Assembly: GCA_025928935.1 (NCBI GenBank)
Contig: JAICNB010000014.1
Coordinates: 1-50,968, forward strand
Length of the DNA: 50,968 bases
Direction of reading: 5' to 3'
From: Acidimicrobiia bacterium
GTDB taxonomy: Bacteria > Actinomycetota > Acidimicrobiia > Spongiisociales > ZC4RG35
Part shown: positions 1 through 50,968 of the stretch, one piece after another
Layout of the letters: each line of letters starts with the position of its first letter
Numbering within the stretch: position 1 is the stretch's first letter
The notes under the pieces: generated by a model
The model's input: only the letters and a program-made list of their open reading frames with translations
Told to the model about the DNA's origin: nothing
Database searches by the model: none
Translations under genes and position numbers: made by a program

Positions 1-91
1 AGAAACCGAAAGCCGCCGTCCCGCCGGTCGAGCCGATCGCAATGGCTGCGATCAGAATCGCCCCCAGCACCCGTGCCATCACCCGGGTCAT
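1..91 (-). CDS. Secreted protein, N-terminus only (cut by window edge)
   Basis: Only the first 30 codons are inside the window, read leftwards from an ATG at 91. They encode MTRVMARVLG followed by a hydrophobic Ala/Ile stretch and a Ser-Thr-Gly segment, which looks like a signal peptide. A GGAG lies about 10 bases upstream of the ATG. The gene diverges from the subtilase gene at 323. Mature function cannot be told from what is visible. Confidence 0.5.
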   Translation of the reverse strand, partial: MTRVMARVLGAILIAAIAIGSTGGTAAFGF

Positions 92-322
92 CGTTTGATT
101 CTCCACCATCCCGGTGACAACACCGGAAACGGGAGGAGACCCCCCGACGGCCGGACTGCGAACAGTCCTGGCGATCGGGATGGACGGGCTCAGTGGTCTC
201 GTCGGGGATCGGCCGGCCACCGGGAATCCAGCCGGCATCGACAGGGCCCCGACAGGTAGTTTTCGACACCGTCGAGGGGAGGCGCACCGGGGGGCCGGTG
301 CCCAACGTGAAAGGGGCGAACC

Positions 323-1447
323 ATGGTCGATTGGACCTTCGAATGTCATCCGGCGCGCGCCGACGTTTGCGCAAACATCAAGCCCGGGTGGTCCGAGCCG
401 ACAGAGGCGGAGCCGAAGGAGCCCGAACGGGGAATGACCCACGCCTGCGAGTACATGCCGGGTCAGGCGATCATCAAGGGCCCGCCCGAGATGGCCGAGC
501 AATTCGGCTTCGTACCGGTCGATCCGATCGACATCCTCCCCGGGGAAGCCGTGTTCGAAGATGAGCTGGAAGAGGCCGCGGCCGCTCTCGGGCTCCTCGG
601 CGAGCACGACCGGGGGATCTACAAATTGAGCTCCGAAGTTGCCTCCCTCTTCGAGGCAATCGATCAGGTCCAAGCGGAGGGACAGGACGCCAGCCCGCAC
701 TACATGCTGCGTCCGGCGCCCTTCTGGAGAGGGGGGCCCTACAGCACAGTGAAGCGGCTTGGCTCCAAGTGGGGCTGGGACGATCTGACAATCACCGGGC
801 CGTCCAACGCCGAGCCAGGTGGAACCGTGATCGTCATCGACACCGGTGGTCATGACCTCATCGAACTGGAGGGGTTCGGGATCGAGTGCACGGACAAGGA
901 GTTGGAGCCTGCCCCAGACCCCCAGACGCAGTTCGACCGTCGGTACGTCGGGCACGGCACCTTCGCCGCCACCATCGCCAAGAAGTACAACCCGCACCTC
1001 AACGTAAAGCTGCTTCGTGGGTGGTCGAAGAACGGGATCCTCAGCGAAGCCACCCTTCTGATGGCCTTCATGCGGGCCGATCCGGCCGAGTCGGTGGTGA
1101 GCCTGTCTCTGGGCACCTATCCCTGTGGGCCCAACTACGACCCGCTCGGCGTCGAGGTCGCCCTCACTCTGGCTCGAGGGGGCCGGGTGGTGGCAGCCGC
1201 GGGGAACGACGGCCGCGACCACATCCCGAGGAGGCTCTACCCAGCCTCGCTGTCCAGAGTGGTCGGGGTCGGTGCATATGACACGAGCTGGGGCGAAGCG
1301 TCCTGGTCGAATCGCGGCGAGGCGTGGGCACCGGGCGAGGATGTCGTCTCCTGGTATCACGATGGGAGCAACGGGTCACTCGCTGCGTGGAGCGGCAGCT
1401 CTTTCGCCACCCCGCACTATGCGGCTCGTGTCGCCTCCGGGATCTGA
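323..1447 (+). CDS. Subtilisin-like (S8) serine protease without signal peptide
   Basis: 374 aa. The catalytic triad of the S8 family is present: Asp173 in VIDTGG, His211 in GHGTFAA and Ser360 in SGSSFATP, with the oxyanion Asn295 in AAAGNDG. The first ~165 residues are an acidic, non-hydrophobic extension with no signal peptide or transmembrane segment, so the enzyme probably works in the cytoplasm. ATG 323 is preceded by AAAGGGG. A possible -10 (TAGTTT, 257-262) lies upstream. The next gene, a TPR-CHAT protein, starts 7 bases after the stop (or overlaps it if the ATG at 1419 is used), so the two proteins are probably made together. The family assignment is secure. The target is unknown, but pairing with a caspase-like protein suggests a proteolytic signalling or defence role (inference). 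Confidence 0.92.
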   Translation: MVDWTFECHPARADVCANIKPGWSEPTEAEPKEPERGMTHACEYMPGQAIIKGPPEMAEQFGFVPVDPIDILPGEAVFEDELEEAAAALGLLGEHDRGIYKLSSEVASLFEAIDQVQAEGQDASPHYMLRPAPFWRGGPYSTVKRLGSKWGWDDLTITGPSNAEPGGTVIVIDTGGHDLIELEGFGIECTDKELEPAPDPQTQFDRRYVGHGTFAATIAKKYNPHLNVKLLRGWSKNGILSEATLLMAFMRADPAESVVSLSLGTYPCGPNYDPLGVEVALTLARGGRVVAAAGNDGRDHIPRRLYPASLSRVVGVGAYDTSWGEASWSNRGEAWAPGEDVVSWYHDGSNGSLAAWSGSSFATPHYAARVASGI

Positions 1448-1454
1448 TGGCCGG

Positions 1455-4025
1455 GTGACCGTCGACCTCGCTGGCCTGGTCCGGCTCGCCGAGCAGGACC
1501 CACAGTCTTGTCTTCGTGTCTGTCGGGAGATCCTGGCGGAACCGAGGTCGGATGGCCTCGATGCGCATGCACATCGTGCTCTCGGCATCGCCTACCGCGA
1601 GCTGGGTGAGATCGAGGACTCCATCCGGGAGCTCGAACTGGCTCGGGACCTCTACCGGCATTCGGGCGAAGACATCCACGAGGCCGAGACAGTCATATCC
1701 CTTGCCTGGTCGCTGGCCATCTCGGGTGGTTTGGTCGATGGTGTGGACCTGCTCGACCCGCTGCTGAATCACGCCGACGCCTCGATCCGGGCCCACGCCC
1801 AGGTTCAAAAGGCTGGTCTCATCGCCCGCACGGGTGACCTACGTGGAGCGATGAGTCTGTATGCGGAGGCACAGCAGGTTCTCGATGAGCTGAAGGACAT
1901 GCGCTGGCTTGCCATCCTCCACAGCACGAGGGGTTTGGTGGAGACCTACCTCACCGAGTTCGAGGCGGCGGAAGAGGACCTTGGTGACGCGAGGGACATC
2001 TACGACGAACTGGGTCAGCGCGCAGCCGCAGCGGAGATGACCCACAACCTCGGGTTCGTCGCCGTTCAGCGAGGCGACATCGCCCGTGGGCTTTCCCTGA
2101 TGCTGGAGGCCGAGAGTCTGCTCCAGGGCTCCGGGCTCCCCATCGAGGCCATCGCCTCGGATCGCGCCTACGCCTACATGCTGGCCGGGCTGCCGGCGGA
2201 GGCGTATCGGGAGGCGTCCCGTCTCGCCCGCCGGCTGGGCGCAAAGGGACAAGAGCTGGACCGGGCGGAGGCCCTCTACCTGGCGGCCCGGGCAGCTCTG
2301 GCCAATGGTGATGCCGGCACTGCGGTCGACGTCGCCGACGAGGCGGCCAGGTTGGCGGCCGAACAGGGTCGAACCAGGTGGGAGCTGATGGCCTCACTGG
2401 TGAGGGAGGAGGCATGCCTGCGGGGAGGTTTCCCGGGTGACCCCTCCGAGCTGGTCGCGCTGGCTGGAGCGCTCGCCAACCAGGGGACGCCCGTCGGCGA
2501 AACCCAGGCGTTGGCACTTGCGGCGCTTCGTCATCTCGAGGCAGGCGACGCCGACGCCGCCCACGCGGTGCTCACCTCTCTCCCCTCTTCGGACGGCGAG
2601 GAGACCGAGTTGTCCGTGCAGCTGCTCGTGGCCGTGGCCAGGGCCAGGGTGGCACTGGCCCAAGGGGACCGCCAAGCAGCCGCCACCGTGCTGGCGAAGG
2701 CAGCCGACCTGGTCGACGCGCAGCGATCGATGCTCAGTGCCACCGAGGCCAGAGCGGGGGTGAGCCAGCTTGCCGACGAGATCGCAGTGCTCGGTCTGGA
2801 GGCGATGCACGAGATCGAGCCGTCGATGATGGCCTGGACGGAACGATTCCGCGGCGCATCCCTTCGCGTTGCGCCGGTGGTGATGAGCCCGGACACGGAC
2901 CTGGCCGAGACCCTCGCCGAGCTTCGACCAATCGTGCGTGACCTCATGGCTCCAGGCATGGCCTCCGAGGACACCGCCGACCTTGCGACGGAGGCCCGTC
3001 GTCTCGAGAAGCGGGTACATGACCTGGCGATGGCACGCGAGGGTGACCCAGGGTCTCGAACCTCTTCAGACAGTGTCGAGGATGTGACCGCGGCGCTCGG
3101 TGCTCGTCACATGCTCTACATCTACGACATAGGTGCCCAGACCTACGGCGAGATGATCGGACCGAGCGGGATGGAGAGGGTCGAGCTGGGCGAACCCGAA
3201 CGGCTCAGATTTCTGGCCGGCCATCTGCTGTCAGCACTCCGTCGGGGCTTCATGCGTGGGAGGAGCTCGAGTGTCGTCCACGAGATGATCGCCGAGTTGG
3301 CCGGGCTGCTCCTCGCCCCCCTCGCCGGATCAGGGACCGAGGACGTAGTCGTGCCACCGCCCGATCTGCTTGGTCTCCCCTGGACCGCGATGGCGAAGGC
3401 GATCGACCCGGACCTCCGGATGAGCGTGTCCCCATCGGCGGGATTGTGGGCCCGGGCAGACGGCCAGTCGGCGAGACGAGGACGTTTCGGCGTGGTGGCC
3501 GGCCCCAGGCTGGAGTACGCACCGATGGAGGCGGAACGGGTGGGTGGCGTCTATGCGGGGGCGGACCTGCTCGCAGGGGGTGACGCCACGGTCGAGGCTG
3601 TCCTGAGGACGATGGCACGCTGTGACCGTCTCCATGCTGTCGCCCATACCCGGCTCCGTGACGACAATCCGATGTTCTCCGCCCTGGAGCTCGCTGACGG
3701 GTTCCTCAACCTGTACGACCTCGAAGGCCTGGAGAGCGTTCCAGACACAGTGGTGTTGTCGGCCTGTGACTCGGCCCATGACAACGTGGTCGGGGGCCAT
3801 GAGATGTACGGGCTGACCTCGGTACTCCTTTCGAGAGGTACCCGCTCGGTCATCGCCACGGTGGCGCCCCTTCCCGACTCGGCCGAGTCGGTCGAAACCG
3901 CGGTGAGGATCCACACCGCTCTGAACGAGGGTGCCTCGGCGTCGGCCGCTGTCCGTGACGCACAAAGCGGATTCGCCGCCGGAGTGGTCGACCCTTCCGT
4001 GGCCTTCGTCGCATACGGGGCCTGA
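1455..4025 (+). CDS. TPR-CHAT protein (caspase-fold protease with TPR-like array)
   Basis: About 856 aa from a GTG at 1455. An in-frame ATG at 1419, inside the protease gene, is the alternative start. Residues ~1-500 form repeated helix pairs of TPR type (for example HRALGIAYRELGE and HNLGFVAVQRGDIARG). The C-terminal ~250 residues are a CHAT domain: His731 in HAVAHTRL and Cys771 in VVLSACDSA occupy the caspase-type dyad positions, followed by the usual LLSRGTRSVIATVAP strand. CHAT domains are caspase-family peptidases often fused to TPR sensor regions. No transmembrane segment is seen. The neighbouring S8 protease at 323-1447 shares the transcript. The natural trigger and substrate cannot be read from sequence; the S8 protease is an obvious candidate partner. 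Confidence 0.9.
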   Translation: MTVDLAGLVRLAEQDPQSCLRVCREILAEPRSDGLDAHAHRALGIAYRELGEIEDSIRELELARDLYRHSGEDIHEAETVISLAWSLAISGGLVDGVDLLDPLLNHADASIRAHAQVQKAGLIARTGDLRGAMSLYAEAQQVLDELKDMRWLAILHSTRGLVETYLTEFEAAEEDLGDARDIYDELGQRAAAAEMTHNLGFVAVQRGDIARGLSLMLEAESLLQGSGLPIEAIASDRAYAYMLAGLPAEAYREASRLARRLGAKGQELDRAEALYLAARAALANGDAGTAVDVADEAARLAAEQGRTRWELMASLVREEACLRGGFPGDPSELVALAGALANQGTPVGETQALALAALRHLEAGDADAAHAVLTSLPSSDGEETELSVQLLVAVARARVALAQGDRQAAATVLAKAADLVDAQRSMLSATEARAGVSQLADEIAVLGLEAMHEIEPSMMAWTERFRGASLRVAPVVMSPDTDLAETLAELRPIVRDLMAPGMASEDTADLATEARRLEKRVHDLAMAREGDPGSRTSSDSVEDVTAALGARHMLYIYDIGAQTYGEMIGPSGMERVELGEPERLRFLAGHLLSALRRGFMRGRSSSVVHEMIAELAGLLLAPLAGSGTEDVVVPPPDLLGLPWTAMAKAIDPDLRMSVSPSAGLWARADGQSARRGRFGVVAGPRLEYAPMEAERVGGVYAGADLLAGGDATVEAVLRTMARCDRLHAVAHTRLRDDNPMFSALELADGFLNLYDLEGLESVPDTVVLSACDSAHDNVVGGHEMYGLTSVLLSRGTRSVIATVAPLPDSAESVETAVRIHTALNEGASASAAVRDAQSGFAAGVVDPSVAFVAYGA

Positions 4026-4068
4026 GTCCCAGGCCATTGGGCCCTGACCTCACTGCCATACTCGGCTG

Positions 4069-6243
4069 ATGGTGGGCGATCACCCCGGTGTCACCGAACG
4101 ATGGGCCGGTCTGAGAGCCGACTTCGCACGTGCACGCCTCCCGGGGACGCTGGCCACGGGGTTCGTGCAGGCGATGGTCAACTCCCTGCTCACCGTGGCC
4201 CTGATGAGCCTGATCTTCCAGGGCAGCCTCGAAGGGGCGCTCCCCATCGGGATCGGACTGGGCCTGGCCGGGTCGGCGGTGATAGGAGTCATCGTCGCCC
4301 TGGGCAGCAGCTTTCCCGGCACCTATGCCGGCGTTCAGGACGCCAGCGCGGCGATCCTCGGGCTGAGCGCTGCATCGATCGCGGCAAAGCTGGCCGCTCC
4401 GGAGGCACTCGACACCGTGCTGGCGATGATGGCGGTGACGTCGCTCGCCACGGGCCTGGCCTTCATTCTGATGGGCTACTTCGGCCTCGGCGAGATCGCC
4501 AGATTCATGCCGTTCCCCGTGATCGGGGGCCTGCTCGCCGGAACCGGTTATCTGATCGTTGTCGGCGGGATCGGGATCCTTGGGGTCGGCTCCATCGGAG
4601 ACGTCGACACCCCTGACGCCCTCGGGCTCTTCTGGCCCGGGCTCGTCCTCGCCGCCCTCTTCTTCCTCGCATCCCGACGTCATTGGCCGTCTTTGAGCTA
4701 TTTGTTGTTCTTGGCGGGTGGGATCGTCGGCTTCCATGCGGTGACTGCCCTCGCCGGCATCGACCGGGCCACATCCCTGGCCCGAGGTTGGTTACTCGGG
4801 CCGTTCCCCGCCGGTGGGCTATGGCCGGGTCCGGTCACCGACGCCCTGGCCGGCGCCGACTGGGCCGCCATCGGCGGCGAAACGGCAACGCTGGCCGCCG
4901 TTCTCCTCATCGTCCCGATATCGCTCCTCCTCTACATCAGCGCCATCGAGGTCGAGACCAAGACCGACGTCGACATGAACACCGAGCTCAGGGCCACCGG
5001 GTGGGCCAACATCGCCTCGGGTGCAGTGGGCAGCGCACCCGGGTACCTCTATCTGGCGGACACGCTGATAACCCAGCGCCTGGTCGGAAAGCGACGAGGG
5101 TCGGCCGCGGTGGCGGGTGTCGTCATCCTCGGTGTGATCGTCGTCGGTGGCTCTCTGTTGGAGCTCCTACCCCAGTTCATCGTTGGCGGTCTGTTGCTCT
5201 TCGTCGGCATCGACTTCATGGTCGAGTGGTTGTGGGCGTCGCGCCGGCGCATGACGTCGCTCGACTACGCCCTCATGTGGGCGATCGTCCTGATCATCGC
5301 CACCGTCGGTTTCCTCCCCGGTGTCGGAGTCGGTCTGATCGCTGCGATCGTCCTCTTCGTCGTCCGTTACAGCCGGATCGATGTGGTGAAGCACTCCCTG
5401 ACGGCCCGGGAGCACCAGAGCAACATCGAACGGCCCGCTCACGATGCCGAATACCTGCAGGAGGCGGGCGAATCGGTGCTGATCCTGGAGCTACAGGGCT
5501 TCATCTTCTTCGGGACCGCCAGCCGGATCGTCAAACACGTCCACTCCCACCTCGAACGTGCCGGGTCGGTGCGCTTCGTCATCCTCGACTTTCGGATGGT
5601 GACCGGGGTCGACTCGTCCGCGGTGATGTTGTTGGAGAGAGTCGTGATGCTCGCCCGGGATCACGGGGCGGAGGTCGTCTTCACCGGTATGAGCCCGTCG
5701 CAGCATGTCCAGTTCTCCGAACTTCTCACCGCCTACTCGGACGTTTTCAGGGACGAGCTTGACCTCGACCATGGGATGGCCTGGTGCGAGGACCGCATCC
5801 TGGCCGAGGCCGGGCCACGGCGAGGGGAGGCGCGCTCGCTGCCCGAGGGCCTGGCCACCCAGCTCTCCCCCTATCTGACCCCACGCAACATCCCCGCCGG
5901 GACCCGCCTCATGCAGCAGGGCGACCCAACCCCCGGCATCTACCTGCTGAGGTCGGGACGGGTCACGGTCGTCCTGGAAGGGCCTGATGGGGAGCAGGTC
6001 CGGCTGCGGACCCTGCTGGAAGGGACGGTTTTGGGCGAGATCAGCCTCTATCGGGACGAGCCGTGCACCGCCACCGCCATCACTGACACGACATGTGACG
6101 TGCTCCATCTCACGCCCGAGTCATTCTCCGAGCTGTGCCGTGAGGATCCGGCTGCTGCTGCCGATTTCCACGCCTTCGTGGCGAGGACGCTGGCCGGGCG
6201 GATCAGTCACGCCAACCGGGCCATCCGCGCCCTTCAAGGCTGA
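4069..6243 (+). CDS. SulP-family anion transporter with STAS and cyclic-nucleotide-binding domains
   Basis: 724 aa in three parts. Residues ~25-445 hold 10 or more hydrophobic segments of the SulP/SLC26 type. Residues ~468-560 are a STAS domain (ESVLILELQGFIFF … VDSSAVMLLERV). Residues ~600-705 are a CAP_ED-like cyclic-nucleotide-binding domain, with the phosphate-binding-cassette region around GEISLYRDEPCTATA. SulP proteins carry sulfate, bicarbonate or dicarboxylates; the substrate here is not predictable. The cNMP domain suggests gating or regulation by a nucleotide ligand. No Shine-Dalgarno precedes ATG 4069, but CATACT lies 6 bases upstream, which would fit a leaderless mRNA. The MDR gene at 6252 follows 8 bases after the stop. 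Confidence 0.9.
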   Translation: MVGDHPGVTERWAGLRADFARARLPGTLATGFVQAMVNSLLTVALMSLIFQGSLEGALPIGIGLGLAGSAVIGVIVALGSSFPGTYAGVQDASAAILGLSAASIAAKLAAPEALDTVLAMMAVTSLATGLAFILMGYFGLGEIARFMPFPVIGGLLAGTGYLIVVGGIGILGVGSIGDVDTPDALGLFWPGLVLAALFFLASRRHWPSLSYLLFLAGGIVGFHAVTALAGIDRATSLARGWLLGPFPAGGLWPGPVTDALAGADWAAIGGETATLAAVLLIVPISLLLYISAIEVETKTDVDMNTELRATGWANIASGAVGSAPGYLYLADTLITQRLVGKRRGSAAVAGVVILGVIVVGGSLLELLPQFIVGGLLLFVGIDFMVEWLWASRRRMTSLDYALMWAIVLIIATVGFLPGVGVGLIAAIVLFVVRYSRIDVVKHSLTAREHQSNIERPAHDAEYLQEAGESVLILELQGFIFFGTASRIVKHVHSHLERAGSVRFVILDFRMVTGVDSSAVMLLERVVMLARDHGAEVVFTGMSPSQHVQFSELLTAYSDVFRDELDLDHGMAWCEDRILAEAGPRRGEARSLPEGLATQLSPYLTPRNIPAGTRLMQQGDPTPGIYLLRSGRVTVVLEGPDGEQVRLRTLLEGTVLGEISLYRDEPCTATAITDTTCDVLHLTPESFSELCREDPAAAADFHAFVARTLAGRISHANRAIRALQG

Positions 6244-6251
6244 GGCCCGCA

Positions 6252-7223
6252 GTGAAGGCGGTCGTGTACGACACCTACGGCCCACCGGACGTCCTCCAGC
6301 TGAGGGAGATCGAAGAACCCGAAGTGGGCGACACCGACGTCCTGGTCCGGGTGCGCGCGGCGGCGGCCAACCCGCTCGACTGGTATGCGTTCACCGGGAC
6401 CCCCCTCGTCACCCGGCCCGGCCTGGGTCTGAAAGAGCCGAAGCGGGCAAGACTCGGCGCAGATCTGGCCGGCGTGGTCGACCGCGTCGGCAAGGACGTC
6501 ACCAGGTTCAAGCCCGGGGACGAGGTGTTCGGAACCGGCAAGGGGTCGTTCGCCGAGCTCGTGGTCGTCGGTGAAAGAGGGGCGATCGTCACCAAGCCCG
6601 CCAACCTGTCCTTCGAGGCGGCGGCGGCGGTGCCGGTAGCCGGGCTCACGGCACTGCAGGGTCTGCGGGACAAAGGTGAAGCCAGGGCGGGCCAGCAGGT
6701 CCTGATCAATGGGGCGGCCGGGGGCGTTGGGACATTCGCCGTCCAGATCGCCAAGGTGCTCGACACGGAGGTGACCGCCGTGTGCAGCACCCGGAATGTC
6801 GACCTGGCCCGATCGCTGGGTGCGGACCGGGTCATCGACTACACCAGCCAGGACTTCACCCTCGACAGCCAGCGGTATGACCTGGTGCTCGACATCGCCG
6901 GGAGCCGGCCATGGTCAGAGTTGAAACGGGTGCTCCGCCGCGACGCCACCGTCGTGATCATCGGTGGACCGAAAGCCGGCAGGATGTTCGGGCCCATCGG
7001 CCATCTCGTCGGGACCGCCTTGGCCTCGCTCCCGTCCAGTCAGAAGGCGACGTTCTTCATCTCGAAGGAAGGCGCCGACGACCTCGACACCCTCAGGGAG
7101 ATGATCGAGACCAGCAAGCTCAACCCCGTGGTGGAGAAGACCTACCCGCTCAGCCAGGTCCCCGAGGCCATGACATATCTCGGCACCGGCCACGTGAAGG
7201 GCAAGCTGGTCATCACGATCTGA
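6252..7223 (+). CDS. NAD(P)-dependent zinc-independent MDR oxidoreductase (quinone oxidoreductase-like)
   Basis: 323 aa, GTG start, 8 bases after the SulP gene and so probably co-transcribed. It has the N-terminal GroES-like fold beginning MKAVVYDTYGPPDVLQL, the NAAGGVG-type cofactor motif (INGAAGGVGTFAVQ, ~residues 152-165) and the C-terminal HVKGKLVITI end typical of the medium-chain quinone-reductase branch. The Cys cluster and zinc ligands of classical alcohol dehydrogenases are absent, so it should reduce quinones or enones with NADPH without zinc. The substrate is unknown. Confidence 0.9.
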   Translation: MKAVVYDTYGPPDVLQLREIEEPEVGDTDVLVRVRAAAANPLDWYAFTGTPLVTRPGLGLKEPKRARLGADLAGVVDRVGKDVTRFKPGDEVFGTGKGSFAELVVVGERGAIVTKPANLSFEAAAAVPVAGLTALQGLRDKGEARAGQQVLINGAAGGVGTFAVQIAKVLDTEVTAVCSTRNVDLARSLGADRVIDYTSQDFTLDSQRYDLVLDIAGSRPWSELKRVLRRDATVVIIGGPKAGRMFGPIGHLVGTALASLPSSQKATFFISKEGADDLDTLREMIETSKLNPVVEKTYPLSQVPEAMTYLGTGHVKGKLVITI

Positions 7224-7279
7224 ACCGATCTGTGCTGATCTACCGTGGTCGAGCCGCGTGAAACCTCGGCGACAGACCA

Positions 7280-10200
7280 CTAGAACTCCGGTCCCTCCCG
7301 CTCCCCTCCGGTCGACTCGGTCCTGACGCGGCTGCCGAAGATGGCAGCGGGCTCGAGGTCTTCGGTGGTGTCGGAGCGGGCGGCGACCCAGACGGCGCCA
7401 CGGGCCAGCGAGCCGACCGGCTCGATCGAGCCGTCTTCGTCGCCGGCACCGCTTTCGAACAGCTCCTCTCGGGGCCACCAGGTCCGGTGGTGCCAGGTTC
7501 GCTCGAATGCACCGGTGGCCAGGTGCTCGGGGTCGAAGTAGCGCGGGTCGGCCCCGAAGTCACCCTTGGGTGTGACCTCGGACATGAACTCGAGCAGCGA
7601 TCGGCCCCCGCTCTCACCACCGATCGGCTGGAAGTTCCCCGGATCGGCCAGGATCGGGCCGAAGACCTCCTTCTCCCCGTGAGTCTCCAGCGAGTGGAGG
7701 AACGACGGGTCGTAGACCCCCTCGAAGAACAGCTCCGCCCAGCGCCATCGATCGCCTTTCTCCGGCCTGGCCTCCGCCTCGTATTGAGCCACGGATCTCG
7801 GGTCCTGATCAGGCCGGATCACCTCGGTCGGGTCGTCCGAACCGATGAGCACGGCCTGCTCGTTGCGAAAGGTCTGGACCGAGCCTTCGTATTGCGAGGT
7901 GAGCCAACCCCGCTCCGAAGCGAGCCGCACCGCACGGGTCTCGAATAGCTTCTCCCCTCGGGGTGAGAGGCCGAACTGGCAAACCGACGCCTTGATCACA
8001 CCGAACTCGACCAGGTCGACGCCCGTGTCGGGGACGGCGCCCCCCTTGCCGAAGGGGTACCAGATGAGCCGCGACAACACGGCGGACAGGCCCAGGAACT
8101 GCTCGCGGGCGGCATCGGCCACCCGGTCGGCGGTGAAGGCGGCGTCTACCTGCTCGGCAAGCTGGCGAATCGACTGCCCGTACCAGCGAAGGGCGAGACG
8201 CTCCTGCACCCGTCGCCAGGACACCGCGACGAGCACGAACAGGAGCCAGAACCCGATGGTGCCGCAGACGGGCCACAACAGCTCCCGCAGCTCGGATCCG
8301 GGGGCGGTGGCGTACCACCCTTCGGGTTGGGCGATTGCCCCGGTCACGAGCACCGAGACGTAGGTGAGGACGGTGAGGATGGTGAGACGTGACATCCGGC
8401 CCAGTGCGGGGAGATGCTCCTGATAGGCGGCCAGGGAATAGGCCTGGCCGATCCCGGCCCCGGTCACTATCCCACCCAGCACGGCGGCATAGGTGGCGGG
8501 CTCGGTGGCCGGGTAGCCGAGGAAGGTTATGGCCAGCCCGGCGAACAGGGCCCCGGCCAGCCCACCAAGCAGCATGCCGAGCCAGGTGGGCCCGGTCCTG
8601 ATCGGTGACAACCGCTCGCCCCGCGCCGTCGCCCCCTCCTTCAGCGCCTGCGCGCCGTAGGAGCGGAGCAGGACCAGGACGCTGACACAGGCCAGGGTCA
8701 GGGCGCCGAACAAGATGTTCCGGGTCCAGGTGTCGAGCTCGGTGATCCCCCAGCCCCGCACCGCACCGGTGAGGAGCAGGAGGCTCACCACCAGGGCAGC
8801 GAAGAGCACCGCGCCGGTGATGTGCCAAAAGGCATATCCGGGGGGCCGGTAGTTGGCCAGCGCCGCCATCTGGGTGTCGAGCGTTTCGAGGAGCCGGGCC
8901 ACCGCCGTCCGGTTCGACCTGGCGATGCCCTCGATCCTCGACCCGAGCTTCCCCAGCAGGCTGACCGCTGAGCCGGACTCCGATTCGTCGACGATGTCCT
9001 TGGCCGTCCCCACCAGGGTGTCCGCCGGCCTGGGAGCGAGATAGGCGGCGTCGTTGACCACGGCCCGCTGGCCGTGCACCTCGATAGGGCCCACACCGGG
9101 CGGCGGCTCGCTCCCATCGGCGGTCGACAGGATCAGGCTGCGCATGTCGCGCCACACCGCCTGGTCGATGGAGGGGCCGCCCTGGAGATCGAGTCGGCGC
9201 TCTGCCTGATGCTTCAGATCGGCGATGAGGGCGTCGAAGTCCTCCCCGTCAGCCGAAGGCTGGATCTTCCCCTTCCATACCACTTCGACAACCGACGAAT
9301 CCCCGACCAGGTCCTGCATGGTGCGCCCGGCCAGCTCGGAGAAGTCCTCGAACAGACCCTCGACGGCCCGGCGCGGCAGCGAGATGATGAACCGTCCCAT
9401 CTCCTTCAGGACCAGGGCCAGGGCCCGCAGCGGGCCGAGCTGGTGTCGGGGTGGGGGCTCGGGGTCTCTCACCTCGAAGGCAAGCCGGTCGAACAGGGGT
9501 GCCGAGCGGACAGCCAGATCGGATACCGCCGCAGATGGCGACGGGGCCTCGATCGTGCCCGGGGGCACCGGGAGCCGGCCCTCATGGTCGACGATCTCCT
9601 GCAGGGGCAGGGCGGGGCTCCTGCCTACCCGGACGTAGGAGCGGCTGAGCCGGACCTTGGGATTGTCGCCGAAGATCACCCCGGGGGTCAGACCGTCCAG
9701 GGCGCTTCCCTCCATCCCGCCGAACATGCCCAGGGTCACCGCCGCCTCCGCGGCGATATGACCGGCGAATGAGGGCGTCTCGGGTGAGATCGGCGCGGCG
9801 AAGTGCTGGTCCGACCTCCGGTCCTCCGGGACGACGACCAGGTTGGCGTCGACATGGGTGGAGAAGTAGGAGTCCTCCGGTGCCTCCAGCGTCTCCCAAT
9901 CGGGGAACCAGAGACGCACGATCCGGACCGACGACTTGTTCGGCGCCAGCGCGGTGAGCTGCTCGTGGACGACGTCCCCGATCCGAGCCACCTGCTCGGA
10001 GGCCACCACGTCGACCGGTGTCGCGATGACGGCGACCCGTATCTCGTCGGCCGCCCGGTCACCGATCGAAGCGAACAGCGGGACCTCGGTCTCCCCGAAC
10101 CGGTCGAAGAGGACCCCAGGCCAGGGATTGGCCCGGGTCCCCCTGGAGTCGACGAACCAGAAGGGCCGGATCAGGCCCTGTTCCACCATGGCGCCGAGGA

Positions 10201-10324
10201 TCGTGGCCGCCGCCCAGGCCGGGCCGGACCGATCCCCGACCAGCACCGTCGAGACCGACGTCCGGCGAACGGAGGGCGCTGGACCTCGCTGGGCAGTGCC
10301 TGCAACCCTGGGCTCGCGGGTCAT
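7280..10324 (-). CDS. Large six-TM protein of the tubulin/vWA operon
   Basis: 1014 aa; not a family I can name. The N-terminal ~490 residues are soluble, with alternating strands and helices and motifs such as VLVGDRSGPAWAAATILGAM. Six hydrophobic segments follow at roughly residues 498-523, 535-558, 578-600, 608-632, 646-668 and 680-703. The last ~310 residues are soluble, rich in acidic and aromatic residues, and end in PEF. The ATG (10324-10322) directly abuts the TAG stop of the tubulin-like gene (TAGATG), so translation is coupled. It is the last gene of the five-gene operon and probably the membrane platform for the GTPase, which is inferred from context only. Confidence 0.85.
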   Translation of the reverse strand: MTREPRVAGTAQRGPAPSVRRTSVSTVLVGDRSGPAWAAATILGAMVEQGLIRPFWFVDSRGTRANPWPGVLFDRFGETEVPLFASIGDRAADEIRVAVIATPVDVVASEQVARIGDVVHEQLTALAPNKSSVRIVRLWFPDWETLEAPEDSYFSTHVDANLVVVPEDRRSDQHFAAPISPETPSFAGHIAAEAAVTLGMFGGMEGSALDGLTPGVIFGDNPKVRLSRSYVRVGRSPALPLQEIVDHEGRLPVPPGTIEAPSPSAAVSDLAVRSAPLFDRLAFEVRDPEPPPRHQLGPLRALALVLKEMGRFIISLPRRAVEGLFEDFSELAGRTMQDLVGDSSVVEVVWKGKIQPSADGEDFDALIADLKHQAERRLDLQGGPSIDQAVWRDMRSLILSTADGSEPPPGVGPIEVHGQRAVVNDAAYLAPRPADTLVGTAKDIVDESESGSAVSLLGKLGSRIEGIARSNRTAVARLLETLDTQMAALANYRPPGYAFWHITGAVLFAALVVSLLLLTGAVRGWGITELDTWTRNILFGALTLACVSVLVLLRSYGAQALKEGATARGERLSPIRTGPTWLGMLLGGLAGALFAGLAITFLGYPATEPATYAAVLGGIVTGAGIGQAYSLAAYQEHLPALGRMSRLTILTVLTYVSVLVTGAIAQPEGWYATAPGSELRELLWPVCGTIGFWLLFVLVAVSWRRVQERLALRWYGQSIRQLAEQVDAAFTADRVADAAREQFLGLSAVLSRLIWYPFGKGGAVPDTGVDLVEFGVIKASVCQFGLSPRGEKLFETRAVRLASERGWLTSQYEGSVQTFRNEQAVLIGSDDPTEVIRPDQDPRSVAQYEAEARPEKGDRWRWAELFFEGVYDPSFLHSLETHGEKEVFGPILADPGNFQPIGGESGGRSLLEFMSEVTPKGDFGADPRYFDPEHLATGAFERTWHHRTWWPREELFESGAGDEDGSIEPVGSLARGAVWVAARSDTTEDLEPAAIFGSRVRTESTGGEREGPEF

Positions 10325-13300
10325 CTAGAACTCAGGTGTCGTCTGCGAGGCGCGGACCTGGAGGGCTACCGCCATTCGGTGGAGCTCTTCGTGGATCAGG
10401 TCGGTGGCCCCCAGCCAGGAGTTCTCCGGGCCGATACGGCCCTCGCGACGCTCCTCCTCGGCATGACGTGCGTAGTCCTCGTCGAGTTTGGTCACCAACT
10501 CGGCCAGCGCGGTTGCCCGCTTGCCCGCCTCCTCGAAGTCGATCTGGGCCACCCCGGCCTCCAGCCCGTAAGCGGTGCCCGAGGAGACCCACTCCTCCAG
10601 CACCGGGCTCAACTCCCGGTACTCGCCCATCTCGGCGCCAACGGTGCCCGGGTTGCGACCCAGCTCGATGAGGGTGTGGAAGATCCCCAGCATCTCGTCG
10701 GGCTTGCCGGCGTTGGCTGCGAAGGGGATGGCAAGGGCCAGAGTCTCGAGGAATGCGCCGAGCTGGCGGGGACGGTTCTCCCCCGGTGTGGTGACCAGAG
10801 GCGGCGACTCGATCACCTGCCCACCACGTCCCTTCTCGAGCCTGACCAACGTCGAACCGCTCTCCTGAACGACAGTGAGCAGGCCGAGGAAGCGAGCAAT
10901 GAACCAGCCGCGGACCAGGGCCCGCACCATCGGCATCGGCAGGGGGATGGCCCGTGCCAGCGGCCGGCTCCGGCGCCACTTCCAGAAGTCGCGGAGACGG
11001 GTCGCTCGTGAGGCCGCGGCGTACCCGTCGGCGATGGGATCGATCAGCGACCGGAACACCGCCGGGTGCAGGGCCCCCTCCAACATGCTGTAGACGGAGA
11101 TCCGCCTCACCCGGTCGCTCTGGGTGACGTTGTCGTGGATGCCGTCGGTTCTATCGGCCAGCTTGGAGTCGAGGAACTGGGTCACCCAGCGCTCGAGACG
11201 GTGGTTCTTGAGGGGGATCTCCCCGGGCACGGCATGGGTGGTCAGCACCCGGTCATGAACCTCGCTCATCAGGACCGGGTCGACATGAACCAACGGCTCG
11301 GCCGCCTCGAAGGCCGCCTCCAATGCCGACTGGAAGGCCCTCTCCCGGTCGCGCACAACTGCCGCGGGCACCTTCCGATCCGGCTCCTGGAGATAGGCCC
11401 GCAGGCCCTGGGAGAGGAAGTCGTCGAAATCTGTCCCCTCACGGGTCAGCCAGGCCCTGGCCCGCAGCACGAGCTCGTCGCGCTCGAGGTGGAGGCGGAA
11501 CCGGGCTGGCCGGTCTGGCTCGCCGCCGAGGAGGATCGCCTCGCTCGGCTGCCACTGGTCCACCACCTCGAACATGTCCCGCACCTGGGCTCCCAACCGA
11601 CGGTCGGTGGGCTGGGAATCCTCCAGGTAGTTACCGGTGACGACGGCGTGACGAACGGTGCGCCAACGCTCCGCCGGCGCCCCGTAGTCGACCCCGAGGG
11701 TGGAGGTGAGCAGCTCGTCGAACAACGACGGGAAGCTCTTCGGGTCGATGACCATCGCCACCGTCTTGCCCGGGATCAGGTCGTCGGATACCGCCTGGTC
11801 ACGCTTCGGGTTGTGCCGGGGCCAGCCGTCCACCGGGGCGGCCTCGACATCGGCCGGGTCGAGCTTGCGCTGGAGATCGCCCAGGGCCAGCCTGACCGAC
11901 TCCATCAGCGGCATCACCACCGACTCGTCGAAGTCGAGAAGGAGGGCGCGAGCGATGAAGCGGGATTTCTCCTCCATCCGCTGGAAGACGAGGGTGTCCA
12001 CCGCCTGAGCTGCGGCCATCCGCACCGCCTCGTGCTCGGAACCGAGCTGGCCGCTGAGCTCCCCGAAGGCGGACTGGACGTTGGAGCGGACGTGTGAGGA
12101 GAAGCTCTCGAACTCGATCCGCTCGTTCTCCAAGTCGTCACAGGCAGCCCGTATCTCGTCCCTCACCAGCTCGAGCAGCTCGGCTACGACCGGCAGCCCG
12201 TAGCCGGAGGCGATGCTCCCCGTCTCCCGCAGCAGCCGGCCGGTGACCTCCTTGGTCCACACCCGAGCGCGCTCCCGGATCCTGGTGTCGTACCGTTCGT
12301 TCTCGCCGGGTGCGAGCAGCTCAGCCTCCTCGACGATGGCGGTGAGCCACTCGTCGATCCGGCCCTTGGCCCCCACGTTCTCCACGGCGCCCTGATAGAC
12401 CTTCTCGGCCAGGCCGCCGGTGATCACTTGCCGCTCTCGCAGTGGGAGGGCGATCGCATCGACCACCTGATCCTGGCCCCGCTCGGTGATCTCGACGTTC
12501 TTGAGGTACCCTGTGAGCCGGTCGGCGGCCAGCTCCTGGGCGATCACGTCCGGGGTCAGCCCCTCGTATCGGTCCAGACCCTCGGTGGCGAGACGATGGC
12601 CGTTGACCAGCGTGTCGACGGCATCACGGACGATGCGCCGCTCGGAGTACTGCTTGAAGCGGTCCACACCGAGGTCCACCTCGGCGTAACCGAGGCCCTG
12701 GAGAGTCCCGACATAGGGCGGCTCCATCAACATGTGCATCGGGCCGCCACGGTCGCCATAGGTCCCTGCGCTGCTCTGCCAGTTCGCCGCGGTGTAGACC
12801 ACGAAGTCTTCCTGGACCTGGGGGTCGGTCATGACCGCGGAGAGACATCGGCCCATCACCCGATAGACGTCGGTCTGGTCCCCGAACACCACACCGCTGG
12901 TGTTGGCATGGCCGACGAGGAACGAGAACGCCGGGCCGCTGCGGGAGATCTCACGCTCCTCCCCGGCGACGGAGACCCGCCCACCGGCGTAGACCCCACC
13001 GAGGAGCTCGGCGAGGGCGGCCGCCGAGTTGGGATGGACCCCGGCCCTGGCCCCGGCGGCGAGGCTCTGGAAGACGTCGGCTGCGTAGAGGATGCCGAAG
13101 GAGTTGTCGAGCCACTGCTCGCCCTCGGCCCGGAGCATGTCGGCGATGTCGAGGAAGAGGCCCGCCCCGGTTCCACCGGCCAGGGAGGAGACGATCATCA
13201 GCACCGGCTCGCCTCGCTCCTCGTAGGTCCCCGAGCCCTCCTCGTCGGCGGTGGCGCGGAGCCGTTGCAGCTCGCCGAGGGCATCGGCGGTGCGTAGAGC

Positions 13301-13714
13301 CGTGATCTTGCCCTGGATGGCGGTGTGGATCCGCTCCTGCTGATCGAGCCCGAGGACCCGCCCGATGGCCCGGTACTGGCCTGCCCCATGGGCGATGGGG
13401 ACGTTCATGAAGTCGGGGTCGACCCACCATCCGTCGAAGTTGGTCTGCTTCCTGGTCAGCCGCTCCACCACCGTTGCGAATGGCACCCCGTCCCGATGCA
13501 GCGACATGTACTCGATCGGCGGGAGAAGCTCGGGGCGGCCGGGGAGGAGCGGCGCCTCCTGGGTCGATGGTGTGTCGATGTGGAGGAATTGCCAGCCCTG
13601 GGGCAGGCCGGAGGCCCAGCCGATCTCACCGAGCCACTCACCGAGGGACTGCTTGAGATAGCGGATCGTCTTCCCCCCGGACCCTCCGAGGCCAATCACC
13701 AGAAAAGATCTCAT
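10325..13714 (-). CDS. Tubulin/FtsZ-like GTPase
   Basis: 1129 aa from ATG 13714. The N-terminus FLVIGLGGSGGKTIRYL is the glycine-rich first nucleotide loop of the FtsZ/tubulin fold, and SSLAGGTGAGLFLDIADML (~residues 175-195) is the tubulin signature (GGGTG[TS]G-like). About 800 residues of mostly helical sequence follow, far beyond FtsZ length; this resembles the large tubulin-like proteins annotated as Tubulin_2. It ends in PEF, as does the next protein. The reading frame stays open upstream to 14062, but that stretch lies inside the vWA gene and is Arg/Pro-rich shadow sequence. The ATGA overlap at 13711-13714 fixes the start. Expected to bind GTP and perhaps polymerise under the membrane (inference). 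Confidence 0.88.
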   Translation of the reverse strand: MRSFLVIGLGGSGGKTIRYLKQSLGEWLGEIGWASGLPQGWQFLHIDTPSTQEAPLLPGRPELLPPIEYMSLHRDGVPFATVVERLTRKQTNFDGWWVDPDFMNVPIAHGAGQYRAIGRVLGLDQQERIHTAIQGKITALRTADALGELQRLRATADEEGSGTYEERGEPVLMIVSSLAGGTGAGLFLDIADMLRAEGEQWLDNSFGILYAADVFQSLAAGARAGVHPNSAAALAELLGGVYAGGRVSVAGEEREISRSGPAFSFLVGHANTSGVVFGDQTDVYRVMGRCLSAVMTDPQVQEDFVVYTAANWQSSAGTYGDRGGPMHMLMEPPYVGTLQGLGYAEVDLGVDRFKQYSERRIVRDAVDTLVNGHRLATEGLDRYEGLTPDVIAQELAADRLTGYLKNVEITERGQDQVVDAIALPLRERQVITGGLAEKVYQGAVENVGAKGRIDEWLTAIVEEAELLAPGENERYDTRIRERARVWTKEVTGRLLRETGSIASGYGLPVVAELLELVRDEIRAACDDLENERIEFESFSSHVRSNVQSAFGELSGQLGSEHEAVRMAAAQAVDTLVFQRMEEKSRFIARALLLDFDESVVMPLMESVRLALGDLQRKLDPADVEAAPVDGWPRHNPKRDQAVSDDLIPGKTVAMVIDPKSFPSLFDELLTSTLGVDYGAPAERWRTVRHAVVTGNYLEDSQPTDRRLGAQVRDMFEVVDQWQPSEAILLGGEPDRPARFRLHLERDELVLRARAWLTREGTDFDDFLSQGLRAYLQEPDRKVPAAVVRDRERAFQSALEAAFEAAEPLVHVDPVLMSEVHDRVLTTHAVPGEIPLKNHRLERWVTQFLDSKLADRTDGIHDNVTQSDRVRRISVYSMLEGALHPAVFRSLIDPIADGYAAASRATRLRDFWKWRRSRPLARAIPLPMPMVRALVRGWFIARFLGLLTVVQESGSTLVRLEKGRGGQVIESPPLVTTPGENRPRQLGAFLETLALAIPFAANAGKPDEMLGIFHTLIELGRNPGTVGAEMGEYRELSPVLEEWVSSGTAYGLEAGVAQIDFEEAGKRATALAELVTKLDEDYARHAEEERREGRIGPENSWLGATDLIHEELHRMAVALQVRASQTTPEF

Positions 13715-16080
13715 GCTTCCCCAGTCCTTTCCATGTCGGCGACCATATTCATGGCCGTGAACTCGGCTGCGATCAGGCCGAGTGAGTCGTCGATGATCTC
13801 GGCGGCGATGCGGCTGGCATCGGCGCCACGGGCAGTTCGGATGTCGAAGAGCAAAACGCCATGTGCCTTCTGGCTGGTTCCCTCTGCCAACCGCTCCAGT
13901 TGGGTTTGGGAGAGGCCAATAACCACCAGCGGGCCCAGTGCATCCCGGGCCCGTCCCCGGTAGGAGCCTTCGGTGACGAGGGTCCGGCCGGGGAGACCGG
14001 GCCCCTGATGTGCCCCGATGACGTCGGTGCCCATGCCGATGCGGGCGTAGGGAGGCAGCCATGGGATCGGCGACACCATCCGTTGCATGCGGAAACTCCC
14101 TGCATCGAGACGGGACGGGGTACGGCGGGGCAGTCGGAATTGGCTGTCGACCGGAGCCTCGGCCAGGGACATGTCGAGCTCGCCGTACTCGGTGGGTGAC
14201 ACCTCAACGGCGAATTCGGCGTACCTGACCCGGTTCCGTCGCGGGTCGGGGATGCGGCCGATGAGCCGGTTGACCCCGTAGAGGATCGCCCAGAGCAGGG
14301 CCAGCATCAGCAGCATCAAACCGACGACGATCACCGCAACAAGAGCGGGATTGGCCCTGGGTGTCACCTCGAAGTCGATGGCGAGCAGCCCTTCCTCGGC
14401 ACGATCCGGGCTCGTGGCCGGGACCGAGCGGGTCGGGATCTCGAGCACCTGATGGGCGAACCCGGAGCGGTCGAGGGTGAGGTCAATGGTCACGGTCTGC
14501 ACCGGTCCCGCCTCCATCTGGAGGCAATCCGCGCCGGCGAACCCGGCGGTGGCGTTGATGACCTCCCCGTTGGCGGCGGTCATGGCGGCTCCTGGCGGGG
14601 TCAGACAGAGCTCGCCCCCGTCCCTGGGATCGACCTCGAGGTCCACGGCGAAGGGCCCGAGCCCCTCCCCGCTGACCGGACCGGGCTGGGTGACGATGGC
14701 CGGGGCATTTATCTGCTCGTTGAGGGGGAAGGTCTGGGTGACGCTCTGGGTGAGGCCCGGGCCCGAGACCATCTCGACTCGGACGTCGAAGCTCCCGGCG
14801 ATCGGCAAGGCGGACACCCTGATGGACCACCCGGTCCCGTCGGGGGCACTCACCTGGCCGTTCTCCGAGTCGACCTGGATGCGACCCAGGGCCTCACCCT
14901 CGAGACGACCGTGAGGCCCGTCGGCGACCACCAGGAACTCGGCCGGCTCGTCCTGATAGAGAGATGGCGCCGAGCTCTGAACGACCGGGGTCGCAGCCTG
15001 GGCCGCCACCCAGACACACGCCTCGGACACACCGGACATCTCGACCGAGAATGGAGCACCCACCGGGCGGGCCAGAACCACGTTCATCCCCGAATCGGCG
15101 TCGCTCGTCGTCGACGGATCGGGCAGGGTCGTGGCGGCCAGGTCTGGCGGGCTGCCCGCGCTCCCCCGCGTGATGAGCCGGACCTCGGTAGCCAGTTGAT
15201 ACGGCGCAGGGCCGGCGTCCACCACCGCCTCGTTCACCATCAGGTTGCCGTTGACATCAGGTGCGGCATCGGTCAACTGATAGGCGCCGACCTGGGAGGC
15301 GCACGCCATGATGAAGGGGAGTCGGCTGGCGTCGTCGACCGACTGGAACGACCCGTTACCCGGCCCGCATTGAAGACTGGGATCGCCCCCCATCCCCTGC
15401 AACACCCGGCGGCTCGCATCGTCGAGCTGGCTCTCGGTGCCGAGCAGCATGATCTGGGCACTGACCCCGGCCGCTCCGAGCTGGTCGGCGTAGCCGCCGG
15501 CGTCGCAAATGAGGCCAGGCATCAGGGCCTCGGCCTCGGTCACGTTGGCCTGGGTCACGAGCTCGGGGAAGTAGTTCCGCTCCAGGCCGTCCGCGAGGTA
15601 GTCCTCATCGAGGTCGTGCTCCCCGTCGGTGAACCAGAACAAGATCTGACAGGAGGCGTCCGACCCGGCGAAGGCGCCGGCAGCACCCTCCATGGCGTAG
15701 ACGTAGTCGGTGTGGAGCTGGTCCTCGACCGATCCGACGGCGTCGACCCGCTCCAGTGCGGTTGCCAGGGTGTCCTGGTCCAACACCATCCACTCGCCAG
15801 GTCGATAGTCCTGGCCGAAGCCGGCCACCTGGATCTCCACCTGACTGACCCGGTCGGCCAGAGAGGCGTAGGAACGAACGACGGCCCGGGCCCCGGTCAG
15901 CCGCTGGTCGTCGGGATCGGTCCGGGCCAAAGAGCCGGATTGGTCGATGAGGAGCAGCACCTGCACGGCCGCGTTCTCGTCCACGACGCAATCGCCGGGT
16001 AGCTCCGGTGTCTGGGCCAGGGCGACACCGGCCGGCAGCAGGGCCAGACCGGCGAGAGCCGCGAGGAGGAGACGCCTCAC
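13711..16080 (-). CDS. Membrane-anchored vWA-domain protein
   Basis: 789 aa from a GTG at 16080, set by the GTGA overlap with the preceding gene. A cleavable signal peptide (RRLLLAALAGLALLPAGVALA, then QTPELPGD) is followed by a von Willebrand A domain with the MIDAS motif DQSGS and a later FTDGEHD. Beta-rich segments come next, then a single hydrophobic helix (ALVAVIVVGLMLLMLALLWAI) at ~residues 575-600 and a ~190-residue cytoplasmic tail. The topology is therefore an extracellular metal-dependent adhesion-type domain joined through the membrane to a tail that could meet the tubulin-like GTPase. An open frame continues to 16335 but is overlapped by the next gene and lacks coding character. 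Confidence 0.88.
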   Translation of the reverse strand: MRRLLLAALAGLALLPAGVALAQTPELPGDCVVDENAAVQVLLLIDQSGSLARTDPDDQRLTGARAVVRSYASLADRVSQVEIQVAGFGQDYRPGEWMVLDQDTLATALERVDAVGSVEDQLHTDYVYAMEGAAGAFAGSDASCQILFWFTDGEHDLDEDYLADGLERNYFPELVTQANVTEAEALMPGLICDAGGYADQLGAAGVSAQIMLLGTESQLDDASRRVLQGMGGDPSLQCGPGNGSFQSVDDASRLPFIMACASQVGAYQLTDAAPDVNGNLMVNEAVVDAGPAPYQLATEVRLITRGSAGSPPDLAATTLPDPSTTSDADSGMNVVLARPVGAPFSVEMSGVSEACVWVAAQAATPVVQSSAPSLYQDEPAEFLVVADGPHGRLEGEALGRIQVDSENGQVSAPDGTGWSIRVSALPIAGSFDVRVEMVSGPGLTQSVTQTFPLNEQINAPAIVTQPGPVSGEGLGPFAVDLEVDPRDGGELCLTPPGAAMTAANGEVINATAGFAGADCLQMEAGPVQTVTIDLTLDRSGFAHQVLEIPTRSVPATSPDRAEEGLLAIDFEVTPRANPALVAVIVVGLMLLMLALLWAILYGVNRLIGRIPDPRRNRVRYAEFAVEVSPTEYGELDMSLAEAPVDSQFRLPRRTPSRLDAGSFRMQRMVSPIPWLPPYARIGMGTDVIGAHQGPGLPGRTLVTEGSYRGRARDALGPLVVIGLSQTQLERLAEGTSQKAHGVLLFDIRTARGADASRIAAEIIDDSLGLIAAEFTAMNMVADMERTGEA

Positions 16081-16496
16081 AGCTCTCCGGTCCAGACTCG
16101 GGCGATGTAGAAGGCGAGACGCAGGCCGTGCCATCCGATGGCGAGGGCGAGGGAGACGAGCAACCCGGCCCACCCGATGAGGCTGGGGCGCCAGGCCGGC
16201 TCGTGCCATCGGCCGCCGGCACTCTGCCGCTCGTAGCGGAACACGGCGAACGCCGGCAAGACGAGGACGAGGGTCACCACGAGGGCGACGATGGACCTGC
16301 TGAACGAGGCTGTCATGCCCGGGGCGAGATTCCACGGCTCACCCAGGGCGAGGAAGGCGATGAGCAGGGCGCTGAGGGCCAGGACCGCCACCGAGGCATA
16401 GAACCAGCGGCTTGAGGTGGCCACCCTCGACCTTGCCGCGGACCGCCCGGTCGTGGTGGTGGCGCCGCCGCCGGGAATGGGGACGTTGCTGCTCAC
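16077..16496 (-). CDS. Small three-TM protein
   Basis: 139 aa. A Thr/Arg-rich N-terminus of ~28 residues precedes three hydrophobic segments (FYASVAVLALSALLIAFLAL, SIVALVVTLVLVLPAFAVF and LIGWAGLLVSLALAIGW). No family recognised. It overlaps the zincin gene by 4 bases (16493-16496) and the vWA gene by 4 bases (16077-16080), so its product is made in step with both and is probably a subunit of the same envelope complex. Confidence 0.8.
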   Translation of the reverse strand: MSSNVPIPGGGATTTTGRSAARSRVATSSRWFYASVAVLALSALLIAFLALGEPWNLAPGMTASFSRSIVALVVTLVLVLPAFAVFRYERQSAGGRWHEPAWRPSLIGWAGLLVSLALAIGWHGLRLAFYIARVWTGEL

Positions 16497-17131
16497 GACC
16501 CTCCTGCCAGCGTGCTCAAGGTGTCGAGGAACTCATCACCGTGACCCTCCACCGCGGCCAGGTGTTCCTCCAGCACGAGATGATGGGCCAGCTCGTGGAT
16601 CAGAGACCACGCGATAAGCGGCTCGTCGAGGGTGATCGAGTCGGTATTGGGGTCGTACAGACCTCCCAGGTCGCCGTCGAGGACGCTCGAGGTGACCGAG
16701 ACCGGGCCGACACCCCAGTCCTCGACCACCTCGTCGGCGATGGTCTGAGCCTCGGAAGGCGTTATCTCGTAGAGGAAGTTCTCGATCCGATCCTCCCCGA
16801 TGTGGTCGTGGACCACGCAATAGTCCCACCGGCACACCGCCAGCTCCTCGCCGGCCGGATCGATCTCGGCATAGACCGCAGCATCAGGTGGGAGGACGGT
16901 CTCCTCGGACTCGGGCAATGGGTTGATGGTTCCCGCCGCCACTTCGGCCGTACGTGGCGCGTCACCACGAATCGCGGCGAAGGTCACAATCAACAACAGG
17001 ACCGCCCCCAGTCCCCAGAACCAGCGCAGCGAGGGGCGCTCGGGGCGCGTCGGGGCAGGCACCGGCACCGGTGTTGCCGAATCGAGAATGGGCAGCGGTC
17101 CCCCGAGACGCTCAGGCTCGGTGTCTCTCAC
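16493..17131 (-). CDS. Membrane-anchored HExxH zinc peptidase-like protein
   Basis: 212 aa from a GTG at 17131, first gene of the operon. A Pro-rich cytoplasmic N-terminus is followed by one membrane helix (RWFWGLGAVLLLIVTFAAI) and a ~150-residue domain outside the membrane. Near residue 178 lies HELAHH, and about 16 residues later EGHGDEF supplies a likely third His ligand; this HExxH…HGxxF layout is seen in SprT/WLM-like zincins. Two Cys (CRWDYC) could form a disulfide. TACCAT lies 10 bases upstream of the GTG and could be its -10; no Shine-Dalgarno is seen. The longer open frame (to 17299) would overlap the divergent 54-aa gene and its ribosome site, so I reject it. Confidence 0.8.
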   Translation of the reverse strand: MRDTEPERLGGPLPILDSATPVPVPAPTRPERPSLRWFWGLGAVLLLIVTFAAIRGDAPRTAEVAAGTINPLPESEETVLPPDAAVYAEIDPAGEELAVCRWDYCVVHDHIGEDRIENFLYEITPSEAQTIADEVVEDWGVGPVSVTSSVLDGDLGGLYDPNTDSITLDEPLIAWSLIHELAHHLVLEEHLAAVEGHGDEFLDTLSTLAGGS

Positions 17132-17240
17132 AAGTGGGGGAATGGTACGTCCGTCCCGAAACTTTGCTTTTGGGGCGGCGCGGCATGGGGTGCTGATTGC
17201 TATGTTTCGGAGTGGAGTTTCAGCGGGGCAAGGAGGCGTC

Positions 17241-17405
17241 ATGCCTGAATGGATTGGGAGCGTTCTCTTCCTCGCGGCCGTTGGCCTGTCCGGCTCCAAG
17301 ATCTCCGACGACTTCGGGAATCGCGGTATGCGGGGCTACGGCATGCTGATGCTCGTGCTGGGCATCTACGCCTACGCGGTCGCCGTCGCCTTCGATTTCG
17401 CCTGA
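17241..17405 (+). CDS. 54-aa membrane microprotein
   Basis: ATG 17241 has an excellent ribosome site, AAGGAGG, 6 bases upstream. The product MPEWIGSVLFLAAVGLSG … MLMLVLGIYAYAVAVAFDF has two hydrophobic segments joined by a charged loop (SKISDDFGNRGMRGYG). It is divergent from the tubulin/vWA operon and ends 36 bases before the next plus-strand gene. No family recognised. The ribosome site and hydrophobic pattern argue that it is real. A link to the operon is possible but unproven. Confidence 0.7.
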   Translation: MPEWIGSVLFLAAVGLSGSKISDDFGNRGMRGYGMLMLVLGIYAYAVAVAFDFA

Positions 17406-17429
17406 CCACACCTGTCTCTACCCCCGGGG

Positions 17430-17435
17430 TAGTTT
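17430..17435 (+). promoter_or_regulatory. -10 box TAGTTT, leaderless-type
   Basis: TAGTTT ends 6 bases before ATG 17442, so transcription should begin at or next to the start codon. No Shine-Dalgarno at a workable distance is present. Same layout as several other starts in this window. Confidence 0.45.
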
Positions 17436-17441
17436 GCGGAG

Positions 17442-18593
17442 ATGACCACTCCCGCCAGAGACTTCCCCGGGCACGTCCAAGCCGGTGGCGAGGCTTCGGG
17501 CGCCCCCTGGGCCGAGGCCACACTCATGAAGATCGACGACGAGGTCGCCATTCTCGTCGCCGAGACCGAGGTGGCCCGTCTCACCTCTCCCACCGTCACC
17601 GACACCGGCGCCAACGACGTCTTCCTCATCGAGGGTGCCGACGAGCCGCTCTTCTTCCGGCCCCGCGACCCTGAGGCATTCCGCGCCGCGGTGCTGCCGC
17701 CGCAGACCACCGCCGAGAGGATCGCGGCTGCCACCGCGGCATCGGCGGCCGCCCAGGACGCCACCATGGTCATGGACACGGTTCCCGAGCCGGAACCGAC
17801 TGCTGAGGGCGAGGGCGCCGTCGATGTCGAGCCCGAGGGCTCCTCCTCGCGGCTGTGGTGGGTGCTGGCCGCCGTGGCCGCCCTGCTCATCATCCTCCTC
17901 GTCGCCTTCTGCGGGGGCGACGACGAGGTGGTCACCAGCAGCACGACCACCACGACACTCCCGGGCTCCACCACCACGGCCCCTGGAGCCACGACCACTG
18001 TCCCCCAGGCGACCACAACGACGGCAGCCGCCACCACGACAACCGGACCAGCGACCACCACAACGGCTCCGGTCACGACGACCACGGCGGCTTCGACGAC
18101 CACCTCTCCACTGCCCGATCCGGCCTTCGGGGCCGGCACCCACATGGTCGGCGACGACGTCCAACCCGGGGTATACGAGACGGGGATCGTCGAAGGGCCG
18201 TTCGGCTGCTACTGGGAGCGTCTCTCCGGTCTCTCCGGCGAGCTCGACGACATCATCGCCAACGGAAACGTCGCCGGCCACGACGTGGTCGAGATCATGG
18301 CCGACGACACCGCCTTCGGGACCGACTGTGACGCCTGGTATGACCTGACCGAGCGCGACCCGCTCCTGACCACCATCCCCGAGGGGAAATGGGTCCTCGA
18401 TACGCATATCGAGCCGGGGACCTACGAGGCACCCGGCGACGATGGCTGCTACTGGGAGCGGTTGTCCGGTCTATCCGGCACCGTCGACGACGTCATCGCC
18501 AACGACCTGCCCGAGGGCCAAGCCATCGTCGAGATCGACCCGACCGATGTCGCCTTCAACTCGCTCTCTTGCGGAGAGTGGAGTCCTGCCTGA
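17442..18593 (+). CDS. Anchored protein with Thr-rich linker and duplicated C-terminal domain
   Basis: 383 aa. The N-terminal ~135 residues are soluble and cytoplasmic. One membrane helix (LWWVLAAVAALLIILLVAF, ~141-159) follows, then a ~75-residue Thr/Ala/Pro linker (17938-18110). Two copies of a ~65-residue extracellular domain come last, each with the core GCYWERLSGLSG, a D-D-(I/V)-IAN segment and a late Cys that may pair with the first. This small repeat is common in actinobacterial surface proteins, but I know no assigned activity. Probably a surface sensor or binding protein. Confidence 0.8.
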   Translation: MTTPARDFPGHVQAGGEASGAPWAEATLMKIDDEVAILVAETEVARLTSPTVTDTGANDVFLIEGADEPLFFRPRDPEAFRAAVLPPQTTAERIAAATAASAAAQDATMVMDTVPEPEPTAEGEGAVDVEPEGSSSRLWWVLAAVAALLIILLVAFCGGDDEVVTSSTTTTTLPGSTTTAPGATTTVPQATTTTAAATTTTGPATTTTAPVTTTTAASTTTSPLPDPAFGAGTHMVGDDVQPGVYETGIVEGPFGCYWERLSGLSGELDDIIANGNVAGHDVVEIMADDTAFGTDCDAWYDLTERDPLLTTIPEGKWVLDTHIEPGTYEAPGDDGCYWERLSGLSGTVDDVIANDLPEGQAIVEIDPTDVAFNSLSCGEWSPA

Positions 18594-18631
18594 TAGCAGA
18601 TCAGCTATGCCATAGATAGCGGATATGCTAT
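18593..18631 (+). promoter_or_regulatory. Twin dyad operator of the XRE-NTase pair
   Basis: Two copies of ATAGC-N6-GCTAT lie at 18593-18608 and 18616-18631, centre to centre 23 bp, about two helical turns. The second overlaps a -10-like TATTGT (18629-18634) placed 8 bases before ATG 18643. This is the expected position for autorepression by the XRE protein. The first base of the first copy is also the last base of the upstream stop codon. Confidence 0.65.
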
Positions 18632-18642
18632 TGTAGGCCGAT

Positions 18643-18957
18643 ATGAGAGCCGCCCATCTCATCTCGGAGGCACGCAAAAGGGCAGGGTTGACCCAGACCG
18701 AGTTGGCTCGCCGGCTCGACAGTCATCAATCCGTGATCGCCAGATGGGAGACCGGACGAACCGAGCCGAACTTCGCGGCGGTTGTCAGGGCGGTGCGGGC
18801 AACCGGATTCGAGCCGTCCATCGCCCTACACCCCGTCGATGACCACGACCTCACCCTGATCCGACGAGAGTTGACACTATCGCCCCATCAACGTCTGGCG
18901 GGCATGGTCGAAGCTGTCAACGCCATCAACCAGATGGCCGTGGTCGCCCGTGGCTGA
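18643..18957 (+). CDS. XRE-family HTH protein, probable antitoxin/autorepressor
   Basis: 104 aa. Residues ~5-60 form a classic Cro/CI helix-turn-helix (AGLTQTELARRL, HQSVIARWETGRTEP). The C-terminal ~45 residues are helical and may contact the partner protein. It overlaps the nucleotidyltransferase gene by 8 bases and follows two ATAGC-N6-GCTAT operators. The order of HTH gene first, coupled NTase second, is typical of type II/IV-like toxin-antitoxin modules. Confidence 0.85.
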   Translation: MRAAHLISEARKRAGLTQTELARRLDSHQSVIARWETGRTEPNFAAVVRAVRATGFEPSIALHPVDDHDLTLIRRELTLSPHQRLAGMVEAVNAINQMAVVARG

Positions 18958-19450
18958 TTTCGACCCGGTCGCAGTGCTCAGGATCCTCACCGCACATCGG
19001 GTGGATTTCGTCGTCGTCGGCGGTATCGCGGCCCGTCTTCGTGGTGCGCCGCTTCTGACCCAGGATCTCGACGTCACCCCGGCGACTGATCGGCAGAATC
19101 TCGAGCGGTTGGCCGCGGCCCTCGAAGAGCTCGACGCCCGACTGAGAACGGCAACCGAGCCTCGAGGAATCGTCTTTCCATTCGATCCTGCGCTTCTCGA
19201 GTCGGCCACGGTATGGACCCTGACGACCAGATTGGGGGACCTCGACCTGGTCCTCTCGCCGGCGGGAACCGGCGGCTTTCGGGACCTGATCGCGGACGCC
19301 GACGAGCTTGTCGTGGCGGTGAAGCCCAACCTCGCAGTCAATGTGGCGTCGCTCGAGGACGTGATCCGGAGCAAGGAGGCTGCCGGCAGGGAGAAAGACC
19401 GTGCCGCCCTCCCCATGCTCCGGCAAACCCTCGAAGAATCCTCCGGCTGA
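18950..19450 (+). CDS. Minimal nucleotidyltransferase-fold protein (AbiEii/MenT-like, putative toxin)
   Basis: 166 aa, GTG start inside the 3' end of the XRE gene. The polymerase-beta nucleotidyltransferase signature is intact: Gly24-Gly25, 13 residues, then Asp39-Leu-Asp41 (VVGGIAARLRG … QDLDV). A C-terminal SKEAAGREKDRAAL motif matches the SKxAxxRxKD region common in AbiEii-like proteins. Such proteins transfer nucleotides to tRNA or protein and often act as toxins paired with an HTH antitoxin. Toxicity here is inferred from arrangement only. Confidence 0.82.
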   Translation: MADFDPVAVLRILTAHRVDFVVVGGIAARLRGAPLLTQDLDVTPATDRQNLERLAAALEELDARLRTATEPRGIVFPFDPALLESATVWTLTTRLGDLDLVLSPAGTGGFRDLIADADELVVAVKPNLAVNVASLEDVIRSKEAAGREKDRAALPMLRQTLEESSG

Positions 19451-19465
19451 AACCTCCATCCCGTC

Positions 19466-19483
19466 TTCACATCGTCTCCACAT
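19466..19483 (+). promoter_or_regulatory. Direct heptamer repeat, OmpR-type response-regulator site
   Basis: TTCACAT (19466-19472), four bases, then TCCACAT (19477-19483): two heptamers with an 11-bp period, the spacing OmpR/PhoB-family regulators recognise as head-to-tail dimers. It lies about 45 bases before ATG 19529, upstream of a membrane protein and an OmpR-family regulator gene, so it may be an autoregulatory site. Confidence 0.5.
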
Positions 19484-19528
19484 TCGGGACCGACCCTTTC
19501 AATGTCTCGATGGAAAGGAGTCAGAGAC

Positions 19529-19933
19529 ATGAAACGCAATGTGATCGGAACGATCCTGATCACCCTGCTCGTCGTGGGCGCCTTGGGCGCGATCGGCTTC
19601 GGCCTCTTCCAGATGGGCTACCAGCAAGGACTGGTCGAAACCGGGACCGAGGTGGTGGTCGACACGACACGCGGGATCGGGCACTGGTGGGGACCGGGTT
19701 GGGGCGTCGGATTCGGATTCTTCGGGTTCTTCTTCAAGATCCTGTTCGTCATCCTCCTCATCGGCCTCATCTCCCGTCTCTTCTTCGGGCCACGCCGCTG
19801 GGGGCCAGGGCCGTATTGGGGCCGGGGATGGCACGAGGGGGAGTACTCCCCGGACCAACATCTCGCCGAGTGGCATGACAAGGCGCACGGCGGGGACACT
19901 CCCCAGAAGCCCGGGCCCGATCAGGGCACCTGA
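19529..19933 (+). CDS. Small two-TM protein preceding a two-component system
   Basis: 134 aa from ATG 19529, which has AAGGAG at a good distance; the in-frame ATG 27 bases upstream lacks one. One N-terminal helix (NVIGTILITLLVVGALGAIGFGL), a Gly/Trp-rich stretch, a second helix (FFKILFVILLIGLISRLFF), then a Trp/Pro/Gly-rich tail ending with LAEWHDKAHGG. Similar small proteins often accompany OmpR-type regulator and kinase genes in actinobacteria. The role is unknown; it may sense envelope stress or be a target of the system. Confidence 0.75.
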   Translation: MKRNVIGTILITLLVVGALGAIGFGLFQMGYQQGLVETGTEVVVDTTRGIGHWWGPGWGVGFGFFGFFFKILFVILLIGLISRLFFGPRRWGPGPYWGRGWHEGEYSPDQHLAEWHDKAHGGDTPQKPGPDQGT

Positions 19934-19961
19934 GCCACGGCCGGTCGCGACAATGGGGGCG

Positions 19962-20642
19962 ATGCAGAAGATCCTCGTGGTCGACGACGAGATGAAGATC
20001 GCCCGCCTCGTGAAGGACTACCTGAGCGAGGCGGGCTTCGATGTGACCCTGGCCTCGACCGGGCCGGCGGCGGTGGCGTCGGCCCGGTCAGAACGGCCCG
20101 ATCTCGTGGTGCTCGACCTGGGCCTCCCCGGCATGGACGGATACGACGTCACCCGGGCGATCAGGGGTGGTGGGTCGGCGATACCGATCATCATGCTCAC
20201 CGCCCGGAGTGAGGAGACAGACAGGATCGTCGGCCTCGAGCTCGGGGCCGACGACTACGTGGTCAAGCCCTTCAGCCCTCGCGAGCTGGTGGCGAGAGTC
20301 AAGGCGGTGTTGCGCCGGGCAGGGGGTGAGGTGGCCACGGAGACGATTCGTGCCGGCGGCCTGCTGATCAGCCTCCCTCACCGCACCGTCGAGAGCGGCG
20401 GACAGCGCATCGAGCTGACCACATCCGAGTTCGAGCTGCTCAGGGTGCTCGTCTCGAGCCCGGGAAGGGTGTTCACCAGAGGTCAGCTGCTCGACTCGAT
20501 CAGGGGTGTCTCCTTCGAGTCGTACGAGCGAGCCATCGACGCCCACATCAAGAACCTGCGCAAGAAGATCGAGCCCGACCCGCGTCACCCGATCCACGTC
20601 CTCACCGTGTACGGCGTCGGCTACAAGTTCAACGATGCCTGA
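19962..20642 (+). CDS. OmpR/PhoB-family response regulator
   Basis: 226 aa from ATG 19962 (MQKILVVDDE); an in-frame ATG at 19953 is possible. The receiver has acidic pair Asp8-Asp9, phosphoacceptor Asp52 (VVLDLGLPGMDG) and Lys102 (VKPFSPREL). The C-terminal winged helix (LTTSEFELLRVLVSSPGRVFTR … HIKNLRKKI … VYGVGYKF) is typical of the OmpR class. It overlaps the kinase gene by 8 bases. Confidence 0.95.
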   Translation: MQKILVVDDEMKIARLVKDYLSEAGFDVTLASTGPAAVASARSERPDLVVLDLGLPGMDGYDVTRAIRGGGSAIPIIMLTARSEETDRIVGLELGADDYVVKPFSPRELVARVKAVLRRAGGEVATETIRAGGLLISLPHRTVESGGQRIELTTSEFELLRVLVSSPGRVFTRGQLLDSIRGVSFESYERAIDAHIKNLRKKIEPDPRHPIHVLTVYGVGYKFNDA

Positions 20643-21690
20643 TCCACGCCGGCACGGGCCACCGTGGGCTCACGACCGATCCGGCCAGCACAGCTGGGGG
20701 CCGCCGGGTGGTTTCGTCCTCCGCTGGGTCATCGGCCTGATCCTCTTCCTCGTCGTCCTCGGGCCCCTCTTCGGATTCCTCGTCTCGGGGATGTTCGGCG
20801 ACTTCCACGGTCCACGTCGGCTCGTCATCGTGGGGCTCGCCGTGTTGGTCCTGGTTGGTGTGGCGATGTTCGCCCGGAACCGGTTCGGTCGCACCTGGGC
20901 TCCCATAGGCCAGCTGATCGACGCCACCCGCCGTCTCGGCGATGGCGAGACGGGGGTGCGCATCCCGATCAACGAGCCGGGCCCGCTCGCCGCGGTGAGT
21001 GGCTCCTTCAACCGAATGGCGGCACGGCTCGAGGAGGAGGACGAGAGAAGACGCCGCCTCCTTGCCGACCTCGGCCACGAGCTTCGCACTCCACTGACCG
21101 TTGTCCGAGGCGAGATCGAAGCGGTGATCGACGGGCTCCACGACCCGTCGCAACTGTCCAACGTGATCGACGAGGTCGAATTGATGGAGCGCCTCCTCGA
21201 GGACCTCCGTGTGCTGACGCTGGCCGAGGCCGGCAGGCTTCAACTGCATCGGGAGCCGACCGATGTCGAATCCGTGGTGGGCGACGTCATTGCCTCCTTC
21301 TCAGCCCCGATGGAGGCCCACCACATCGAACACAACGTGTCCATCGAGCCCGGGATTGCCGAGTTCGACGCCGATCCCTATCGGCTTCGCCAGGTCCTGT
21401 CCAACCTCGTCTCCAACGCGATCAACCAGATGCCGGAGGGCGGCACGCTCGCTTTGACCGCAGGGGCGGATGAGGCGCGGCTCCGGATCGGGGTGGCGGA
21501 CACCGGGCCCGGGATCCCACCGGACCGGCTGGAGCAGGTGTTCGAGCGGTTCGTGAAGTCTGGCGACTCTGCCGGCAGCGGTCTCGGCCTCAGCATCGCC
21601 CGCGACCTCGTGGAGGCCCACGGCGGGACCATCAGCGCCGCCAACCGCCCGGAGGGCGGTGCGATCTTCACCATCGACCTGCCCCGCTAG
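20635..21690 (+). CDS. Sensor histidine kinase
   Basis: 351 aa from ATG 20635, overlapping the regulator stop. Two membrane helices at ~30-51 and ~62-80 with almost no extracellular loop, HAMP-like segment ~85-135, H-box His148 in LADLGHELRTPLT, N-box NLVSNAINQ, G1 VADTGPGIP, F-box FERF and G2 GSGLGLSIARDLVEAHGG: a complete class I kinase. The very short loop between helices suggests that it senses within the membrane or through the small neighbour protein (inference). Its TAG stop lies in a CTAG shared with the stop of the convergent gene. Confidence 0.94.
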   Translation: MPDPRRHGPPWAHDRSGQHSWGPPGGFVLRWVIGLILFLVVLGPLFGFLVSGMFGDFHGPRRLVIVGLAVLVLVGVAMFARNRFGRTWAPIGQLIDATRRLGDGETGVRIPINEPGPLAAVSGSFNRMAARLEEEDERRRRLLADLGHELRTPLTVVRGEIEAVIDGLHDPSQLSNVIDEVELMERLLEDLRVLTLAEAGRLQLHREPTDVESVVGDVIASFSAPMEAHHIEHNVSIEPGIAEFDADPYRLRQVLSNLVSNAINQMPEGGTLALTAGADEARLRIGVADTGPGIPPDRLEQVFERFVKSGDSAGSGLGLSIARDLVEAHGGTISAANRPEGGAIFTIDLPR

Positions 21691-22070
21691 AGCGAAGCCG
21701 CCACGATCCCACAGCAGACCGATATGCCGAGGGCGACCGGGCCCCAGACCCGCTCGACCCTGGAGCGGGAGAGGAAGTTCAGTATCGCCGCCAGGGCGAA
21801 GAGACCGGTGAGGACCCATATCCCGACGGGGCCCACGTCAGGGACCAGGTCGAAGTCGGTGAGTTCCCCGGCCTCGAGCACGAGTAGCGCAGCCAGCGGG
21901 TAGATGACGAAACCGGCCACACCACTGGCCACCCGGAGACCGGTGGGCAGCTTCCCTTCGTATCCGCCGCCCCAGGCCATCTTCCTCGCCGGCATGCCCA
22001 GGGCGAGTGCTATCTGGAACACGGCGATGACGATGAGCAGCGCGCTCGCGACCAGGGCAGCAGCTCTCAT
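21687..22070 (-). CDS. Four-TM protein of unknown function
   Basis: 127 aa with about four hydrophobic segments (ALVASALLIVIAVFQIALAL, VASGVAGFVIYPLAALLVL, GIWVLTGLFALAAILNFL and a C-terminal one). A conserved-looking loop, GMPARKMAWGGGYEGKLPTGLR, follows the first helix. The start overlaps the PLP-enzyme stop by 4 bases, so the two are co-translated. Family not recognised. Confidence 0.75.
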   Translation of the reverse strand: MRAAALVASALLIVIAVFQIALALGMPARKMAWGGGYEGKLPTGLRVASGVAGFVIYPLAALLVLEAGELTDFDLVPDVGPVGIWVLTGLFALAAILNFLSRSRVERVWGPVALGISVCCGIVAASL

Positions 22071-23002
22071 GAATCGAACAGGTCGCCACCCAGATACTTG
22101 AGCCCGGTGTCGACCGCCACCGTCACCACGGTATGGCCCTCGCCGAGCTCGGACGCGATCTGCACCGCCCCTGCGACGTTGAGCCCGCTCGATATGCCGG
22201 CCAAGAGCCCCTCCTCCGCAGCCAGGCGGCGGGCCATCTCCCGGCCCTCCTCCTCCTCGATGGCCCGGGCCTCGTCGTACATCCCCGAATCGAGCAACGG
22301 CGGGACGAAGCCGACGCCGATTCCCTCGACCCGGTGCTTGCCCGTCTCCCCCGCCGAGATGACCGGGGTGGATGCGGGCTCGAAGACGACGACCCGGGTT
22401 GGCGAGCCGGCGTCTCGAAGGGCTCCGGCCACCCCCATCGACATCCCTGCCGTCCCCACGGCCGCACAGAACACATCGATCGGCCGGTCCAGCTGGTCGA
22501 TCAGCTCATCTCCGATCTGGCGATAGCCGACGAGGGAGTCCTGGTTGTGCATCTGATCGGTGAAGTAGGTGCCGGGCTCCGAAGCGAGCTCCGACGCCTT
22601 TTCCATCATGCGTGGGACCAGGTCCGGGGTGATCTTCCCGTCTTCGCTGGGGACGAGGATGAGCTCCGCTCCGAGTGCGGTCATGGTCCTTCGCTTCTCG
22701 ATGGCGAACGCATCCGAAGAGACCACCCGGAACGGATAGCCCTTGGCCGCACAGACGAACGCGAGCGAAGACCCCGTGCTCCCGCCGGTGTATTCGACCA
22801 CCGTCATGCCCTCGACCAGGTCGCCCCGCTTCTCCGCCTCTTCGATCATCGCCAGGGCCATGCGGTCCTTGTAAGAGCCGGTCGGGTTGAACCATTCCAG
22901 CTTCACGAAGACGTCGGCGGCGCCGGGGGGCACCACCTTGCTGAGACGAACCAGCGGGGTATGACCCACCACCTCTGTCATCGAAAACCCGACGCGGGCC
23001 AT
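22067..23002 (-). CDS. Cysteine synthase-like PLP enzyme (fold type II)
   Basis: 311 aa. The PLP lysine is Lys45 in NPTGSYKDRMA. The substrate loop reads GGSTGSS (residues 73-79) instead of the TSGNTG of CysK/CysM, and the C-terminal ISSGLNVAGA provides the GISSG-type motif. This is the beta-replacement family using O-acetylserine-type substrates; the changed Asn-loop means the exact reaction (cysteine, cystathionine or other) is uncertain. AGGAG lies 10 bases before the ATG, and TAGGGT (23038-23033) is a plausible -10. Last four bases overlap the 4-TM gene. Confidence 0.88.
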   Translation of the reverse strand: MARVGFSMTEVVGHTPLVRLSKVVPPGAADVFVKLEWFNPTGSYKDRMALAMIEEAEKRGDLVEGMTVVEYTGGSTGSSLAFVCAAKGYPFRVVSSDAFAIEKRRTMTALGAELILVPSEDGKITPDLVPRMMEKASELASEPGTYFTDQMHNQDSLVGYRQIGDELIDQLDRPIDVFCAAVGTAGMSMGVAGALRDAGSPTRVVVFEPASTPVISAGETGKHRVEGIGVGFVPPLLDSGMYDEARAIEEEEGREMARRLAAEEGLLAGISSGLNVAGAVQIASELGEGHTVVTVAVDTGLKYLGGDLFDS

Positions 23003-23065
23003 CTTTCGGTCTCCTCACCTCGTTGGGTCGCGACCCTACGCGGAGCTCGTCATCGGTGATGGTGC

Positions 23066-23098
23066 TATCGTCATGATATCAATTCGGTATCATGGAGG
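23066..23098 (+). promoter_or_regulatory. Promoter and dyad operator of the SPFH-Arc unit
   Basis: -10-like TATCGT at 23066-23071, followed by an inverted repeat ATGATA-N9-TATCAT (23073-23093) covering the predicted transcription start, then the ribosome site GGAGG (23094-23098). The small ribbon-helix-helix protein encoded downstream is the likely repressor. Confidence 0.6.
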
Positions 23099-23103
23099 CC
23101 GAC

Positions 23104-23970
23104 ATGAGAGAGCGCAAGGGACTGGGTGTCAACGGCTGGGTGATGCTGGCCATCGACATCGCGATATTCGCTGCAGGCGTTTGGCTGCTGATACGCGGCA
23201 TCGACGACGGAGACTCGTCGAAGATCGGGATCGCGGCCGGTGTCCTGATCGTGGCCGGTGCCATCGCCAGCGGGTTCGTCATCAACCCGCCCAACATCGC
23301 CAAGGTGGTCACCTTCTTCGGTCGCTACGTCGGCACGGTCCGACGCAACGGCCTCGCGTGGACCTACCCCCTGACCCTGAGGGAGCGGGTCAGTCTCCGT
23401 GTCCAGAACTTCGACAGCGAGACTCTCAAGGTCAACGACGCCAATGGCAACCCGGTCGAAGTGGCCGCGGTGATCGTCTGGAAGGTGGTGGACACTGCCC
23501 AGGCCGCGTTCGACGTCGAGGACTACGAGGATTTCGTCAAGATCCAGACCGAGACGGCGGTCAGACACATGGCCTCGGAATACCCGTACGACGCCTATGA
23601 GAGCGGCCAGCACTCGCTCCGGGCCAATGCCGACGAGGTCACCACGTTCCTCCATCAGGAGCTGCAGGACCAGTTGACCCTGGCCGGAGTCGAGGTGATC
23701 AGGACCCAGCTGCGTCGTCTGGCCTATGCGCCGGAGATCGCCGCCGACATGTTGCGCCGCCAGCAGGCCGAGGCGGTCGTGGCGGCGCGGCAGCGCATCG
23801 TGGAAGGAGCCGTGGGCATGGTGGACCACGCCCTCGAGATGCTCAACGCGCAGGGCATCGTCGAGCTCGACGAAGAGCGGAAGGCGGCCATGGTCTCGAA
23901 CCTCCTCGTCGTCCTGTGCAGCGAGCACCACGCCCAGCCCGTGGTCAACGCCGGAACGCTCTACCAGTAG
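23104..23970 (+). CDS. SPFH/Band 7 membrane protein
   Basis: 288 aa from ATG 23104, chosen because GGAGG sits 5 bases upstream; the in-frame ATG at 23092 would put the ribosome site inside the gene. Two N-terminal hydrophobic segments (~9-27 and ~38-58) precede an SPFH domain ([23 protein letters not shown] … [19 protein letters not shown] … [20 protein letters not shown]) and a helical region with [21 protein letters not shown] proteins form membrane microdomain scaffolds. The next gene, 8 bases on, encodes an Arc-like repressor, a pairing common in actinobacteria. Confidence 0.92.
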
Positions 23971-23978
23971 GAAGGACG

Positions 23979-24161
23979 GTGCCGGAGCGCAAGAGCTTCC
24001 TCATCCGGGTCGACCCCCGGCTGCACGCCGCCCTGGAGAAATGGGCGGCCGACGAGCTGCGCAGCGTCAACGCCCAGATCGAGTTCCTCCTCACCCGGGC
24101 CGTCCGCGAAGCCGGGAGGGAAAAGGGGCGGACCACGGACCGGAAGACGAAGAGTCGCTGA
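23979..24161 (+). CDS. Arc-type ribbon-helix-helix DNA-binding protein
   Basis: 60 aa from a GTG at 23979 with GAAGGA just upstream. [38 protein letters not shown] is a complete ribbon-helix-helix: one beta strand for DNA contact and two helices, with the usual (S/N)xNAxIEFLL second helix. The tail is basic. It lies 8 bases after the SPFH gene and probably represses this unit through the dyad at 23073-23093. Confidence 0.85.
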
Positions 24162-24182
24162 ACATGTGGCAACATCGACCCG

Positions 24183-24506
24183 GTGAGTCATGAGCATCAG
24201 ATCGCAGTCCGCGACGACCCGGACAACCACCGCTACGTCTTGGAGCTGGACGGGGAAGTCGCCGGGATGGCCGTCTATCAGGTCAGGGGCGGCCGCCAGT
24301 ACTTCGTCCACACCGAGGTCCACCCCGGTCACGAGGGCGAAGGCCTGGGCTCGATCCTTGCCCGTGACGCCCTGGACGACGTGAGGGGGCGCGGAGAGAA
24401 GGTGGTCCCACTCTGCCCCTTCATCGCATCCTGGCTCCACCGACACCCCGACTATCAGGACGTGATCGACCAGGAAGCACTGGACCGGATCAACCAGCCG
24501 GGCTGA
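24183..24506 (+). CDS. Small GNAT-like N-acetyltransferase (YjdJ/COG2388 type)
   Basis: 107 aa, GTG start. The short GNAT core is visible: ELDGEVAGMAVYQVRGGRQYFVHTEVHPGHEGEGLGSILARDALDDV, with the acetyl-CoA-binding HEGEGLGS loop, then VVPLCPFIASWLHRHPDYQDVI, the signature end of the YjdJ-like subfamily. Substrate unknown. No Shine-Dalgarno; CAACAT lies 7 bases before the GTG and could be the -10 of a leaderless mRNA. Confidence 0.87.
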   Translation: MSHEHQIAVRDDPDNHRYVLELDGEVAGMAVYQVRGGRQYFVHTEVHPGHEGEGLGSILARDALDDVRGRGEKVVPLCPFIASWLHRHPDYQDVIDQEALDRINQPG

Positions 24507-24533
24507 ACTCTGGACCGGCTTCGGGTCCCCCTT

Positions 24534-25454
24534 TCAGCCTGGATCCGGCGCCGGGGCAGGTGCAGCGAGGTCGCTTGGTTCGGGCAGTGTCGGCCTGAGG
24601 GCGCCGATGTAGACACCGGCAAGGATCAACAGGCCGCCAAAGACAACCTCCACGCCCACGTCCTCGCCCGTGATCAAGTTCGAGAAGAAGAGAGTGATCG
24701 GGGGAAGCAGGACGAAGTTGTATGCCGCTCGGGATGCCTCCCAATGCTCGAGCACATACACCCAGAGCAGGAACACCACCCCGGTGCCGATCACCACCAT
24801 GTAGGCCAGGGCGAGCCATGTGGCCTGGAGCTCGGGAAGGACCATCCGGTTCCCGGCGAGGAGAGACGCGATCAGCAGGACTCCTGCGCCGACCGTCATG
24901 CCGACCGCGTTGAGCGTCACCGGGTGCTCCGGCGGGAAGATCCGGACCAGGACGGCGCCCTCGGCGAGACAGAAGGCGGCCCCCATGGCCACGAGGATGG
25001 TGCCGATCGATACCGAGGCGTCGAGAGCGACCTGTGACATGAGCAGCACCCCGCCCAAGGCGAGCATCGCGCCCACCACTGCCGCCGGCCTCAGTCTCTC
25101 CAAGCGTTGCACCACGACGAGAAGGAGCGTGATCAACGGGATCACCGCAAGCAGGATCTGGAGGAATCCGGCTCCCAGCTCGACCAGGGCGTAGAAGAGA
25201 CATGCGAAGGCGAGCCCGAAGTTGAAGATCCCATAGAGGACCGCCCCCAGGAGGGCCCGGCCCCGTGGAAAGCGAAGACGGAGGACCGCCATGACGGTCA
25301 GCATCAGGGCTGCGGCAAGTGCGAAACGGAGCGTGGCGCCCCAGAACGGCTCCAGCTCGGCATTGCTGAACTTGACCGCGATCGGGTTGCCGGAGGAGAG
25401 GACGGCCCCGACGAGGAAGGCGACCAGCGTCCACCTACCCTGGTCGCCCTTCAT
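24534..25454 (-). CDS. EamA/DMT-family transporter
   Basis: 306 aa from ATG 25454, with ten hydrophobic helices arranged as two five-helix EamA repeats (first from FLVGAVLSSGNPIAVKFSN, second from IGTILVAMGAAFCLAEGAVL). Members export amino acids or other metabolites; the substrate is not predictable. A longer open frame runs to 25664 through the divergent gene and is not used. TACCCT lies 7 bases before the ATG and there is no ribosome site, consistent with leaderless transcription. Confidence 0.9.
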   Translation of the reverse strand: MKGDQGRWTLVAFLVGAVLSSGNPIAVKFSNAELEPFWGATLRFALAAALMLTVMAVLRLRFPRGRALLGAVLYGIFNFGLAFACLFYALVELGAGFLQILLAVIPLITLLLVVVQRLERLRPAAVVGAMLALGGVLLMSQVALDASVSIGTILVAMGAAFCLAEGAVLVRIFPPEHPVTLNAVGMTVGAGVLLIASLLAGNRMVLPELQATWLALAYMVVIGTGVVFLLWVYVLEHWEASRAAYNFVLLPPITLFFSNLITGEDVGVEVVFGGLLILAGVYIGALRPTLPEPSDLAAPAPAPDPG

Positions 25455-25461
25455 CGAGGGC

Positions 25462-25467
25462 AGGGTA
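25462..25467 (-). promoter_or_regulatory. -10 box TACCCT, leaderless-type
   Basis: Read on the minus strand, TACCCT is followed by seven bases and then the EamA ATG. The short divergent gap (25455-25517) holds no ribosome site for this gene. Confidence 0.45.
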
Positions 25468-25517
25468 CAGCCGGGACCGCCGCCTCCCGGCGCGCTGCGC
25501 CAGAATGAGCCAGGCCG

Positions 25518-26651
25518 ATGACCGACTACCAGCCGTTGGAGCCGATCGACCCGCGCGACGCCTTCACCGTCACTCCTGGGCCGGATCCGCAGATGAACCG
25601 CTCGGAGGCCGCCTCGCAGGCGGCCCTGCTCGTGGCGGCCCGTGCCGGGGTGCTGGGACAGCACGACGAGATCGACGAGTTGCTGCGGGACGTCGCGCCC
25701 CGCCCCGACTTCGACCTGCCTGAGCTACGCGCCCTGGAACGTCCTAGACGTCTCGCCGTGGCCGAGGCAACCGCCCCACTCGGGATGTCACCCAAGGAGC
25801 TAGAAGGCGAGCCTGCGCCGGTGGTCCAGGAGGAAATGGCCCGCACGGTGCACGACTTGTACGAGAGCCCCGCCTTCGAGGAGGCCGCGGCGTTGTTCGA
25901 GGCCGGCATGCAGAGCCCTCATCCGCTGGTCAGGGTGGCGGCTGCGGCAGGGGCCCGGGAGACCACCCGGCTCCGACCCCGTATCAGGCAGATCCTCGAG
26001 GAGGGCGCCGCCTCGGAGGACCCGCTGGTCTCCCGGCTCGCTCTCGAGGCTCTGCGTCAGATCGACCCGAGCGACCCCGAGGTGCAAAGGAAGATCGGGC
26101 CCCAGCCCCGATCCAGCAAGCGTGGCCGGAAGTCCAACACCGCGGCCATGACCCACGGCACCTGGGCGGCCGAACAGACCTGGTACCAGCCCGGGGGTGA
26201 CTTCTACGTCGCGATGGCCCAGAAGAAGCCGGCCCTTGGAGTGCACGACAAGAGCTTCCGGTGGTCCGGGTCCTACACCGACGCTGGGCGACGCGTCGCC
26301 GCCGCCGCCCTCGAGAAGTGGATCGGCGACGAGGGCCTCCAACAGCCCGACTTCTTCGCCCACAGCCATGGTGGGACCGTGGCCAACCTGGCCACCAGAA
26401 GGGGAGCCCGGTTCGATCGCTTGTTCCTCCTGGCCTGGCCGGTGCACGACCAGTGGATGCCGGACTTCTCCCGGGTGAACAGGATCATCGACATCCGGGT
26501 GAACTTCGACCTGGTGATCACCCTCGACCGGGGCGGACAGCGATTCCCGGCACACCCCAAGGTCGAGGAGCACCGCAACGGCTGGTTCGATCATCCCGCC
26601 CCCCGTCAGCCTCCCTACTGGGACCAGCACGAGCTGTGGGCCGTCGTGTGA
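25518..26651 (+). CDS. HEAT-like / alpha-beta hydrolase fusion protein
   Basis: 377 aa. Residues ~1-190 are helical with HEAT-like pairs (HPLVRVAAAAGARETTRLRPRIRQIL, DPLVSRLALEALRQI). Residues ~205-377 look like an alpha/beta hydrolase: the oxyanion-type HGTWAA (~213), nucleophile elbow AHSHGG with Ser283, a late Asp in FDLVITLDRGG and a C-terminal His in DQHELW. There is no signal peptide, so it should act inside the cell. Substrate unknown. The following 117-aa gene also looks HEAT-like, so the two may act together. Confidence 0.78.
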   Translation: MTDYQPLEPIDPRDAFTVTPGPDPQMNRSEAASQAALLVAARAGVLGQHDEIDELLRDVAPRPDFDLPELRALERPRRLAVAEATAPLGMSPKELEGEPAPVVQEEMARTVHDLYESPAFEEAAALFEAGMQSPHPLVRVAAAAGARETTRLRPRIRQILEEGAASEDPLVSRLALEALRQIDPSDPEVQRKIGPQPRSSKRGRKSNTAAMTHGTWAAEQTWYQPGGDFYVAMAQKKPALGVHDKSFRWSGSYTDAGRRVAAAALEKWIGDEGLQQPDFFAHSHGGTVANLATRRGARFDRLFLLAWPVHDQWMPDFSRVNRIIDIRVNFDLVITLDRGGQRFPAHPKVEEHRNGWFDHPAPRQPPYWDQHELWAVV

Positions 26652-26664
26652 CCCGGCACCTCGG

Positions 26665-27018
26665 ATGAGTCTCGGCGGGTCCCTCAGGATCATCGGGGCC
26701 GGGGCGATCTTCAGAGCCACCGGCACAGATGGCGCGGGGTACACCCTGCTCGAGGCATTCTCCGGCGATGACGAGCAGGAGAAGATGCTGGCCGGCATCT
26801 CGATCGTCAAAGCGGGCGAAAAGTCGATCGACCTGATCGAGAAGGCACGTACCTCGGGCCGTCTCACCCCCGCCGTAGTTCGCCTGCTCGCCGACATCGG
26901 CGGCCCCCGCTCCCGTGCCCTTCTCTCCCGGATCGCCAGCGACGGGGGCGCGGTGGCCGAGCCCGCCATGCAATCACTCGAGCTGCTGGATGAGATCGAG
27001 ACGTTCGAAGACGACTGA
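26665..27018 (+). CDS. Small HEAT-like helical protein
   Basis: 117 aa, 13 bases after the hydrolase fusion. An N-terminal GGSLRIIGAGAIFRATGTDGAGYTLLEAF is followed by two or three helix pairs (MLAGISIVKAGEKSIDLIEKA, LTPAVVRLLADIGGPRSRALLSRIA) of the armadillo/HEAT style and an acidic end. No catalytic motif. Possibly an adaptor or inhibitor of the preceding hydrolase, judged by position only. Confidence 0.7.
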   Translation: MSLGGSLRIIGAGAIFRATGTDGAGYTLLEAFSGDDEQEKMLAGISIVKAGEKSIDLIEKARTSGRLTPAVVRLLADIGGPRSRALLSRIASDGGAVAEPAMQSLELLDEIETFEDD

Positions 27019-27102
27019 GCATCGGCCCCGGCCTTAGAATCATCGGCTGCGCCGCCCACCGCGGGCTTCGGAAGGGTGGCACCGGAAAGGAGGAGGGAGA
27101 CC

Positions 27103-29061
27103 TTGGATTCACCCGCTCTGCGTGAGGCTTTGCATCGTCTCGCCGCCAACCACCGCTGGGCCTGGGTGGCCTCCTGTCGCGATCTCCTCGCCTCGCTTCC
27201 GGGTGCAGCCCAGTCGCGACACCCGGTCACGGTCGTTGCCGACCTGAGCGCCGGCCAGCTCGATCAGCTGCTCGCCGACGAAGTGTTCGTCGGGCGGGTC
27301 GCCTCCGAGGCAGGGGATCTCGACGCCGCGCTGGAAGGACTGGCTTCTCCCCAGATCGCCTATTGCTCGCCGGAGTTCGGCATCGACGCACTGCTCCCCC
27401 AGTACGCGGGCGGGCTCGGCATCCTCGCCGGAGATCATCTCAAAGCCGCCGCCGACCTCCATGTCCCCCTGGTCGGGATCGGCCTCTTCTACCGAAACGG
27501 CTATTTCGAACAACAGATCGACGATGGGGCCCAGACCGAGAGCTATCCCACGATCGACCCAGTCGATGTGGGGGCGATGGACACCCATGTGGTGGTGCGG
27601 GTTCCCCTGCCGGGACGTCACGTGGCAGCCCGGGTGTGGCGGATCGACGTCGGCCGTATCCCCCTACTCCTGCTCGACACCCATGTGGCAGAGAACAGCG
27701 AATCCGACCGAAGCATCGGCGACCGTCTCTACGGCGGTGATCGCGCCCATCGCCTCGACCAGGAGATGGTGCTCGGAGTGGGCGGGGCGCGCGCCCTCGC
27801 CGCCCTGGGGTGGGACCCGACGGTTCACCACCTCAACGAGGGCCACGCCGGGTTCATCGCCCTGGAGCTGATCGACCGTGTGATCAGCGGCGGGGACCTC
27901 CCCGCGGCGATGAGCAAGGTTCGTCAGGGTCTGGTCTTCACCACCCACACCCCGGTCCCGGCCGGGATCGACTGCTTCGACCGGGACCTCGTCGTCCGCT
28001 ATCTCGAGCCGTGGGCCGGCCGCTGGGGCGTGCCGGTGGAGGAGATCTGGGCGTTGGGCCTGGATCCCGACGACGAGCACCGATTCAACATGGCCGCACT
28101 GGCGCTCCGTCTCTCCAGCAGGGCCAACGGGGTCTCCAAGCTGCATGGTGAGGTGAGTCGTGGCATGTTCGCCGGAACAGGGATCGGCGACGAGATCACG
28201 TCGATCACCAACGGGGTGCACGCCAGGACATGGGTCGGGGCCGACATCCAGGCCACCTTCGATGAGGTGCTGGGCCCGGCATGGGCCGACGGCGATGCCG
28301 GCGCCTGGGATCAGGTCTCGGCCATCGACGACGGTCGGCTGACCTACCTGCGCTCGAGTGCGTCCCGCCGCCTCGCCGACGTCGTCGCGGTGACCACAGG
28401 TCGTGACCTCGATCCGGACGCCCTCATCATCGGGTTCGCCCGCCGATTTGCCCCCTACAAACGGGCGACGCTGCTCCTCCATGAAATCGAACGTCTTCGG
28501 GACATGCTCGGAGATGACGGGCGTCCGGTTCACTTCGTGTTCGCCGGTAAGGCCCACCCTCAGGACCATCACGGGAAGTCGCTCGTCTCCGAGGTCGTCT
28601 CGTTCGCATCCTCACCGGAGGCCAACAACCGATTCACGTTCGTCCCCGGCTACGACATGCGGGTGGCACGGGCACTGGTCGAGGGCTGCGACATATGGCT
28701 CAACAACCCGATCCGGCCCCGGGAGGCGTCGGGGACCAGTGGGGAGAAGGCGGCATTGAACGGTGGTCTCAACTGCTCCATCCTCGATGGGTGGTGGGCC
28801 GAGATGTACGACGGCGCCAACGGCTGGGCCATCACCTCCAGCAACGACGAGGACCCAGAGCTCCGGGACGCCGCCGAGGCGACCGCGTTGATCGAGATCC
28901 TGGGCTCGATCCGGGACATGTACCACCATGACCGACCGGTGTTCTCCGAGCGCATCCGCCATGCCTGGCGCACCCTGGGGCCCCGGGTCACGGCAGCCCG
29001 TATGGTCCGTGACTACATGAGCGACATCTACGAGCCCACCCTGAACCAGTCTCGCTCCTGA
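27103..29061 (+). CDS. glgP: Alpha-glucan (glycogen/maltodextrin) phosphorylase, GT35
   Basis: 652 aa from a TTG at 27103, preceded by overlapping AGGAGG and GGAGGGAG ribosome sites; the upstream in-frame GTG (27076) would place these inside the gene. A short DUF3417-like N-terminus leads into AYCSPEFGIDALLPQYAGGLGILAGDHLKAA and, near the end, SGTSGEKAALNGG with PLP-binding Lys549, then DGWWAEMYDGANGWAI: the Thermus/actinobacterial GlgP branch. It releases glucose-1-phosphate from alpha-1,4-glucans. It is shorter than the ~850 aa of many relatives, but both catalytic halves are present. A -10-like TAGAAT lies at 27035-27040. Acts with the trehalose synthase-maltokinase gene at the right edge in alpha-glucan metabolism (inference). 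Confidence 0.93.
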   Translation: MDSPALREALHRLAANHRWAWVASCRDLLASLPGAAQSRHPVTVVADLSAGQLDQLLADEVFVGRVASEAGDLDAALEGLASPQIAYCSPEFGIDALLPQYAGGLGILAGDHLKAAADLHVPLVGIGLFYRNGYFEQQIDDGAQTESYPTIDPVDVGAMDTHVVVRVPLPGRHVAARVWRIDVGRIPLLLLDTHVAENSESDRSIGDRLYGGDRAHRLDQEMVLGVGGARALAALGWDPTVHHLNEGHAGFIALELIDRVISGGDLPAAMSKVRQGLVFTTHTPVPAGIDCFDRDLVVRYLEPWAGRWGVPVEEIWALGLDPDDEHRFNMAALALRLSSRANGVSKLHGEVSRGMFAGTGIGDEITSITNGVHARTWVGADIQATFDEVLGPAWADGDAGAWDQVSAIDDGRLTYLRSSASRRLADVVAVTTGRDLDPDALIIGFARRFAPYKRATLLLHEIERLRDMLGDDGRPVHFVFAGKAHPQDHHGKSLVSEVVSFASSPEANNRFTFVPGYDMRVARALVEGCDIWLNNPIRPREASGTSGEKAALNGGLNCSILDGWWAEMYDGANGWAITSSNDEDPELRDAAEATALIEILGSIRDMYHHDRPVFSERIRHAWRTLGPRVTAARMVRDYMSDIYEPTLNQSRS

Positions 29062-29068
29062 CGGACCT

Positions 29069-29746
29069 TCAGGCGACGAGGTGACGTAGGAACCAGCTGG
29101 TGGCCAACGCGGCCACCTCGTCGAGAGCGCCGGGCTCTTCGAAGAGGTGGCCGGCACCGAGCACGATCTCCAGGCTCGTCTCAGCCACCATCTGCTTCCG
29201 GGCCGCGACGTTCATTTCCAGGACCGTGCGGTCCAGGCTCCCCACGATGAGCAGGGTCGGCGCCTTCACCAGCGGCAGCGTCTGACCGGCCAGATCGGGC
29301 CGGCCACCACGGGAGACCACCGCTTTCACCTCGTAGGGCCGACCCGCGGCGGCGATCAGGGCGGCGGCGGCGCCGGTCGACGCCCCGAACAGGCCCACCG
29401 AGGCGGTGCCGGACTCACGAAGCCAGTCGATGGCCCCGACCACCCGCTTCCCGAGCATGGCGACGTCGAACCGGTGTCGACCGGTCACCCGGTCCTCCTC
29501 GTCTTCCGTCCCGGTGAGCAGATCGAGGAGGAGTGTGCCCAGGCCGGCGGAGTGGAGCGCGGTTGCAACCTGGCGGTTGCGCCTACTGTGGCGACTGCTC
29601 CCGGTCCCGTGGGCGAACAGGACCACACCCAGGGCGGTGCCCTCCGGGCTGCCCAGGGTGGCGCCGAGCGCCACGCCATCAGGTAGATCGATCGTTGTCT
29701 CGACGAATGTGTGGCCCGGGCCGTCAGTCGCCACCACCGTCTCCAT
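29069..29746 (-). CDS. Alpha/beta hydrolase (dienelactone hydrolase-like)
   Basis: 225 aa from ATG 29746 with AAGGA close upstream. Triad Ser123 (GLFGASTG), Asp172 (VGSLDRTV) and His200 (LGAGHLFEEP); the oxyanion region is LFAHGTGSSRHS. No signal peptide. Closest in layout to small cytoplasmic hydrolases of the DLH-like group, which act on esters or acyl groups; the substrate is not predictable. Its start lies 23 bases inside the 3' end of the kinase gene, so the two are coupled. Confidence 0.87.
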   Translation of the reverse strand: METVVATDGPGHTFVETTIDLPDGVALGATLGSPEGTALGVVLFAHGTGSSRHSRRNRQVATALHSAGLGTLLLDLLTGTEDEEDRVTGRHRFDVAMLGKRVVGAIDWLRESGTASVGLFGASTGAAAALIAAAGRPYEVKAVVSRGGRPDLAGQTLPLVKAPTLLIVGSLDRTVLEMNVAARKQMVAETSLEIVLGAGHLFEEPGALDEVAALATSWFLRHLVA

Positions 29747-31184
29747 TTCCTTGCCCGTCCCCGATCCGGTCGACCCTGAACCCCATGAGCTCGGCGAGTT
29801 GAGCGAGGAGGTCGAGCAGCTCGGACCGCTCCGGGGACTCCCCGAGATCGGCGGCCTCCTCGAATGCCCGTTCCAACTCACGCTGGAGGTCGTCGCGATC
29901 CTCCGCCTGCCATTCCTCCATCGCCTTCTCGACCCGATCCTCCACCTGTCGCACATCCCTGGGCCGAAATGCCGAGGGCTCCAGAGAGGCGAGCAGGAGA
30001 CCGATCTCTCCGGCAACACTCTCCGGGGTGGGAGCCGGCGTGGTGGTCGTCGGGGGCAGGGTTGTGGTCGGCGCGAGAGTGGTGGTCGCGGCGATGGTCG
30101 TTGCGACCTCCGTCGGTGGCGGGGTCGTTATTGGGACGGTGGTGGCGGTCGTCGTGCCCGGATCGGGATCGCCGCCCACACCATTCATGACGGCGGCCGC
30201 GATGAGTCCGACGAGCGTGATGAGGAGGAGGATGACCGGCCAGGCGGTCCACCTCGAACCGGGCTCCTCCGGTGGAGGTGTCACGGCCGGTGGGGCCGGT
30301 GGTGGAGGTGGTGGCGCCGGCCTCACCACGGTTGGCTCCTCCGAGGAGACACCGCCGCCAAGTGGGGATTTGGCCCCCGCCATGACCAGGGTGGTCGACC
30401 CCGCGAGCGTTGCTGCGAACTCGCCGGCGGTGTCAGGCCGGTCAACAGGGTCCCTGGCCATGGCGCTCCGCACCGCGGCCGACATCTGATCGGGTGCCAG
30501 CCCGTCGAGTCTGGGGACACCACCGCTTCGCACCGCCTCGAGCAGGGCGGCGGGGGTGTCACCCGAGAAGGGGGGCCGTCCCGAAAGCAGCTCATACGTG
30601 ACCGCGCCCAGTGAGTAGATGTCGGTTGCCGTGGTGGCCGGCTCCCCGCTGAGGATCTCCGGCGCCAGATAGCTGATGGTGCCGACCAGTTCGCCGGAGT
30701 CGGTGATGGTGACCCGATCGTCGACGGTGTGGGCGATCCCGAAATCGGCCAGACGGACCCGTCCGTCAGGGTCGACGATCAGGTTGGCCGGCTTGATGTC
30801 GCGGTGGATCACGCCGGCGGAATGAGCATGGTCCAGCGCACCTGCCACTTGCGTCACCAGAGCGGCGACGTCAGACGGGCTCATTGGCCCCGCTCGGGCC
30901 AATTCGTCGGCCACGGTGGCCCCCGACACCAACTCGAGAACGATGTACGGCCCGTCGGCGTCCTCTCCGGTGTCGAACACAGTCACGATCCCGGGGTGGT
31001 TGAGCTTCGCCGCGGCCCGGGCCTCGCGCTCGAATCGCTGCGAGGCCGCCGCATCACCGGCCAGATGGGGAAGGAGACGCTTGATTGCCACGAACCGGCC
31101 CAACAGGGTGTCGTGGGCCTTCCACACCGTGGCCATCCCACCGGTCCCGATCTGCTCGATCGGCCGGTAGCGGTCAGCGATCAC
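29724..31184 (-). CDS. Transmembrane Ser/Thr protein kinase (Pkn type)
   Basis: 486 aa from a GTG at 31184. Kinase motifs: Gly-rich loop IGTGGMAT, ATP Lys35 (VAIK), Asp129 in HRDIKPAN, Asp147 in DFG, GTISYLAPE, and DIYSLGAVTYELLSG. A Pro-rich juxtamembrane stretch, one membrane helix (~314-335), a Thr-rich linker and a ~90-residue acidic coiled-coil-like extracellular region follow; no PASTA repeats are seen. TAACCT lies 7 bases before the GTG, so the mRNA is probably leaderless; the frame continuing upstream to 31301 would cover this promoter. Confidence 0.92.
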   Translation of the reverse strand: MIADRYRPIEQIGTGGMATVWKAHDTLLGRFVAIKRLLPHLAGDAAASQRFEREARAAAKLNHPGIVTVFDTGEDADGPYIVLELVSGATVADELARAGPMSPSDVAALVTQVAGALDHAHSAGVIHRDIKPANLIVDPDGRVRLADFGIAHTVDDRVTITDSGELVGTISYLAPEILSGEPATTATDIYSLGAVTYELLSGRPPFSGDTPAALLEAVRSGGVPRLDGLAPDQMSAAVRSAMARDPVDRPDTAGEFAATLAGSTTLVMAGAKSPLGGGVSSEEPTVVRPAPPPPPPAPPAVTPPPEEPGSRWTAWPVILLLITLVGLIAAAVMNGVGGDPDPGTTTATTVPITTPPPTEVATTIAATTTLAPTTTLPPTTTTPAPTPESVAGEIGLLLASLEPSAFRPRDVRQVEDRVEKAMEEWQAEDRDDLQRELERAFEEAADLGESPERSELLDLLAQLAELMGFRVDRIGDGQGNGDGGGD

Positions 31185-31191
31185 CCGGCCT

Positions 31192-31197
31192 AGGTTA
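31192..31197 (-). promoter_or_regulatory. -10 box TAACCT, leaderless-type
   Basis: On the minus strand TAACCT, seven bases, then the kinase GTG (31184). It supports the short start over the longer open frame. Confidence 0.45.
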
Positions 31198-31277
31198 CGA
31201 ACATGACCGGAGTAGAGACCGGCCCTTTGGGACTTCTGGCCCTTTCCTGGGTCGTCCGGAGAGGCATCCTCTGAAAC

Positions 31278-31742
31278 ATGAGCGTCCCCAGCGCACTGCA
31301 ATCCTCTGAGCAGCTATCCCGAGCGAGTCACCTTCGTCACGATCTCGCCGAGGCCATGACCGCTCTGGAGGAGGTCATAGCCGGCCCTGCGTCAGTGGAC
31401 GATTGGCTGGACCGAACGGAAGCGAGGCTGGGTGACGTCCGGAAGGCTCTGGACTCACATATCGAAGAAGTCGAAGGCTCACACGGTCTGCTGGCCGAGA
31501 TCGTCGCCGTCGCGCCGCGACTGGCCCCGTACACGGAGGACCTGCGACAAGAACACCTCGAACTGCTGGGGGCCTGGCTCCGGGCCGAGGCCACCGTGCG
31601 TCTCGCCCTTGATGGAAACGCCACGGTGTCCTCGGTTCGCCGGCAGGTGACGACGCTTCTCGGGCGACTGACCCTGCATCGTCAGGCGGGTGCCGACCTG
31701 GTCTTCGAGGCCTACAACGTCGACATCGGCGCCTTGGACTGA
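31278..31742 (+). CDS. Conserved-looking helical protein of unknown function
   Basis: 154 aa, all-helical and acidic (HLRHDLAEAMTALEEVIAG, DDWLDRTEARLGDVRKALDSHIEEVEGSHGLLAEI, RRQVTTLLGRLTLHRQAGADLVFEAYNVDIG). The spaced His residues and helix pattern recall hemerythrin-like bundles, but I cannot confirm metal ligands. It is divergent from the kinase gene. CATCCT lies 7 bases before the ATG. Confidence 0.7.
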   Translation: MSVPSALQSSEQLSRASHLRHDLAEAMTALEEVIAGPASVDDWLDRTEARLGDVRKALDSHIEEVEGSHGLLAEIVAVAPRLAPYTEDLRQEHLELLGAWLRAEATVRLALDGNATVSSVRRQVTTLLGRLTLHRQAGADLVFEAYNVDIGALD

Positions 31743-31772
31743 CCCGGGATAGACCCCGAACGCTGGCCGGGA

Positions 31773-32609
31773 TCAGTTCCCGGGACCGCCGCCGTTGCCG
31801 TTCCCGTTGCCACCACCGTTGCCGTTGCCACCACCGTTGCCGTTGCCGTTGCCGTTCCCGTTGCCACCACCATTGCCATTCCCATTGCCGGGACCGCCGG
31901 CATGATCGGGTGGTCCGGCATGCTCCGGTCGGCCCGACTGGGGCGCTGACTCGGTCCGGGCGGCACGACCGTGCTCACAGTCGGTCTCCACGGTGGTGAA
32001 CTCGACTGAGCCTGTGTCGCCTTGCGCCACGGGATCGGTGATGACCGCCTGCCCGGCCTGCACCTGCTGATCACCCTTGCCCAGGTCTGACTGAGCGATG
32101 TGTCGGACCAGGCAGCCGCGTCCGCCCTCACCCTCGTACAAGCTGTTGAACAACTTCATGAACATGCCATGGTTGATCTGGCCTGCGGGCCCGGTGGGGT
32201 CACCCCCGCTGACCCCGCATTCCCCATCCGCACCGGTGTAGGCGACAGGAGAGGTCGCAGGCTCATGATCGTCGCCCACCTCTTCGGCCGGCCGGTTGGG
32301 GAACATCACCACGCCCGATCCGTCTTCGAGCATGTCGACGAGAATCACGCCCTCATCCGAGGTCTCGCCATAGGTGGCGGTGAGGGGACCGTTCTCGAGG
32401 GTGCAGTCGTAGGGGCCGTCGAGTTGGCTGGTGTTCCACAGGAAGACTTGATTGACGACGTCGTAACCGAAGTTGAAGAGAGTGTCGATGAGGCTCTGGT
32501 TCGCCTCGGGCTCGTCGTCCTCGTTCGTCTGCGCCCAGGCGACGCTCGAACCGGCGATGAGGCCGGCGGTCAGGAGCGCGGTCAAGACGGTTCGCTGGAG
32601 TCGTCTCAT
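31773..32609 (-). CDS. Secreted protein with Gly/Asn-repeat C-terminus
   Basis: 278 aa from ATG 32609 with a GGAAGGAAGAG purine-rich ribosome site. A clear signal peptide (LQRTVLTALLTAGLIAGSSVAWAQ) is followed by a ~190-residue extracellular region with several Cys (CTLENG, GECGVSGG, GRGCLVRH, TDCEHG) that may form disulfides, and then a ~40-residue tail of GNGNGG units. Family not recognised. The flexible tail resembles low-complexity ends of cell-surface proteins. It converges with the gene at 31278. Confidence 0.8.
   Translation of the reverse strand: MRRLQRTVLTALLTAGLIAGSSVAWAQTNEDDEPEANQSLIDTLFNFGYDVVNQVFLWNTSQLDGPYDCTLENGPLTATYGETSDEGVILVDMLEDGSGVVMFPNRPAEEVGDDHEPATSPVAYTGADGECGVSGGDPTGPAGQINHGMFMKLFNSLYEGEGGRGCLVRHIAQSDLGKGDQQVQAGQAVITDPVAQGDTGSVEFTTVETDCEHGRAARTESAPQSGRPEHAGPPDHAGGPGNGNGNGGGNGNGNGNGNGGGNGNGGGNGNGNGGGPGN
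31789..31899 (-). repeat. GGN/AAY codon low-complexity repeat
   Basis: A run of short imperfect units coding Gly-Asn and Gly-Gly-Asn at the end of the secreted protein gene. Units are interrupted and all stay in frame, so this is coding low complexity, not a CRISPR or a mobile repeat; copy number may vary between strains. Confidence 0.7.
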
Positions 32610-32699
32610 TCTCTTCCTTCCGGTCGTACCCCGCCCGTCACCCAAGTAATCGACCGGAGGGCCAATTGGGTTACACATGCCGCGGTCGGGCAGGCCTCG

Positions 32700-33488
32700 T
32701 CAGGCGGTCGCTTCGGCCCTCACCGATCCCGGGACCCTTCTGAGGACGATGTCCCAACCCGTGTCATAGGACTGGCGCATCCGATCCGCGTCCGTTCCCC
32801 GCGCCTCCCAACCATCGTGAACGAGGGTCATCTCGGTGCCCTCGGCGGTTTGCCGGAACGTGACCTCGAGATGGGTCGCCTGCGCCGTCGGGAGACCCGG
32901 GTACCACTCCATGGCCACACGCCGCCCCGGCTCCCACTCTTCGATCCTCGCCCACTCGTGCTCGACTCCATCCCGGGTGACCTCGTATACCCGTCCCCCG
33001 ACCTCGCCTTCGACCCGCGCATCGACCGCGTCCTCGCCACCGATCGAGTGGGTCTCCAAGGGCCACCACTCGCCCATCCTGTTGGTGAACAGCTCGAATA
33101 CCACGGCAGGCTCGCCGGGAACGGTGATCACCTTCACCAGGGCTTCGAGTTTCTCGGAGTTGCTCATGTCTCTCTCCATCTCTTTCCGGGTGGATTCTCT
33201 CTGGGCGAAGTCGGCAAAGCTCCCCATCGCCATGTCCCACATCCTGTCGATCCAGTCACGCAGCGCCGCCATGCCCTCCGGGTTCGCCGAGTAGACCCGC
33301 CGATTGCCGACGTCGGTGACACGGGCCAGCTCGGCGTCGAGCAGCACCTTGAGATGCTGCGAGACGGCGGGGCGGCTAACCGGGAGACCTTCGGCGATCT
33401 CACCGACGGAACGAGGCCGCTCGAGAAGCATCGTGTAGATGGCTCGTCTCGTCTCCACCGAGAGTGCCTCGAGCTGTGCGTCCGCCAC
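32700..33488 (-). CDS. ArsR-family HTH fused to SRPBCC/AHSA1 domain
   Basis: 262 aa from a GTG at 33488. Residues ~5-75 are an ArsR winged helix (LSVETRRAIYTMLLERPRSVGEIAEGLPVSRPAVSQHLKVLL … GNRRVYSANPEG); the Cys metal ligands of classic ArsR are absent. Residues ~113-255 are a START-like AHSA1 domain (PAVVFELFTNRMGEWWPLETHSIGG … TLVHDGWEARG). The two are more often adjacent separate genes. The upstream GTG at 33509 would lie between the -35 and -10 of the promoter, so 33488, six bases after the -10, is the better start. Probably a ligand-sensing autorepressor. Confidence 0.88.
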   Translation of the reverse strand: MADAQLEALSVETRRAIYTMLLERPRSVGEIAEGLPVSRPAVSQHLKVLLDAELARVTDVGNRRVYSANPEGMAALRDWIDRMWDMAMGSFADFAQRESTRKEMERDMSNSEKLEALVKVITVPGEPAVVFELFTNRMGEWWPLETHSIGGEDAVDARVEGEVGGRVYEVTRDGVEHEWARIEEWEPGRRVAMEWYPGLPTAQATHLEVTFRQTAEGTEMTLVHDGWEARGTDADRMRQSYDTGWDIVLRRVPGSVRAEATA

Positions 33489-33494
33489 ACCCAG

Positions 33495-33530
33495 ATCGTA
33501 AGCATTCACTTACCGTAAGTCAAGACTTAC
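33495..33530 (-). promoter_or_regulatory. Promoter and operator of the ArsR-SRPBCC gene
   Basis: On the minus strand: TTGACT (33523-33518), exactly 17 bases, TACGAT (33500-33495), six bases, GTG. Three ACTTAC/GTAAGT half-sites at 33508-33513, 33515-33520 and 33525-33530 form two overlapping inverted repeats that cover the -35 and the spacer, the usual place for ArsR-type repression. Confidence 0.7.
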
Positions 33531-33543
33531 GTTGCGGCCGGTT

Positions 33544-36015
33544 TCAGATACCGGGGAGCTTGAACCCGGACTTCTCGACCACGTAGTCACGGGAGGAGAG
33601 GGCCATGCGCTTGACCGCCTCCCAGTCCACGTGGAGGAGTCTGCCCTCCCGCTTCATCACCCGTCCGGCGATGATGACCGTGTCGACGTTTCCTGTGTCC
33701 ATCGAGGTCACCACGGCGGTCACCGGGTCGTTGAGCGGCGTCACGTTCATCCGGTTGGTCCGAAGCAAGATGACATCGGCCTGCTTCCCCGGCGTCAAGG
33801 TGCCGACGTTCGCCTCGAGGCCGTTGGCTCTTGCCCCCTCGATGGTGGCGTACTCGAGCACCTCACGCATGGTGACCGGGGCCTTGTCCTGGGCCGAGGC
33901 GATTGCCCGCTGCAGGGTAAACACCGAGCGCATCTGGTTGAACATGTCAGACGGCACGTTGGTCTCGACGTCAACGCTCAGGCTGGGCCGGAGCCCGCGA
34001 TCGAGGAACTTCTGGATGGGAGGCATCCCATGTCCCATCATCATCTCCACGGGGGTGGCCAGGGACACCGTCCCACCGGTGTCCACGATCATCTGGAGCT
34101 CGACGTCGTTGAGAGTGGTGCAGTGGATGTAGGTGGTGTCGGACCCGAGCAGGCCGGCCTCTCCCATCTCCTGGACCTTGGCCTCCTGACCGTATGTCCC
34201 CACCCCCACGTGGGCAGTGATGCGAGCGTCGGTCTCACGGGCGAGCTTCCAGTGATCCCGCGCCACCTCGAAGTCAACGAACTCGGGGCCGGGTGCGGCG
34301 AGCGCAAGTGTCAGCTTTTGGTCCTTCGAGGAGAAGTGCTCGGTCGCCGCTCGCACGAACCAGCTCGGCTGACGCTCTTCCCATTTGCCCCACCACGGGA
34401 ATCCATAGGCGAACACCGCCCTCATGCCGGAGTCCCTCAACGCCTGGACGACGGCGTCGGTGTGGGCCGGGGACGCCTGGATATGGGACCAATCGAGCAG
34501 AGTGGTGATGCCGGCGTCGATTGCGCCGAGGGCACTGACCAGGTTGCCGGCGTAGGCATCTTCAGGGCGATAGGCCGGGGCGAGGGTGCGGAGGACGAAA
34601 GTGATGTAGCTGGTCCGCCCCTCGAGGGGGACGTCGGTCCCGATGTTGCGGAGAAGCCCCTCCCAGATGTGCCGGTGACTGTCGACGAACCCGGGCATCA
34701 CGATCATGCCCGTCGCGTCGATGGTCTCCACGTCCCCGTTGGCCAGGTTCGGGCCGACCTGGAGGATGCGGTCGTTCTCGATCAAGACGTCGCCGGTGGT
34801 GAAGTCGCCGATCGCGGGATCGAGGCTGAGCACCGTCCCCCCTTTGATCAGCTTGCGCCCTGACGGGACGACGCTGAAGTCCTGCCCGGACGGATATAGC
34901 TGCGGGATCTCCGCTGCCTTGGGAGGACGGCTGCCGATCACCAGTCTCCGGGCTCGCCGATAGTTCCGCTTGACCAGCTCTTTGATGTCCCCGACCTGGA
35001 AGAGGATGATTCCGATCAGGACCAGCACCCCGATGACCATCGGCCCGACGTCTGGCGGGAGACCGTGGAACGGCAGCACCGTGATGATCACCGCCAACAG
35101 GATCGAAGAGACCGTGCCACCGACGAATGTGGCGCGACCACCGGACAGGGCCGCGCCGCCGAGCACTGCGGCGGTGATGCTGTTCAGGGTGTAGCTGGTG
35201 CCGATCTGGGCGTTGCCCACTCCCGAGCGGGTCATGACGAACACACCCGCCACGGCGGCGAAGATCGAGGCGAGGAGGAGCGCCCGGACCCGGACCCAGT
35301 TGGTCCTGACCCCTCCCCTCTTGGCGGCCCGCTCGTCGTAGCCGACGGCGCTCACCTGCAGCCCCGAGCCACTGGCGTGGAGCCACAGGTCGAGAGCTGC
35401 GCCACCGAGTACGACGAGGATGAGGGCGAGGGGCACCGGGCCGATGCCACCCCGGAGAAGAGACGTGAATGCAGGGTCGATCGTGCCGCCAGGAGTCGGG
35501 CGCAAGGTCAGCGAGATGCCATCGAGGATGCTGAGCGTGGCGAGTGTGGCGATGATCGACGGGATCTTCACTCCGCGCACCAGTGCGGCATTCACGAGGC
35601 CAAGCCCGAGCGCACACAGGAAGATGAGGCCGAGCGCTGCCAGTTGGGAGCCGGGGCTGGCCTCGGGGGTGATGAGGAACGAGGCGATGACGACGGCGAG
35701 GCTGATCATCGCGCCGACGGACAGGTCCAGATAGCCCACGAGGAGGGCATGGATCTGGGCCATCGTCGCCACTGCCAACGGAATCGCCAGCAGCAGGATG
35801 TTGACCATGTTGGTCCGGTTGACGAAGCCGGGGAATTCGGAGTTCGTGTACCAGACGACCAACCCGATCAGCAGGACTTGCAGCGCCACCGGCATCCAGA
35901 GACGGACCTTGACGACCTTCCGCCACTTGTTCTTGTCCCTGGCGTTGCGGATGACCTTGCGAACCCACTGGCGAGCGGCGTCCACCGGGCCCGAAGCCGT
36001 GTATTGGCTGGTCAT
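33544..36015 (-). CDS. ABC permease fused to amidohydrolase
   Basis: 823 aa in one uninterrupted frame. Residues ~1-355 are a ribose/BPD-type permease with 8-10 helices (MVNILLLAIPLAVATMAQIHALLVGYLDLSVGAMISL … ITAAVLGGAALSGGRATFVGG). A ~30-residue basic/Pro linker follows. Residues ~386-823 are an amidohydrolase of the cytosine/adenosine-deaminase-like group with metal ligands HRH (DSHRHIWEG), His in ITAHVGVG, His in YIHCTTL and Asp in SVDVETNVPSD. The enzyme half would face the cytoplasm, placing hydrolysis or deamination at the import channel. It overlaps the ATPase gene by 4 bases. I know of no standard family with this architecture. Confidence 0.88.
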   Translation of the reverse strand: MTSQYTASGPVDAARQWVRKVIRNARDKNKWRKVVKVRLWMPVALQVLLIGLVVWYTNSEFPGFVNRTNMVNILLLAIPLAVATMAQIHALLVGYLDLSVGAMISLAVVIASFLITPEASPGSQLAALGLIFLCALGLGLVNAALVRGVKIPSIIATLATLSILDGISLTLRPTPGGTIDPAFTSLLRGGIGPVPLALILVVLGGAALDLWLHASGSGLQVSAVGYDERAAKRGGVRTNWVRVRALLLASIFAAVAGVFVMTRSGVGNAQIGTSYTLNSITAAVLGGAALSGGRATFVGGTVSSILLAVIITVLPFHGLPPDVGPMVIGVLVLIGIILFQVGDIKELVKRNYRRARRLVIGSRPPKAAEIPQLYPSGQDFSVVPSGRKLIKGGTVLSLDPAIGDFTTGDVLIENDRILQVGPNLANGDVETIDATGMIVMPGFVDSHRHIWEGLLRNIGTDVPLEGRTSYITFVLRTLAPAYRPEDAYAGNLVSALGAIDAGITTLLDWSHIQASPAHTDAVVQALRDSGMRAVFAYGFPWWGKWEERQPSWFVRAATEHFSSKDQKLTLALAAPGPEFVDFEVARDHWKLARETDARITAHVGVGTYGQEAKVQEMGEAGLLGSDTTYIHCTTLNDVELQMIVDTGGTVSLATPVEMMMGHGMPPIQKFLDRGLRPSLSVDVETNVPSDMFNQMRSVFTLQRAIASAQDKAPVTMREVLEYATIEGARANGLEANVGTLTPGKQADVILLRTNRMNVTPLNDPVTAVVTSMDTGNVDTVIIAGRVMKREGRLLHVDWEAVKRMALSSRDYVVEKSGFKLPGI

Positions 36016-37607
36016 CGTGTCTCGGACTCGACGGGTGACTTGGGCATGGCCACCCCGAACGGCGATCTCCCGGACCTCGAGACACCAGGGCCGCGGACGA
36101 TCGCCTCGACGATCCTCATCTCGTCCAGTTCGTCACCGGGGATCTCCTCCACGATGGTCCCCCGAGACATGACCAGCACCCGGTCGCAGAGACCGGAGAG
36201 CTCGAGGGGGTCACTGGACTTGACCAGGAGCGCGGCGCCCTGCTCGGTCCGGACACGGAGTGCCTTGTAGATGTCGAAACGAGACCCGACGTCGACCCCC
36301 TGGGTGGGCTCGTATGCCAGGATCACCGCCGGATCACGTAGGAAGGTCCGCGCCACCGAGACCTTCTGCTGGTTGCCTCCGGACAGGAACTCGACAGGTT
36401 GCTCGAGCGAGGGTGTGCGAATCTCGAGCTCCTGGACGAGCCCCCTCACGGACTTGCGCTCGGCGCGCCCGCGGAGAAAGCCCAGGACGCTGAACTTGCG
36501 CAGGGACTGGACAGTGGAGTTGACCCGGACTCCCAGGACGGGCATCAACGCCTCTCGCTTTCGGTCGCCGGCCAGGAGCATGATCCCGGACTTGACCGCC
36601 TCATGGGTCGAGATCAAGGTCAGCTCGATGCCGTCGCAGACCACCCGGCCCGCTCGTGGAGGAGTTCTTCCCGCCAGCGTGTCGAAGAGCTGGGGCTGTC
36701 CATTGCCCTCGGCGCCGGCCACGCCGACCACCTCACCGCTCTGAAGGGTGAATGTGACCGGGCCGAACGACTGACCCTGCAGGCCGTCCACAACCAGAAC
36801 ATCCCGCTGAACGCGGGAATCGAGCGAGCTCGGCGGGAATGCGGCCTCGAAGGGACGGCCGACTATCAGGTCGACGAGCTCGTGCTCGGTGGTCGTCTTC
36901 GCATCGAAGGTGCCCCGTGCCCGGCCGTCGCGAAGGACGGTTATCCGGTCGGCGATCTCCAGGACCTCGGGGAGACGGTGGCTCACGTACACCACGCCGA
37001 CACCTCTCGACCGGCAGGCGACGATCGTTCGATGCAAGGCCTCCACCTCGTCGGGGCCGAGCGCAGTGGTGGGCTCGTCGAGCAGTAGAACCTTCGGGTT
37101 GGAGACCAGCGCCTTGGCCACCTCGAACATCTGACGCTCGGCCAGGGTGAGGAAGCCGGCAGGGACGTCGGGGAACAACTCCATGTCGAGGTCGAATTCC
37201 CCGAGCAGGCGACGCGCCCACTTCTTGCGCCGCCAGTAAGGAGGCCGGTCGTCCGGTGGAGCGGCGAGATAGAGGTTGTTCTTGACGGGCTGGCTCAGGA
37301 CCAGGGACGTGTCCTGATACGCCATGGCCAGGCCCAGCTTGCGGGCCAGAGCCGGGGAATCGGTGCGAAGACGTTTGCCGCCGATGACCACCGATCCCCG
37401 GTCCGGCTCCACGAACCCGCTGGCGATCCCGAGGAGAGTCGACTTGCCCGACCCGTTCTCGCCGACGAGGGCATGAACCTCGCCGGCGCGACAGTCGAAG
37501 CTGACGTCGGTCAGCGCCCGGACCGCCCCGAACTGGCGGGAAACCCCGCTCAGCTCGAGGACGGTGACCGGGCCGGCCGACCCTCCTTGGGGACCGCCAG
37601 TGGTCAA
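36012..37607 (-). CDS. Double ABC ATPase of a sugar/nucleoside-type importer
   Basis: 531 aa from a TTG two bases past the binding-protein stop, with GGAAGGG as ribosome site. First ATPase: Walker A GENGSGKST, degenerate signature LTLAERQ, Walker B VLLLDEPTTAL. Second: degenerate Walker A GAEGNGQPQ, intact signature LSGGNQQKVSVAR, Walker B-like VILAYEPTQGVD, where Tyr replaces the usual Asp before Glu. Asymmetric sites of this kind are normal in RbsA/MglA-type proteins. It powers the two permeases of this operon. Confidence 0.93.
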   Translation of the reverse strand: MTTGGPQGGSAGPVTVLELSGVSRQFGAVRALTDVSFDCRAGEVHALVGENGSGKSTLLGIASGFVEPDRGSVVIGGKRLRTDSPALARKLGLAMAYQDTSLVLSQPVKNNLYLAAPPDDRPPYWRRKKWARRLLGEFDLDMELFPDVPAGFLTLAERQMFEVAKALVSNPKVLLLDEPTTALGPDEVEALHRTIVACRSRGVGVVYVSHRLPEVLEIADRITVLRDGRARGTFDAKTTTEHELVDLIVGRPFEAAFPPSSLDSRVQRDVLVVDGLQGQSFGPVTFTLQSGEVVGVAGAEGNGQPQLFDTLAGRTPPRAGRVVCDGIELTLISTHEAVKSGIMLLAGDRKREALMPVLGVRVNSTVQSLRKFSVLGFLRGRAERKSVRGLVQELEIRTPSLEQPVEFLSGGNQQKVSVARTFLRDPAVILAYEPTQGVDVGSRFDIYKALRVRTEQGAALLVKSSDPLELSGLCDRVLVMSRGTIVEEIPGDELDEMRIVEAIVRGPGVSRSGRSPFGVAMPKSPVESETR

Positions 37608-37608
37608 C

Positions 37609-38961
37609 TCACCCTTCCGGGTACATCAGGGCAAGCACCGGATCCGGGACCAGCGAGGTGTTCGACACCGTCGGTGTCACCCGATCCGGGTTGCAGTCGG
37701 AGGCGGTGACCTCACGCATCACGTGTGGAACGACGATCTCCGCCGGGATCTCAGCACCCGCCAGTTTCATCATCTGAGCCGTCACCGCGGTCCGCGACTG
37801 GAAGTTGCCTCCCGCCGAGTACCAGATGTGATAGTCCGGGTTGTCCCGCTCCACCCAGTCGCAGAACAGAGTCTGCTCGTCGGTGCGGATGGCCAGCGTC
37901 ATGGTTCCGATCTCGACATCGGCCAGGGCAGTGGCCAGCCCGTCGGCATACTCGTAGCTGAACCCTCCGATATCGGGGTTGGTCGACAACATCCCGCTCA
38001 CCACATCGCGTGCGATGTCGTTGGCCCAGTAGGTGTCACCAGTGGTCGAGTTCTCATCAGCGGGCGGGTTGACCACCTCGATGGTGTCCGCCAGCGTCTG
38101 AAGGTGGCACTGCTGCCACCCGAGCGACAGGGCGTTGCCCGGTGTCCCGCCGAGAACACCGATCGAGCCTTCGCCGACACCATCGTTGATCACCTGGGAG
38201 AAGCTCTCGCCAAGGGCGCAGAGATCCTCCCCAACGATCGACAGATAGTCGGTGCCGGGGACGAGAGCCCCATCCTGGCCGGGAAGACCCACCCAACCGG
38301 CCGAATACGGCACGTAGGGGATACCGGCCGCTTCGGCCGCCTTGATCGCATCGCCAAGGGCCAGACCCCAGTCGGGATAGCCGATGATGAACGTCACACC
38401 GCGCTCGACCATGTAGTTGATGTCTCCGATTGGCACCGCGGGGTCGGTCGACCACTGTGCGTCACGGAAGACCATCGTGCCGATCTCCGGATAGGTGAGC
38501 GCCTGGAGGACCGCCTCCATTCGGGTCACCTGCCGCCACACGTTGAGCCCGCCGCCGTCGGCGTAGCCCATGATGACCTCGCCACCGGTGCCGGTCTCAC
38601 ACTCGACCGCGCTCCAGCATTCGAGAGCCTTGTCGATGGTGGCCTGGTCGAGGTCCTGCTCGGCACGTGCGATCGACGCCAGCACGATGTCCGGAACCTC
38701 CGGCACCGGTCCGAGTGCCTTCTCGACGAGGGCGGGATCTGCGTCAGTGCTCTCGCCGTACTCGCTCAGCGCCCCCTCGGTGGATGCTGCCGTCGTTGTG
38801 GCCTCGGCCGGCGCGGCCGTGGTGGTCGCCTCGGACGGGGCCGCCGTCGTAGTGGCTTCCTCTTCAGCTGCCGCGGTGGTCGTCGTCCCGGCCACATCGC
38901 CTGTACAGGCGGCCAGGACAAGAGCCATCACGGCGATCAGGGCAAAGACCCTGGGTTTCAT
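37609..38961 (-). CDS. Substrate-binding lipoprotein of the ABC importer
   Basis: 450 aa from ATG 38961, which has GGAGGAGG just upstream. The lipobox is LVLAAC (Cys19), followed by a Thr/Ala/Glu linker of ~60 residues and a periplasmic-binding-protein type I domain (VIMGYADGGGLNVWRQ … FIIGYPDWGLALGDAIKAAEAAGIPYVPYSA). It should sit on the outer face of the membrane and deliver ligand to the permeases. The ligand cannot be told from sequence; adjacent amidohydrolases suggest a purine, pyrimidine, hydantoin or similar ring compound. Confidence 0.9.
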   Translation of the reverse strand: MKPRVFALIAVMALVLAACTGDVAGTTTTAAAEEEATTTAAPSEATTTAAPAEATTTAASTEGALSEYGESTDADPALVEKALGPVPEVPDIVLASIARAEQDLDQATIDKALECWSAVECETGTGGEVIMGYADGGGLNVWRQVTRMEAVLQALTYPEIGTMVFRDAQWSTDPAVPIGDINYMVERGVTFIIGYPDWGLALGDAIKAAEAAGIPYVPYSAGWVGLPGQDGALVPGTDYLSIVGEDLCALGESFSQVINDGVGEGSIGVLGGTPGNALSLGWQQCHLQTLADTIEVVNPPADENSTTGDTYWANDIARDVVSGMLSTNPDIGGFSYEYADGLATALADVEIGTMTLAIRTDEQTLFCDWVERDNPDYHIWYSAGGNFQSRTAVTAQMMKLAGAEIPAEIVVPHVMREVTASDCNPDRVTPTVSNTSLVPDPVLALMYPEG

Positions 38962-39020
38962 CGTCCTCCTCCATTCGTTGATCTTCCCGCTTTCGGTCTC
39001 TCTCGCTCTCTCTCCTTTTG

Positions 39021-40070
39021 TCACGGCTCACCGCCTTCGACGGCGAGACTCCCTTCCTTGCGCCGTCCCGGCCGCGACCGGTCGCGCAGAATCCGTTCGA
39101 CCGCTTTGATGATGCGGTCACCTGAGACCAACATCCCTCCGACTATCACCAGCCCGAACACCACGAACTGGAGGGCGGTCGGCAGCCCCATCACTCGCAT
39201 CATCTGATTGAGGCCGGCAAGGAAGAATGCGGCCGCCCACGTCGACACCGGGCTCGCCAGACCGCCCGTGAGTGAGGCGCCACCGATCACCACCGCTGCG
39301 ATCGGACCGAGCAGGTAGGGAGCCCCCACGGTGACACCCGGGGCCCGGATGTCTGCGGCGAGAAGAGCCCCTGCCATGGCATAGAGGACGGCAGCGACTA
39401 CGTAGGCAGCCACCTGATTGAGATTCACCCGCAGACCGAGCACGTGGGATGCCACCGGGTTGGCCCCCACCACCTGGAAACGTCGCCCCACGCCGGTGAA
39501 CCGGAAGACGACGACGAGTACGAGGGTGAGGACGACCCCGACCCAGAAGATCCTCGTCACTCCGAGGAAGTCGCCGGCAGCCCAGTCGGACAATCCGGGA
39601 GGCACTGGCTTCTGGATGGCCACCTGGTTGTAGTAGCGATTAGCCACTCCGCCCACCACCTGGCCCACCGCCAGCGTCACTATCAACGCATTCAACTTCA
39701 GGCCCCCGATCAGGATCCCATTGACCAGGCCGACCAGGGCGGCGACGCCGATGGCGGTGAGGAGCGCCACCCAGATCCTGTCGTCCGACTGCTGTCCGAC
39801 ACCCACCACCAGGAGACCACCGAGCAAGAACGTCCCCGGGACGCTGAGGTCGATCCCACCGGTCATGATGACGAGCATCTGGCCGAGTGCGGTGATGGCC
39901 AGGAAGGTGCCGAGCGGGGCGATCGCCTCGAGCCCTGCCGGTGCCAGCGTGGCCGGGGCCCAGACGGCGGCCACGACCACGAGGACGATGATGGCCAGGT
40001 AGACGGGCATGTACCTCGACCCCACGACGAGCGAGGTGATTGCTGCCGACGGACCTGGTCGGCTGCTCAC
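39021..40070 (-). CDS. ABC importer permease (ribose/nucleoside type)
   Basis: 349 aa, GTG start inside the amidohydrolase stop (GTGA overlap at 40067-40070). About ten helices with the family core GQMLVIMTGGIDLSVPGTFLLGG and VIGGASLTGGLASPVS. It is the stand-alone counterpart of the permease half of the fusion gene, so the importer probably uses a heterodimer of the two. Its C-terminal tail is basic and likely cytoplasmic. Confidence 0.92.
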   Translation of the reverse strand: MSSRPGPSAAITSLVVGSRYMPVYLAIIVLVVVAAVWAPATLAPAGLEAIAPLGTFLAITALGQMLVIMTGGIDLSVPGTFLLGGLLVVGVGQQSDDRIWVALLTAIGVAALVGLVNGILIGGLKLNALIVTLAVGQVVGGVANRYYNQVAIQKPVPPGLSDWAAGDFLGVTRIFWVGVVLTLVLVVVFRFTGVGRRFQVVGANPVASHVLGLRVNLNQVAAYVVAAVLYAMAGALLAADIRAPGVTVGAPYLLGPIAAVVIGGASLTGGLASPVSTWAAAFFLAGLNQMMRVMGLPTALQFVVFGLVIVGGMLVSGDRIIKAVERILRDRSRPGRRKEGSLAVEGGEP

Positions 40071-41290
40071 GCCGGCTCCCCTGCATGCGACAGCGCCTCG
40101 GAGGCCCGGGACAGCCGCTGGTGGGCTCCTGCCGCCAGATCGCGAGCACGTTCCACATCGGCCTCGAGAATCCCGGCCCGCATCATCGGGCGTCCGGCCA
40201 CGAACACCCAGTCGACGTTCGAGGTGTCCATCCCCCAGACAACCGCCCCGATGGGGTCGTTGATCGGGTAGATGTTGGGACGGTCTGTTCGCAGCACTAC
40301 AACGTCAGCCTGCTTGCCCGGTGTCAACGATCCAGTCACTTCGCCGAGACCGATCGCTCGCGCCCCATCGATGGTGCCGTAACGGATCACCTCACGGGTG
40401 GTGAGCAGCTTGGGCAAGCCCGCCTTGCCCGCCAGCTTCAGGTCGAACAGCCTGGCGTGCTGAAGCGAGATCGCGGCCCGCATCTGGGCGAAGATGTCGC
40501 CCGGGGAAAACCGCTCGGTGTCGACGGCAAGGCCGGGGCGGATCCCTCGGTCTACCAGCTGTTGGACCTGCAAGGGCTCGAGACCCCCTGCCATCTCGCT
40601 GGAGGGAGCAATGACCATCGCGGCGCCGGACGAAGCCACCAGGTCGAGATCGCGGTCCTCGAAGTAGGACCCGTGCACCAAGGTAACGTCGCCTGCGAGC
40701 ATCGACGCCATCACGCCAAGTCCCCGCTGCTCGCTGCTGATGGCGGCGTGTGCGTGGATCCTCCGGCCGCGCTGTCTGGCCGTGGACCAGGCTCCGGTAT
40801 CGTTGCCCCCCTCGGCGAGTGTGGTGAGTGGCGACGCCGAGGCACCCCCCGGCTCGCCGCCACCGGATCTGGCGTCGACGAACACTGTCCTCAGCCCCGA
40901 ATCGGCATGCGCCTGAAGTGCGGCATCGACATGCGCGCCCTCGGGCATGCCGTACCAGTCGACGAGGCTGGTGATGCCCGCCTCCAAGGCTCCGAGCAGG
41001 CCGATCAGCGAGGCGGCGTACACATCGTCACTCGAGAACGCGGACTCGGGCACGTTGTCCCCGTCACCTCGGCCCCGGAAGAGCGACTCCCAGAGGTGCC
41101 GATGGGCGTCGACGAAGCCGGGCATGACGATCGTGTCAGCGGCGTCGACGACCTCGGCGCCGCGGGCTCGCAGATCGGGCCCGACTTCGGCGATACGACC
41201 TTCCTCGATGAGCACATCGGCCACCCGAAAGTTGCCCACCTTGCGGTCCAGGCTGAGCACGCAGCCGCCCTTGAGCAACGTCCTACCCAT
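40067..41290 (-). CDS. Amidohydrolase (cytosine/adenosine-deaminase-like)
   Basis: 407 aa, first gene of the importer operon. Metal ligands: HRH in DAHRHLWES, His in IHAHAAI, His in TLVHGSYF and Asp in LAVDTERFSPGD. The C-terminal SLTPGKQADVVVLRTDRPN is typical of the TIM-barrel amidohydrolases that deaminate or hydrolyse N-heterocycles. It resembles the C-terminal half of the fusion protein along its whole length, so the operon carries two related but diverged enzymes, perhaps for successive or alternative substrates. Weak ribosome site (GGCGGAG). Confidence 0.9.
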   Translation of the reverse strand: MGRTLLKGGCVLSLDRKVGNFRVADVLIEEGRIAEVGPDLRARGAEVVDAADTIVMPGFVDAHRHLWESLFRGRGDGDNVPESAFSSDDVYAASLIGLLGALEAGITSLVDWYGMPEGAHVDAALQAHADSGLRTVFVDARSGGGEPGGASASPLTTLAEGGNDTGAWSTARQRGRRIHAHAAISSEQRGLGVMASMLAGDVTLVHGSYFEDRDLDLVASSGAAMVIAPSSEMAGGLEPLQVQQLVDRGIRPGLAVDTERFSPGDIFAQMRAAISLQHARLFDLKLAGKAGLPKLLTTREVIRYGTIDGARAIGLGEVTGSLTPGKQADVVVLRTDRPNIYPINDPIGAVVWGMDTSNVDWVFVAGRPMMRAGILEADVERARDLAAGAHQRLSRASEALSHAGEPA

Positions 41291-41327
41291 CCACTCCGCC
41301 CCTAGCGGTTACTGCTCCACTGCTCAT

Positions 41328-41343
41328 TCACTGTGAACAGTGA
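41328..41343. promoter_or_regulatory. Inverted repeat TCACTGT-GA-ACAGTGA upstream of the importer operon
   Basis: A perfect 7+7 bp inverted repeat about 40 bases before the amidohydrolase ATG, in the 163-base gap between that gene and the rhomboid gene. Related half-sites (TTCAGTGTCGC near 41389, TCACTGTTGATCA near 41442) lie in the same gap. Size and symmetry fit a dimeric repressor site; no regulator gene sits next to it. Confidence 0.5.
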
Positions 41344-41453
41344 CACTACACACCCGGACCCGACCCACCCCCCGAAACGATGGTGATGTTCAGTGTCGCT
41401 TAGGTATTGCGACCCCGTTGCATAGCGGTAGTAGACAGCCTCACTGTTGATCA

Positions 41454-42164
41454 TCAGCCGCGGGCAGGCACGCGGCGCATCAGAGTGGAGCGGAGAAAGA
41501 GACTGATCCCGGCCCCGAAGACAAAGCCTCCGGCATGTGCCTCCCATGCCGTGTTGGTGCCGCCCAGCCCGAATTGGGCCACGAACCAAAAGATCAGGAA
41601 GAGTGCCGCCGGCACGGGAAGCAGGAACCATCCGACCAGGGACAGCACCCGGTGGCCGGGGAACAGGACCACATAGGCGCCCATGGCCACGGCGACGGCA
41701 CCCGAGGCCCCGACGAGCGGCACCGTGGCTTCCGGGTTGAGGCCGACATACGCAGCCGTCGCCGCCAGCCCTCCGACCAGGTACATCAGTAGATAGCCGA
41801 TGTGCCCGTATGCCTCCTCGACGTTGTTGCCGAAAATCCACAGAAACCACATGTTGAACAACACGTGGCCCACGCTCCCGTGGAGGAACATCGAGGTCAC
41901 CAGGGCGAGGAACACGTTCTTGTCGGGGAAGAGCGGGTCCTGGGATCCCGCCTCACAGGTGTCGTTGACTATCTCGTCGATCCCCAGGGGAAAACCGGTG
42001 GTCACCTCACACGAGATGGCCGCCCGCTCGTAGACGAGTGCCTGCTGCTCTTCCACCGTCCCTCTGCCCTGGATGAGGAAATAGACGAGGAGATTGGCGC
42101 CAATCAGGGCCAGGGTGACGATGGGGGTGATTCGGGTCGGATTGACGTCGCGTAGCGGGAACAA
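41454..42164 (-). CDS. Rhomboid-family intramembrane serine protease
   Basis: 236 aa. Catalytic Ser154 in GASGAVAVAMG and His210 in EAHAGGFVFG, with supporting His100 and Asn104 in HGSVGHVLFNMWFLW. Six or so membrane helices, plus a ~50-residue acidic, Cys-containing loop after helix 1. It should cleave membrane protein substrates, which are unknown. The start reads TTG at 42164, with CATTCT six bases upstream and no ribosome site; a leaderless TTG is unusual, so the exact start is uncertain. Confidence 0.92.
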   Translation of the reverse strand: MFPLRDVNPTRITPIVTLALIGANLLVYFLIQGRGTVEEQQALVYERAAISCEVTTGFPLGIDEIVNDTCEAGSQDPLFPDKNVFLALVTSMFLHGSVGHVLFNMWFLWIFGNNVEEAYGHIGYLLMYLVGGLAATAAYVGLNPEATVPLVGASGAVAVAMGAYVVLFPGHRVLSLVGWFLLPVPAALFLIFWFVAQFGLGGTNTAWEAHAGGFVFGAGISLFLRSTLMRRVPARG

Positions 42165-42188
42165 GCCCAGAGAATGCCACAGCCGATG

Positions 42189-42392
42189 CTATCCGACGAT
42201 CCCCGAGTCGTCAGACAGACCCTCCGCCTCTACGGCTGGGCCCGGTGGCACCCGGAGGAAAGAGACGAGCTCCTCGGTGGTCCGGAACCTGTCGCTCCGC
42301 CCCGACGCGATGTGCTCCACGACGCCGCGAAGGCTCGTCTCCTCCTCCCCGTCGGCCATGGGCCCCCACACCCGCACCACGAAGGTGTCCAT
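42189..42392 (-). CDS. 67-aa conserved-type small protein next to the BTAD regulator
   Basis: MDTFVVRVWGPMAD … TSLRGVVEHIASGRSDRFRTTEELVSFLRV: a short alpha/beta protein of the kind often found beside large ATPase-TPR-BTAD regulators. It has no catalytic motif. The ATG is 7 bases after a CACAAT -10 box and lies directly downstream of the SARP-type site at 42413-42431, so it is a likely direct target of the neighbouring regulator and is probably made from a leaderless mRNA. Confidence 0.78.
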   Translation of the reverse strand: MDTFVVRVWGPMADGEEETSLRGVVEHIASGRSDRFRTTEELVSFLRVPPGPAVEAEGLSDDSGIVG

Positions 42393-42399
42393 TCGCCGA

Positions 42400-42431
42400 A
42401 TTGTGCGCCTCCCCCTTAGCGATGTCTTAAG
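42400..42431 (-). promoter_or_regulatory. SARP-type direct repeat and -10 before the 67-aa gene
   Basis: On the minus strand: CTTAAGACATCGCTAAGGG (42431-42413), with hexamers TTAAGA and CTAAGG at an 11-bp period, then seven bases, CACAAT (42405-42400), seven bases and the ATG. It overlaps the TAA stop of the regulator. It matches 17 of 19 bases of the site at 45710-45728, with the same distance to the -10. Confidence 0.65.
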
Positions 42432-45400
42432 CCAGAACGGGGAAGGAGGCCGGCTCCACTTCGAGCTCGGCCATCCGTGTCACGTAGGTGCGGTAGAGAC
42501 GTCTCGCCGACCCGTGGTGCCCTGCCGTCGCCATGGCAACCACCAATCCCAGGTGGGCGGGCTCGTCATAGGGATCTTGCTCGAGGATGCGCATGTACCA
42601 CCGCGCCGCGGCGTCGTTGTCCCCGGCCCCCACATCGGCATCGGCCAGGAGACGGGCGATCGAGATGAACTCGGTCCGCGCCTCTTCCCTGAGCCCGATG
42701 GCCCAGTCTGCGTAGGGATGGTCTTCGAGGAACTCTCCGACGTAGCGGGCTTCCGCCGACCTGAGCATGGCGAGGCCGGCCCCTAGCTCACCGGAACGAA
42801 GGAATGAGCGGCCCGTGCCAGCCTCCCGAAAGAAGGCATCCACGTCCACCTCCACATGATCCAGGTTCAGGCCGAGAGACTCACGGGCTGCCACCAGGTA
42901 ATGGTCACTCCCGTGGATACGGCCTGGGTCGAAGACACCACGGATGGTGCTGAGGGCCACGGAGAGCCTGTTGCCGGCCTTGGCCGGGTCGTCGTCGGGC
43001 CAGAGGCGCTCGATGACCACCTCACGATGGACCGCCCTGCCCCGGTTTGCGGCGAGCATTCCCACGATCTCCCTGGCGACACGGGACTGCCAGGCCGACG
43101 ATGGGACCGCCTGATCACAGACCACCACCGAGAAGCCGCCCAGCGTCCGGATGCCGACGTCACATGCATCCCACTCGGTGGCTGCGACCCTGGCTGCGTC
43201 GAGAGCCAGGCCCTTGGCCCCGAGCTGACGGAGGCTGGCGGCTGCGGCGTCGGCAAGGGCGACATCACCCCCGTCGAGCCCGGCCAGGGCGAGGTCGACC
43301 CGGGCCACCCCGACGGGCGCATCGATCTCCTCCCACACCCGGCGAGCCTGCTCGAGCAAAGACCGTGCCCGACCCTGGTCCTCGATGGCAGCTGCCTCGA
43401 GCTCCATCGCCTCGGCCAGGCCGGGGAGATCCTGGCGGGAGCGGGCCACGTCGGCCGCCTCCACCGCCTTTGCTTGGGCTTCGTCGGCCGACCCGGCTGC
43501 CAGGGCTACGAACCCCTGTGCAAGCACGGCGCGTACGTGGCCGATGACCGATGTCACTTCGGCGGCCCGGTCGGCGAGCCGGCCCGCTCGCTCCGGGTCG
43601 TCCTCGGCCAGGACACGGGCCAGGCCGGAGAGGGCGGGCACCAACGCCTGGAGGTCATGGCCCTCCTCACCCAGCCGGATCGCTTCCTCATAGCCGGCCC
43701 TGGCCAGCGCCTTGTCGCCCCGCAGGGCATAGACATCGGCCATCTGAGCCAGCGGATATGACTCGAGGATCGAGCCCATCTGCCTGAACACCTCCCTCGA
43801 CAGCTCGAGGTCGGCCACCGATTCCTCCAACCTTCCCAGACCGGCCATGACCTGTGCCCGGTTGGAGAGTGCCATCCCTCGCCACAGCTGAAACCCCGTC
43901 ATGTCGGCCAGACGCAGCGCCTTGTCCAGCTCGGTGAGGGCATTGGCGTAATCACCTTGCTCCAGGAAGTGGGAGCTCCGATTCGACCTGATCCGGACCG
44001 TCTGAAGGACGTCTCGCGCCCTCTCGGCGTGTTCCAGGGCGCGCAGGTAGTGGAGATGGTTTCCGGCCCGATCACCGTCCATCGCCGCCACCATGGCCAG
44101 GACGGTGTGAGCCGTGGCCAGCGCCCCCGAATCATCAGCCCGCCGGGCCAACTCGAGAGCCTCGTTGGCGAGGCGCTTCGCCTCGTCGCGCTCTCCTTTC
44201 AGCCAGTGGGCGCTCGCCGTCCACCCGACGAGGGCAGCCTCGCTGGCCAGGTCGCCCTCCCCACGCCTTCCCCGCCGATAGGCGTCGAGCGCGGCCGTCA
44301 CATCGCCGCGCATGTGGCTCAGAAACCCCAGGCGCCATGCCAGCCGGGCCGGCATCTCTCCCGAGCCAGGGGCCAGGGCCTCGTAACAGTCGGTCGCTCC
44401 TTCCCAATCGCCGAGCACCTGTCTCGCCTCGGCCTCGAAGAGGAGGACGTCGCGGTTGCGCCGCCCACGGGGGACGCGCTCGATCGCCTCCACCATCTGC
44501 CGGGCCAGCCCCGCCGCCAACATCCTCTCTCCCCGTTCCGAGACGAAGCGGGCTATCTGGTCCTCCGACGCCAACCTGACGAGGCTCTCCATCGCTTCCG
44601 ACACGGCCCCTTCCTGCTCGTACAGGTTCGAGGCCTCCAACAGGAGCTCCCCTATCTCGTGAGGGTCGAGAGGATGGTTCTCGAGGAGGTACTCGCGAAC
44701 GAGCGGTGAAGGACTGATCGCCCCCGGGTGGTTCGGGGCCGGGATCACATAGACGCTGCGACGATGGGCGTCGAACCAGTCCGCCGACCCGGCACCGAGG
44801 CCGAGCCGGGCCACCATGGCGGCCGTGACCCAAGGAAGCGGTGCGATCATGCGAAGTGCGGCCAGGGTCTCTGGTGTCTCAGAGGTGATCACCTCCTCGG
44901 CCAGGTAGTCGAAGAGGGTCGAACGATCGATGCCGGGAGTCACATCTCCCTCGAGATCGTCGAGTCTTGCGCTCAGGGCCACTGCCATCGGCCACCCCCC
45001 GGTCTGGTCGAACACCGATCGTGCAGTTTCGGGATCGGTCCCGGTCCCCATCTCGAGCAAGGCCGCGATCTCGTCGACGGTAAAGGCGAGCTGGTCGGCG
45101 GTCATCTCGCCGGCCTGGCCCTGGAGCTTCATGCGGCTGGTGGCGAAGGGCAATGGCGCCCGGGTGGCGATGATCACGTGGAGCCGCTCGGGGGCGTTGC
45201 GGCACAGTGCTGCGACCAGGCGAACTGCTTCGCCACTGGGACCCAGGACATGGAGGTCGTCGAGCACCAGATAGAGGTCTCGGGACAAGCGTGCCTCCAG
45301 CTCGCGACAGAGCTCTGCGGCCAGTGAGTCGGCCCGCTCCGATCGACCTGCAGCCGAGTCGGGCCCTCGCCCGCCCTCGACCGCGAGCCAAAAGTCAGGG

Positions 45401-45648
45401 GATAGGTCGGGGACCTGCAGACGCAACTTGTCGAGAATGGCGCGGGCGAGGATGGACACCGAGGTGTCCGCAGGCGTGACCGTGTGCCACAACGACGGCT
45501 TCCGGCCCAGCCACTGCAGGAGCAACGTGGTCTTACCAGTGCCGGCCCCCCCGGTGAGCACTGTCAGGCGGCGGGCCGCAGCTTCATCGAGCAAGGCCTC
45601 GAGACGCGGCCTTCGCAGAGTGTCCGAGTGGGACCGGCTGGTGGTCAC
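42427..45648 (-). CDS. Large ATPase-TPR-BTAD transcriptional regulator
   Basis: 1073 aa from a GTG at 45648 with AGGAG 5 bases upstream; the open frame to 45693 begins inside a TTGACA and is less likely. N-terminal STAND/MalT-like ATPase with Walker A TGGAGTGKTT (residues 32-41) and LYLVLDDLH; a long TPR-like helical middle (~330-820); then a winged-helix domain (~830-930, RTLGGFSVVV … HREVVIERLWPDDDPAKAGNRLSVALSTIR) and a C-terminal BTAD (~940-1073, ending RMAELEVEPASFPVL). This is the AfsR/SARP DNA-binding module placed at the C-terminus, reversed from AfsR. It probably activates the 67-aa gene and a promoter before the aidB-like gene. Confidence 0.92.
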   Translation of the reverse strand: MTTSRSHSDTLRRPRLEALLDEAAARRLTVLTGGAGTGKTTLLLQWLGRKPSLWHTVTPADTSVSILARAILDKLRLQVPDLSPDFWLAVEGGRGPDSAAGRSERADSLAAELCRELEARLSRDLYLVLDDLHVLGPSGEAVRLVAALCRNAPERLHVIIATRAPLPFATSRMKLQGQAGEMTADQLAFTVDEIAALLEMGTGTDPETARSVFDQTGGWPMAVALSARLDDLEGDVTPGIDRSTLFDYLAEEVITSETPETLAALRMIAPLPWVTAAMVARLGLGAGSADWFDAHRRSVYVIPAPNHPGAISPSPLVREYLLENHPLDPHEIGELLLEASNLYEQEGAVSEAMESLVRLASEDQIARFVSERGERMLAAGLARQMVEAIERVPRGRRNRDVLLFEAEARQVLGDWEGATDCYEALAPGSGEMPARLAWRLGFLSHMRGDVTAALDAYRRGRRGEGDLASEAALVGWTASAHWLKGERDEAKRLANEALELARRADDSGALATAHTVLAMVAAMDGDRAGNHLHYLRALEHAERARDVLQTVRIRSNRSSHFLEQGDYANALTELDKALRLADMTGFQLWRGMALSNRAQVMAGLGRLEESVADLELSREVFRQMGSILESYPLAQMADVYALRGDKALARAGYEEAIRLGEEGHDLQALVPALSGLARVLAEDDPERAGRLADRAAEVTSVIGHVRAVLAQGFVALAAGSADEAQAKAVEAADVARSRQDLPGLAEAMELEAAAIEDQGRARSLLEQARRVWEEIDAPVGVARVDLALAGLDGGDVALADAAAASLRQLGAKGLALDAARVAATEWDACDVGIRTLGGFSVVVCDQAVPSSAWQSRVAREIVGMLAANRGRAVHREVVIERLWPDDDPAKAGNRLSVALSTIRGVFDPGRIHGSDHYLVAARESLGLNLDHVEVDVDAFFREAGTGRSFLRSGELGAGLAMLRSAEARYVGEFLEDHPYADWAIGLREEARTEFISIARLLADADVGAGDNDAAARWYMRILEQDPYDEPAHLGLVVAMATAGHHGSARRLYRTYVTRMAELEVEPASFPVLA

Positions 45649-45709
45649 CTGTCTCCTGCGGAGGAGGGGGGCGTATTTAACCGAACTTGTCAAGGGCGGG
45701 CCGATTCAC

Positions 45710-45741
45710 CTTAAGACTTCACTAAGGGCCGCCCATATCGT
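45710..45741 (+). promoter_or_regulatory. SARP-type direct repeat and -10 facing the aidB-like gene
   Basis: CTTAAGACTTCACTAAGGG (45710-45728) with TTAAGA and CTAAGG at an 11-bp period, seven bases, then TATCGT (45736-45741). SARP activators are known to bind 11-bp-period repeats ending about 8 bp before the -10. Predicted transcription start near 45748. Confidence 0.65.
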
Positions 45742-45794
45742 CAGTCGCAGGTCCTGAGCGGAGGAACGCGAGAGAGGGCGGGGGTTCGGGCCAG

Positions 45795-45820
45795 GGGGGC
45801 GGACTATGTCCGCCCCCTTT
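45795..45820 (+). terminator. GC-rich hairpin, terminator or attenuator
   Basis: Ten-bp perfect stem (GGGGGCGGAC / GTCCGCCCCC) with a TAT loop followed by only three T. On the plus strand it stands between the SARP-type promoter and ATG 45848, where a normal gene terminator is not expected because no gene ends here. Confidence 0.6.
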
Positions 45821-45835
45821 GCCCGTCTGGCTCCA

Positions 45836-45841
45836 TAGGAT
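45836..45841 (+). promoter_or_regulatory. TAGGAT: -10 box or ribosome site of the aidB-like gene
   Basis: TAGGAT ends 6 bases before ATG 45848. It fits a leaderless -10, but AGGA at 45837-45840 could instead serve as a Shine-Dalgarno on a transcript from the upstream promoter. The two readings cannot be separated by eye. Confidence 0.4.
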
Positions 45842-45847
45842 GCGACG

Positions 45848-47485
45848 ATGGGTGACACCCACGAGGTGACCAACCAGCCACCCCCACTCGTGGACTACGA
45901 CATGGCCGCGGCCGACCCGGTGTTGAGCGACGCACTGGCCAGGGAAGGGGCGGGAGACCGGTTGGCGGTCGTGGAGCAGCACGGTCGGCTCATGGGCGTG
46001 GCGGAGACATTCGGCTGGGGGGCGCAGGCGAACAAGAACCCTCCCGTTCTCCACACACACGACGCCTGGGGCAACCGGGCAGACATCGTCGAGTACCACC
46101 CCTCGTGGCATTCCCTCCTCGGCCTGGCAGTAGAGCATGGATTGCACAGCCTGCCATGGGAGGCCGATCCGGGGGATGGATCGCACCCAACTCGGACAGC
46201 TCTCACTTTCCTCGCCTCCCAGGTGGAAGCCGGTCATTTCTGTCCCGTGTCCATGACCACGTCCGCGGTCCCCGTTATCCGTCGACAGCCCGACCTGGCC
46301 CTCGAGTGGGAGCCGCTTCAGCTGGCCCGCGCTTATGACCCGTCGTTTCGGCCAGCATCGAAGAAGTCGGGGGTCTTGGTCGGGATGGGGATGACCGAGA
46401 AGCAGGGCGGGTCGGACGTCAGGGCAAATACGACCCGAGCCACTCCGATCGGCAGCGACGGCGAATTCGTGCTCACCGGTCACAAGTGGTTCATGTCTGC
46501 CCCGATGAACGACGCTTTTCTCGTTCTCGCCACGACCGGGAAAGGTCTGTCCTGTTTCTTCCTCCCCCGCTTCACGCCCGACGGCGAGGTAAACGGGATC
46601 CGGATCCAACGTCTCAAAGACAAGCTGGGGAACCGATCGAATGCCTCAACGGAGGTCGAGTTCGACTCTGCTTGGGCCCGTCTCATCGGCGAAGAGGGCC
46701 GCGGGGTGGACGAGATAATCGAGATGGTGGCCGGCACCCGCCTCGACTGCGTGACCGGTTCCTCTGCACTGATGCGACAGGCGGTCAGCCAGGCGATCCA
46801 TCACACCGTGCATCGACGGGCATTCGGGTCTCCCCTGGTGGAGAAGCCACTCATGCGCAACGTCCTCGCCGACCTGGAGATCGAGACCGAAGCCGCGGTG
46901 CTGCTGATGATGCGGTTGGCGGGAGCCTTCGATCGAGCGCCGATCGATGAGAATGAGGCGAGGATCAGGAGGATCCTCACGCCGGTGGCCAAGTACTGGG
47001 TCACCAAACGATGCAGCGAGGTGGTGCGCGAGGCTCTCGAATGCGTGGGCGGCAATGGGTACGTGGAGGAGTCGATAATGCCCCGCCTGTACCGGGAGTC
47101 GCCGGTGAACGCGATTTGGGAGGGGTCGGGCAACGTCATCGCCCTCGACCTGGTTCGGGTGATCTCGGGTCACGCCGAGGCTGTCGACGCCCTCGAGGCC
47201 GAGCTCGAGCTGGGCCTGGGAGTCGACCCTCGACTCGACGGCGCCGTCCGGTCGGCACTCGAATCGGCGCGGGGCCACAACGACGCCGAATACGAGGCGC
47301 GCCGTCTGGCCGAGGGCTTGGCATTGGCGTTGACGGGCACACTCCTCGCCCGACACGGACGACCCGAGGTGTGGCGAGCATTCGCCTCGAGCCGTCTCTC
47401 TCCGGGCCACGGCTCCCTCTACGGCACCCTGCCCGTCGGGCTCGACGTTGCAGAGATCATCGAGCCGGCCATTCCCCGGCTCTGA
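45848..47485 (+). CDS. aidB: AidB-like acyl-CoA dehydrogenase family flavoprotein
   Basis: 545 aa. AidB hallmarks: GMGMTEKQGGSDVRANTT, HKWFMSAPMNDAFLVLA, DKLGNRSNASTEVEF and RESPVNAIWEGSGNVIALD; the length also matches AidB. AidB binds FAD and DNA and is tied to the alkylation-damage response in E. coli, while relatives have weak isovaleryl-CoA dehydrogenase activity. No Ada/Alk gene is near, so the role here may differ. The gene lies opposite the BTAD regulator, past a SARP-type site and a hairpin. Confidence 0.92.
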   Translation: MGDTHEVTNQPPPLVDYDMAAADPVLSDALAREGAGDRLAVVEQHGRLMGVAETFGWGAQANKNPPVLHTHDAWGNRADIVEYHPSWHSLLGLAVEHGLHSLPWEADPGDGSHPTRTALTFLASQVEAGHFCPVSMTTSAVPVIRRQPDLALEWEPLQLARAYDPSFRPASKKSGVLVGMGMTEKQGGSDVRANTTRATPIGSDGEFVLTGHKWFMSAPMNDAFLVLATTGKGLSCFFLPRFTPDGEVNGIRIQRLKDKLGNRSNASTEVEFDSAWARLIGEEGRGVDEIIEMVAGTRLDCVTGSSALMRQAVSQAIHHTVHRRAFGSPLVEKPLMRNVLADLEIETEAAVLLMMRLAGAFDRAPIDENEARIRRILTPVAKYWVTKRCSEVVREALECVGGNGYVEESIMPRLYRESPVNAIWEGSGNVIALDLVRVISGHAEAVDALEAELELGLGVDPRLDGAVRSALESARGHNDAEYEARRLAEGLALALTGTLLARHGRPEVWRAFASSRLSPGHGSLYGTLPVGLDVAEIIEPAIPRL

Positions 47486-47532
47486 GCCGAGACCTCCCGG
47501 GCTTCTGCTCGTTTCGGTTTAGGGGACTGGTC

Positions 47533-47790
47533 TCAGCCGTCGGTGTGGACCAGGAACCGATCGATCTTCTGTTGCACCGAGTCGTTGATCTGGGACTCGA
47601 GACCGGCCAGCGCACGGGCGACGGCCAGCTCCTCACCGATCACGGGTCGGGCCGGGTCCACCGGATTGCGACGGGCACGGCCCCGCGCCTCGAAATGATC
47701 CTCACGAAGATCGAGCTCGGCCACGGCCACGGTCTCCACCTCGTCTTCGACCAGGTGTATGGACAGGACGACGTCCATGCTCTCCTGCAT
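47533..47790 (-). CDS. DUF1876-like small protein
   Basis: 85 aa from ATG 47790; ATG 47778 (AGGAG three bases upstream) is an alternative. The segment AVAELDLREDHFEARGRARRNPVDPARPVIGEELAVARALAGLESQI matches the layout of the actinobacterial DUF1876 family (a double-stranded-RNA-binding-like alpha/beta fold) including its RARRNPxDP core. Function unknown in the family. Divergent from the DUF4126-like gene. Confidence 0.75.
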   Translation of the reverse strand: MQESMDVVLSIHLVEDEVETVAVAELDLREDHFEARGRARRNPVDPARPVIGEELAVARALAGLESQINDSVQQKIDRFLVHTDG

Positions 47791-47861
47791 GCCTACCTCA
47801 CTGAGTAGGGGTGCCCGAACATAGTCCATCCCGGCCACGGCGGTTCTCACGGTGTCACGGG

Positions 47862-47867
47862 TAGATT
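47862..47867 (+). promoter_or_regulatory. -10 box TAGATT, leaderless-type
   Basis: TAGATT, six bases, then ATG 47874; no ribosome site is present in the gap. Confidence 0.5.
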
Positions 47868-47873
47868 CTCCAC

Positions 47874-48473
47874 ATGGAAGCCGCAGGCATCCTGGCTGGA
47901 TCAGGCTGGGCGTCAGGCATCAACCTCTACCTGGTCACCCTGATGCTGGGAATGGCCGGCAGACTGGGTTGGGCCGACATCCCCGACGTCCTGACCCGTG
48001 TCGATGTGATGATCGTGGCCGGTGTCCTCTTCGTCGTGGAGTTCTTCGCAGACAAGGTCCCCTATCTGGACAACGTCTGGGATGCCATCCACACGGTGAT
48101 CCGGCCCTTGGGGGCGGCCGCCATCGGTGCGGTGGTTGCGGGCGAATCGGGCAGCATCGGCACCGCCCTGGGCGCGGCCGTCGGCGGCGCCCTCGCCCTC
48201 GACGCTCATGCCGCCAAGGCATCGACCCGGGTGGTCGTGAACGCCTCTCCCGAGCCGGTGAGCAACATCGGGCTGACCCTTGCCGAAGACGTCGGCGTCG
48301 CCGGCCTGGTGACCCTGGCCGTCACCTACCCGATCCCGACCATCGTGGTCGTGATCATCCTCGTCATCGCCGCAACGGCCCTCACCATCTGGCTGTGGCG
48401 AACGGCCCGGAAGAGCTGGAAGAAGCTAGGCGCCTGGCTCGAGAAGAAGTCCTGGTACCCGTCGGCGTCCTGA
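47874..48473 (+). CDS. DUF4126-like membrane protein
   Basis: 199 aa with five or six hydrophobic segments. GSGWASGINLYLVTLMLGMAGR, EFFADKVPYLDNVWDAIHTVIRPLGAAAIG and VVVNASPEPVSNIGLTLAEDV are typical of DUF4126, a widespread inner-membrane family without a known biochemical role. The tail is basic. It converges with the trehalose synthase gene. Confidence 0.85.
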   Translation: MEAAGILAGSGWASGINLYLVTLMLGMAGRLGWADIPDVLTRVDVMIVAGVLFVVEFFADKVPYLDNVWDAIHTVIRPLGAAAIGAVVAGESGSIGTALGAAVGGALALDAHAAKASTRVVVNASPEPVSNIGLTLAEDVGVAGLVTLAVTYPIPTIVVVIILVIAATALTIWLWRTARKSWKKLGAWLEKKSWYPSAS

Positions 48474-48481
48474 TGTGAGCC

Positions 48482-50968
48482 TCACCCGGAGGCAGTGGAG
48501 GAGAGAAGGAGCCCGCGGAGGGGGATGTCCACCCAGTCGGGCCGGTTGTTGAGCTCGTAAGACAGCTCGTAGGCGGCCTTGTCCAGGACCAAGGTGTCGA
48601 GAAGGAGCTTTAGATGACCGTGGTCGACCGGGATCAGAGGGGTGCCCTCCGTTGTCGCTAGATAGCCCCTGAGGAAGGCAGCCGCCAGCCACCGGGCCAG
48701 CGCATCACCCCACTCGGCGAGATGGACCGTGTGGCCGGGCTCCTCGACACCGCTCTTCATCGCCTCGCGAAGGGCCATCTGAGTCGTGTACTGGTAGGAC
48801 CGGATCATCCCGGCGACGTCGCGCAGGCCGAGCCGCTTGATCCGTCGCTCGGAGATGGGGCGCTGCGGCTCCCCCTCGAAATCGATGATGACGAAGTCGT
48901 TACCGGTGAACAGGACCTGGCCTAGGTGATAGTCGCCATGGATCCGAAACCGGACGGCATCGATCTTCTCGGTTGTGATCGATCGCAGATCGTCCAGGAT
49001 CGTCGACTCGAGCCCGAGCACGGAGTCGGCAAGGTCTTCTTGTTCCGGGGTGAGATGGCTGCGGCGCCGCCTGAGCAGGTTGAAGCTGGTCCTGATCGAA
49101 GACCGCGTCGACTGGTACAGCGACCGCTGGTAGAGCGTCGACAGCCGCTCCGGTGTGAAGGCCGGGTCATCGGTCGCTGAGGCGAGGGCCAGATGCATCT
49201 CAGCAGTTCGCTGACCCAGCAACCGGGCCTCGTGCAACGGGATCCCGATGAGATCCCGCATGACGTCCAGCTCGTCGTCGCCGACTTCCAGGGGATGGGG
49301 GACGGCCGGAGCGGAGCCCAGCTCGTCGCGGCGAGCCGCCACCTGCTCGTAGACCATGGACAGCGCGTCGAGGGTATGAGACCAGGCATCGCCGAGACTC
49401 GGCACGAACCTGTGGAAGACCGCGAATGCCGCCTTCCTGCCATTCATCGAGACCTCCAGGGCCCCCATGGTCTGCGCCGCGTTCTCGAATCGGGAGCTCT
49501 CGGTGAGGAACCGGCCAACCTCGACCTCCGGGTTGGGGCCGGCGTCGAAACGACGAAACAGCTTGAGGACGACCTGGTCGCCGAACATGACCGAGGTGTT
49601 GGACTGCTCACCATGACCGGGCCGTGCCGGCTGGCCATCGATGGCCTCGGCCAGGCCACGTGACGCCGCCATGGGCAACGCAGATACCACTGTTTCCTTG
49701 CCCTTGAGCTTCTTGCGCTGGGCGGCCAGACGGGTCAGGGCCAGCCCAAAGGCGGGCTCTGCCGACGCGTCGTAGAGCAGACCTGTCTCGGCCCGCCCCA
49801 CCACCTCGGCGATCACCGATGTCGGAGCCTCGAGAAGCCTCCGCTCCGAGTCGACGCCCACCGACACGGCGATCGGGAAGGCGTAGACCTCCGGATCTCC
49901 CTCGACGTAGTCGATTTGAACGAAGGCGACCGTGCAGTCGGCCCCGGGGATGTCGACCCGGTCGACGATGTGGCCACCCCGGATCGTCTGGGCTTTGCTC
50001 CGGAACCAGCGCCGGCCCTCGATGTCGCCCACGAGCGCTCTCTCGAGCTCTCGGCTGGTGCGGAGCACCCCTGTCACCTCGCCCTCGACTGTGATGCGCC
50101 GCAGACCGGCCGGCTCCTCGGCGAGGGCAGTCGACCTGTCCAGCTCGAACCAGAAGAAGTCGTGGGGACCGATGGTGAGGAGATAGGGGTTGGGCCCGAC
50201 CGCCGGAAAACGGGCCCGACCGAAGAGCTCGACGGGCTCGACCCCCTCGAACCCGTTGAGGTCGAGCTCGACCGGTTGAGAGTGCCGGGAGAGGTTGGCC
50301 ACCACCAAAACCGATCCCCCTCCCAAGGTCCGGAGGAAGGCCAGGACCTTCGGGTTCTCGTTGGGGACGAACTCCAGACTGCCCCTGGACAGCTCCGGCA
50401 TGGCCTTGCGCAGCGTGAGGGCGCGTTTGACCCACCACCACAACGAGTTCGGATTGTCCCTCTGCACCTCGACGTTGACCGTCTCGTAGTGGTACTCGGG
50501 GTCGGTGATGATCGGGAAATAGAGCCGCTGGGGGTTGGCGTCGGAGAAACCGGCGTTGCGGTCCCCGGACCACTGCATCGGGGTGCGCACCCCGTTGCGG
50601 TCACCAAGGTAGACGTTGTCTCCCATGCCGATCTCGTCGCCGTAATAGAGGACGGGGGTGCCGGGCAGAGAGAGCAGGAGGGCGTTCATCAACTCGATCT
50701 CACGCCGGTTGTTCCCCAGCAAGGGGGCCAGCCTGCGTCGTATCCCGACGTTGATCCTGGTCTGGGGGTCGTCGGCGTAGACCCGGTACATGTAGTCCCG
50801 CTCCTCGTCGGTGACCATCTCCAGGGTCAGCTCGTCGTGGTTGCGGAGGAAGATCGCCCACGCAGAGCCCTCGGGGATCGGCGGCGTCTGCTCGAGGATG
50901 TCGATGATCGGGAACCGGTTCTCCATCCTGAGCGACATGAAGAGACGGGGCATGAGAGGGAAGTGGAA
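48482..50968 (-). CDS. treS: Trehalose synthase-maltokinase fusion, 5' end outside window
   Basis: The frame is open through the right edge (FHFPL precedes MPRLFMSL at the edge), so about 828 codons of a longer gene are visible. The first ~290 are the C-terminal part of the GH13 trehalose synthase (FLRNHDELTLEMVTDEERDYM, PGTPVLYYGDEIGMGDNVYLGDRNGVRTPMQW); the catalytic Asp and Glu lie outside. The rest is maltokinase: cap region, ATP site near FGDQVVLKLFRRFD, and catalytic HGDYHLGQV and IIDFEGEP. The fusion turns trehalose into maltose and then maltose-1-phosphate, the donor of the GlgE alpha-glucan pathway. It ends 9 bases from the convergent DUF4126-like gene. Confidence 0.93.
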   Translation of the reverse strand, partial: FHFPLMPRLFMSLRMENRFPIIDILEQTPPIPEGSAWAIFLRNHDELTLEMVTDEERDYMYRVYADDPQTRINVGIRRRLAPLLGNNRREIELMNALLLSLPGTPVLYYGDEIGMGDNVYLGDRNGVRTPMQWSGDRNAGFSDANPQRLYFPIITDPEYHYETVNVEVQRDNPNSLWWWVKRALTLRKAMPELSRGSLEFVPNENPKVLAFLRTLGGGSVLVVANLSRHSQPVELDLNGFEGVEPVELFGRARFPAVGPNPYLLTIGPHDFFWFELDRSTALAEEPAGLRRITVEGEVTGVLRTSRELERALVGDIEGRRWFRSKAQTIRGGHIVDRVDIPGADCTVAFVQIDYVEGDPEVYAFPIAVSVGVDSERRLLEAPTSVIAEVVGRAETGLLYDASAEPAFGLALTRLAAQRKKLKGKETVVSALPMAASRGLAEAIDGQPARPGHGEQSNTSVMFGDQVVLKLFRRFDAGPNPEVEVGRFLTESSRFENAAQTMGALEVSMNGRKAAFAVFHRFVPSLGDAWSHTLDALSMVYEQVAARRDELGSAPAVPHPLEVGDDELDVMRDLIGIPLHEARLLGQRTAEMHLALASATDDPAFTPERLSTLYQRSLYQSTRSSIRTSFNLLRRRRSHLTPEQEDLADSVLGLESTILDDLRSITTEKIDAVRFRIHGDYHLGQVLFTGNDFVIIDFEGEPQRPISERRIKRLGLRDVAGMIRSYQYTTQMALREAMKSGVEEPGHTVHLAEWGDALARWLAAAFLRGYLATTEGTPLIPVDHGHLKLLLDTLVLDKAAYELSYELNNRPDWVDIPLRGLLLSSTASG

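What the first reader, a model, noticed from the sequence alone, without database searches (positions are those of the whole stretch)
323..4025. Intracellular subtilase paired with a TPR-CHAT caspase-like protein
Both proteins have intact catalytic residues (S8: D173/H211/S360; CHAT: H731/C771), neither has a signal peptide, and the genes are 7 bases apart or overlapping. Two different protease folds in one cytoplasmic unit with a TPR sensor resembles bacterial defence or death modules in which one protease activates another. The ~165-residue acidic N-terminus of the subtilase could be a propeptide removed by CHAT.
Basis: partly seen in the sequence, partly recalled or inferred. Interest (0 to 1): 0.72.

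Follow-up and report, generated by a model that had tools for sequence, protein, structure and literature searches.

The report
Protease pair from sigma-factor signalling module
Two neighbouring bacterial genes for two different kinds of protein-cutting enzyme turn out to be half of a widespread four-gene set that also holds a gene-switching sigma factor and a small partner protein; in this genome the two halves sit on separate contigs, and how they work together has not been tested.

Summary
In detail: an intact S8 subtilase (323-1447) lies 7 bp before, or overlaps, a TPR-CHAT cysteine-protease gene (1455-4025). Catalytic residues are conserved in essentially all homologues. The pair is not free-standing. 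In 72 CHAT-anchored contig stretches, 65 have the S8, 59 an ECF-type sigma factor, 60 a ~150-aa CarboxypepD_reg-like protein and 54 all four. This matches the gene context already reported for sigma group ECF54, so the kind is known in print, though uncharacterised. New here: (1) the S8 N-terminal region is predicted to hold an ordinary subtilisin propeptide, which weakens "removed by CHAT"; (2) a candidate promoter, GTATCA-N16-CTC, clusters at the sigma loci (hold-out 45 hits, 1 in a reversed control) but is absent in front of the window pair; (3) in this genome the sigma gene and its partner sit on another contig that lacks the CHAT+S8 found there in both same-genus genomes, while one of those genomes has lost the window-locus pair, leaving a scar. 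Best reading: the protease half of an ECF54-type signalling module, possibly acting in trans. Which protease cuts what is unknown. A defence or death role has no direct support here.

The parts
323..1447 (+). S8 subtilase, 374 aa; triad D173/H211/S360
   Evidence: PF00082 E 4.7e-15; triad conserved
539..715 (+). Predicted propeptide domain of the subtilase (residues 73-131), modelled as beta-alpha-beta-beta-alpha-beta
   Evidence: AlphaFold2 model on A4, mean pLDDT 74 but about 50-85 in this stretch; top VIA-align rows are unautoprocessed pro-subtilisins aligned from residue 73, Z 22.5-23.4
1455..4025 (+). TPR-CHAT cysteine protease, 856 aa (alternative in-frame start ATG 1419)
   Evidence: PF12770 E 1.5e-22, TPR_MalT and TPR_12 below cut-off
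3489..3971 (+). CHAT catalytic domain as matched by Pfam (residues 679-839), dyad H731/C771
   Evidence: dyad invariant in 13 of 13, 100 of 102
164..3944 (.). Stretch absent from the matching locus of a same-genus genome (G001:C63), which keeps a decayed CHAT 3' end
   Evidence: blastn: window 3-163 (82%) and 3945-9179 (87%) match, the rest does not; remnant read

Best explanation
The pair is the protease half of an ECF54-type signalling module: TPR-CHAT cysteine protease, S8 subtilase with a normal propeptide, an ECF-type sigma factor, and a ~150-aa CarboxypepD_reg-like protein (called fam2 here) encoded right after the sigma gene. SHOWN by sequence: the four-gene association, conserved catalytic residues, a shared promoter-like motif at the sigma loci. 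INFERRED: the TPR part binds a signal or partner and switches on the CHAT protease; CHAT and S8 proteolysis acts on fam2 and/or the sigma factor and so sets how much free sigma reaches RNA polymerase; free sigma then drives GTATCA-N16-CTC promoters around its own locus. I favour fam2 as the substrate (an anti-sigma-like partner), but nothing here shows that it binds sigma or is cut. In this genome the pair would have to act in trans on the only close sigma+fam2, on contig C55.
For: CHAT-anchored stretches outside the model-building set: S8 53 of 56, sigma 46 of 56, fam2 47 of 56, all four 43 of 56 (all: 65, 59, 60, 54 of 72). Sigma-anchored loci, named organisms: fam2 68 of 80, CHAT 49, S8 44, all four 41. 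fam2 lies directly downstream of sigma, often overlapping it, and resembles PF13620 in 18 of 21 at E<=0.5, best 5.5e-5, below Pfam's cut-off. A review reports carboxypeptidase, subtilase and CHAT proteins in ECF54 context and proposes proteolytic control (PMC8999054, passages). Motif: hold-out 45 vs 1 reversed control, 33 within 3 kb of sigma; own genome 5 of 16 matches within 3 kb at the sigma locus. One close sigma in the genome (4e-88; next 4e-16) and one CHAT. Reciprocal absence of S8+CHAT between this genome and G001.
Against: No motif in front of the pair: nothing within 1-322 scores above zero; the best in the window (9.8, at 1354, inside the S8 gene, wrong spacing) is at the noise level of the whole window. 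The pair is very divergent (nearest CHAT 35% identity) and its S8 is among the longest branches, so a changed role is possible. Reciprocal loss is one case in draft genomes; the third genome's window locus is broken by a contig end. Sigma+fam2 also occur without CHAT or S8 (16 of 80, some cut by contig ends), so they may work without the proteases. The review says the group lacks an anti-sigma factor. Assignment of this sigma to ECF54 rests on gene context; no ECF group model was run.
Confidence: 0.55

Rival explanations
1. The proteases keep the sigma factor off by degrading it directly; fam2 is an accessory or adaptor, not an anti-sigma factor.
For: This is the proposal in print for ECF54 (PMC8999054, passages read), which says no anti-sigma factor is involved.
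Against: fam2 is more tightly tied to sigma (68 of 80) than CHAT (49) or S8 (44) is, and sits in the position typical of anti-sigma genes (general knowledge); sigma+fam2 loci exist without proteases, which direct degradation alone does not explain.
Confidence: 0.22
2. A defence or regulated-death unit in which TPR-CHAT, on sensing infection, activates the S8 (or the reverse), with cell damage as output.
For: Two intact proteases of different folds side by side; TPR-CHAT Csx29 serves in type III-E CRISPR systems (PMC10028731, passages); the CHAT domain is weakly alike to Csx29/TPR-CHAT chains (E 2e-4 to 0.02).
Against: No defence neighbours in the window; the stable partners are sigma and fam2; predicted autoprocessing propeptide; no RAMP-family match in the genome.
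Confidence: 0.13
3. The window pair is an orphan with a role of its own, unrelated to the sigma+fam2 on contig C55.
For: Unlinked, divergent, no motif upstream.
Against: It is the only CHAT in a genome that keeps a lone close sigma+fam2, and same-genus G001 keeps the other pair and has lost this one.
Confidence: 0.1

Closest known systems
ECF54 sigma-factor group context (reported in PMC8999054, citing Huang 2015 and Casas-Pastor 2021; the latter was not held, the former was not looked up)
   Same: Sigma factor with a carboxypeptidase-type (fam2), a subtilase and a CHAT protein nearby; found here in Actinomycetota
   Different: Here S8+CHAT are unlinked from sigma+fam2 and very divergent; the sigma was not run against an ECF54 model; I suspect a partner role for fam2 where the review says no anti-sigma factor
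Type III-E CRISPR Craspase: Csx29 (TPR-CHAT), Csx30, CASP-sigma
   Same: TPR-CHAT protease encoded with an ECF-type sigma factor and a further protein; Csx30 inhibits the sigma and is cut by Csx29 (PMC10028731, passages)
   Different: No RAMP-family protein in this genome; fam2 (~150 aa) was not compared with Csx30 (565 aa in that paper); an added S8 protease; CHAT similarity only weak
Pro-subtilisins (Tk-subtilisin, subtilisin E)
   Same: Propeptide and catalytic domain in the same order and arrangement in the model, triad conserved
   Different: No secretion signal found; about 70 further N-terminal residues modelled at low confidence
[quoted passage not shown]
   Same: Caspase-type protease, TPR protein and ECF sigma factor in one neighbourhood
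   Different: Other protein families; no S8 or CHAT mentioned in the passages seen

Membership tests
ECF54-type module | ECF-type sigma factor of the group | tested here: inconclusive
   TIGR02937 sigma70-ECF over its cut-off for the C55 sigma, but no ECF54 model was available; in this genome it is unlinked from the pair
ECF54-type module | Carboxypeptidase-type protein in context | tested here: inconclusive
   PF13620 in 18 of 21 fam2 proteins at E<=0.5, the member shown below Pfam's cut-off; on C55 next to sigma, not next to the pair
ECF54-type module | Subtilase in context | tested here: met
   S8 in 65 of 72 CHAT-anchored stretches and in the window
ECF54-type module | CHAT-domain protein in context | tested here: met
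   CHAT in 49 of 80 sigma-anchored loci and in the window
ECF54-type module | Sigma factor controlled by proteolysis | not testable with these tools
   proposed, not demonstrated, in PMC8999054
Type III-E CRISPR Craspase | Cas7-11/gRAMP (RAMP-family) effector | tested here: not met
   PF03787 0 of 1 in own genome, rings in 4 of 14 control genomes
Type III-E CRISPR Craspase | Csx30 substrate | not tested
   no Csx30 sequence was compared
CHAT peptidase (PF12770) | CHAT domain over cut-off with His/Cys dyad | tested here: met
   80.8 bits, cut-off 24; dyad 100 of 102
S8 subtilase (PF00082) | Domain over cut-off with Asp/His/Ser triad | tested here: met
   56.1 bits, cut-off 21.8; triad
Anti-phage defence system | Protection from phage | not testable with these tools
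   no experiment; no defence neighbours

The most novel reading that the evidence does not exclude
A CRISPR-free counterpart of the Csx29/Csx30/CASP-sigma circuit, widespread in Actinomycetota: TPR-CHAT senses an unknown signal and cuts fam2, a sigma-holding partner, freeing the sigma factor to fire GTATCA-N16-CTC promoters, while the S8 is a second protease that clears or resets it. One S8+CHAT pair per sigma+fam2 suffices, even unlinked, so sister species could lose opposite copies.
Probability: 0.28. Interest if true: 0.75.

Novelty: new member of a known kind. Interest (0 to 1): 0.48.

Why it matters
If the reading holds, TPR-CHAT proteases control sigma factors well outside CRISPR, which would bear on where the type III-E circuit came from. 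The module occurs in cultured actinobacteria (Amycolatopsis, Catenulispora, Nocardioides), and the candidate promoter gives a ready reporter: its activity with each protease, fam2 or sigma removed would place all four in order.

Tried and rejected
Rejected: defence island (PADLOC on 16 window proteins); CATRA and multicellular conflict systems as the home of the pair (PMC7159879 passages: subtilisin once, CHAT 0, CATRA 0); CHAT-dependent propeptide removal as the leading idea; mis-binned contig (neighbouring genes 89% and 93% identical in same-genus G001; composition ordinary). A second discovery-set motif (CATCGG-N16-TGC) was not followed; I suspect conserved sigma coding sequence upstream of fam2, unchecked.

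Clustering of genes behind motif sites outside the module found no shared output (77 sites, largest group 5). fam2 gave no solved-structure match better than E 0.17. The model of the S8 N-terminus is informative from residue 73 on; 1-72 are mostly low confidence.

Limits of counts: order-level loci (16 of the 72) helped build the models; the 40 phylum and 16 class stretches were picked by me from the places listed, mostly the best-scoring. L032 and L033 are two contigs of one locus. The 80 sigma loci are the best of 538, and several repeat contigs seen under G handles. One search's 176 vs 23 motif sites include training loci and repeats; one search is the cleaner test, though the exact pattern had first been seen in the full set. 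Absence of a description in print was judged only from searches; Casas-Pastor 2021 was not held and Huang 2015 was not looked up.

Full report
OBSERVATION. The window is a whole contig (G000:C4) of a 3.08-Mb, 144-contig genome estimated 98% complete. It is the only CHAT match in the genome at E 0.001. The contig begins 322 bp upstream, so earlier neighbours are unseen; an open frame with an apparent signal sequence (by eye) runs off the left end on the other strand, and a SulP-type transporter follows 43 bp downstream.

CONSERVATION. Of 60 related genomes, 15 have a CHAT match and 7 an S8 match, own genome included. Gene calls around them showed two further recurring families: an ECF-type sigma factor and a ~150-aa protein, fam2. 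Models of the four families, built from those loci, were run on all loci. Outside the building set, S8 is in 53 of 56 CHAT-anchored stretches, sigma in 46, fam2 in 47, all four in 43. Over all 72: S8 65, sigma 59, fam2 60, all four 54; S8 and CHAT are divergent in 39, in line with S8 first (as in the window) in 15, CHAT first in 9, convergent in 2. Starting instead from sigma (80 best of 538 matches in named genomes): fam2 68, CHAT 49, S8 44, all four 41, sigma alone 12, sigma+fam2 only 16. CHAT is in 56 of 396 genomes of the phylum sample.

LITERATURE. A 2022 review (PMC8999054; passages and a table excerpt read) states that group ECF54 has conserved carboxypeptidase, subtilase and CHAT proteins in context and that proteolytic control without an anti-sigma factor was proposed. 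fam2 resembles the CarboxypepD_reg domain, so I take the module here to be of that kind; the match is by context, not by a group model. Strecker et al. 2022 (PMC10028731; passages) show that Csx29, a TPR-CHAT protease, cuts Csx30, which inhibits the ECF-like CASP-sigma. That is a functional analogy. The CHAT domain here is weakly similar to those chains, and the genome has no RAMP-family match.

THE SUBTILASE N-TERMINUS. With 39 aligned sequences the model reaches pLDDT 74. The best structural matches are unautoprocessed pro-subtilisins aligned from model residue 73 to 374 (Z 22.5-23.4, 260-268 residues, 3.3-3.8 A), against about 200 residues for mature subtilisins. Residues 73-131 are therefore most simply a subtilisin propeptide. 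Self-processing follows from knowledge of that family, not from a test here; confidence in this stretch is moderate (about 50-85).

PROMOTER MOTIF. A spaced-word count upstream of module genes gave GTATC(A)-N-CTC(T). Found again from 144 stretches of the phylum set alone, and counted in 69 other sigma loci, GTATCA-N16-CTC occurs 45 times against 1 for the reversed pattern, 33 of them within 3 kb of sigma. In this genome there are 16 matches (15 for the reversed control), 5 of them within 3 kb at the C55 sigma locus and none on the window contig. A weight-matrix scan agrees: five strong sites at C55, none in front of the pair. Known motifs of the group could not be looked up.

GENOME COMPARISON. 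Contig C55 holds the only close sigma (4e-88, next 4e-16) and fam2. It aligns with same-genus G001 on both sides of the place where G001 has CHAT+S8; about 4.2 kb are missing here, with 142 bp in their stead. G002 has the same four genes, split over two contigs. Conversely, G001's copy of the window locus aligns at window 3-163 and 3945-9179 but lacks the rest; its last CHAT codons survive as a decayed remnant, so the ancestor most likely had the window pair and G001 lost it. Each of the two genomes thus keeps one S8+CHAT pair and one sigma+fam2. It is a single case in draft genomes; the G002 window locus is cut by a contig end. The two pairs are old relatives (about 30% identity for CHAT).

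MECHANISM. Shown: association, intact active sites, a shared motif near sigma, reciprocal absence. Inferred: TPR sensing, CHAT activation, fam2 and/or sigma as substrate, S8 as a second protease, action in trans. The order of the two proteases is open.

VERDICT. The pair is real and conserved, and belongs to a kind already noted in print but, as far as my searches went, not studied. The defence reading is not excluded, but nothing here favours it. Confidence is 0.55 for the module reading and lower for any particular cut.

Noticed in passing
window 7280-16335 (-): Three long genes in a row: a 1014-aa protein without Pfam match, a Tubulin_2 protein (4.2e-42) and a frame with a sub-threshold VWA_2 match.
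   Followed up: partly
window 42427-45693 (-): 1088-aa AfsR-like regulator with AAA, TPR and BTAD domains; its TPRs probably gave the weak second 'CHAT' model hit.
   Followed up: partly
L029, L031, L033, L024 (S8 genes): Several homologues carry tandem repeats such as YLGNPA/YLGNPV or FFGNPS between propeptide region and catalytic domain; the window S8 lacks them.
   Followed up: no
L039 7776, 8781, 9502, 10585, 10762: Five GTATCA-N16-CTC sites within 3 kb, in front of small genes of unknown function and of fam2.
   Followed up: partly
L113 10064-12496: sigma+fam2 followed by an 810-aa protein with only a weak match to the CHAT model; perhaps another architecture.
   Followed up: no
L134 6302, L158 2511: Motif in front of related genes with a CNLSCGHCYSSSG-type (radical-SAM-like, by eye) stretch.
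   Followed up: no

Follow-up and report, generated by a model that had tools for sequence, protein, structure and literature searches.

A conserved four-gene core and exchangeable anchored hydrolases in an FtsZl1/vWA operon variant of actinobacteria

The general unit described here consists of four genes that encode, in order, a small three-transmembrane protein (3TM), a vWA protein, a tubulin-like GTPase (TUB) and a large membrane protein (TMC), and it is found in about 36 actinobacterial operons. An optional membrane-anchored hydrolase accompanies the unit and alternates among unrelated folds, namely, zincin, trypsin-like, metzincin and HNH nuclease. The conserved four-gene core, the exchangeable anchored hydrolases and a tubulin-like model of TMC are what is new here. 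The operon examined here lies in a stretch of 50,968 nucleotides from an Acidimicrobiia bacterium (contig JAICNB010000014.1), the whole of which we refer to as the window. Five minus-strand genes lie there in an overlapping or abutting run between positions 7280 and 17131, in the order zincin, 3TM, vWA, TUB and TMC.

The five genes are tightly coupled. GTGA overlaps join the zincin gene to the 3TM gene (16493-16496) and the 3TM gene to the vWA gene (16077-16080), an ATGA overlap joins the vWA gene to the TUB gene (13711-13714), and the TUB and TMC genes meet at a TAGATG junction (10322-10327). The coordinates and junctions in the first-pass annotation were correct, and its claim of tight coupling was upheld by these junctions and by the zincin/3TM GTGA overlap, which is present in all three congeners (the window, L006 and L120). 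In the comparison with the congener L006, dS was equal across all five genes (0.35-0.39), and dN/dS was 0.046 for TUB, 0.082 for TMC, 0.131 for 3TM, 0.153 for vWA and 0.238 for the zincin. Equal dS together with dN/dS of 0.05 to 0.24 indicates real, constrained genes, and we conclude that all five are under purifying selection. Moreover, selection relaxes from the inside of the cell to the outside, such that the surface parts change fastest. The proposed arrangement, with the tubulin inside and the vWA domain and peptidase outside, agrees with the predicted topology.

Conservation of the operon is best described by its last four genes. Gene neighborhoods were conserved rather than scattered, and the order 3TM-vWA-TUB-TMC is kept, but the full five-gene set, initially proposed as the conserved order, is limited to one genus. 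The peptidase is not the fixed member it was thought to be, as it is replaced or missing elsewhere and its relatives stand alone in other genomes. Loci were catalogued by ORF walking, which leaves the reading frames and start codons approximate for some relatives. On the TUB tree, the core holds together for the most part. A Tubulin_2 gene is carried by 5 of 34 genomes of the family, 21 of 395 of the class and 10 of 296 of the phylum, counts that are lower bounds because draft contigs end within operons. The congener G002 is one such case. The operon seemed to be missing from it, which was wrong, as the contig breaks off within the vWA gene; the locus (L120) reads zincin, then 3TM, then a truncated vWA gene.

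TUB (10325..13714, minus strand; 1129 aa) is a member of the FtsZl1/Tubulin_2 family. It matches Pfam Tubulin_2 (PF13809) with an E value of 3.4e-42 and 145 bits (cut-off 27), and it carries a GLGGSGG T1 loop (about 13673-13693) and a GGTGAG box (about 13160-13177), of which GGSG at residues 10-13 and GGTG at residues 180-183 are kept across relatives in alignments. The structural model (pLDDT 83, pTM 0.73) aligned with CetZ over 312 residues at 3.7 A with a Z score of 23.3 and with tubulins at a Z score of about 20, and the aligned ranges ran from residue 1 to about 1003. Thus, the tubulin fold initially suspected for the 1129-aa protein was confirmed both by the family profile and by the model, in which the match spans the two tubulin domains and a helical insertion separates them. 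Long helices occupy residues 416-618 of the model, and a further helical region follows later on. FtsZl1 proteins have a long helical or coiled-coil middle and a mainly helical C-terminal part, and TUB has both. With CetZ, FtsZ and tubulin, TUB has the fold and the GTP-binding signature in common; it differs from them in the helical insertion of about 450 residues, in its membrane-gene partners and in an identity of 11-15% over the aligned residues. The model also bears on a question that dates from 2010, as both tubulin domains are matched where earlier sequence analysis matched only the first. No relatives of TUB were found in phages, and six distant matches were found in plasmids.

The gene after TUB encodes TMC (7280..10324, minus strand; 1014 aa), which has an N-terminal alpha/beta domain, a transmembrane region (about 8225-8836), a coiled coil and a C-terminal alpha/beta domain. 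The true start may lie about 20 codons downstream of the called one because relatives align only from residue 22-23. TMC was first described as a six-helix protein, and while it is a multi-transmembrane protein, hydropathy gave five clear helices and a marginal sixth near residue 613, and its model also resembles tubulin. Transmembrane counts of its relatives were even (2 or 6) in 28 of 35, which is compatible with both halves lying on one side of the membrane; L044, from Salinibacterium xinjiangense, is among those with two. In 38 loci the gene after TUB belongs to this one homologous family; a profile built from only the four nearest members already recovered 25 below 1e-5, a number that includes these four, and later E values are inflated by members already inside the profile. 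Searches of TMC against Pfam, NCBIfam and PDB sequences gave no match.

How TMC is built is suggested by its model (pLDDT 73, pTM 0.57), in which the N- and C-terminal alpha/beta domains are confident and the transmembrane and coiled-coil middle is poorly predicted. CetZ1 ranked first by VIA-align (246 residues, 4.3 A) with a Z score of 11.1, to be read against best scores of typically 7-8, and up to 14 for mostly helical models, where a model has no clear match. Tubulin or FtsZ filled the first seven rows, with alignments that extend from residue 22-24 to about 1000, and next in rank were unrelated Ras chains (Z score of 8.4) that covered the first 213 residues only. Foldseek against PDB and viral folds returned nothing at an E value of 0.001 or better, hhalign of TMC against TUB, whole and domain-wise, detected no homology, and the GTP-binding signature GGGTG(S/T)G is absent from the TMC sequence and from the family alignment. 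That TMC is a degenerate tubulin with a transmembrane insertion is therefore plausible rather than established, coming as it does from a single model. Tubulins and FtsZ known so far contact the membrane mainly through separate adaptors. We speculate, tentatively and with more doubt than confidence, that TMC could be a membrane-embedded pseudo-tubulin that has no GTP site and pairs with TUB, and that a polymer built at the membrane in this way would drive an exchangeable surface enzyme. If so, a tubulin-fold protein that spans the membrane would be a new means of linking a GTP-driven polymer with the surface of the cell, and the FtsZl1 family, uncharacterized since 2010, would gain in TMC a defined partner and a geometry that can be tested.

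The vWA protein (13711..16080, minus strand; 789 aa) starts with GTG at 16080 and has a signal peptide, a DQSGS MIDAS at about residue 46 (about 15931-15945) and one transmembrane segment at about residue 581 (about 14281-14340), which is predicted to be followed by a cytoplasmic tail of about 188 aa. Its match to Pfam VWA_2 falls just under the cut-off of 27 (E value of 2.6e-5, 25.2 bits). An outside MIDAS with a cytoplasmic tail, mostly of 150-280 aa, is the rule in nearly all vWA relatives that occur with TMC. 3TM (16077..16496, minus strand; 139 aa) is the first gene of the conserved core. In about 36 operons, the gene directly upstream of vWA encodes a small protein with two or three transmembrane segments; BLAST homology was shown in the nearer operons only (L006, L007, L032 and L042), and the remaining operons were matched by place and topology. 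A 149-aa ORF that precedes 3TM in L007 was dismissed as a spurious reading frame.

The zincin (16493..17131, minus strand; 212 aa) starts with GTG at 17131 and carries HELAHH at residues 179-184 (16580-16597) and HGDEF at residues 197-201 (16529-16543). It is predicted to have a short cytosolic tail, a single transmembrane helix at about residue 36 and a catalytic domain outside. Among Pfam and NCBIfam profiles, none assigned it to a family above cut-off: the SprT-like profile gave an E value of 0.03 and 14.5 bits (cut-off 25.6), and TIGR04338 gave an E value of 0.005 and 16.7 bits (cut-off 90). The protein has HExxH in the matched stretch in common with SprT-like and TIGR04338 (Rv0185) zincins, but its scores are far under the curated cut-offs and it is membrane anchored. 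Moreover, a search with the zincin and one metzincin against PDB sequences gave no useful match. The zincin gene takes the same position in L006 and L120, it is not part of the core, and its membership in the operon is limited to this genus. Relatives that stand alone occur in the bacterial family, and seven genomes carry homologs of 30-40% identity as separate anchored genes without an adjacent tubulin gene; the most fitting interpretation is therefore that the zincin is a module that this genus has recruited to the 5' end of its operon. The same stand-alone homologs could mean that the zincin is an unrelated neighbor and that its overlap with the core is incidental. We consider this less likely than not, as the GTGA overlap is retained in three species and other operons bear different anchored hydrolases at the opposite end.

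Anchored enzymes with a catalytic domain predicted to lie outside were found beside or within the cassette in 13 loci, a count that leaves out L041, where an HNH protein lies 1.5 kb away. The zincin type occurs in the window and L006, a Trypsin_2 type in L032, L082, L035, L088 and L104, a metzincin-like type with HELGHxxxxxH in L087 and L107, and a GmrSD_C/HNH type in L024, L114, L111 and L113. Measured distances from the enzyme gene to the adjoining cassette gene ranged from -17 to +51 bases. In L087, TMC and the enzyme are separated by two small genes for predicted membrane proteins or lipoproteins, and in L111, three transmembrane helices are fused to the HNH domain. The TUB tree, a quick tree with some long branches, requires at least three enzyme switches, the minimum for four types, and a single origin fits each type. 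Its labels also mark many operons without a recognizable enzyme. An exception to the outside placement of the enzyme is L026, where a trypsin-like domain is fused to TMC and is predicted to be cytoplasmic. A cytosolic docking peptide common to the anchored enzymes and 3TM was considered and rejected, as it fails in the window, in L035 and in the HNH operons. N-terminal motifs held in two subtypes only, as FEF(E/D)Y in L032 and L082 and as a looser DPF/DPWG in L087 and L107. The exchangeable outside hydrolase gives a first point of entry to the output of FtsZl1/vWA-type operons.

How the parts might work together can be put as a model, to which we give about even credence: the variant would be a membrane-spanning machine built on a cytoplasmic tubulin GTPase, with TMC as anchor, vWA and 3TM as coupling and a hydrolase at the surface. 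Gene order, folds, topology and selection are read or predicted from the sequence, and from them we infer how the machine would operate. TUB, cytoplasmic and with its GTP-binding signature intact, would assemble upon binding GTP. TMC, whose big domains are predicted to be cytoplasmic and which is possibly a degenerate tubulin paralog, would join or cap the TUB assembly and tether it to the membrane. The vWA tail and 3TM would link the assembly to the cell exterior, where the vWA domain would hold a ligand or partner via a metal ion. Finally, the optional surface-anchored hydrolase, a zincin in this genus, would be concentrated at the site of assembly and, so placed, would act on external or envelope substrates. 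We note that a unified machine sits uneasily with a separable zincin and with the enzyme-free operons.

The first-pass annotation suggested envelope remodeling, contact sensing or conflict, all of them inferred roles, and what such a machine would be for may be envisaged in more than one way. Perhaps TUB filaments deform or organize the membrane, with vWA and TMC as anchors and the hydrolase trimming the envelope locally. Every partner is membrane associated, the core mostly holds together on the TUB tree, and remodeling of this kind is a published proposal (Makarova and Koonin, PMC2875224). The distribution is patchy (21/395 genomes of the class and 10/296 of the phylum), however, so that this is not a basic envelope function, and a nuclease as exchangeable enzyme is hard to square with envelope trimming, so that we think remodeling rather improbable. 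Alternatively, the anchored protease or nuclease may be an effector against phage, incoming DNA or neighbors that is triggered through vWA and the tubulin. Unrelated enzyme folds swap in one role, the enzyme is the fastest-evolving part (zincin dN/dS of 0.238), and the distribution is patchy. Moreover, TUB relatives sit in GAP1-N2 operons, which are predicted conflict systems, one adjoins a TIR-WD40 gene (L039), and another lies near brxL on a Thermus plasmid. Conflict seems to us an explanation with perhaps a modest chance of being right, however, as no PADLOC model convincingly matched the core proteins, GAP1-N2 is lacking in the window genome, the immediate flanks of the operon are ordinary genes, and the enzyme domains belong to general classes of secreted enzyme. 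Finally, that the tubulin assembly only positions exoenzymes degrading external protein or DNA for nutrition is very unlikely, for while proteases and nucleases make up the anchored enzymes, their catalytic domains are predicted to lie outside and one HNH protein near its operon bears an Excalibur domain, many operons have no enzyme, a cytoskeletal GTPase seems expensive for feeding, and the zincin has no known substrate.

The membrane-spanning machine has clear relatives among known systems. The earlier remark that FtsZ-like genes occur near vWA genes was correct and is in print: Makarova and Koonin described FtsZl1 and its vWA neighbors in 2010 and proposed membrane remodeling, and a reviewer suggested transport and signaling instead (PMC2875224). 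Those operons are like the window cassette in having a Tubulin_2 protein, a vWA protein with MIDAS and signal peptide, and membrane partners, and the paper mentions actinobacterial members; the window cassette differs in having no protein kinase, P-loop GTPase or OmpA gene. The main text of that paper contains no four-gene core, exchangeable anchored hydrolases or tubulin-like TMC model, nor does it mention peptidases or nucleases. Kaur et al. in 2020 assigned tubulin/vWA genes of actinobacteria to GAP1-N2 systems, for which they predicted a role in conflict (PMC7159879). As in the window, these systems pair an actinobacterial tubulin whose C-terminal region is alpha-helical with a vWA protein in the membrane. 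GAP1-N2 (PF20013) was absent from the window genome G000 by profile search and found in G748 and in C. glutamicum, which also carries a Tubulin_2 gene. It was missing in all but one of 20 genomes tested, the reduced cassette contains no GAP1 gene, and no DO-GTPase plus FNIII component was recognized within the window cassette. Nevertheless, TUB and TMC of L044, L076 and L090 are homologous to those of the window, and L090 also encodes GAP1-N2. We conclude that the five-gene operon belongs to the FtsZl1/vWA kind as an actinobacterial variant, and that the GAP1-N2 tubulin systems are its relatives.

In two loci, L032 and L082, the small 3-TM protein has a near-identical starting peptide (FEFEYG/FEFDY) in common with the anchored trypsin-like protein encoded in its own operon (L032, 6635-7051 and 16462-17424, respectively; L082, 6056-6490 and 15481-16542). 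Metzincin operons carry a looser DPF/DPWG version. The shared N-terminal peptide is possibly a cytosolic docking motif.

Anchored zincins also occur as a stand-alone, single-TM family (L128-L134; genomes G012, G013, G019, G015, G018, G553, and G557), of which we know of no description. Most members have the motif HEVAH...HGEDF, a GLEVCGFDYC-like motif is present in the family, and the cytosolic tails are short and often acidic. In L026, the large multi-TM protein encoded after the tubulin-like gene (4087-7338, minus strand) ends in a C-terminal trypsin-like domain predicted to be on the cytoplasmic side, and in L042, the tubulin gene lies in two frames (9956-13205, plus strand), reflecting either a frameshift or an assembly error.

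In the window, a two-component pair of response regulator and histidine kinase genes (19875-21690, plus strand) lies upstream of the operon. On the other side, a gene for a TPR-CHAT protein with a caspase-like peptidase domain (1125-4025, plus strand; CHAT E value, 2e-22) is followed by genes for a sulfate permease-STAS-cNMP protein and, adjoining the operon, a zinc alcohol dehydrogenase. Among related operons, L039 has two back-to-back genes (15976-20345, plus strand) 3' of its vWA, tubulin-like, and multi-TM genes; both products contain propeller-like regions, and the second carries an N-terminal TIR domain. On a Thermus oshimai plasmid (L077, 7404-15363), a TROVE gene lies upstream of vWA and tubulin-like genes, which are followed directly by a hypothetical gene and brxL of the BREX system.

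Follow-up and report, generated by a model that had tools for sequence, protein, structure and literature searches.

A predicted STAND-type regulator with a C-terminal SARP-like domain, two outward-facing repeat sites, and an adjoining small gene in an Acidimicrobiia genome

The window analyzed here, a stretch of 50,968 nucleotides that forms one whole contig of a 3.08-Mb, 98% complete Acidimicrobiia genome (G000 in the comparisons below), contains two nearly identical sites on either side of the gene for a large regulator. The favored reading, to which we give a probability of about three in four, is that this protein is a STAND-type, SARP-tipped activator whose main target is the adjoining, leaderless gene for a 67-residue protein and which also drives a short divergent RNA. 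The reading draws on the sites, their spacing and conservation, the co-occurrence of the genes, and likeness of fold, from which we infer binding, activation, the transcription starts, the short RNA, and the role of the small protein. In the proposed mechanism, the regulator would carry an ATPase and TPR sensor in front and a SARP-like winged helix and BTAD domain at its end; two protomers bound to the two 11-bp repeats would stand in for a −35 element and bring RNA polymerase to a −10 element that is weak by itself. The mRNA of the small gene would start at or beside its start codon, and the small protein, judged solely from its genomic company, would be a dedicated output or feedback partner of the regulator. 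Within the genus, the further copy of the site on the regulator's other side would direct a short RNA that stops at a hairpin some 75 nt downstream, ahead of an aidB-like gene.

The regulator and its flanking sites

The regulator gene (42427..45693, minus strand) is an open reading frame of 1088 codons, for which a GTG at 45648, behind AGGAG, is the likelier start. Its product consists of a STAND/AAA ATPase (AAA at residues 30–175), a TPR middle, and a C-terminal winged helix and BTAD domain, with Pfam matches to AAA_16, TPR, and BTAD (residues 949–1082, E 1.1e-13). An AlphaFold model of the last 249 residues (pLDDT 94.3) aligns in VIA-align with AfsR (8k60; Z 18.6, 3.2 Å over 233 residues) and EmbR (2ff4; Z 18.0, 3.0 Å over 239 residues), the next, unrelated row having a Z of 11.4. 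The order of winged helix and then BTAD that characterizes the SARP family is present, as indicated by the Pfam match and the likeness to AfsR and EmbR, and the SARP-like nature attributed to this protein in the preliminary description agrees with the modeled fold. No LuxR-type helix-turn-helix of the kind found at the C terminus of LAL/MalT regulators is among the Pfam matches, the C terminus being winged helix and BTAD. Large SARPs of the AfsR type are defined by an N-terminal SARP domain, an NB-ARC/STAND domain, and a C-terminal TPR (PMC10972967); the regulator has these domains but in a different order.

The minus site CTTAAGACATCGCTAAGGG (42413–42431, minus strand) overlaps the stop codon of the regulator, a point absent from the preliminary description, and lies upstream of the 67-residue protein gene (42189..42392, minus strand), and the plus site CTTAAGACTTCACTAAGGG (45710–45728, plus strand) points away from the regulator on its other side. 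The two are identical at 17 of 19 bases, and both contain TTAAGA and CTAAGG, half-sites that recur with an 11-bp period. In each case the 19-mer is followed by seven bases (eight after CTAAGG) and a −10-like hexamer, which is CACAAT (42405–42400, minus strand) at a distance of 7 nt from the start codon of the small gene and TATCGT (45736–45741, plus strand) at the plus site. The match, the period, and the gap to the hexamer that had been claimed can thus be read directly in the sequence, and the coordinates and strands confirm that the sites face outward from the BTAD-protein gene. Scanning the window with up to 3 mismatches gave two sites against 0.02 expected, and two sites were obtained in none of 100 shuffles; the same scan of the whole 3.08-Mb genome gave no site beyond these two. 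The looser pattern YTAAG-N6-YTAAGG likewise matches exactly nowhere in the genome but at the two sites, and one mismatch admits seven more.

In SARP promoters as described in PMC10936776, direct repeats recur at intervals of 11 or 22 bp, and 8 bp separate the 3′ copy from the −10 element; this spacing is found in both window sites. The afsS promoter has two 11-bp repeats, an afs box from −40 to −19, and a weak −10 element, CACTGT (PMC10936776). When the start codon of the small gene is taken as its transcription start, TTAAGA lies at −38 to −33 and CTAAGG at −27 to −22, and with that assumption the half-sites fall within the two stretches contacted by AfsR (PMC10936776). The SARP-type geometry proposed previously is borne out by this published spacing and by the repeat statistic obtained for the promoters of relatives (see below), and the site pair appears to be real and of SARP type.

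Recurrence of the regulator, small gene, and repeat

Full-length relatives of the regulator are rare in its order: with a threshold of E 1e-60, 8 genomes out of 138 have one. G002, of the same genus, has a regulator that is 73% identical; TTTAAGACCGCACTAAGG precedes its small gene and CCTAAGACTTCCCAAAGG occupies the place of the plus site, both sites being kept islands within diverged DNA. In G124, of another family, the regulator is 48% identical and CTTTAAGCCAGCGCTAAGG-N7-GATACT-N6-ATG lies ahead of the small gene. G001, also of the same genus, has neither a relative of the small gene nor an orthologue of the regulator; next to the rhomboid gene, only the end of the small gene is left, fused to AAGACTTCACTGAGG, which has lost the first half-site and carries an altered second one; the plus site is decayed in this genome. 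Loss of the repeats from close relatives that keep the regulator had been named as the outcome that would speak against the proposal, and the comparison within the genus goes the other way, with both sites kept where the regulator is kept (G002) and one half-site lost and the other altered where it is lost. G001 is a single case, but it reads as a natural deletion in which regulator, small gene, and working site disappeared together. A pattern built from G000 and G002 and applied to six held-out orthologues gave matches at or overlapping predicted promoters; however, only two of the six YTAAGR-N5-YTAAGR matches (G028 and G124) were rarer than 5% of shuffles. The best match in G028 precedes another gene, with a twin-arginine-like start (RRTFL), the small gene being on the opposite strand, and in G101 a repeat follows the stop codon of the regulator and the small gene was not found.

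A scan based on an alignment of the regulator gave 80 loci and, together with earlier loci, 87 were scanned, of which 84 are distinct and three are copies (L038 of L046, L039 of L045, and L041 of L048) that were left out. When an iterated profile of the small gene was applied, a homologue no more than 3 kb away from the regulator was recovered in 41 of the 87 loci, corresponding to 39 of the 84 distinct ones; in the remaining 45 distinct loci no homologue was found. The combination seen in AfsR-AfsS, a small gene that adjoins the regulator and has a repeat in its promoter, is present in the window, and the loci with the small gene belong to Acidimicrobiia, Nitriliruptorales, Thermoleophilia, Nonomuraea, and Chloroflexota. 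Examples of the repeats upstream of the small gene are CCTGAACCAGACCTGAAC in Nonomuraea and CCCGAAGCCGACCCGAAG in Nitriliruptoraceae.

For promoter statistics, L044 was omitted, since the start that the profile assigns to it does not fall on a start codon, and promoters at least 60% identical over 60 bp were removed as redundant, leaving 21. Base identity at a lag of 11 is 0.38 in these promoters, as compared with 0.27 in dinucleotide shuffles (z 7.1; none of 1000 as high), 0.28 in 1000 draws of random segments of the loci (S.D. 0.016, maximum 0.348), and 0.28–0.29 in neighboring control segments, and at the remaining lags between 5 and 22 the upward z never goes beyond 3.1. In 14 of the 21 promoters, a gap of 6–7 nt separates the end of a hexamer NANNNT from the start codon, against a null mean of 1.2 and a maximum of 7 in 2000, and the −10-like hexamer is absent from this position in the other 7. 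Together, the lag-11 repeat and the position of the hexamer lead to the prediction that most of these small genes are leaderless SARP targets. It should be noted that in several promoters (L066, L097, L099, and L115) a clear repeat was not seen where it was expected; L099 and L115 do have one further upstream, and the start codon used may therefore be wrong.

The regulator tree (64 rows, constructed by a quick method) shows 9 changes in the presence of the small gene, so that gains or losses must have been many. The phylum was also sampled evenly, and 20 of the 396 genomes drawn matched the small gene at E 1e-4. Of these 20, the 8 best (E to 2.2e-10) all adjoin the regulator; they include the window itself and, as judged from their upstream DNA, five repeats of known loci, so that only two (L190 and L191) are new; three of the other 12 matches adjoin another BTAD protein and nine have no BTAD protein within about 1.5 kb. 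It is proposed that the pairing of regulator and small gene is old and has spread across Actinomycetota and Chloroflexota. The earlier suggestion that the 67-residue protein gene is a target of the regulator is supported by this recurrence of site, small gene, and regulator across phyla, and as a prediction it is well supported by comparison.

The half-site varies with the predicted recognition helix of the regulator. NRLSVALSTIR is paired with YTAAGR, (K/R)RLNVMVSTLR with CCTGAAC, and SRLSGLLSVAR with CCCGAAG. Unlike other Nitriliruptoraceae, L115 combines the RLNVM helix with a CCTGAAC repeat, as does L093 from Allorhizocola, which is without the small gene, and both cluster with the Nonomuraea regulators in the tree; the type of site therefore seems to follow the regulator and not the host. 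In these sequences, the agreement between helix and half-site follows the regulator tree and is not independent of descent.

Scans of whole genomes for a wider regulon did not find clear further targets; a control in which the pattern was read backward is a poor yardstick because TAAG-rich words are rare in these genomes and the backward pattern is common. The 13.2-Mb genome of Nonomuraea jabiensis contains CCTGAAC-N4-CCTGAAC exactly once, at the small gene, but in N. roseoviolacea another exact match occurs elsewhere. These scans at most suggest that the small gene is the single target of the regulator.

The AlphaFold model of the 67-residue protein (pLDDT 74.6) has a β-β-β-α arrangement, with strands at residues 4–9, 22–27, and 32–36 and a helix at 39–47, and confidence is highest at residues 1–9 and 21–50. 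Arg7, Gly23, and Phe36 are common to 30 members of the family. A comparison of the fold with the Protein Data Bank gave nothing at E ≤0.001 (best E 0.64), the protein itself has no Pfam match and no convincing NCBIfam match, and among family members there is no strong match to either collection, three being weakly similar to DUF834 (best E 6.5e-4) and one to NepR (E 0.07). The first scan of contigs with the protein as query did not find relatives. A rhomboid protease gene (41454..42164, minus strand) lies 24 bp behind the small gene, in the same order in G002, and is possibly read from the same transcript.

The plus site and alternative explanations

Beyond TATCGT there are about 34 bases, an 18-base block GAGGGCGGGGGTTCGGGC (45774–45791, plus strand) that is identical in G000, G001, and G002, and a GC-rich, terminator-like hairpin, GGGGGCGGAC-TAT-GTCCGCCCCC (45794..45820, plus strand), that is followed by TTT and kept in both relatives. 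The fold of 45740–45825 has a z of −3.4 and is better than 200 of 200 shuffles, although a simple terminator scan did not report the hairpin, there being too few T residues. The idea that the block is a repeated element was rejected, as G000, G001, and G002 each have a single exact copy. Since G001 keeps the block and hairpin although the regulator is gone, their conservation does not depend on this protein and may have another cause.

The preliminary description had envisaged a transcript running from the plus site toward the aidB-like gene, and this part of it fared less well. The aidB start codon, at 45848, is on the same strand and only about 100 nt past the predicted transcription start, and the hairpin could be a leaky or regulated leader; nevertheless, the hairpin and its TTT lie between the site and the gene, and G002 retains site and hairpin but has no aidB, the next gene being a converging, Rv2632c-like one that the hairpin also adjoins in G001. 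In addition, TAGGAT, 6 nt before the aidB start codon, could be a leaderless −10 element of that gene itself. Activation of aidB from the plus site is consequently considered unlikely; from the intervening hairpin and the comparison with G002, a short RNA of ~75 nt (45748..45822, plus strand) is likelier and is the most probable product of the plus site. The aidB gene would have been gained in G000 or lost from G002. A single sub-threshold Rfam match to a snoRNA inside aidB was taken as chance.

Autoregulation, in which the plus site would control the regulator's own gene and not a divergent RNA, has about the same low likelihood as control of aidB. From the site to the likelier GTG start, which it precedes, there are some 60 bp of a shared intergenic region, but its −10-like hexamer and 8-bp spacing point away from the regulator, and in most other loci the site at the small gene is the only one. 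The sites could also serve a different reader of 11-bp direct repeats, such as a response regulator of the PhoP/OmpR type, as AfsR and PhoP are reported to share the repeats of the afsS promoter (PMC10972967). This is distinctly improbable in view of the position of the sites beside a SARP gene in many taxa, their variation with its recognition helix, the loss of site integrity in G001 together with the regulator, and their uniqueness in the genome, where a global factor would have many. That the genome holds only two copies would fit chance likeness or a recent duplication without function, an explanation that is scarcely credible given their rarity relative to expectation, the conserved islands in G002, and the constant position at which such sites reappear in other taxa.

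Relationship to known SARP systems

The closest known system is AfsR-afsS of Streptomyces coelicolor, which resembles the predicted activator and its small gene in having a large SARP that includes a STAND ATPase and a TPR region and an adjoining small-protein gene as target, here a predicted one (PMC10936776, PMC10972967), as well as two 11-bp repeats of which the 3′ repeat is 8 bp from a weak −10 element (PMC10936776). They differ in that the SARP domain is C-terminal here but N-terminal in AfsR, the half-site is YTAAGR as opposed to CGTT(T/C)ATCG, the small gene is predicted to be leaderless, and a second site precedes a predicted short RNA. As far as can be judged from sequence, the system would work like AfsR-afsS, yet it departs from the domain order by which large SARPs are defined.

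LAL/MalT-type STAND regulators have an N-terminal ATPase, a TPR middle, and a C-terminal DNA-binding output. The architecture of the present regulator is similar, but their output is a LuxR-type helix-turn-helix, whereas here it is a winged helix and BTAD. The SARP-LAL regulators (PimR, SanG, and FilR) share a SARP output and a large ATP-binding part, but are described as having an N-terminal SARP part and serving antibiotic clusters (PMC10972967), in contrast to the C-terminal position and neighboring small gene found here. EmbR of Mycobacterium tuberculosis has the winged helix and BTAD in common (the structural match given above; profile E 7.6e-13), but carries a C-terminal FHA domain (PMC10936776) and no STAND/TPR part. 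A literature search did not find a C-terminal SARP with a small-gene partner. A broader interpretation, held tentatively and at slightly less than even odds, is that these proteins represent an undescribed, widespread pair, in which a reversed SARP with STAND and TPR parts first has as its chief or only target a leaderless gene whose small product forms a separate family, that this product acts back on the regulator or relays its signal, and that in this genus the regulator also drives a short RNA.

SARPs are known as activators of antibiotic production with the SARP part at the front, whereas a SARP-tipped STAND regulator with a small gene is found here in Actinomycetota and Chloroflexota, with many of its carriers being uncultured organisms with small genomes. 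The regularity of the sites makes targets predictable from sequence, and the Nonomuraea species are culturable carriers that are accessible to direct testing. If the interpretation is correct, the regulator and small gene would be a second AfsR/AfsS-like pair and would offer an initial clue to what is done by a family of small proteins that is absent from the descriptions in Pfam and NCBIfam.

Other genes in the window

The AidB-like gene lies at 45848-47485 of the window, with TAGGAT located 6 nt upstream of its start codon; it is found in the source genome (G000) and is missing at the corresponding place in the same-genus relatives G001 and G002. The trehalose synthase/maltokinase-like fusion gene (48482-50953) is truncated by the contig end, and a longer form of it is present in G002.

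Repeats near related regulators

In four Nonomuraea loci (L085:6365, L079:5147, L107:6458, and L096:6391), a second, weaker repeat of the CCTGAAC type, with 2-3 mismatches, is located directly behind the small gene and ahead of another gene, the start of which resembles that of a large ATP-binding regulator. In Kribbella and Streptomyces sp. SID13031 (L050-L053), GCTTTAAG-N3-GNCTGAAG-like repeats are present at the end of the regulator, behind its stop; the short ORF that comes after them is a different one (MAAPVH...).

Diverged small proteins and distant repeats

Three genomes, all of one genus (L199, L200, and L201), encode a diverged small protein (QSFVLRVWREEP...) divergently from another BTAD protein, and the two are perhaps a second regulator/small-protein pair. 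At L194-L198, L202, and L203, a motif like EGEVV-VATG-F-S--ELAALL, which weakly matches the small-protein profile, is situated at the end of ORFs of ∼175-250 codons and possibly represents a wider domain.

Threefold TAAG-type repeats with an 11-bp period occur at L123 (G028:C23:40991) and L125 (G101:C163:3022), distant from the regulator. They precede a lipoprotein-like gene that contains CxxCH and a gene for a response regulator, which are possible further SARP targets.
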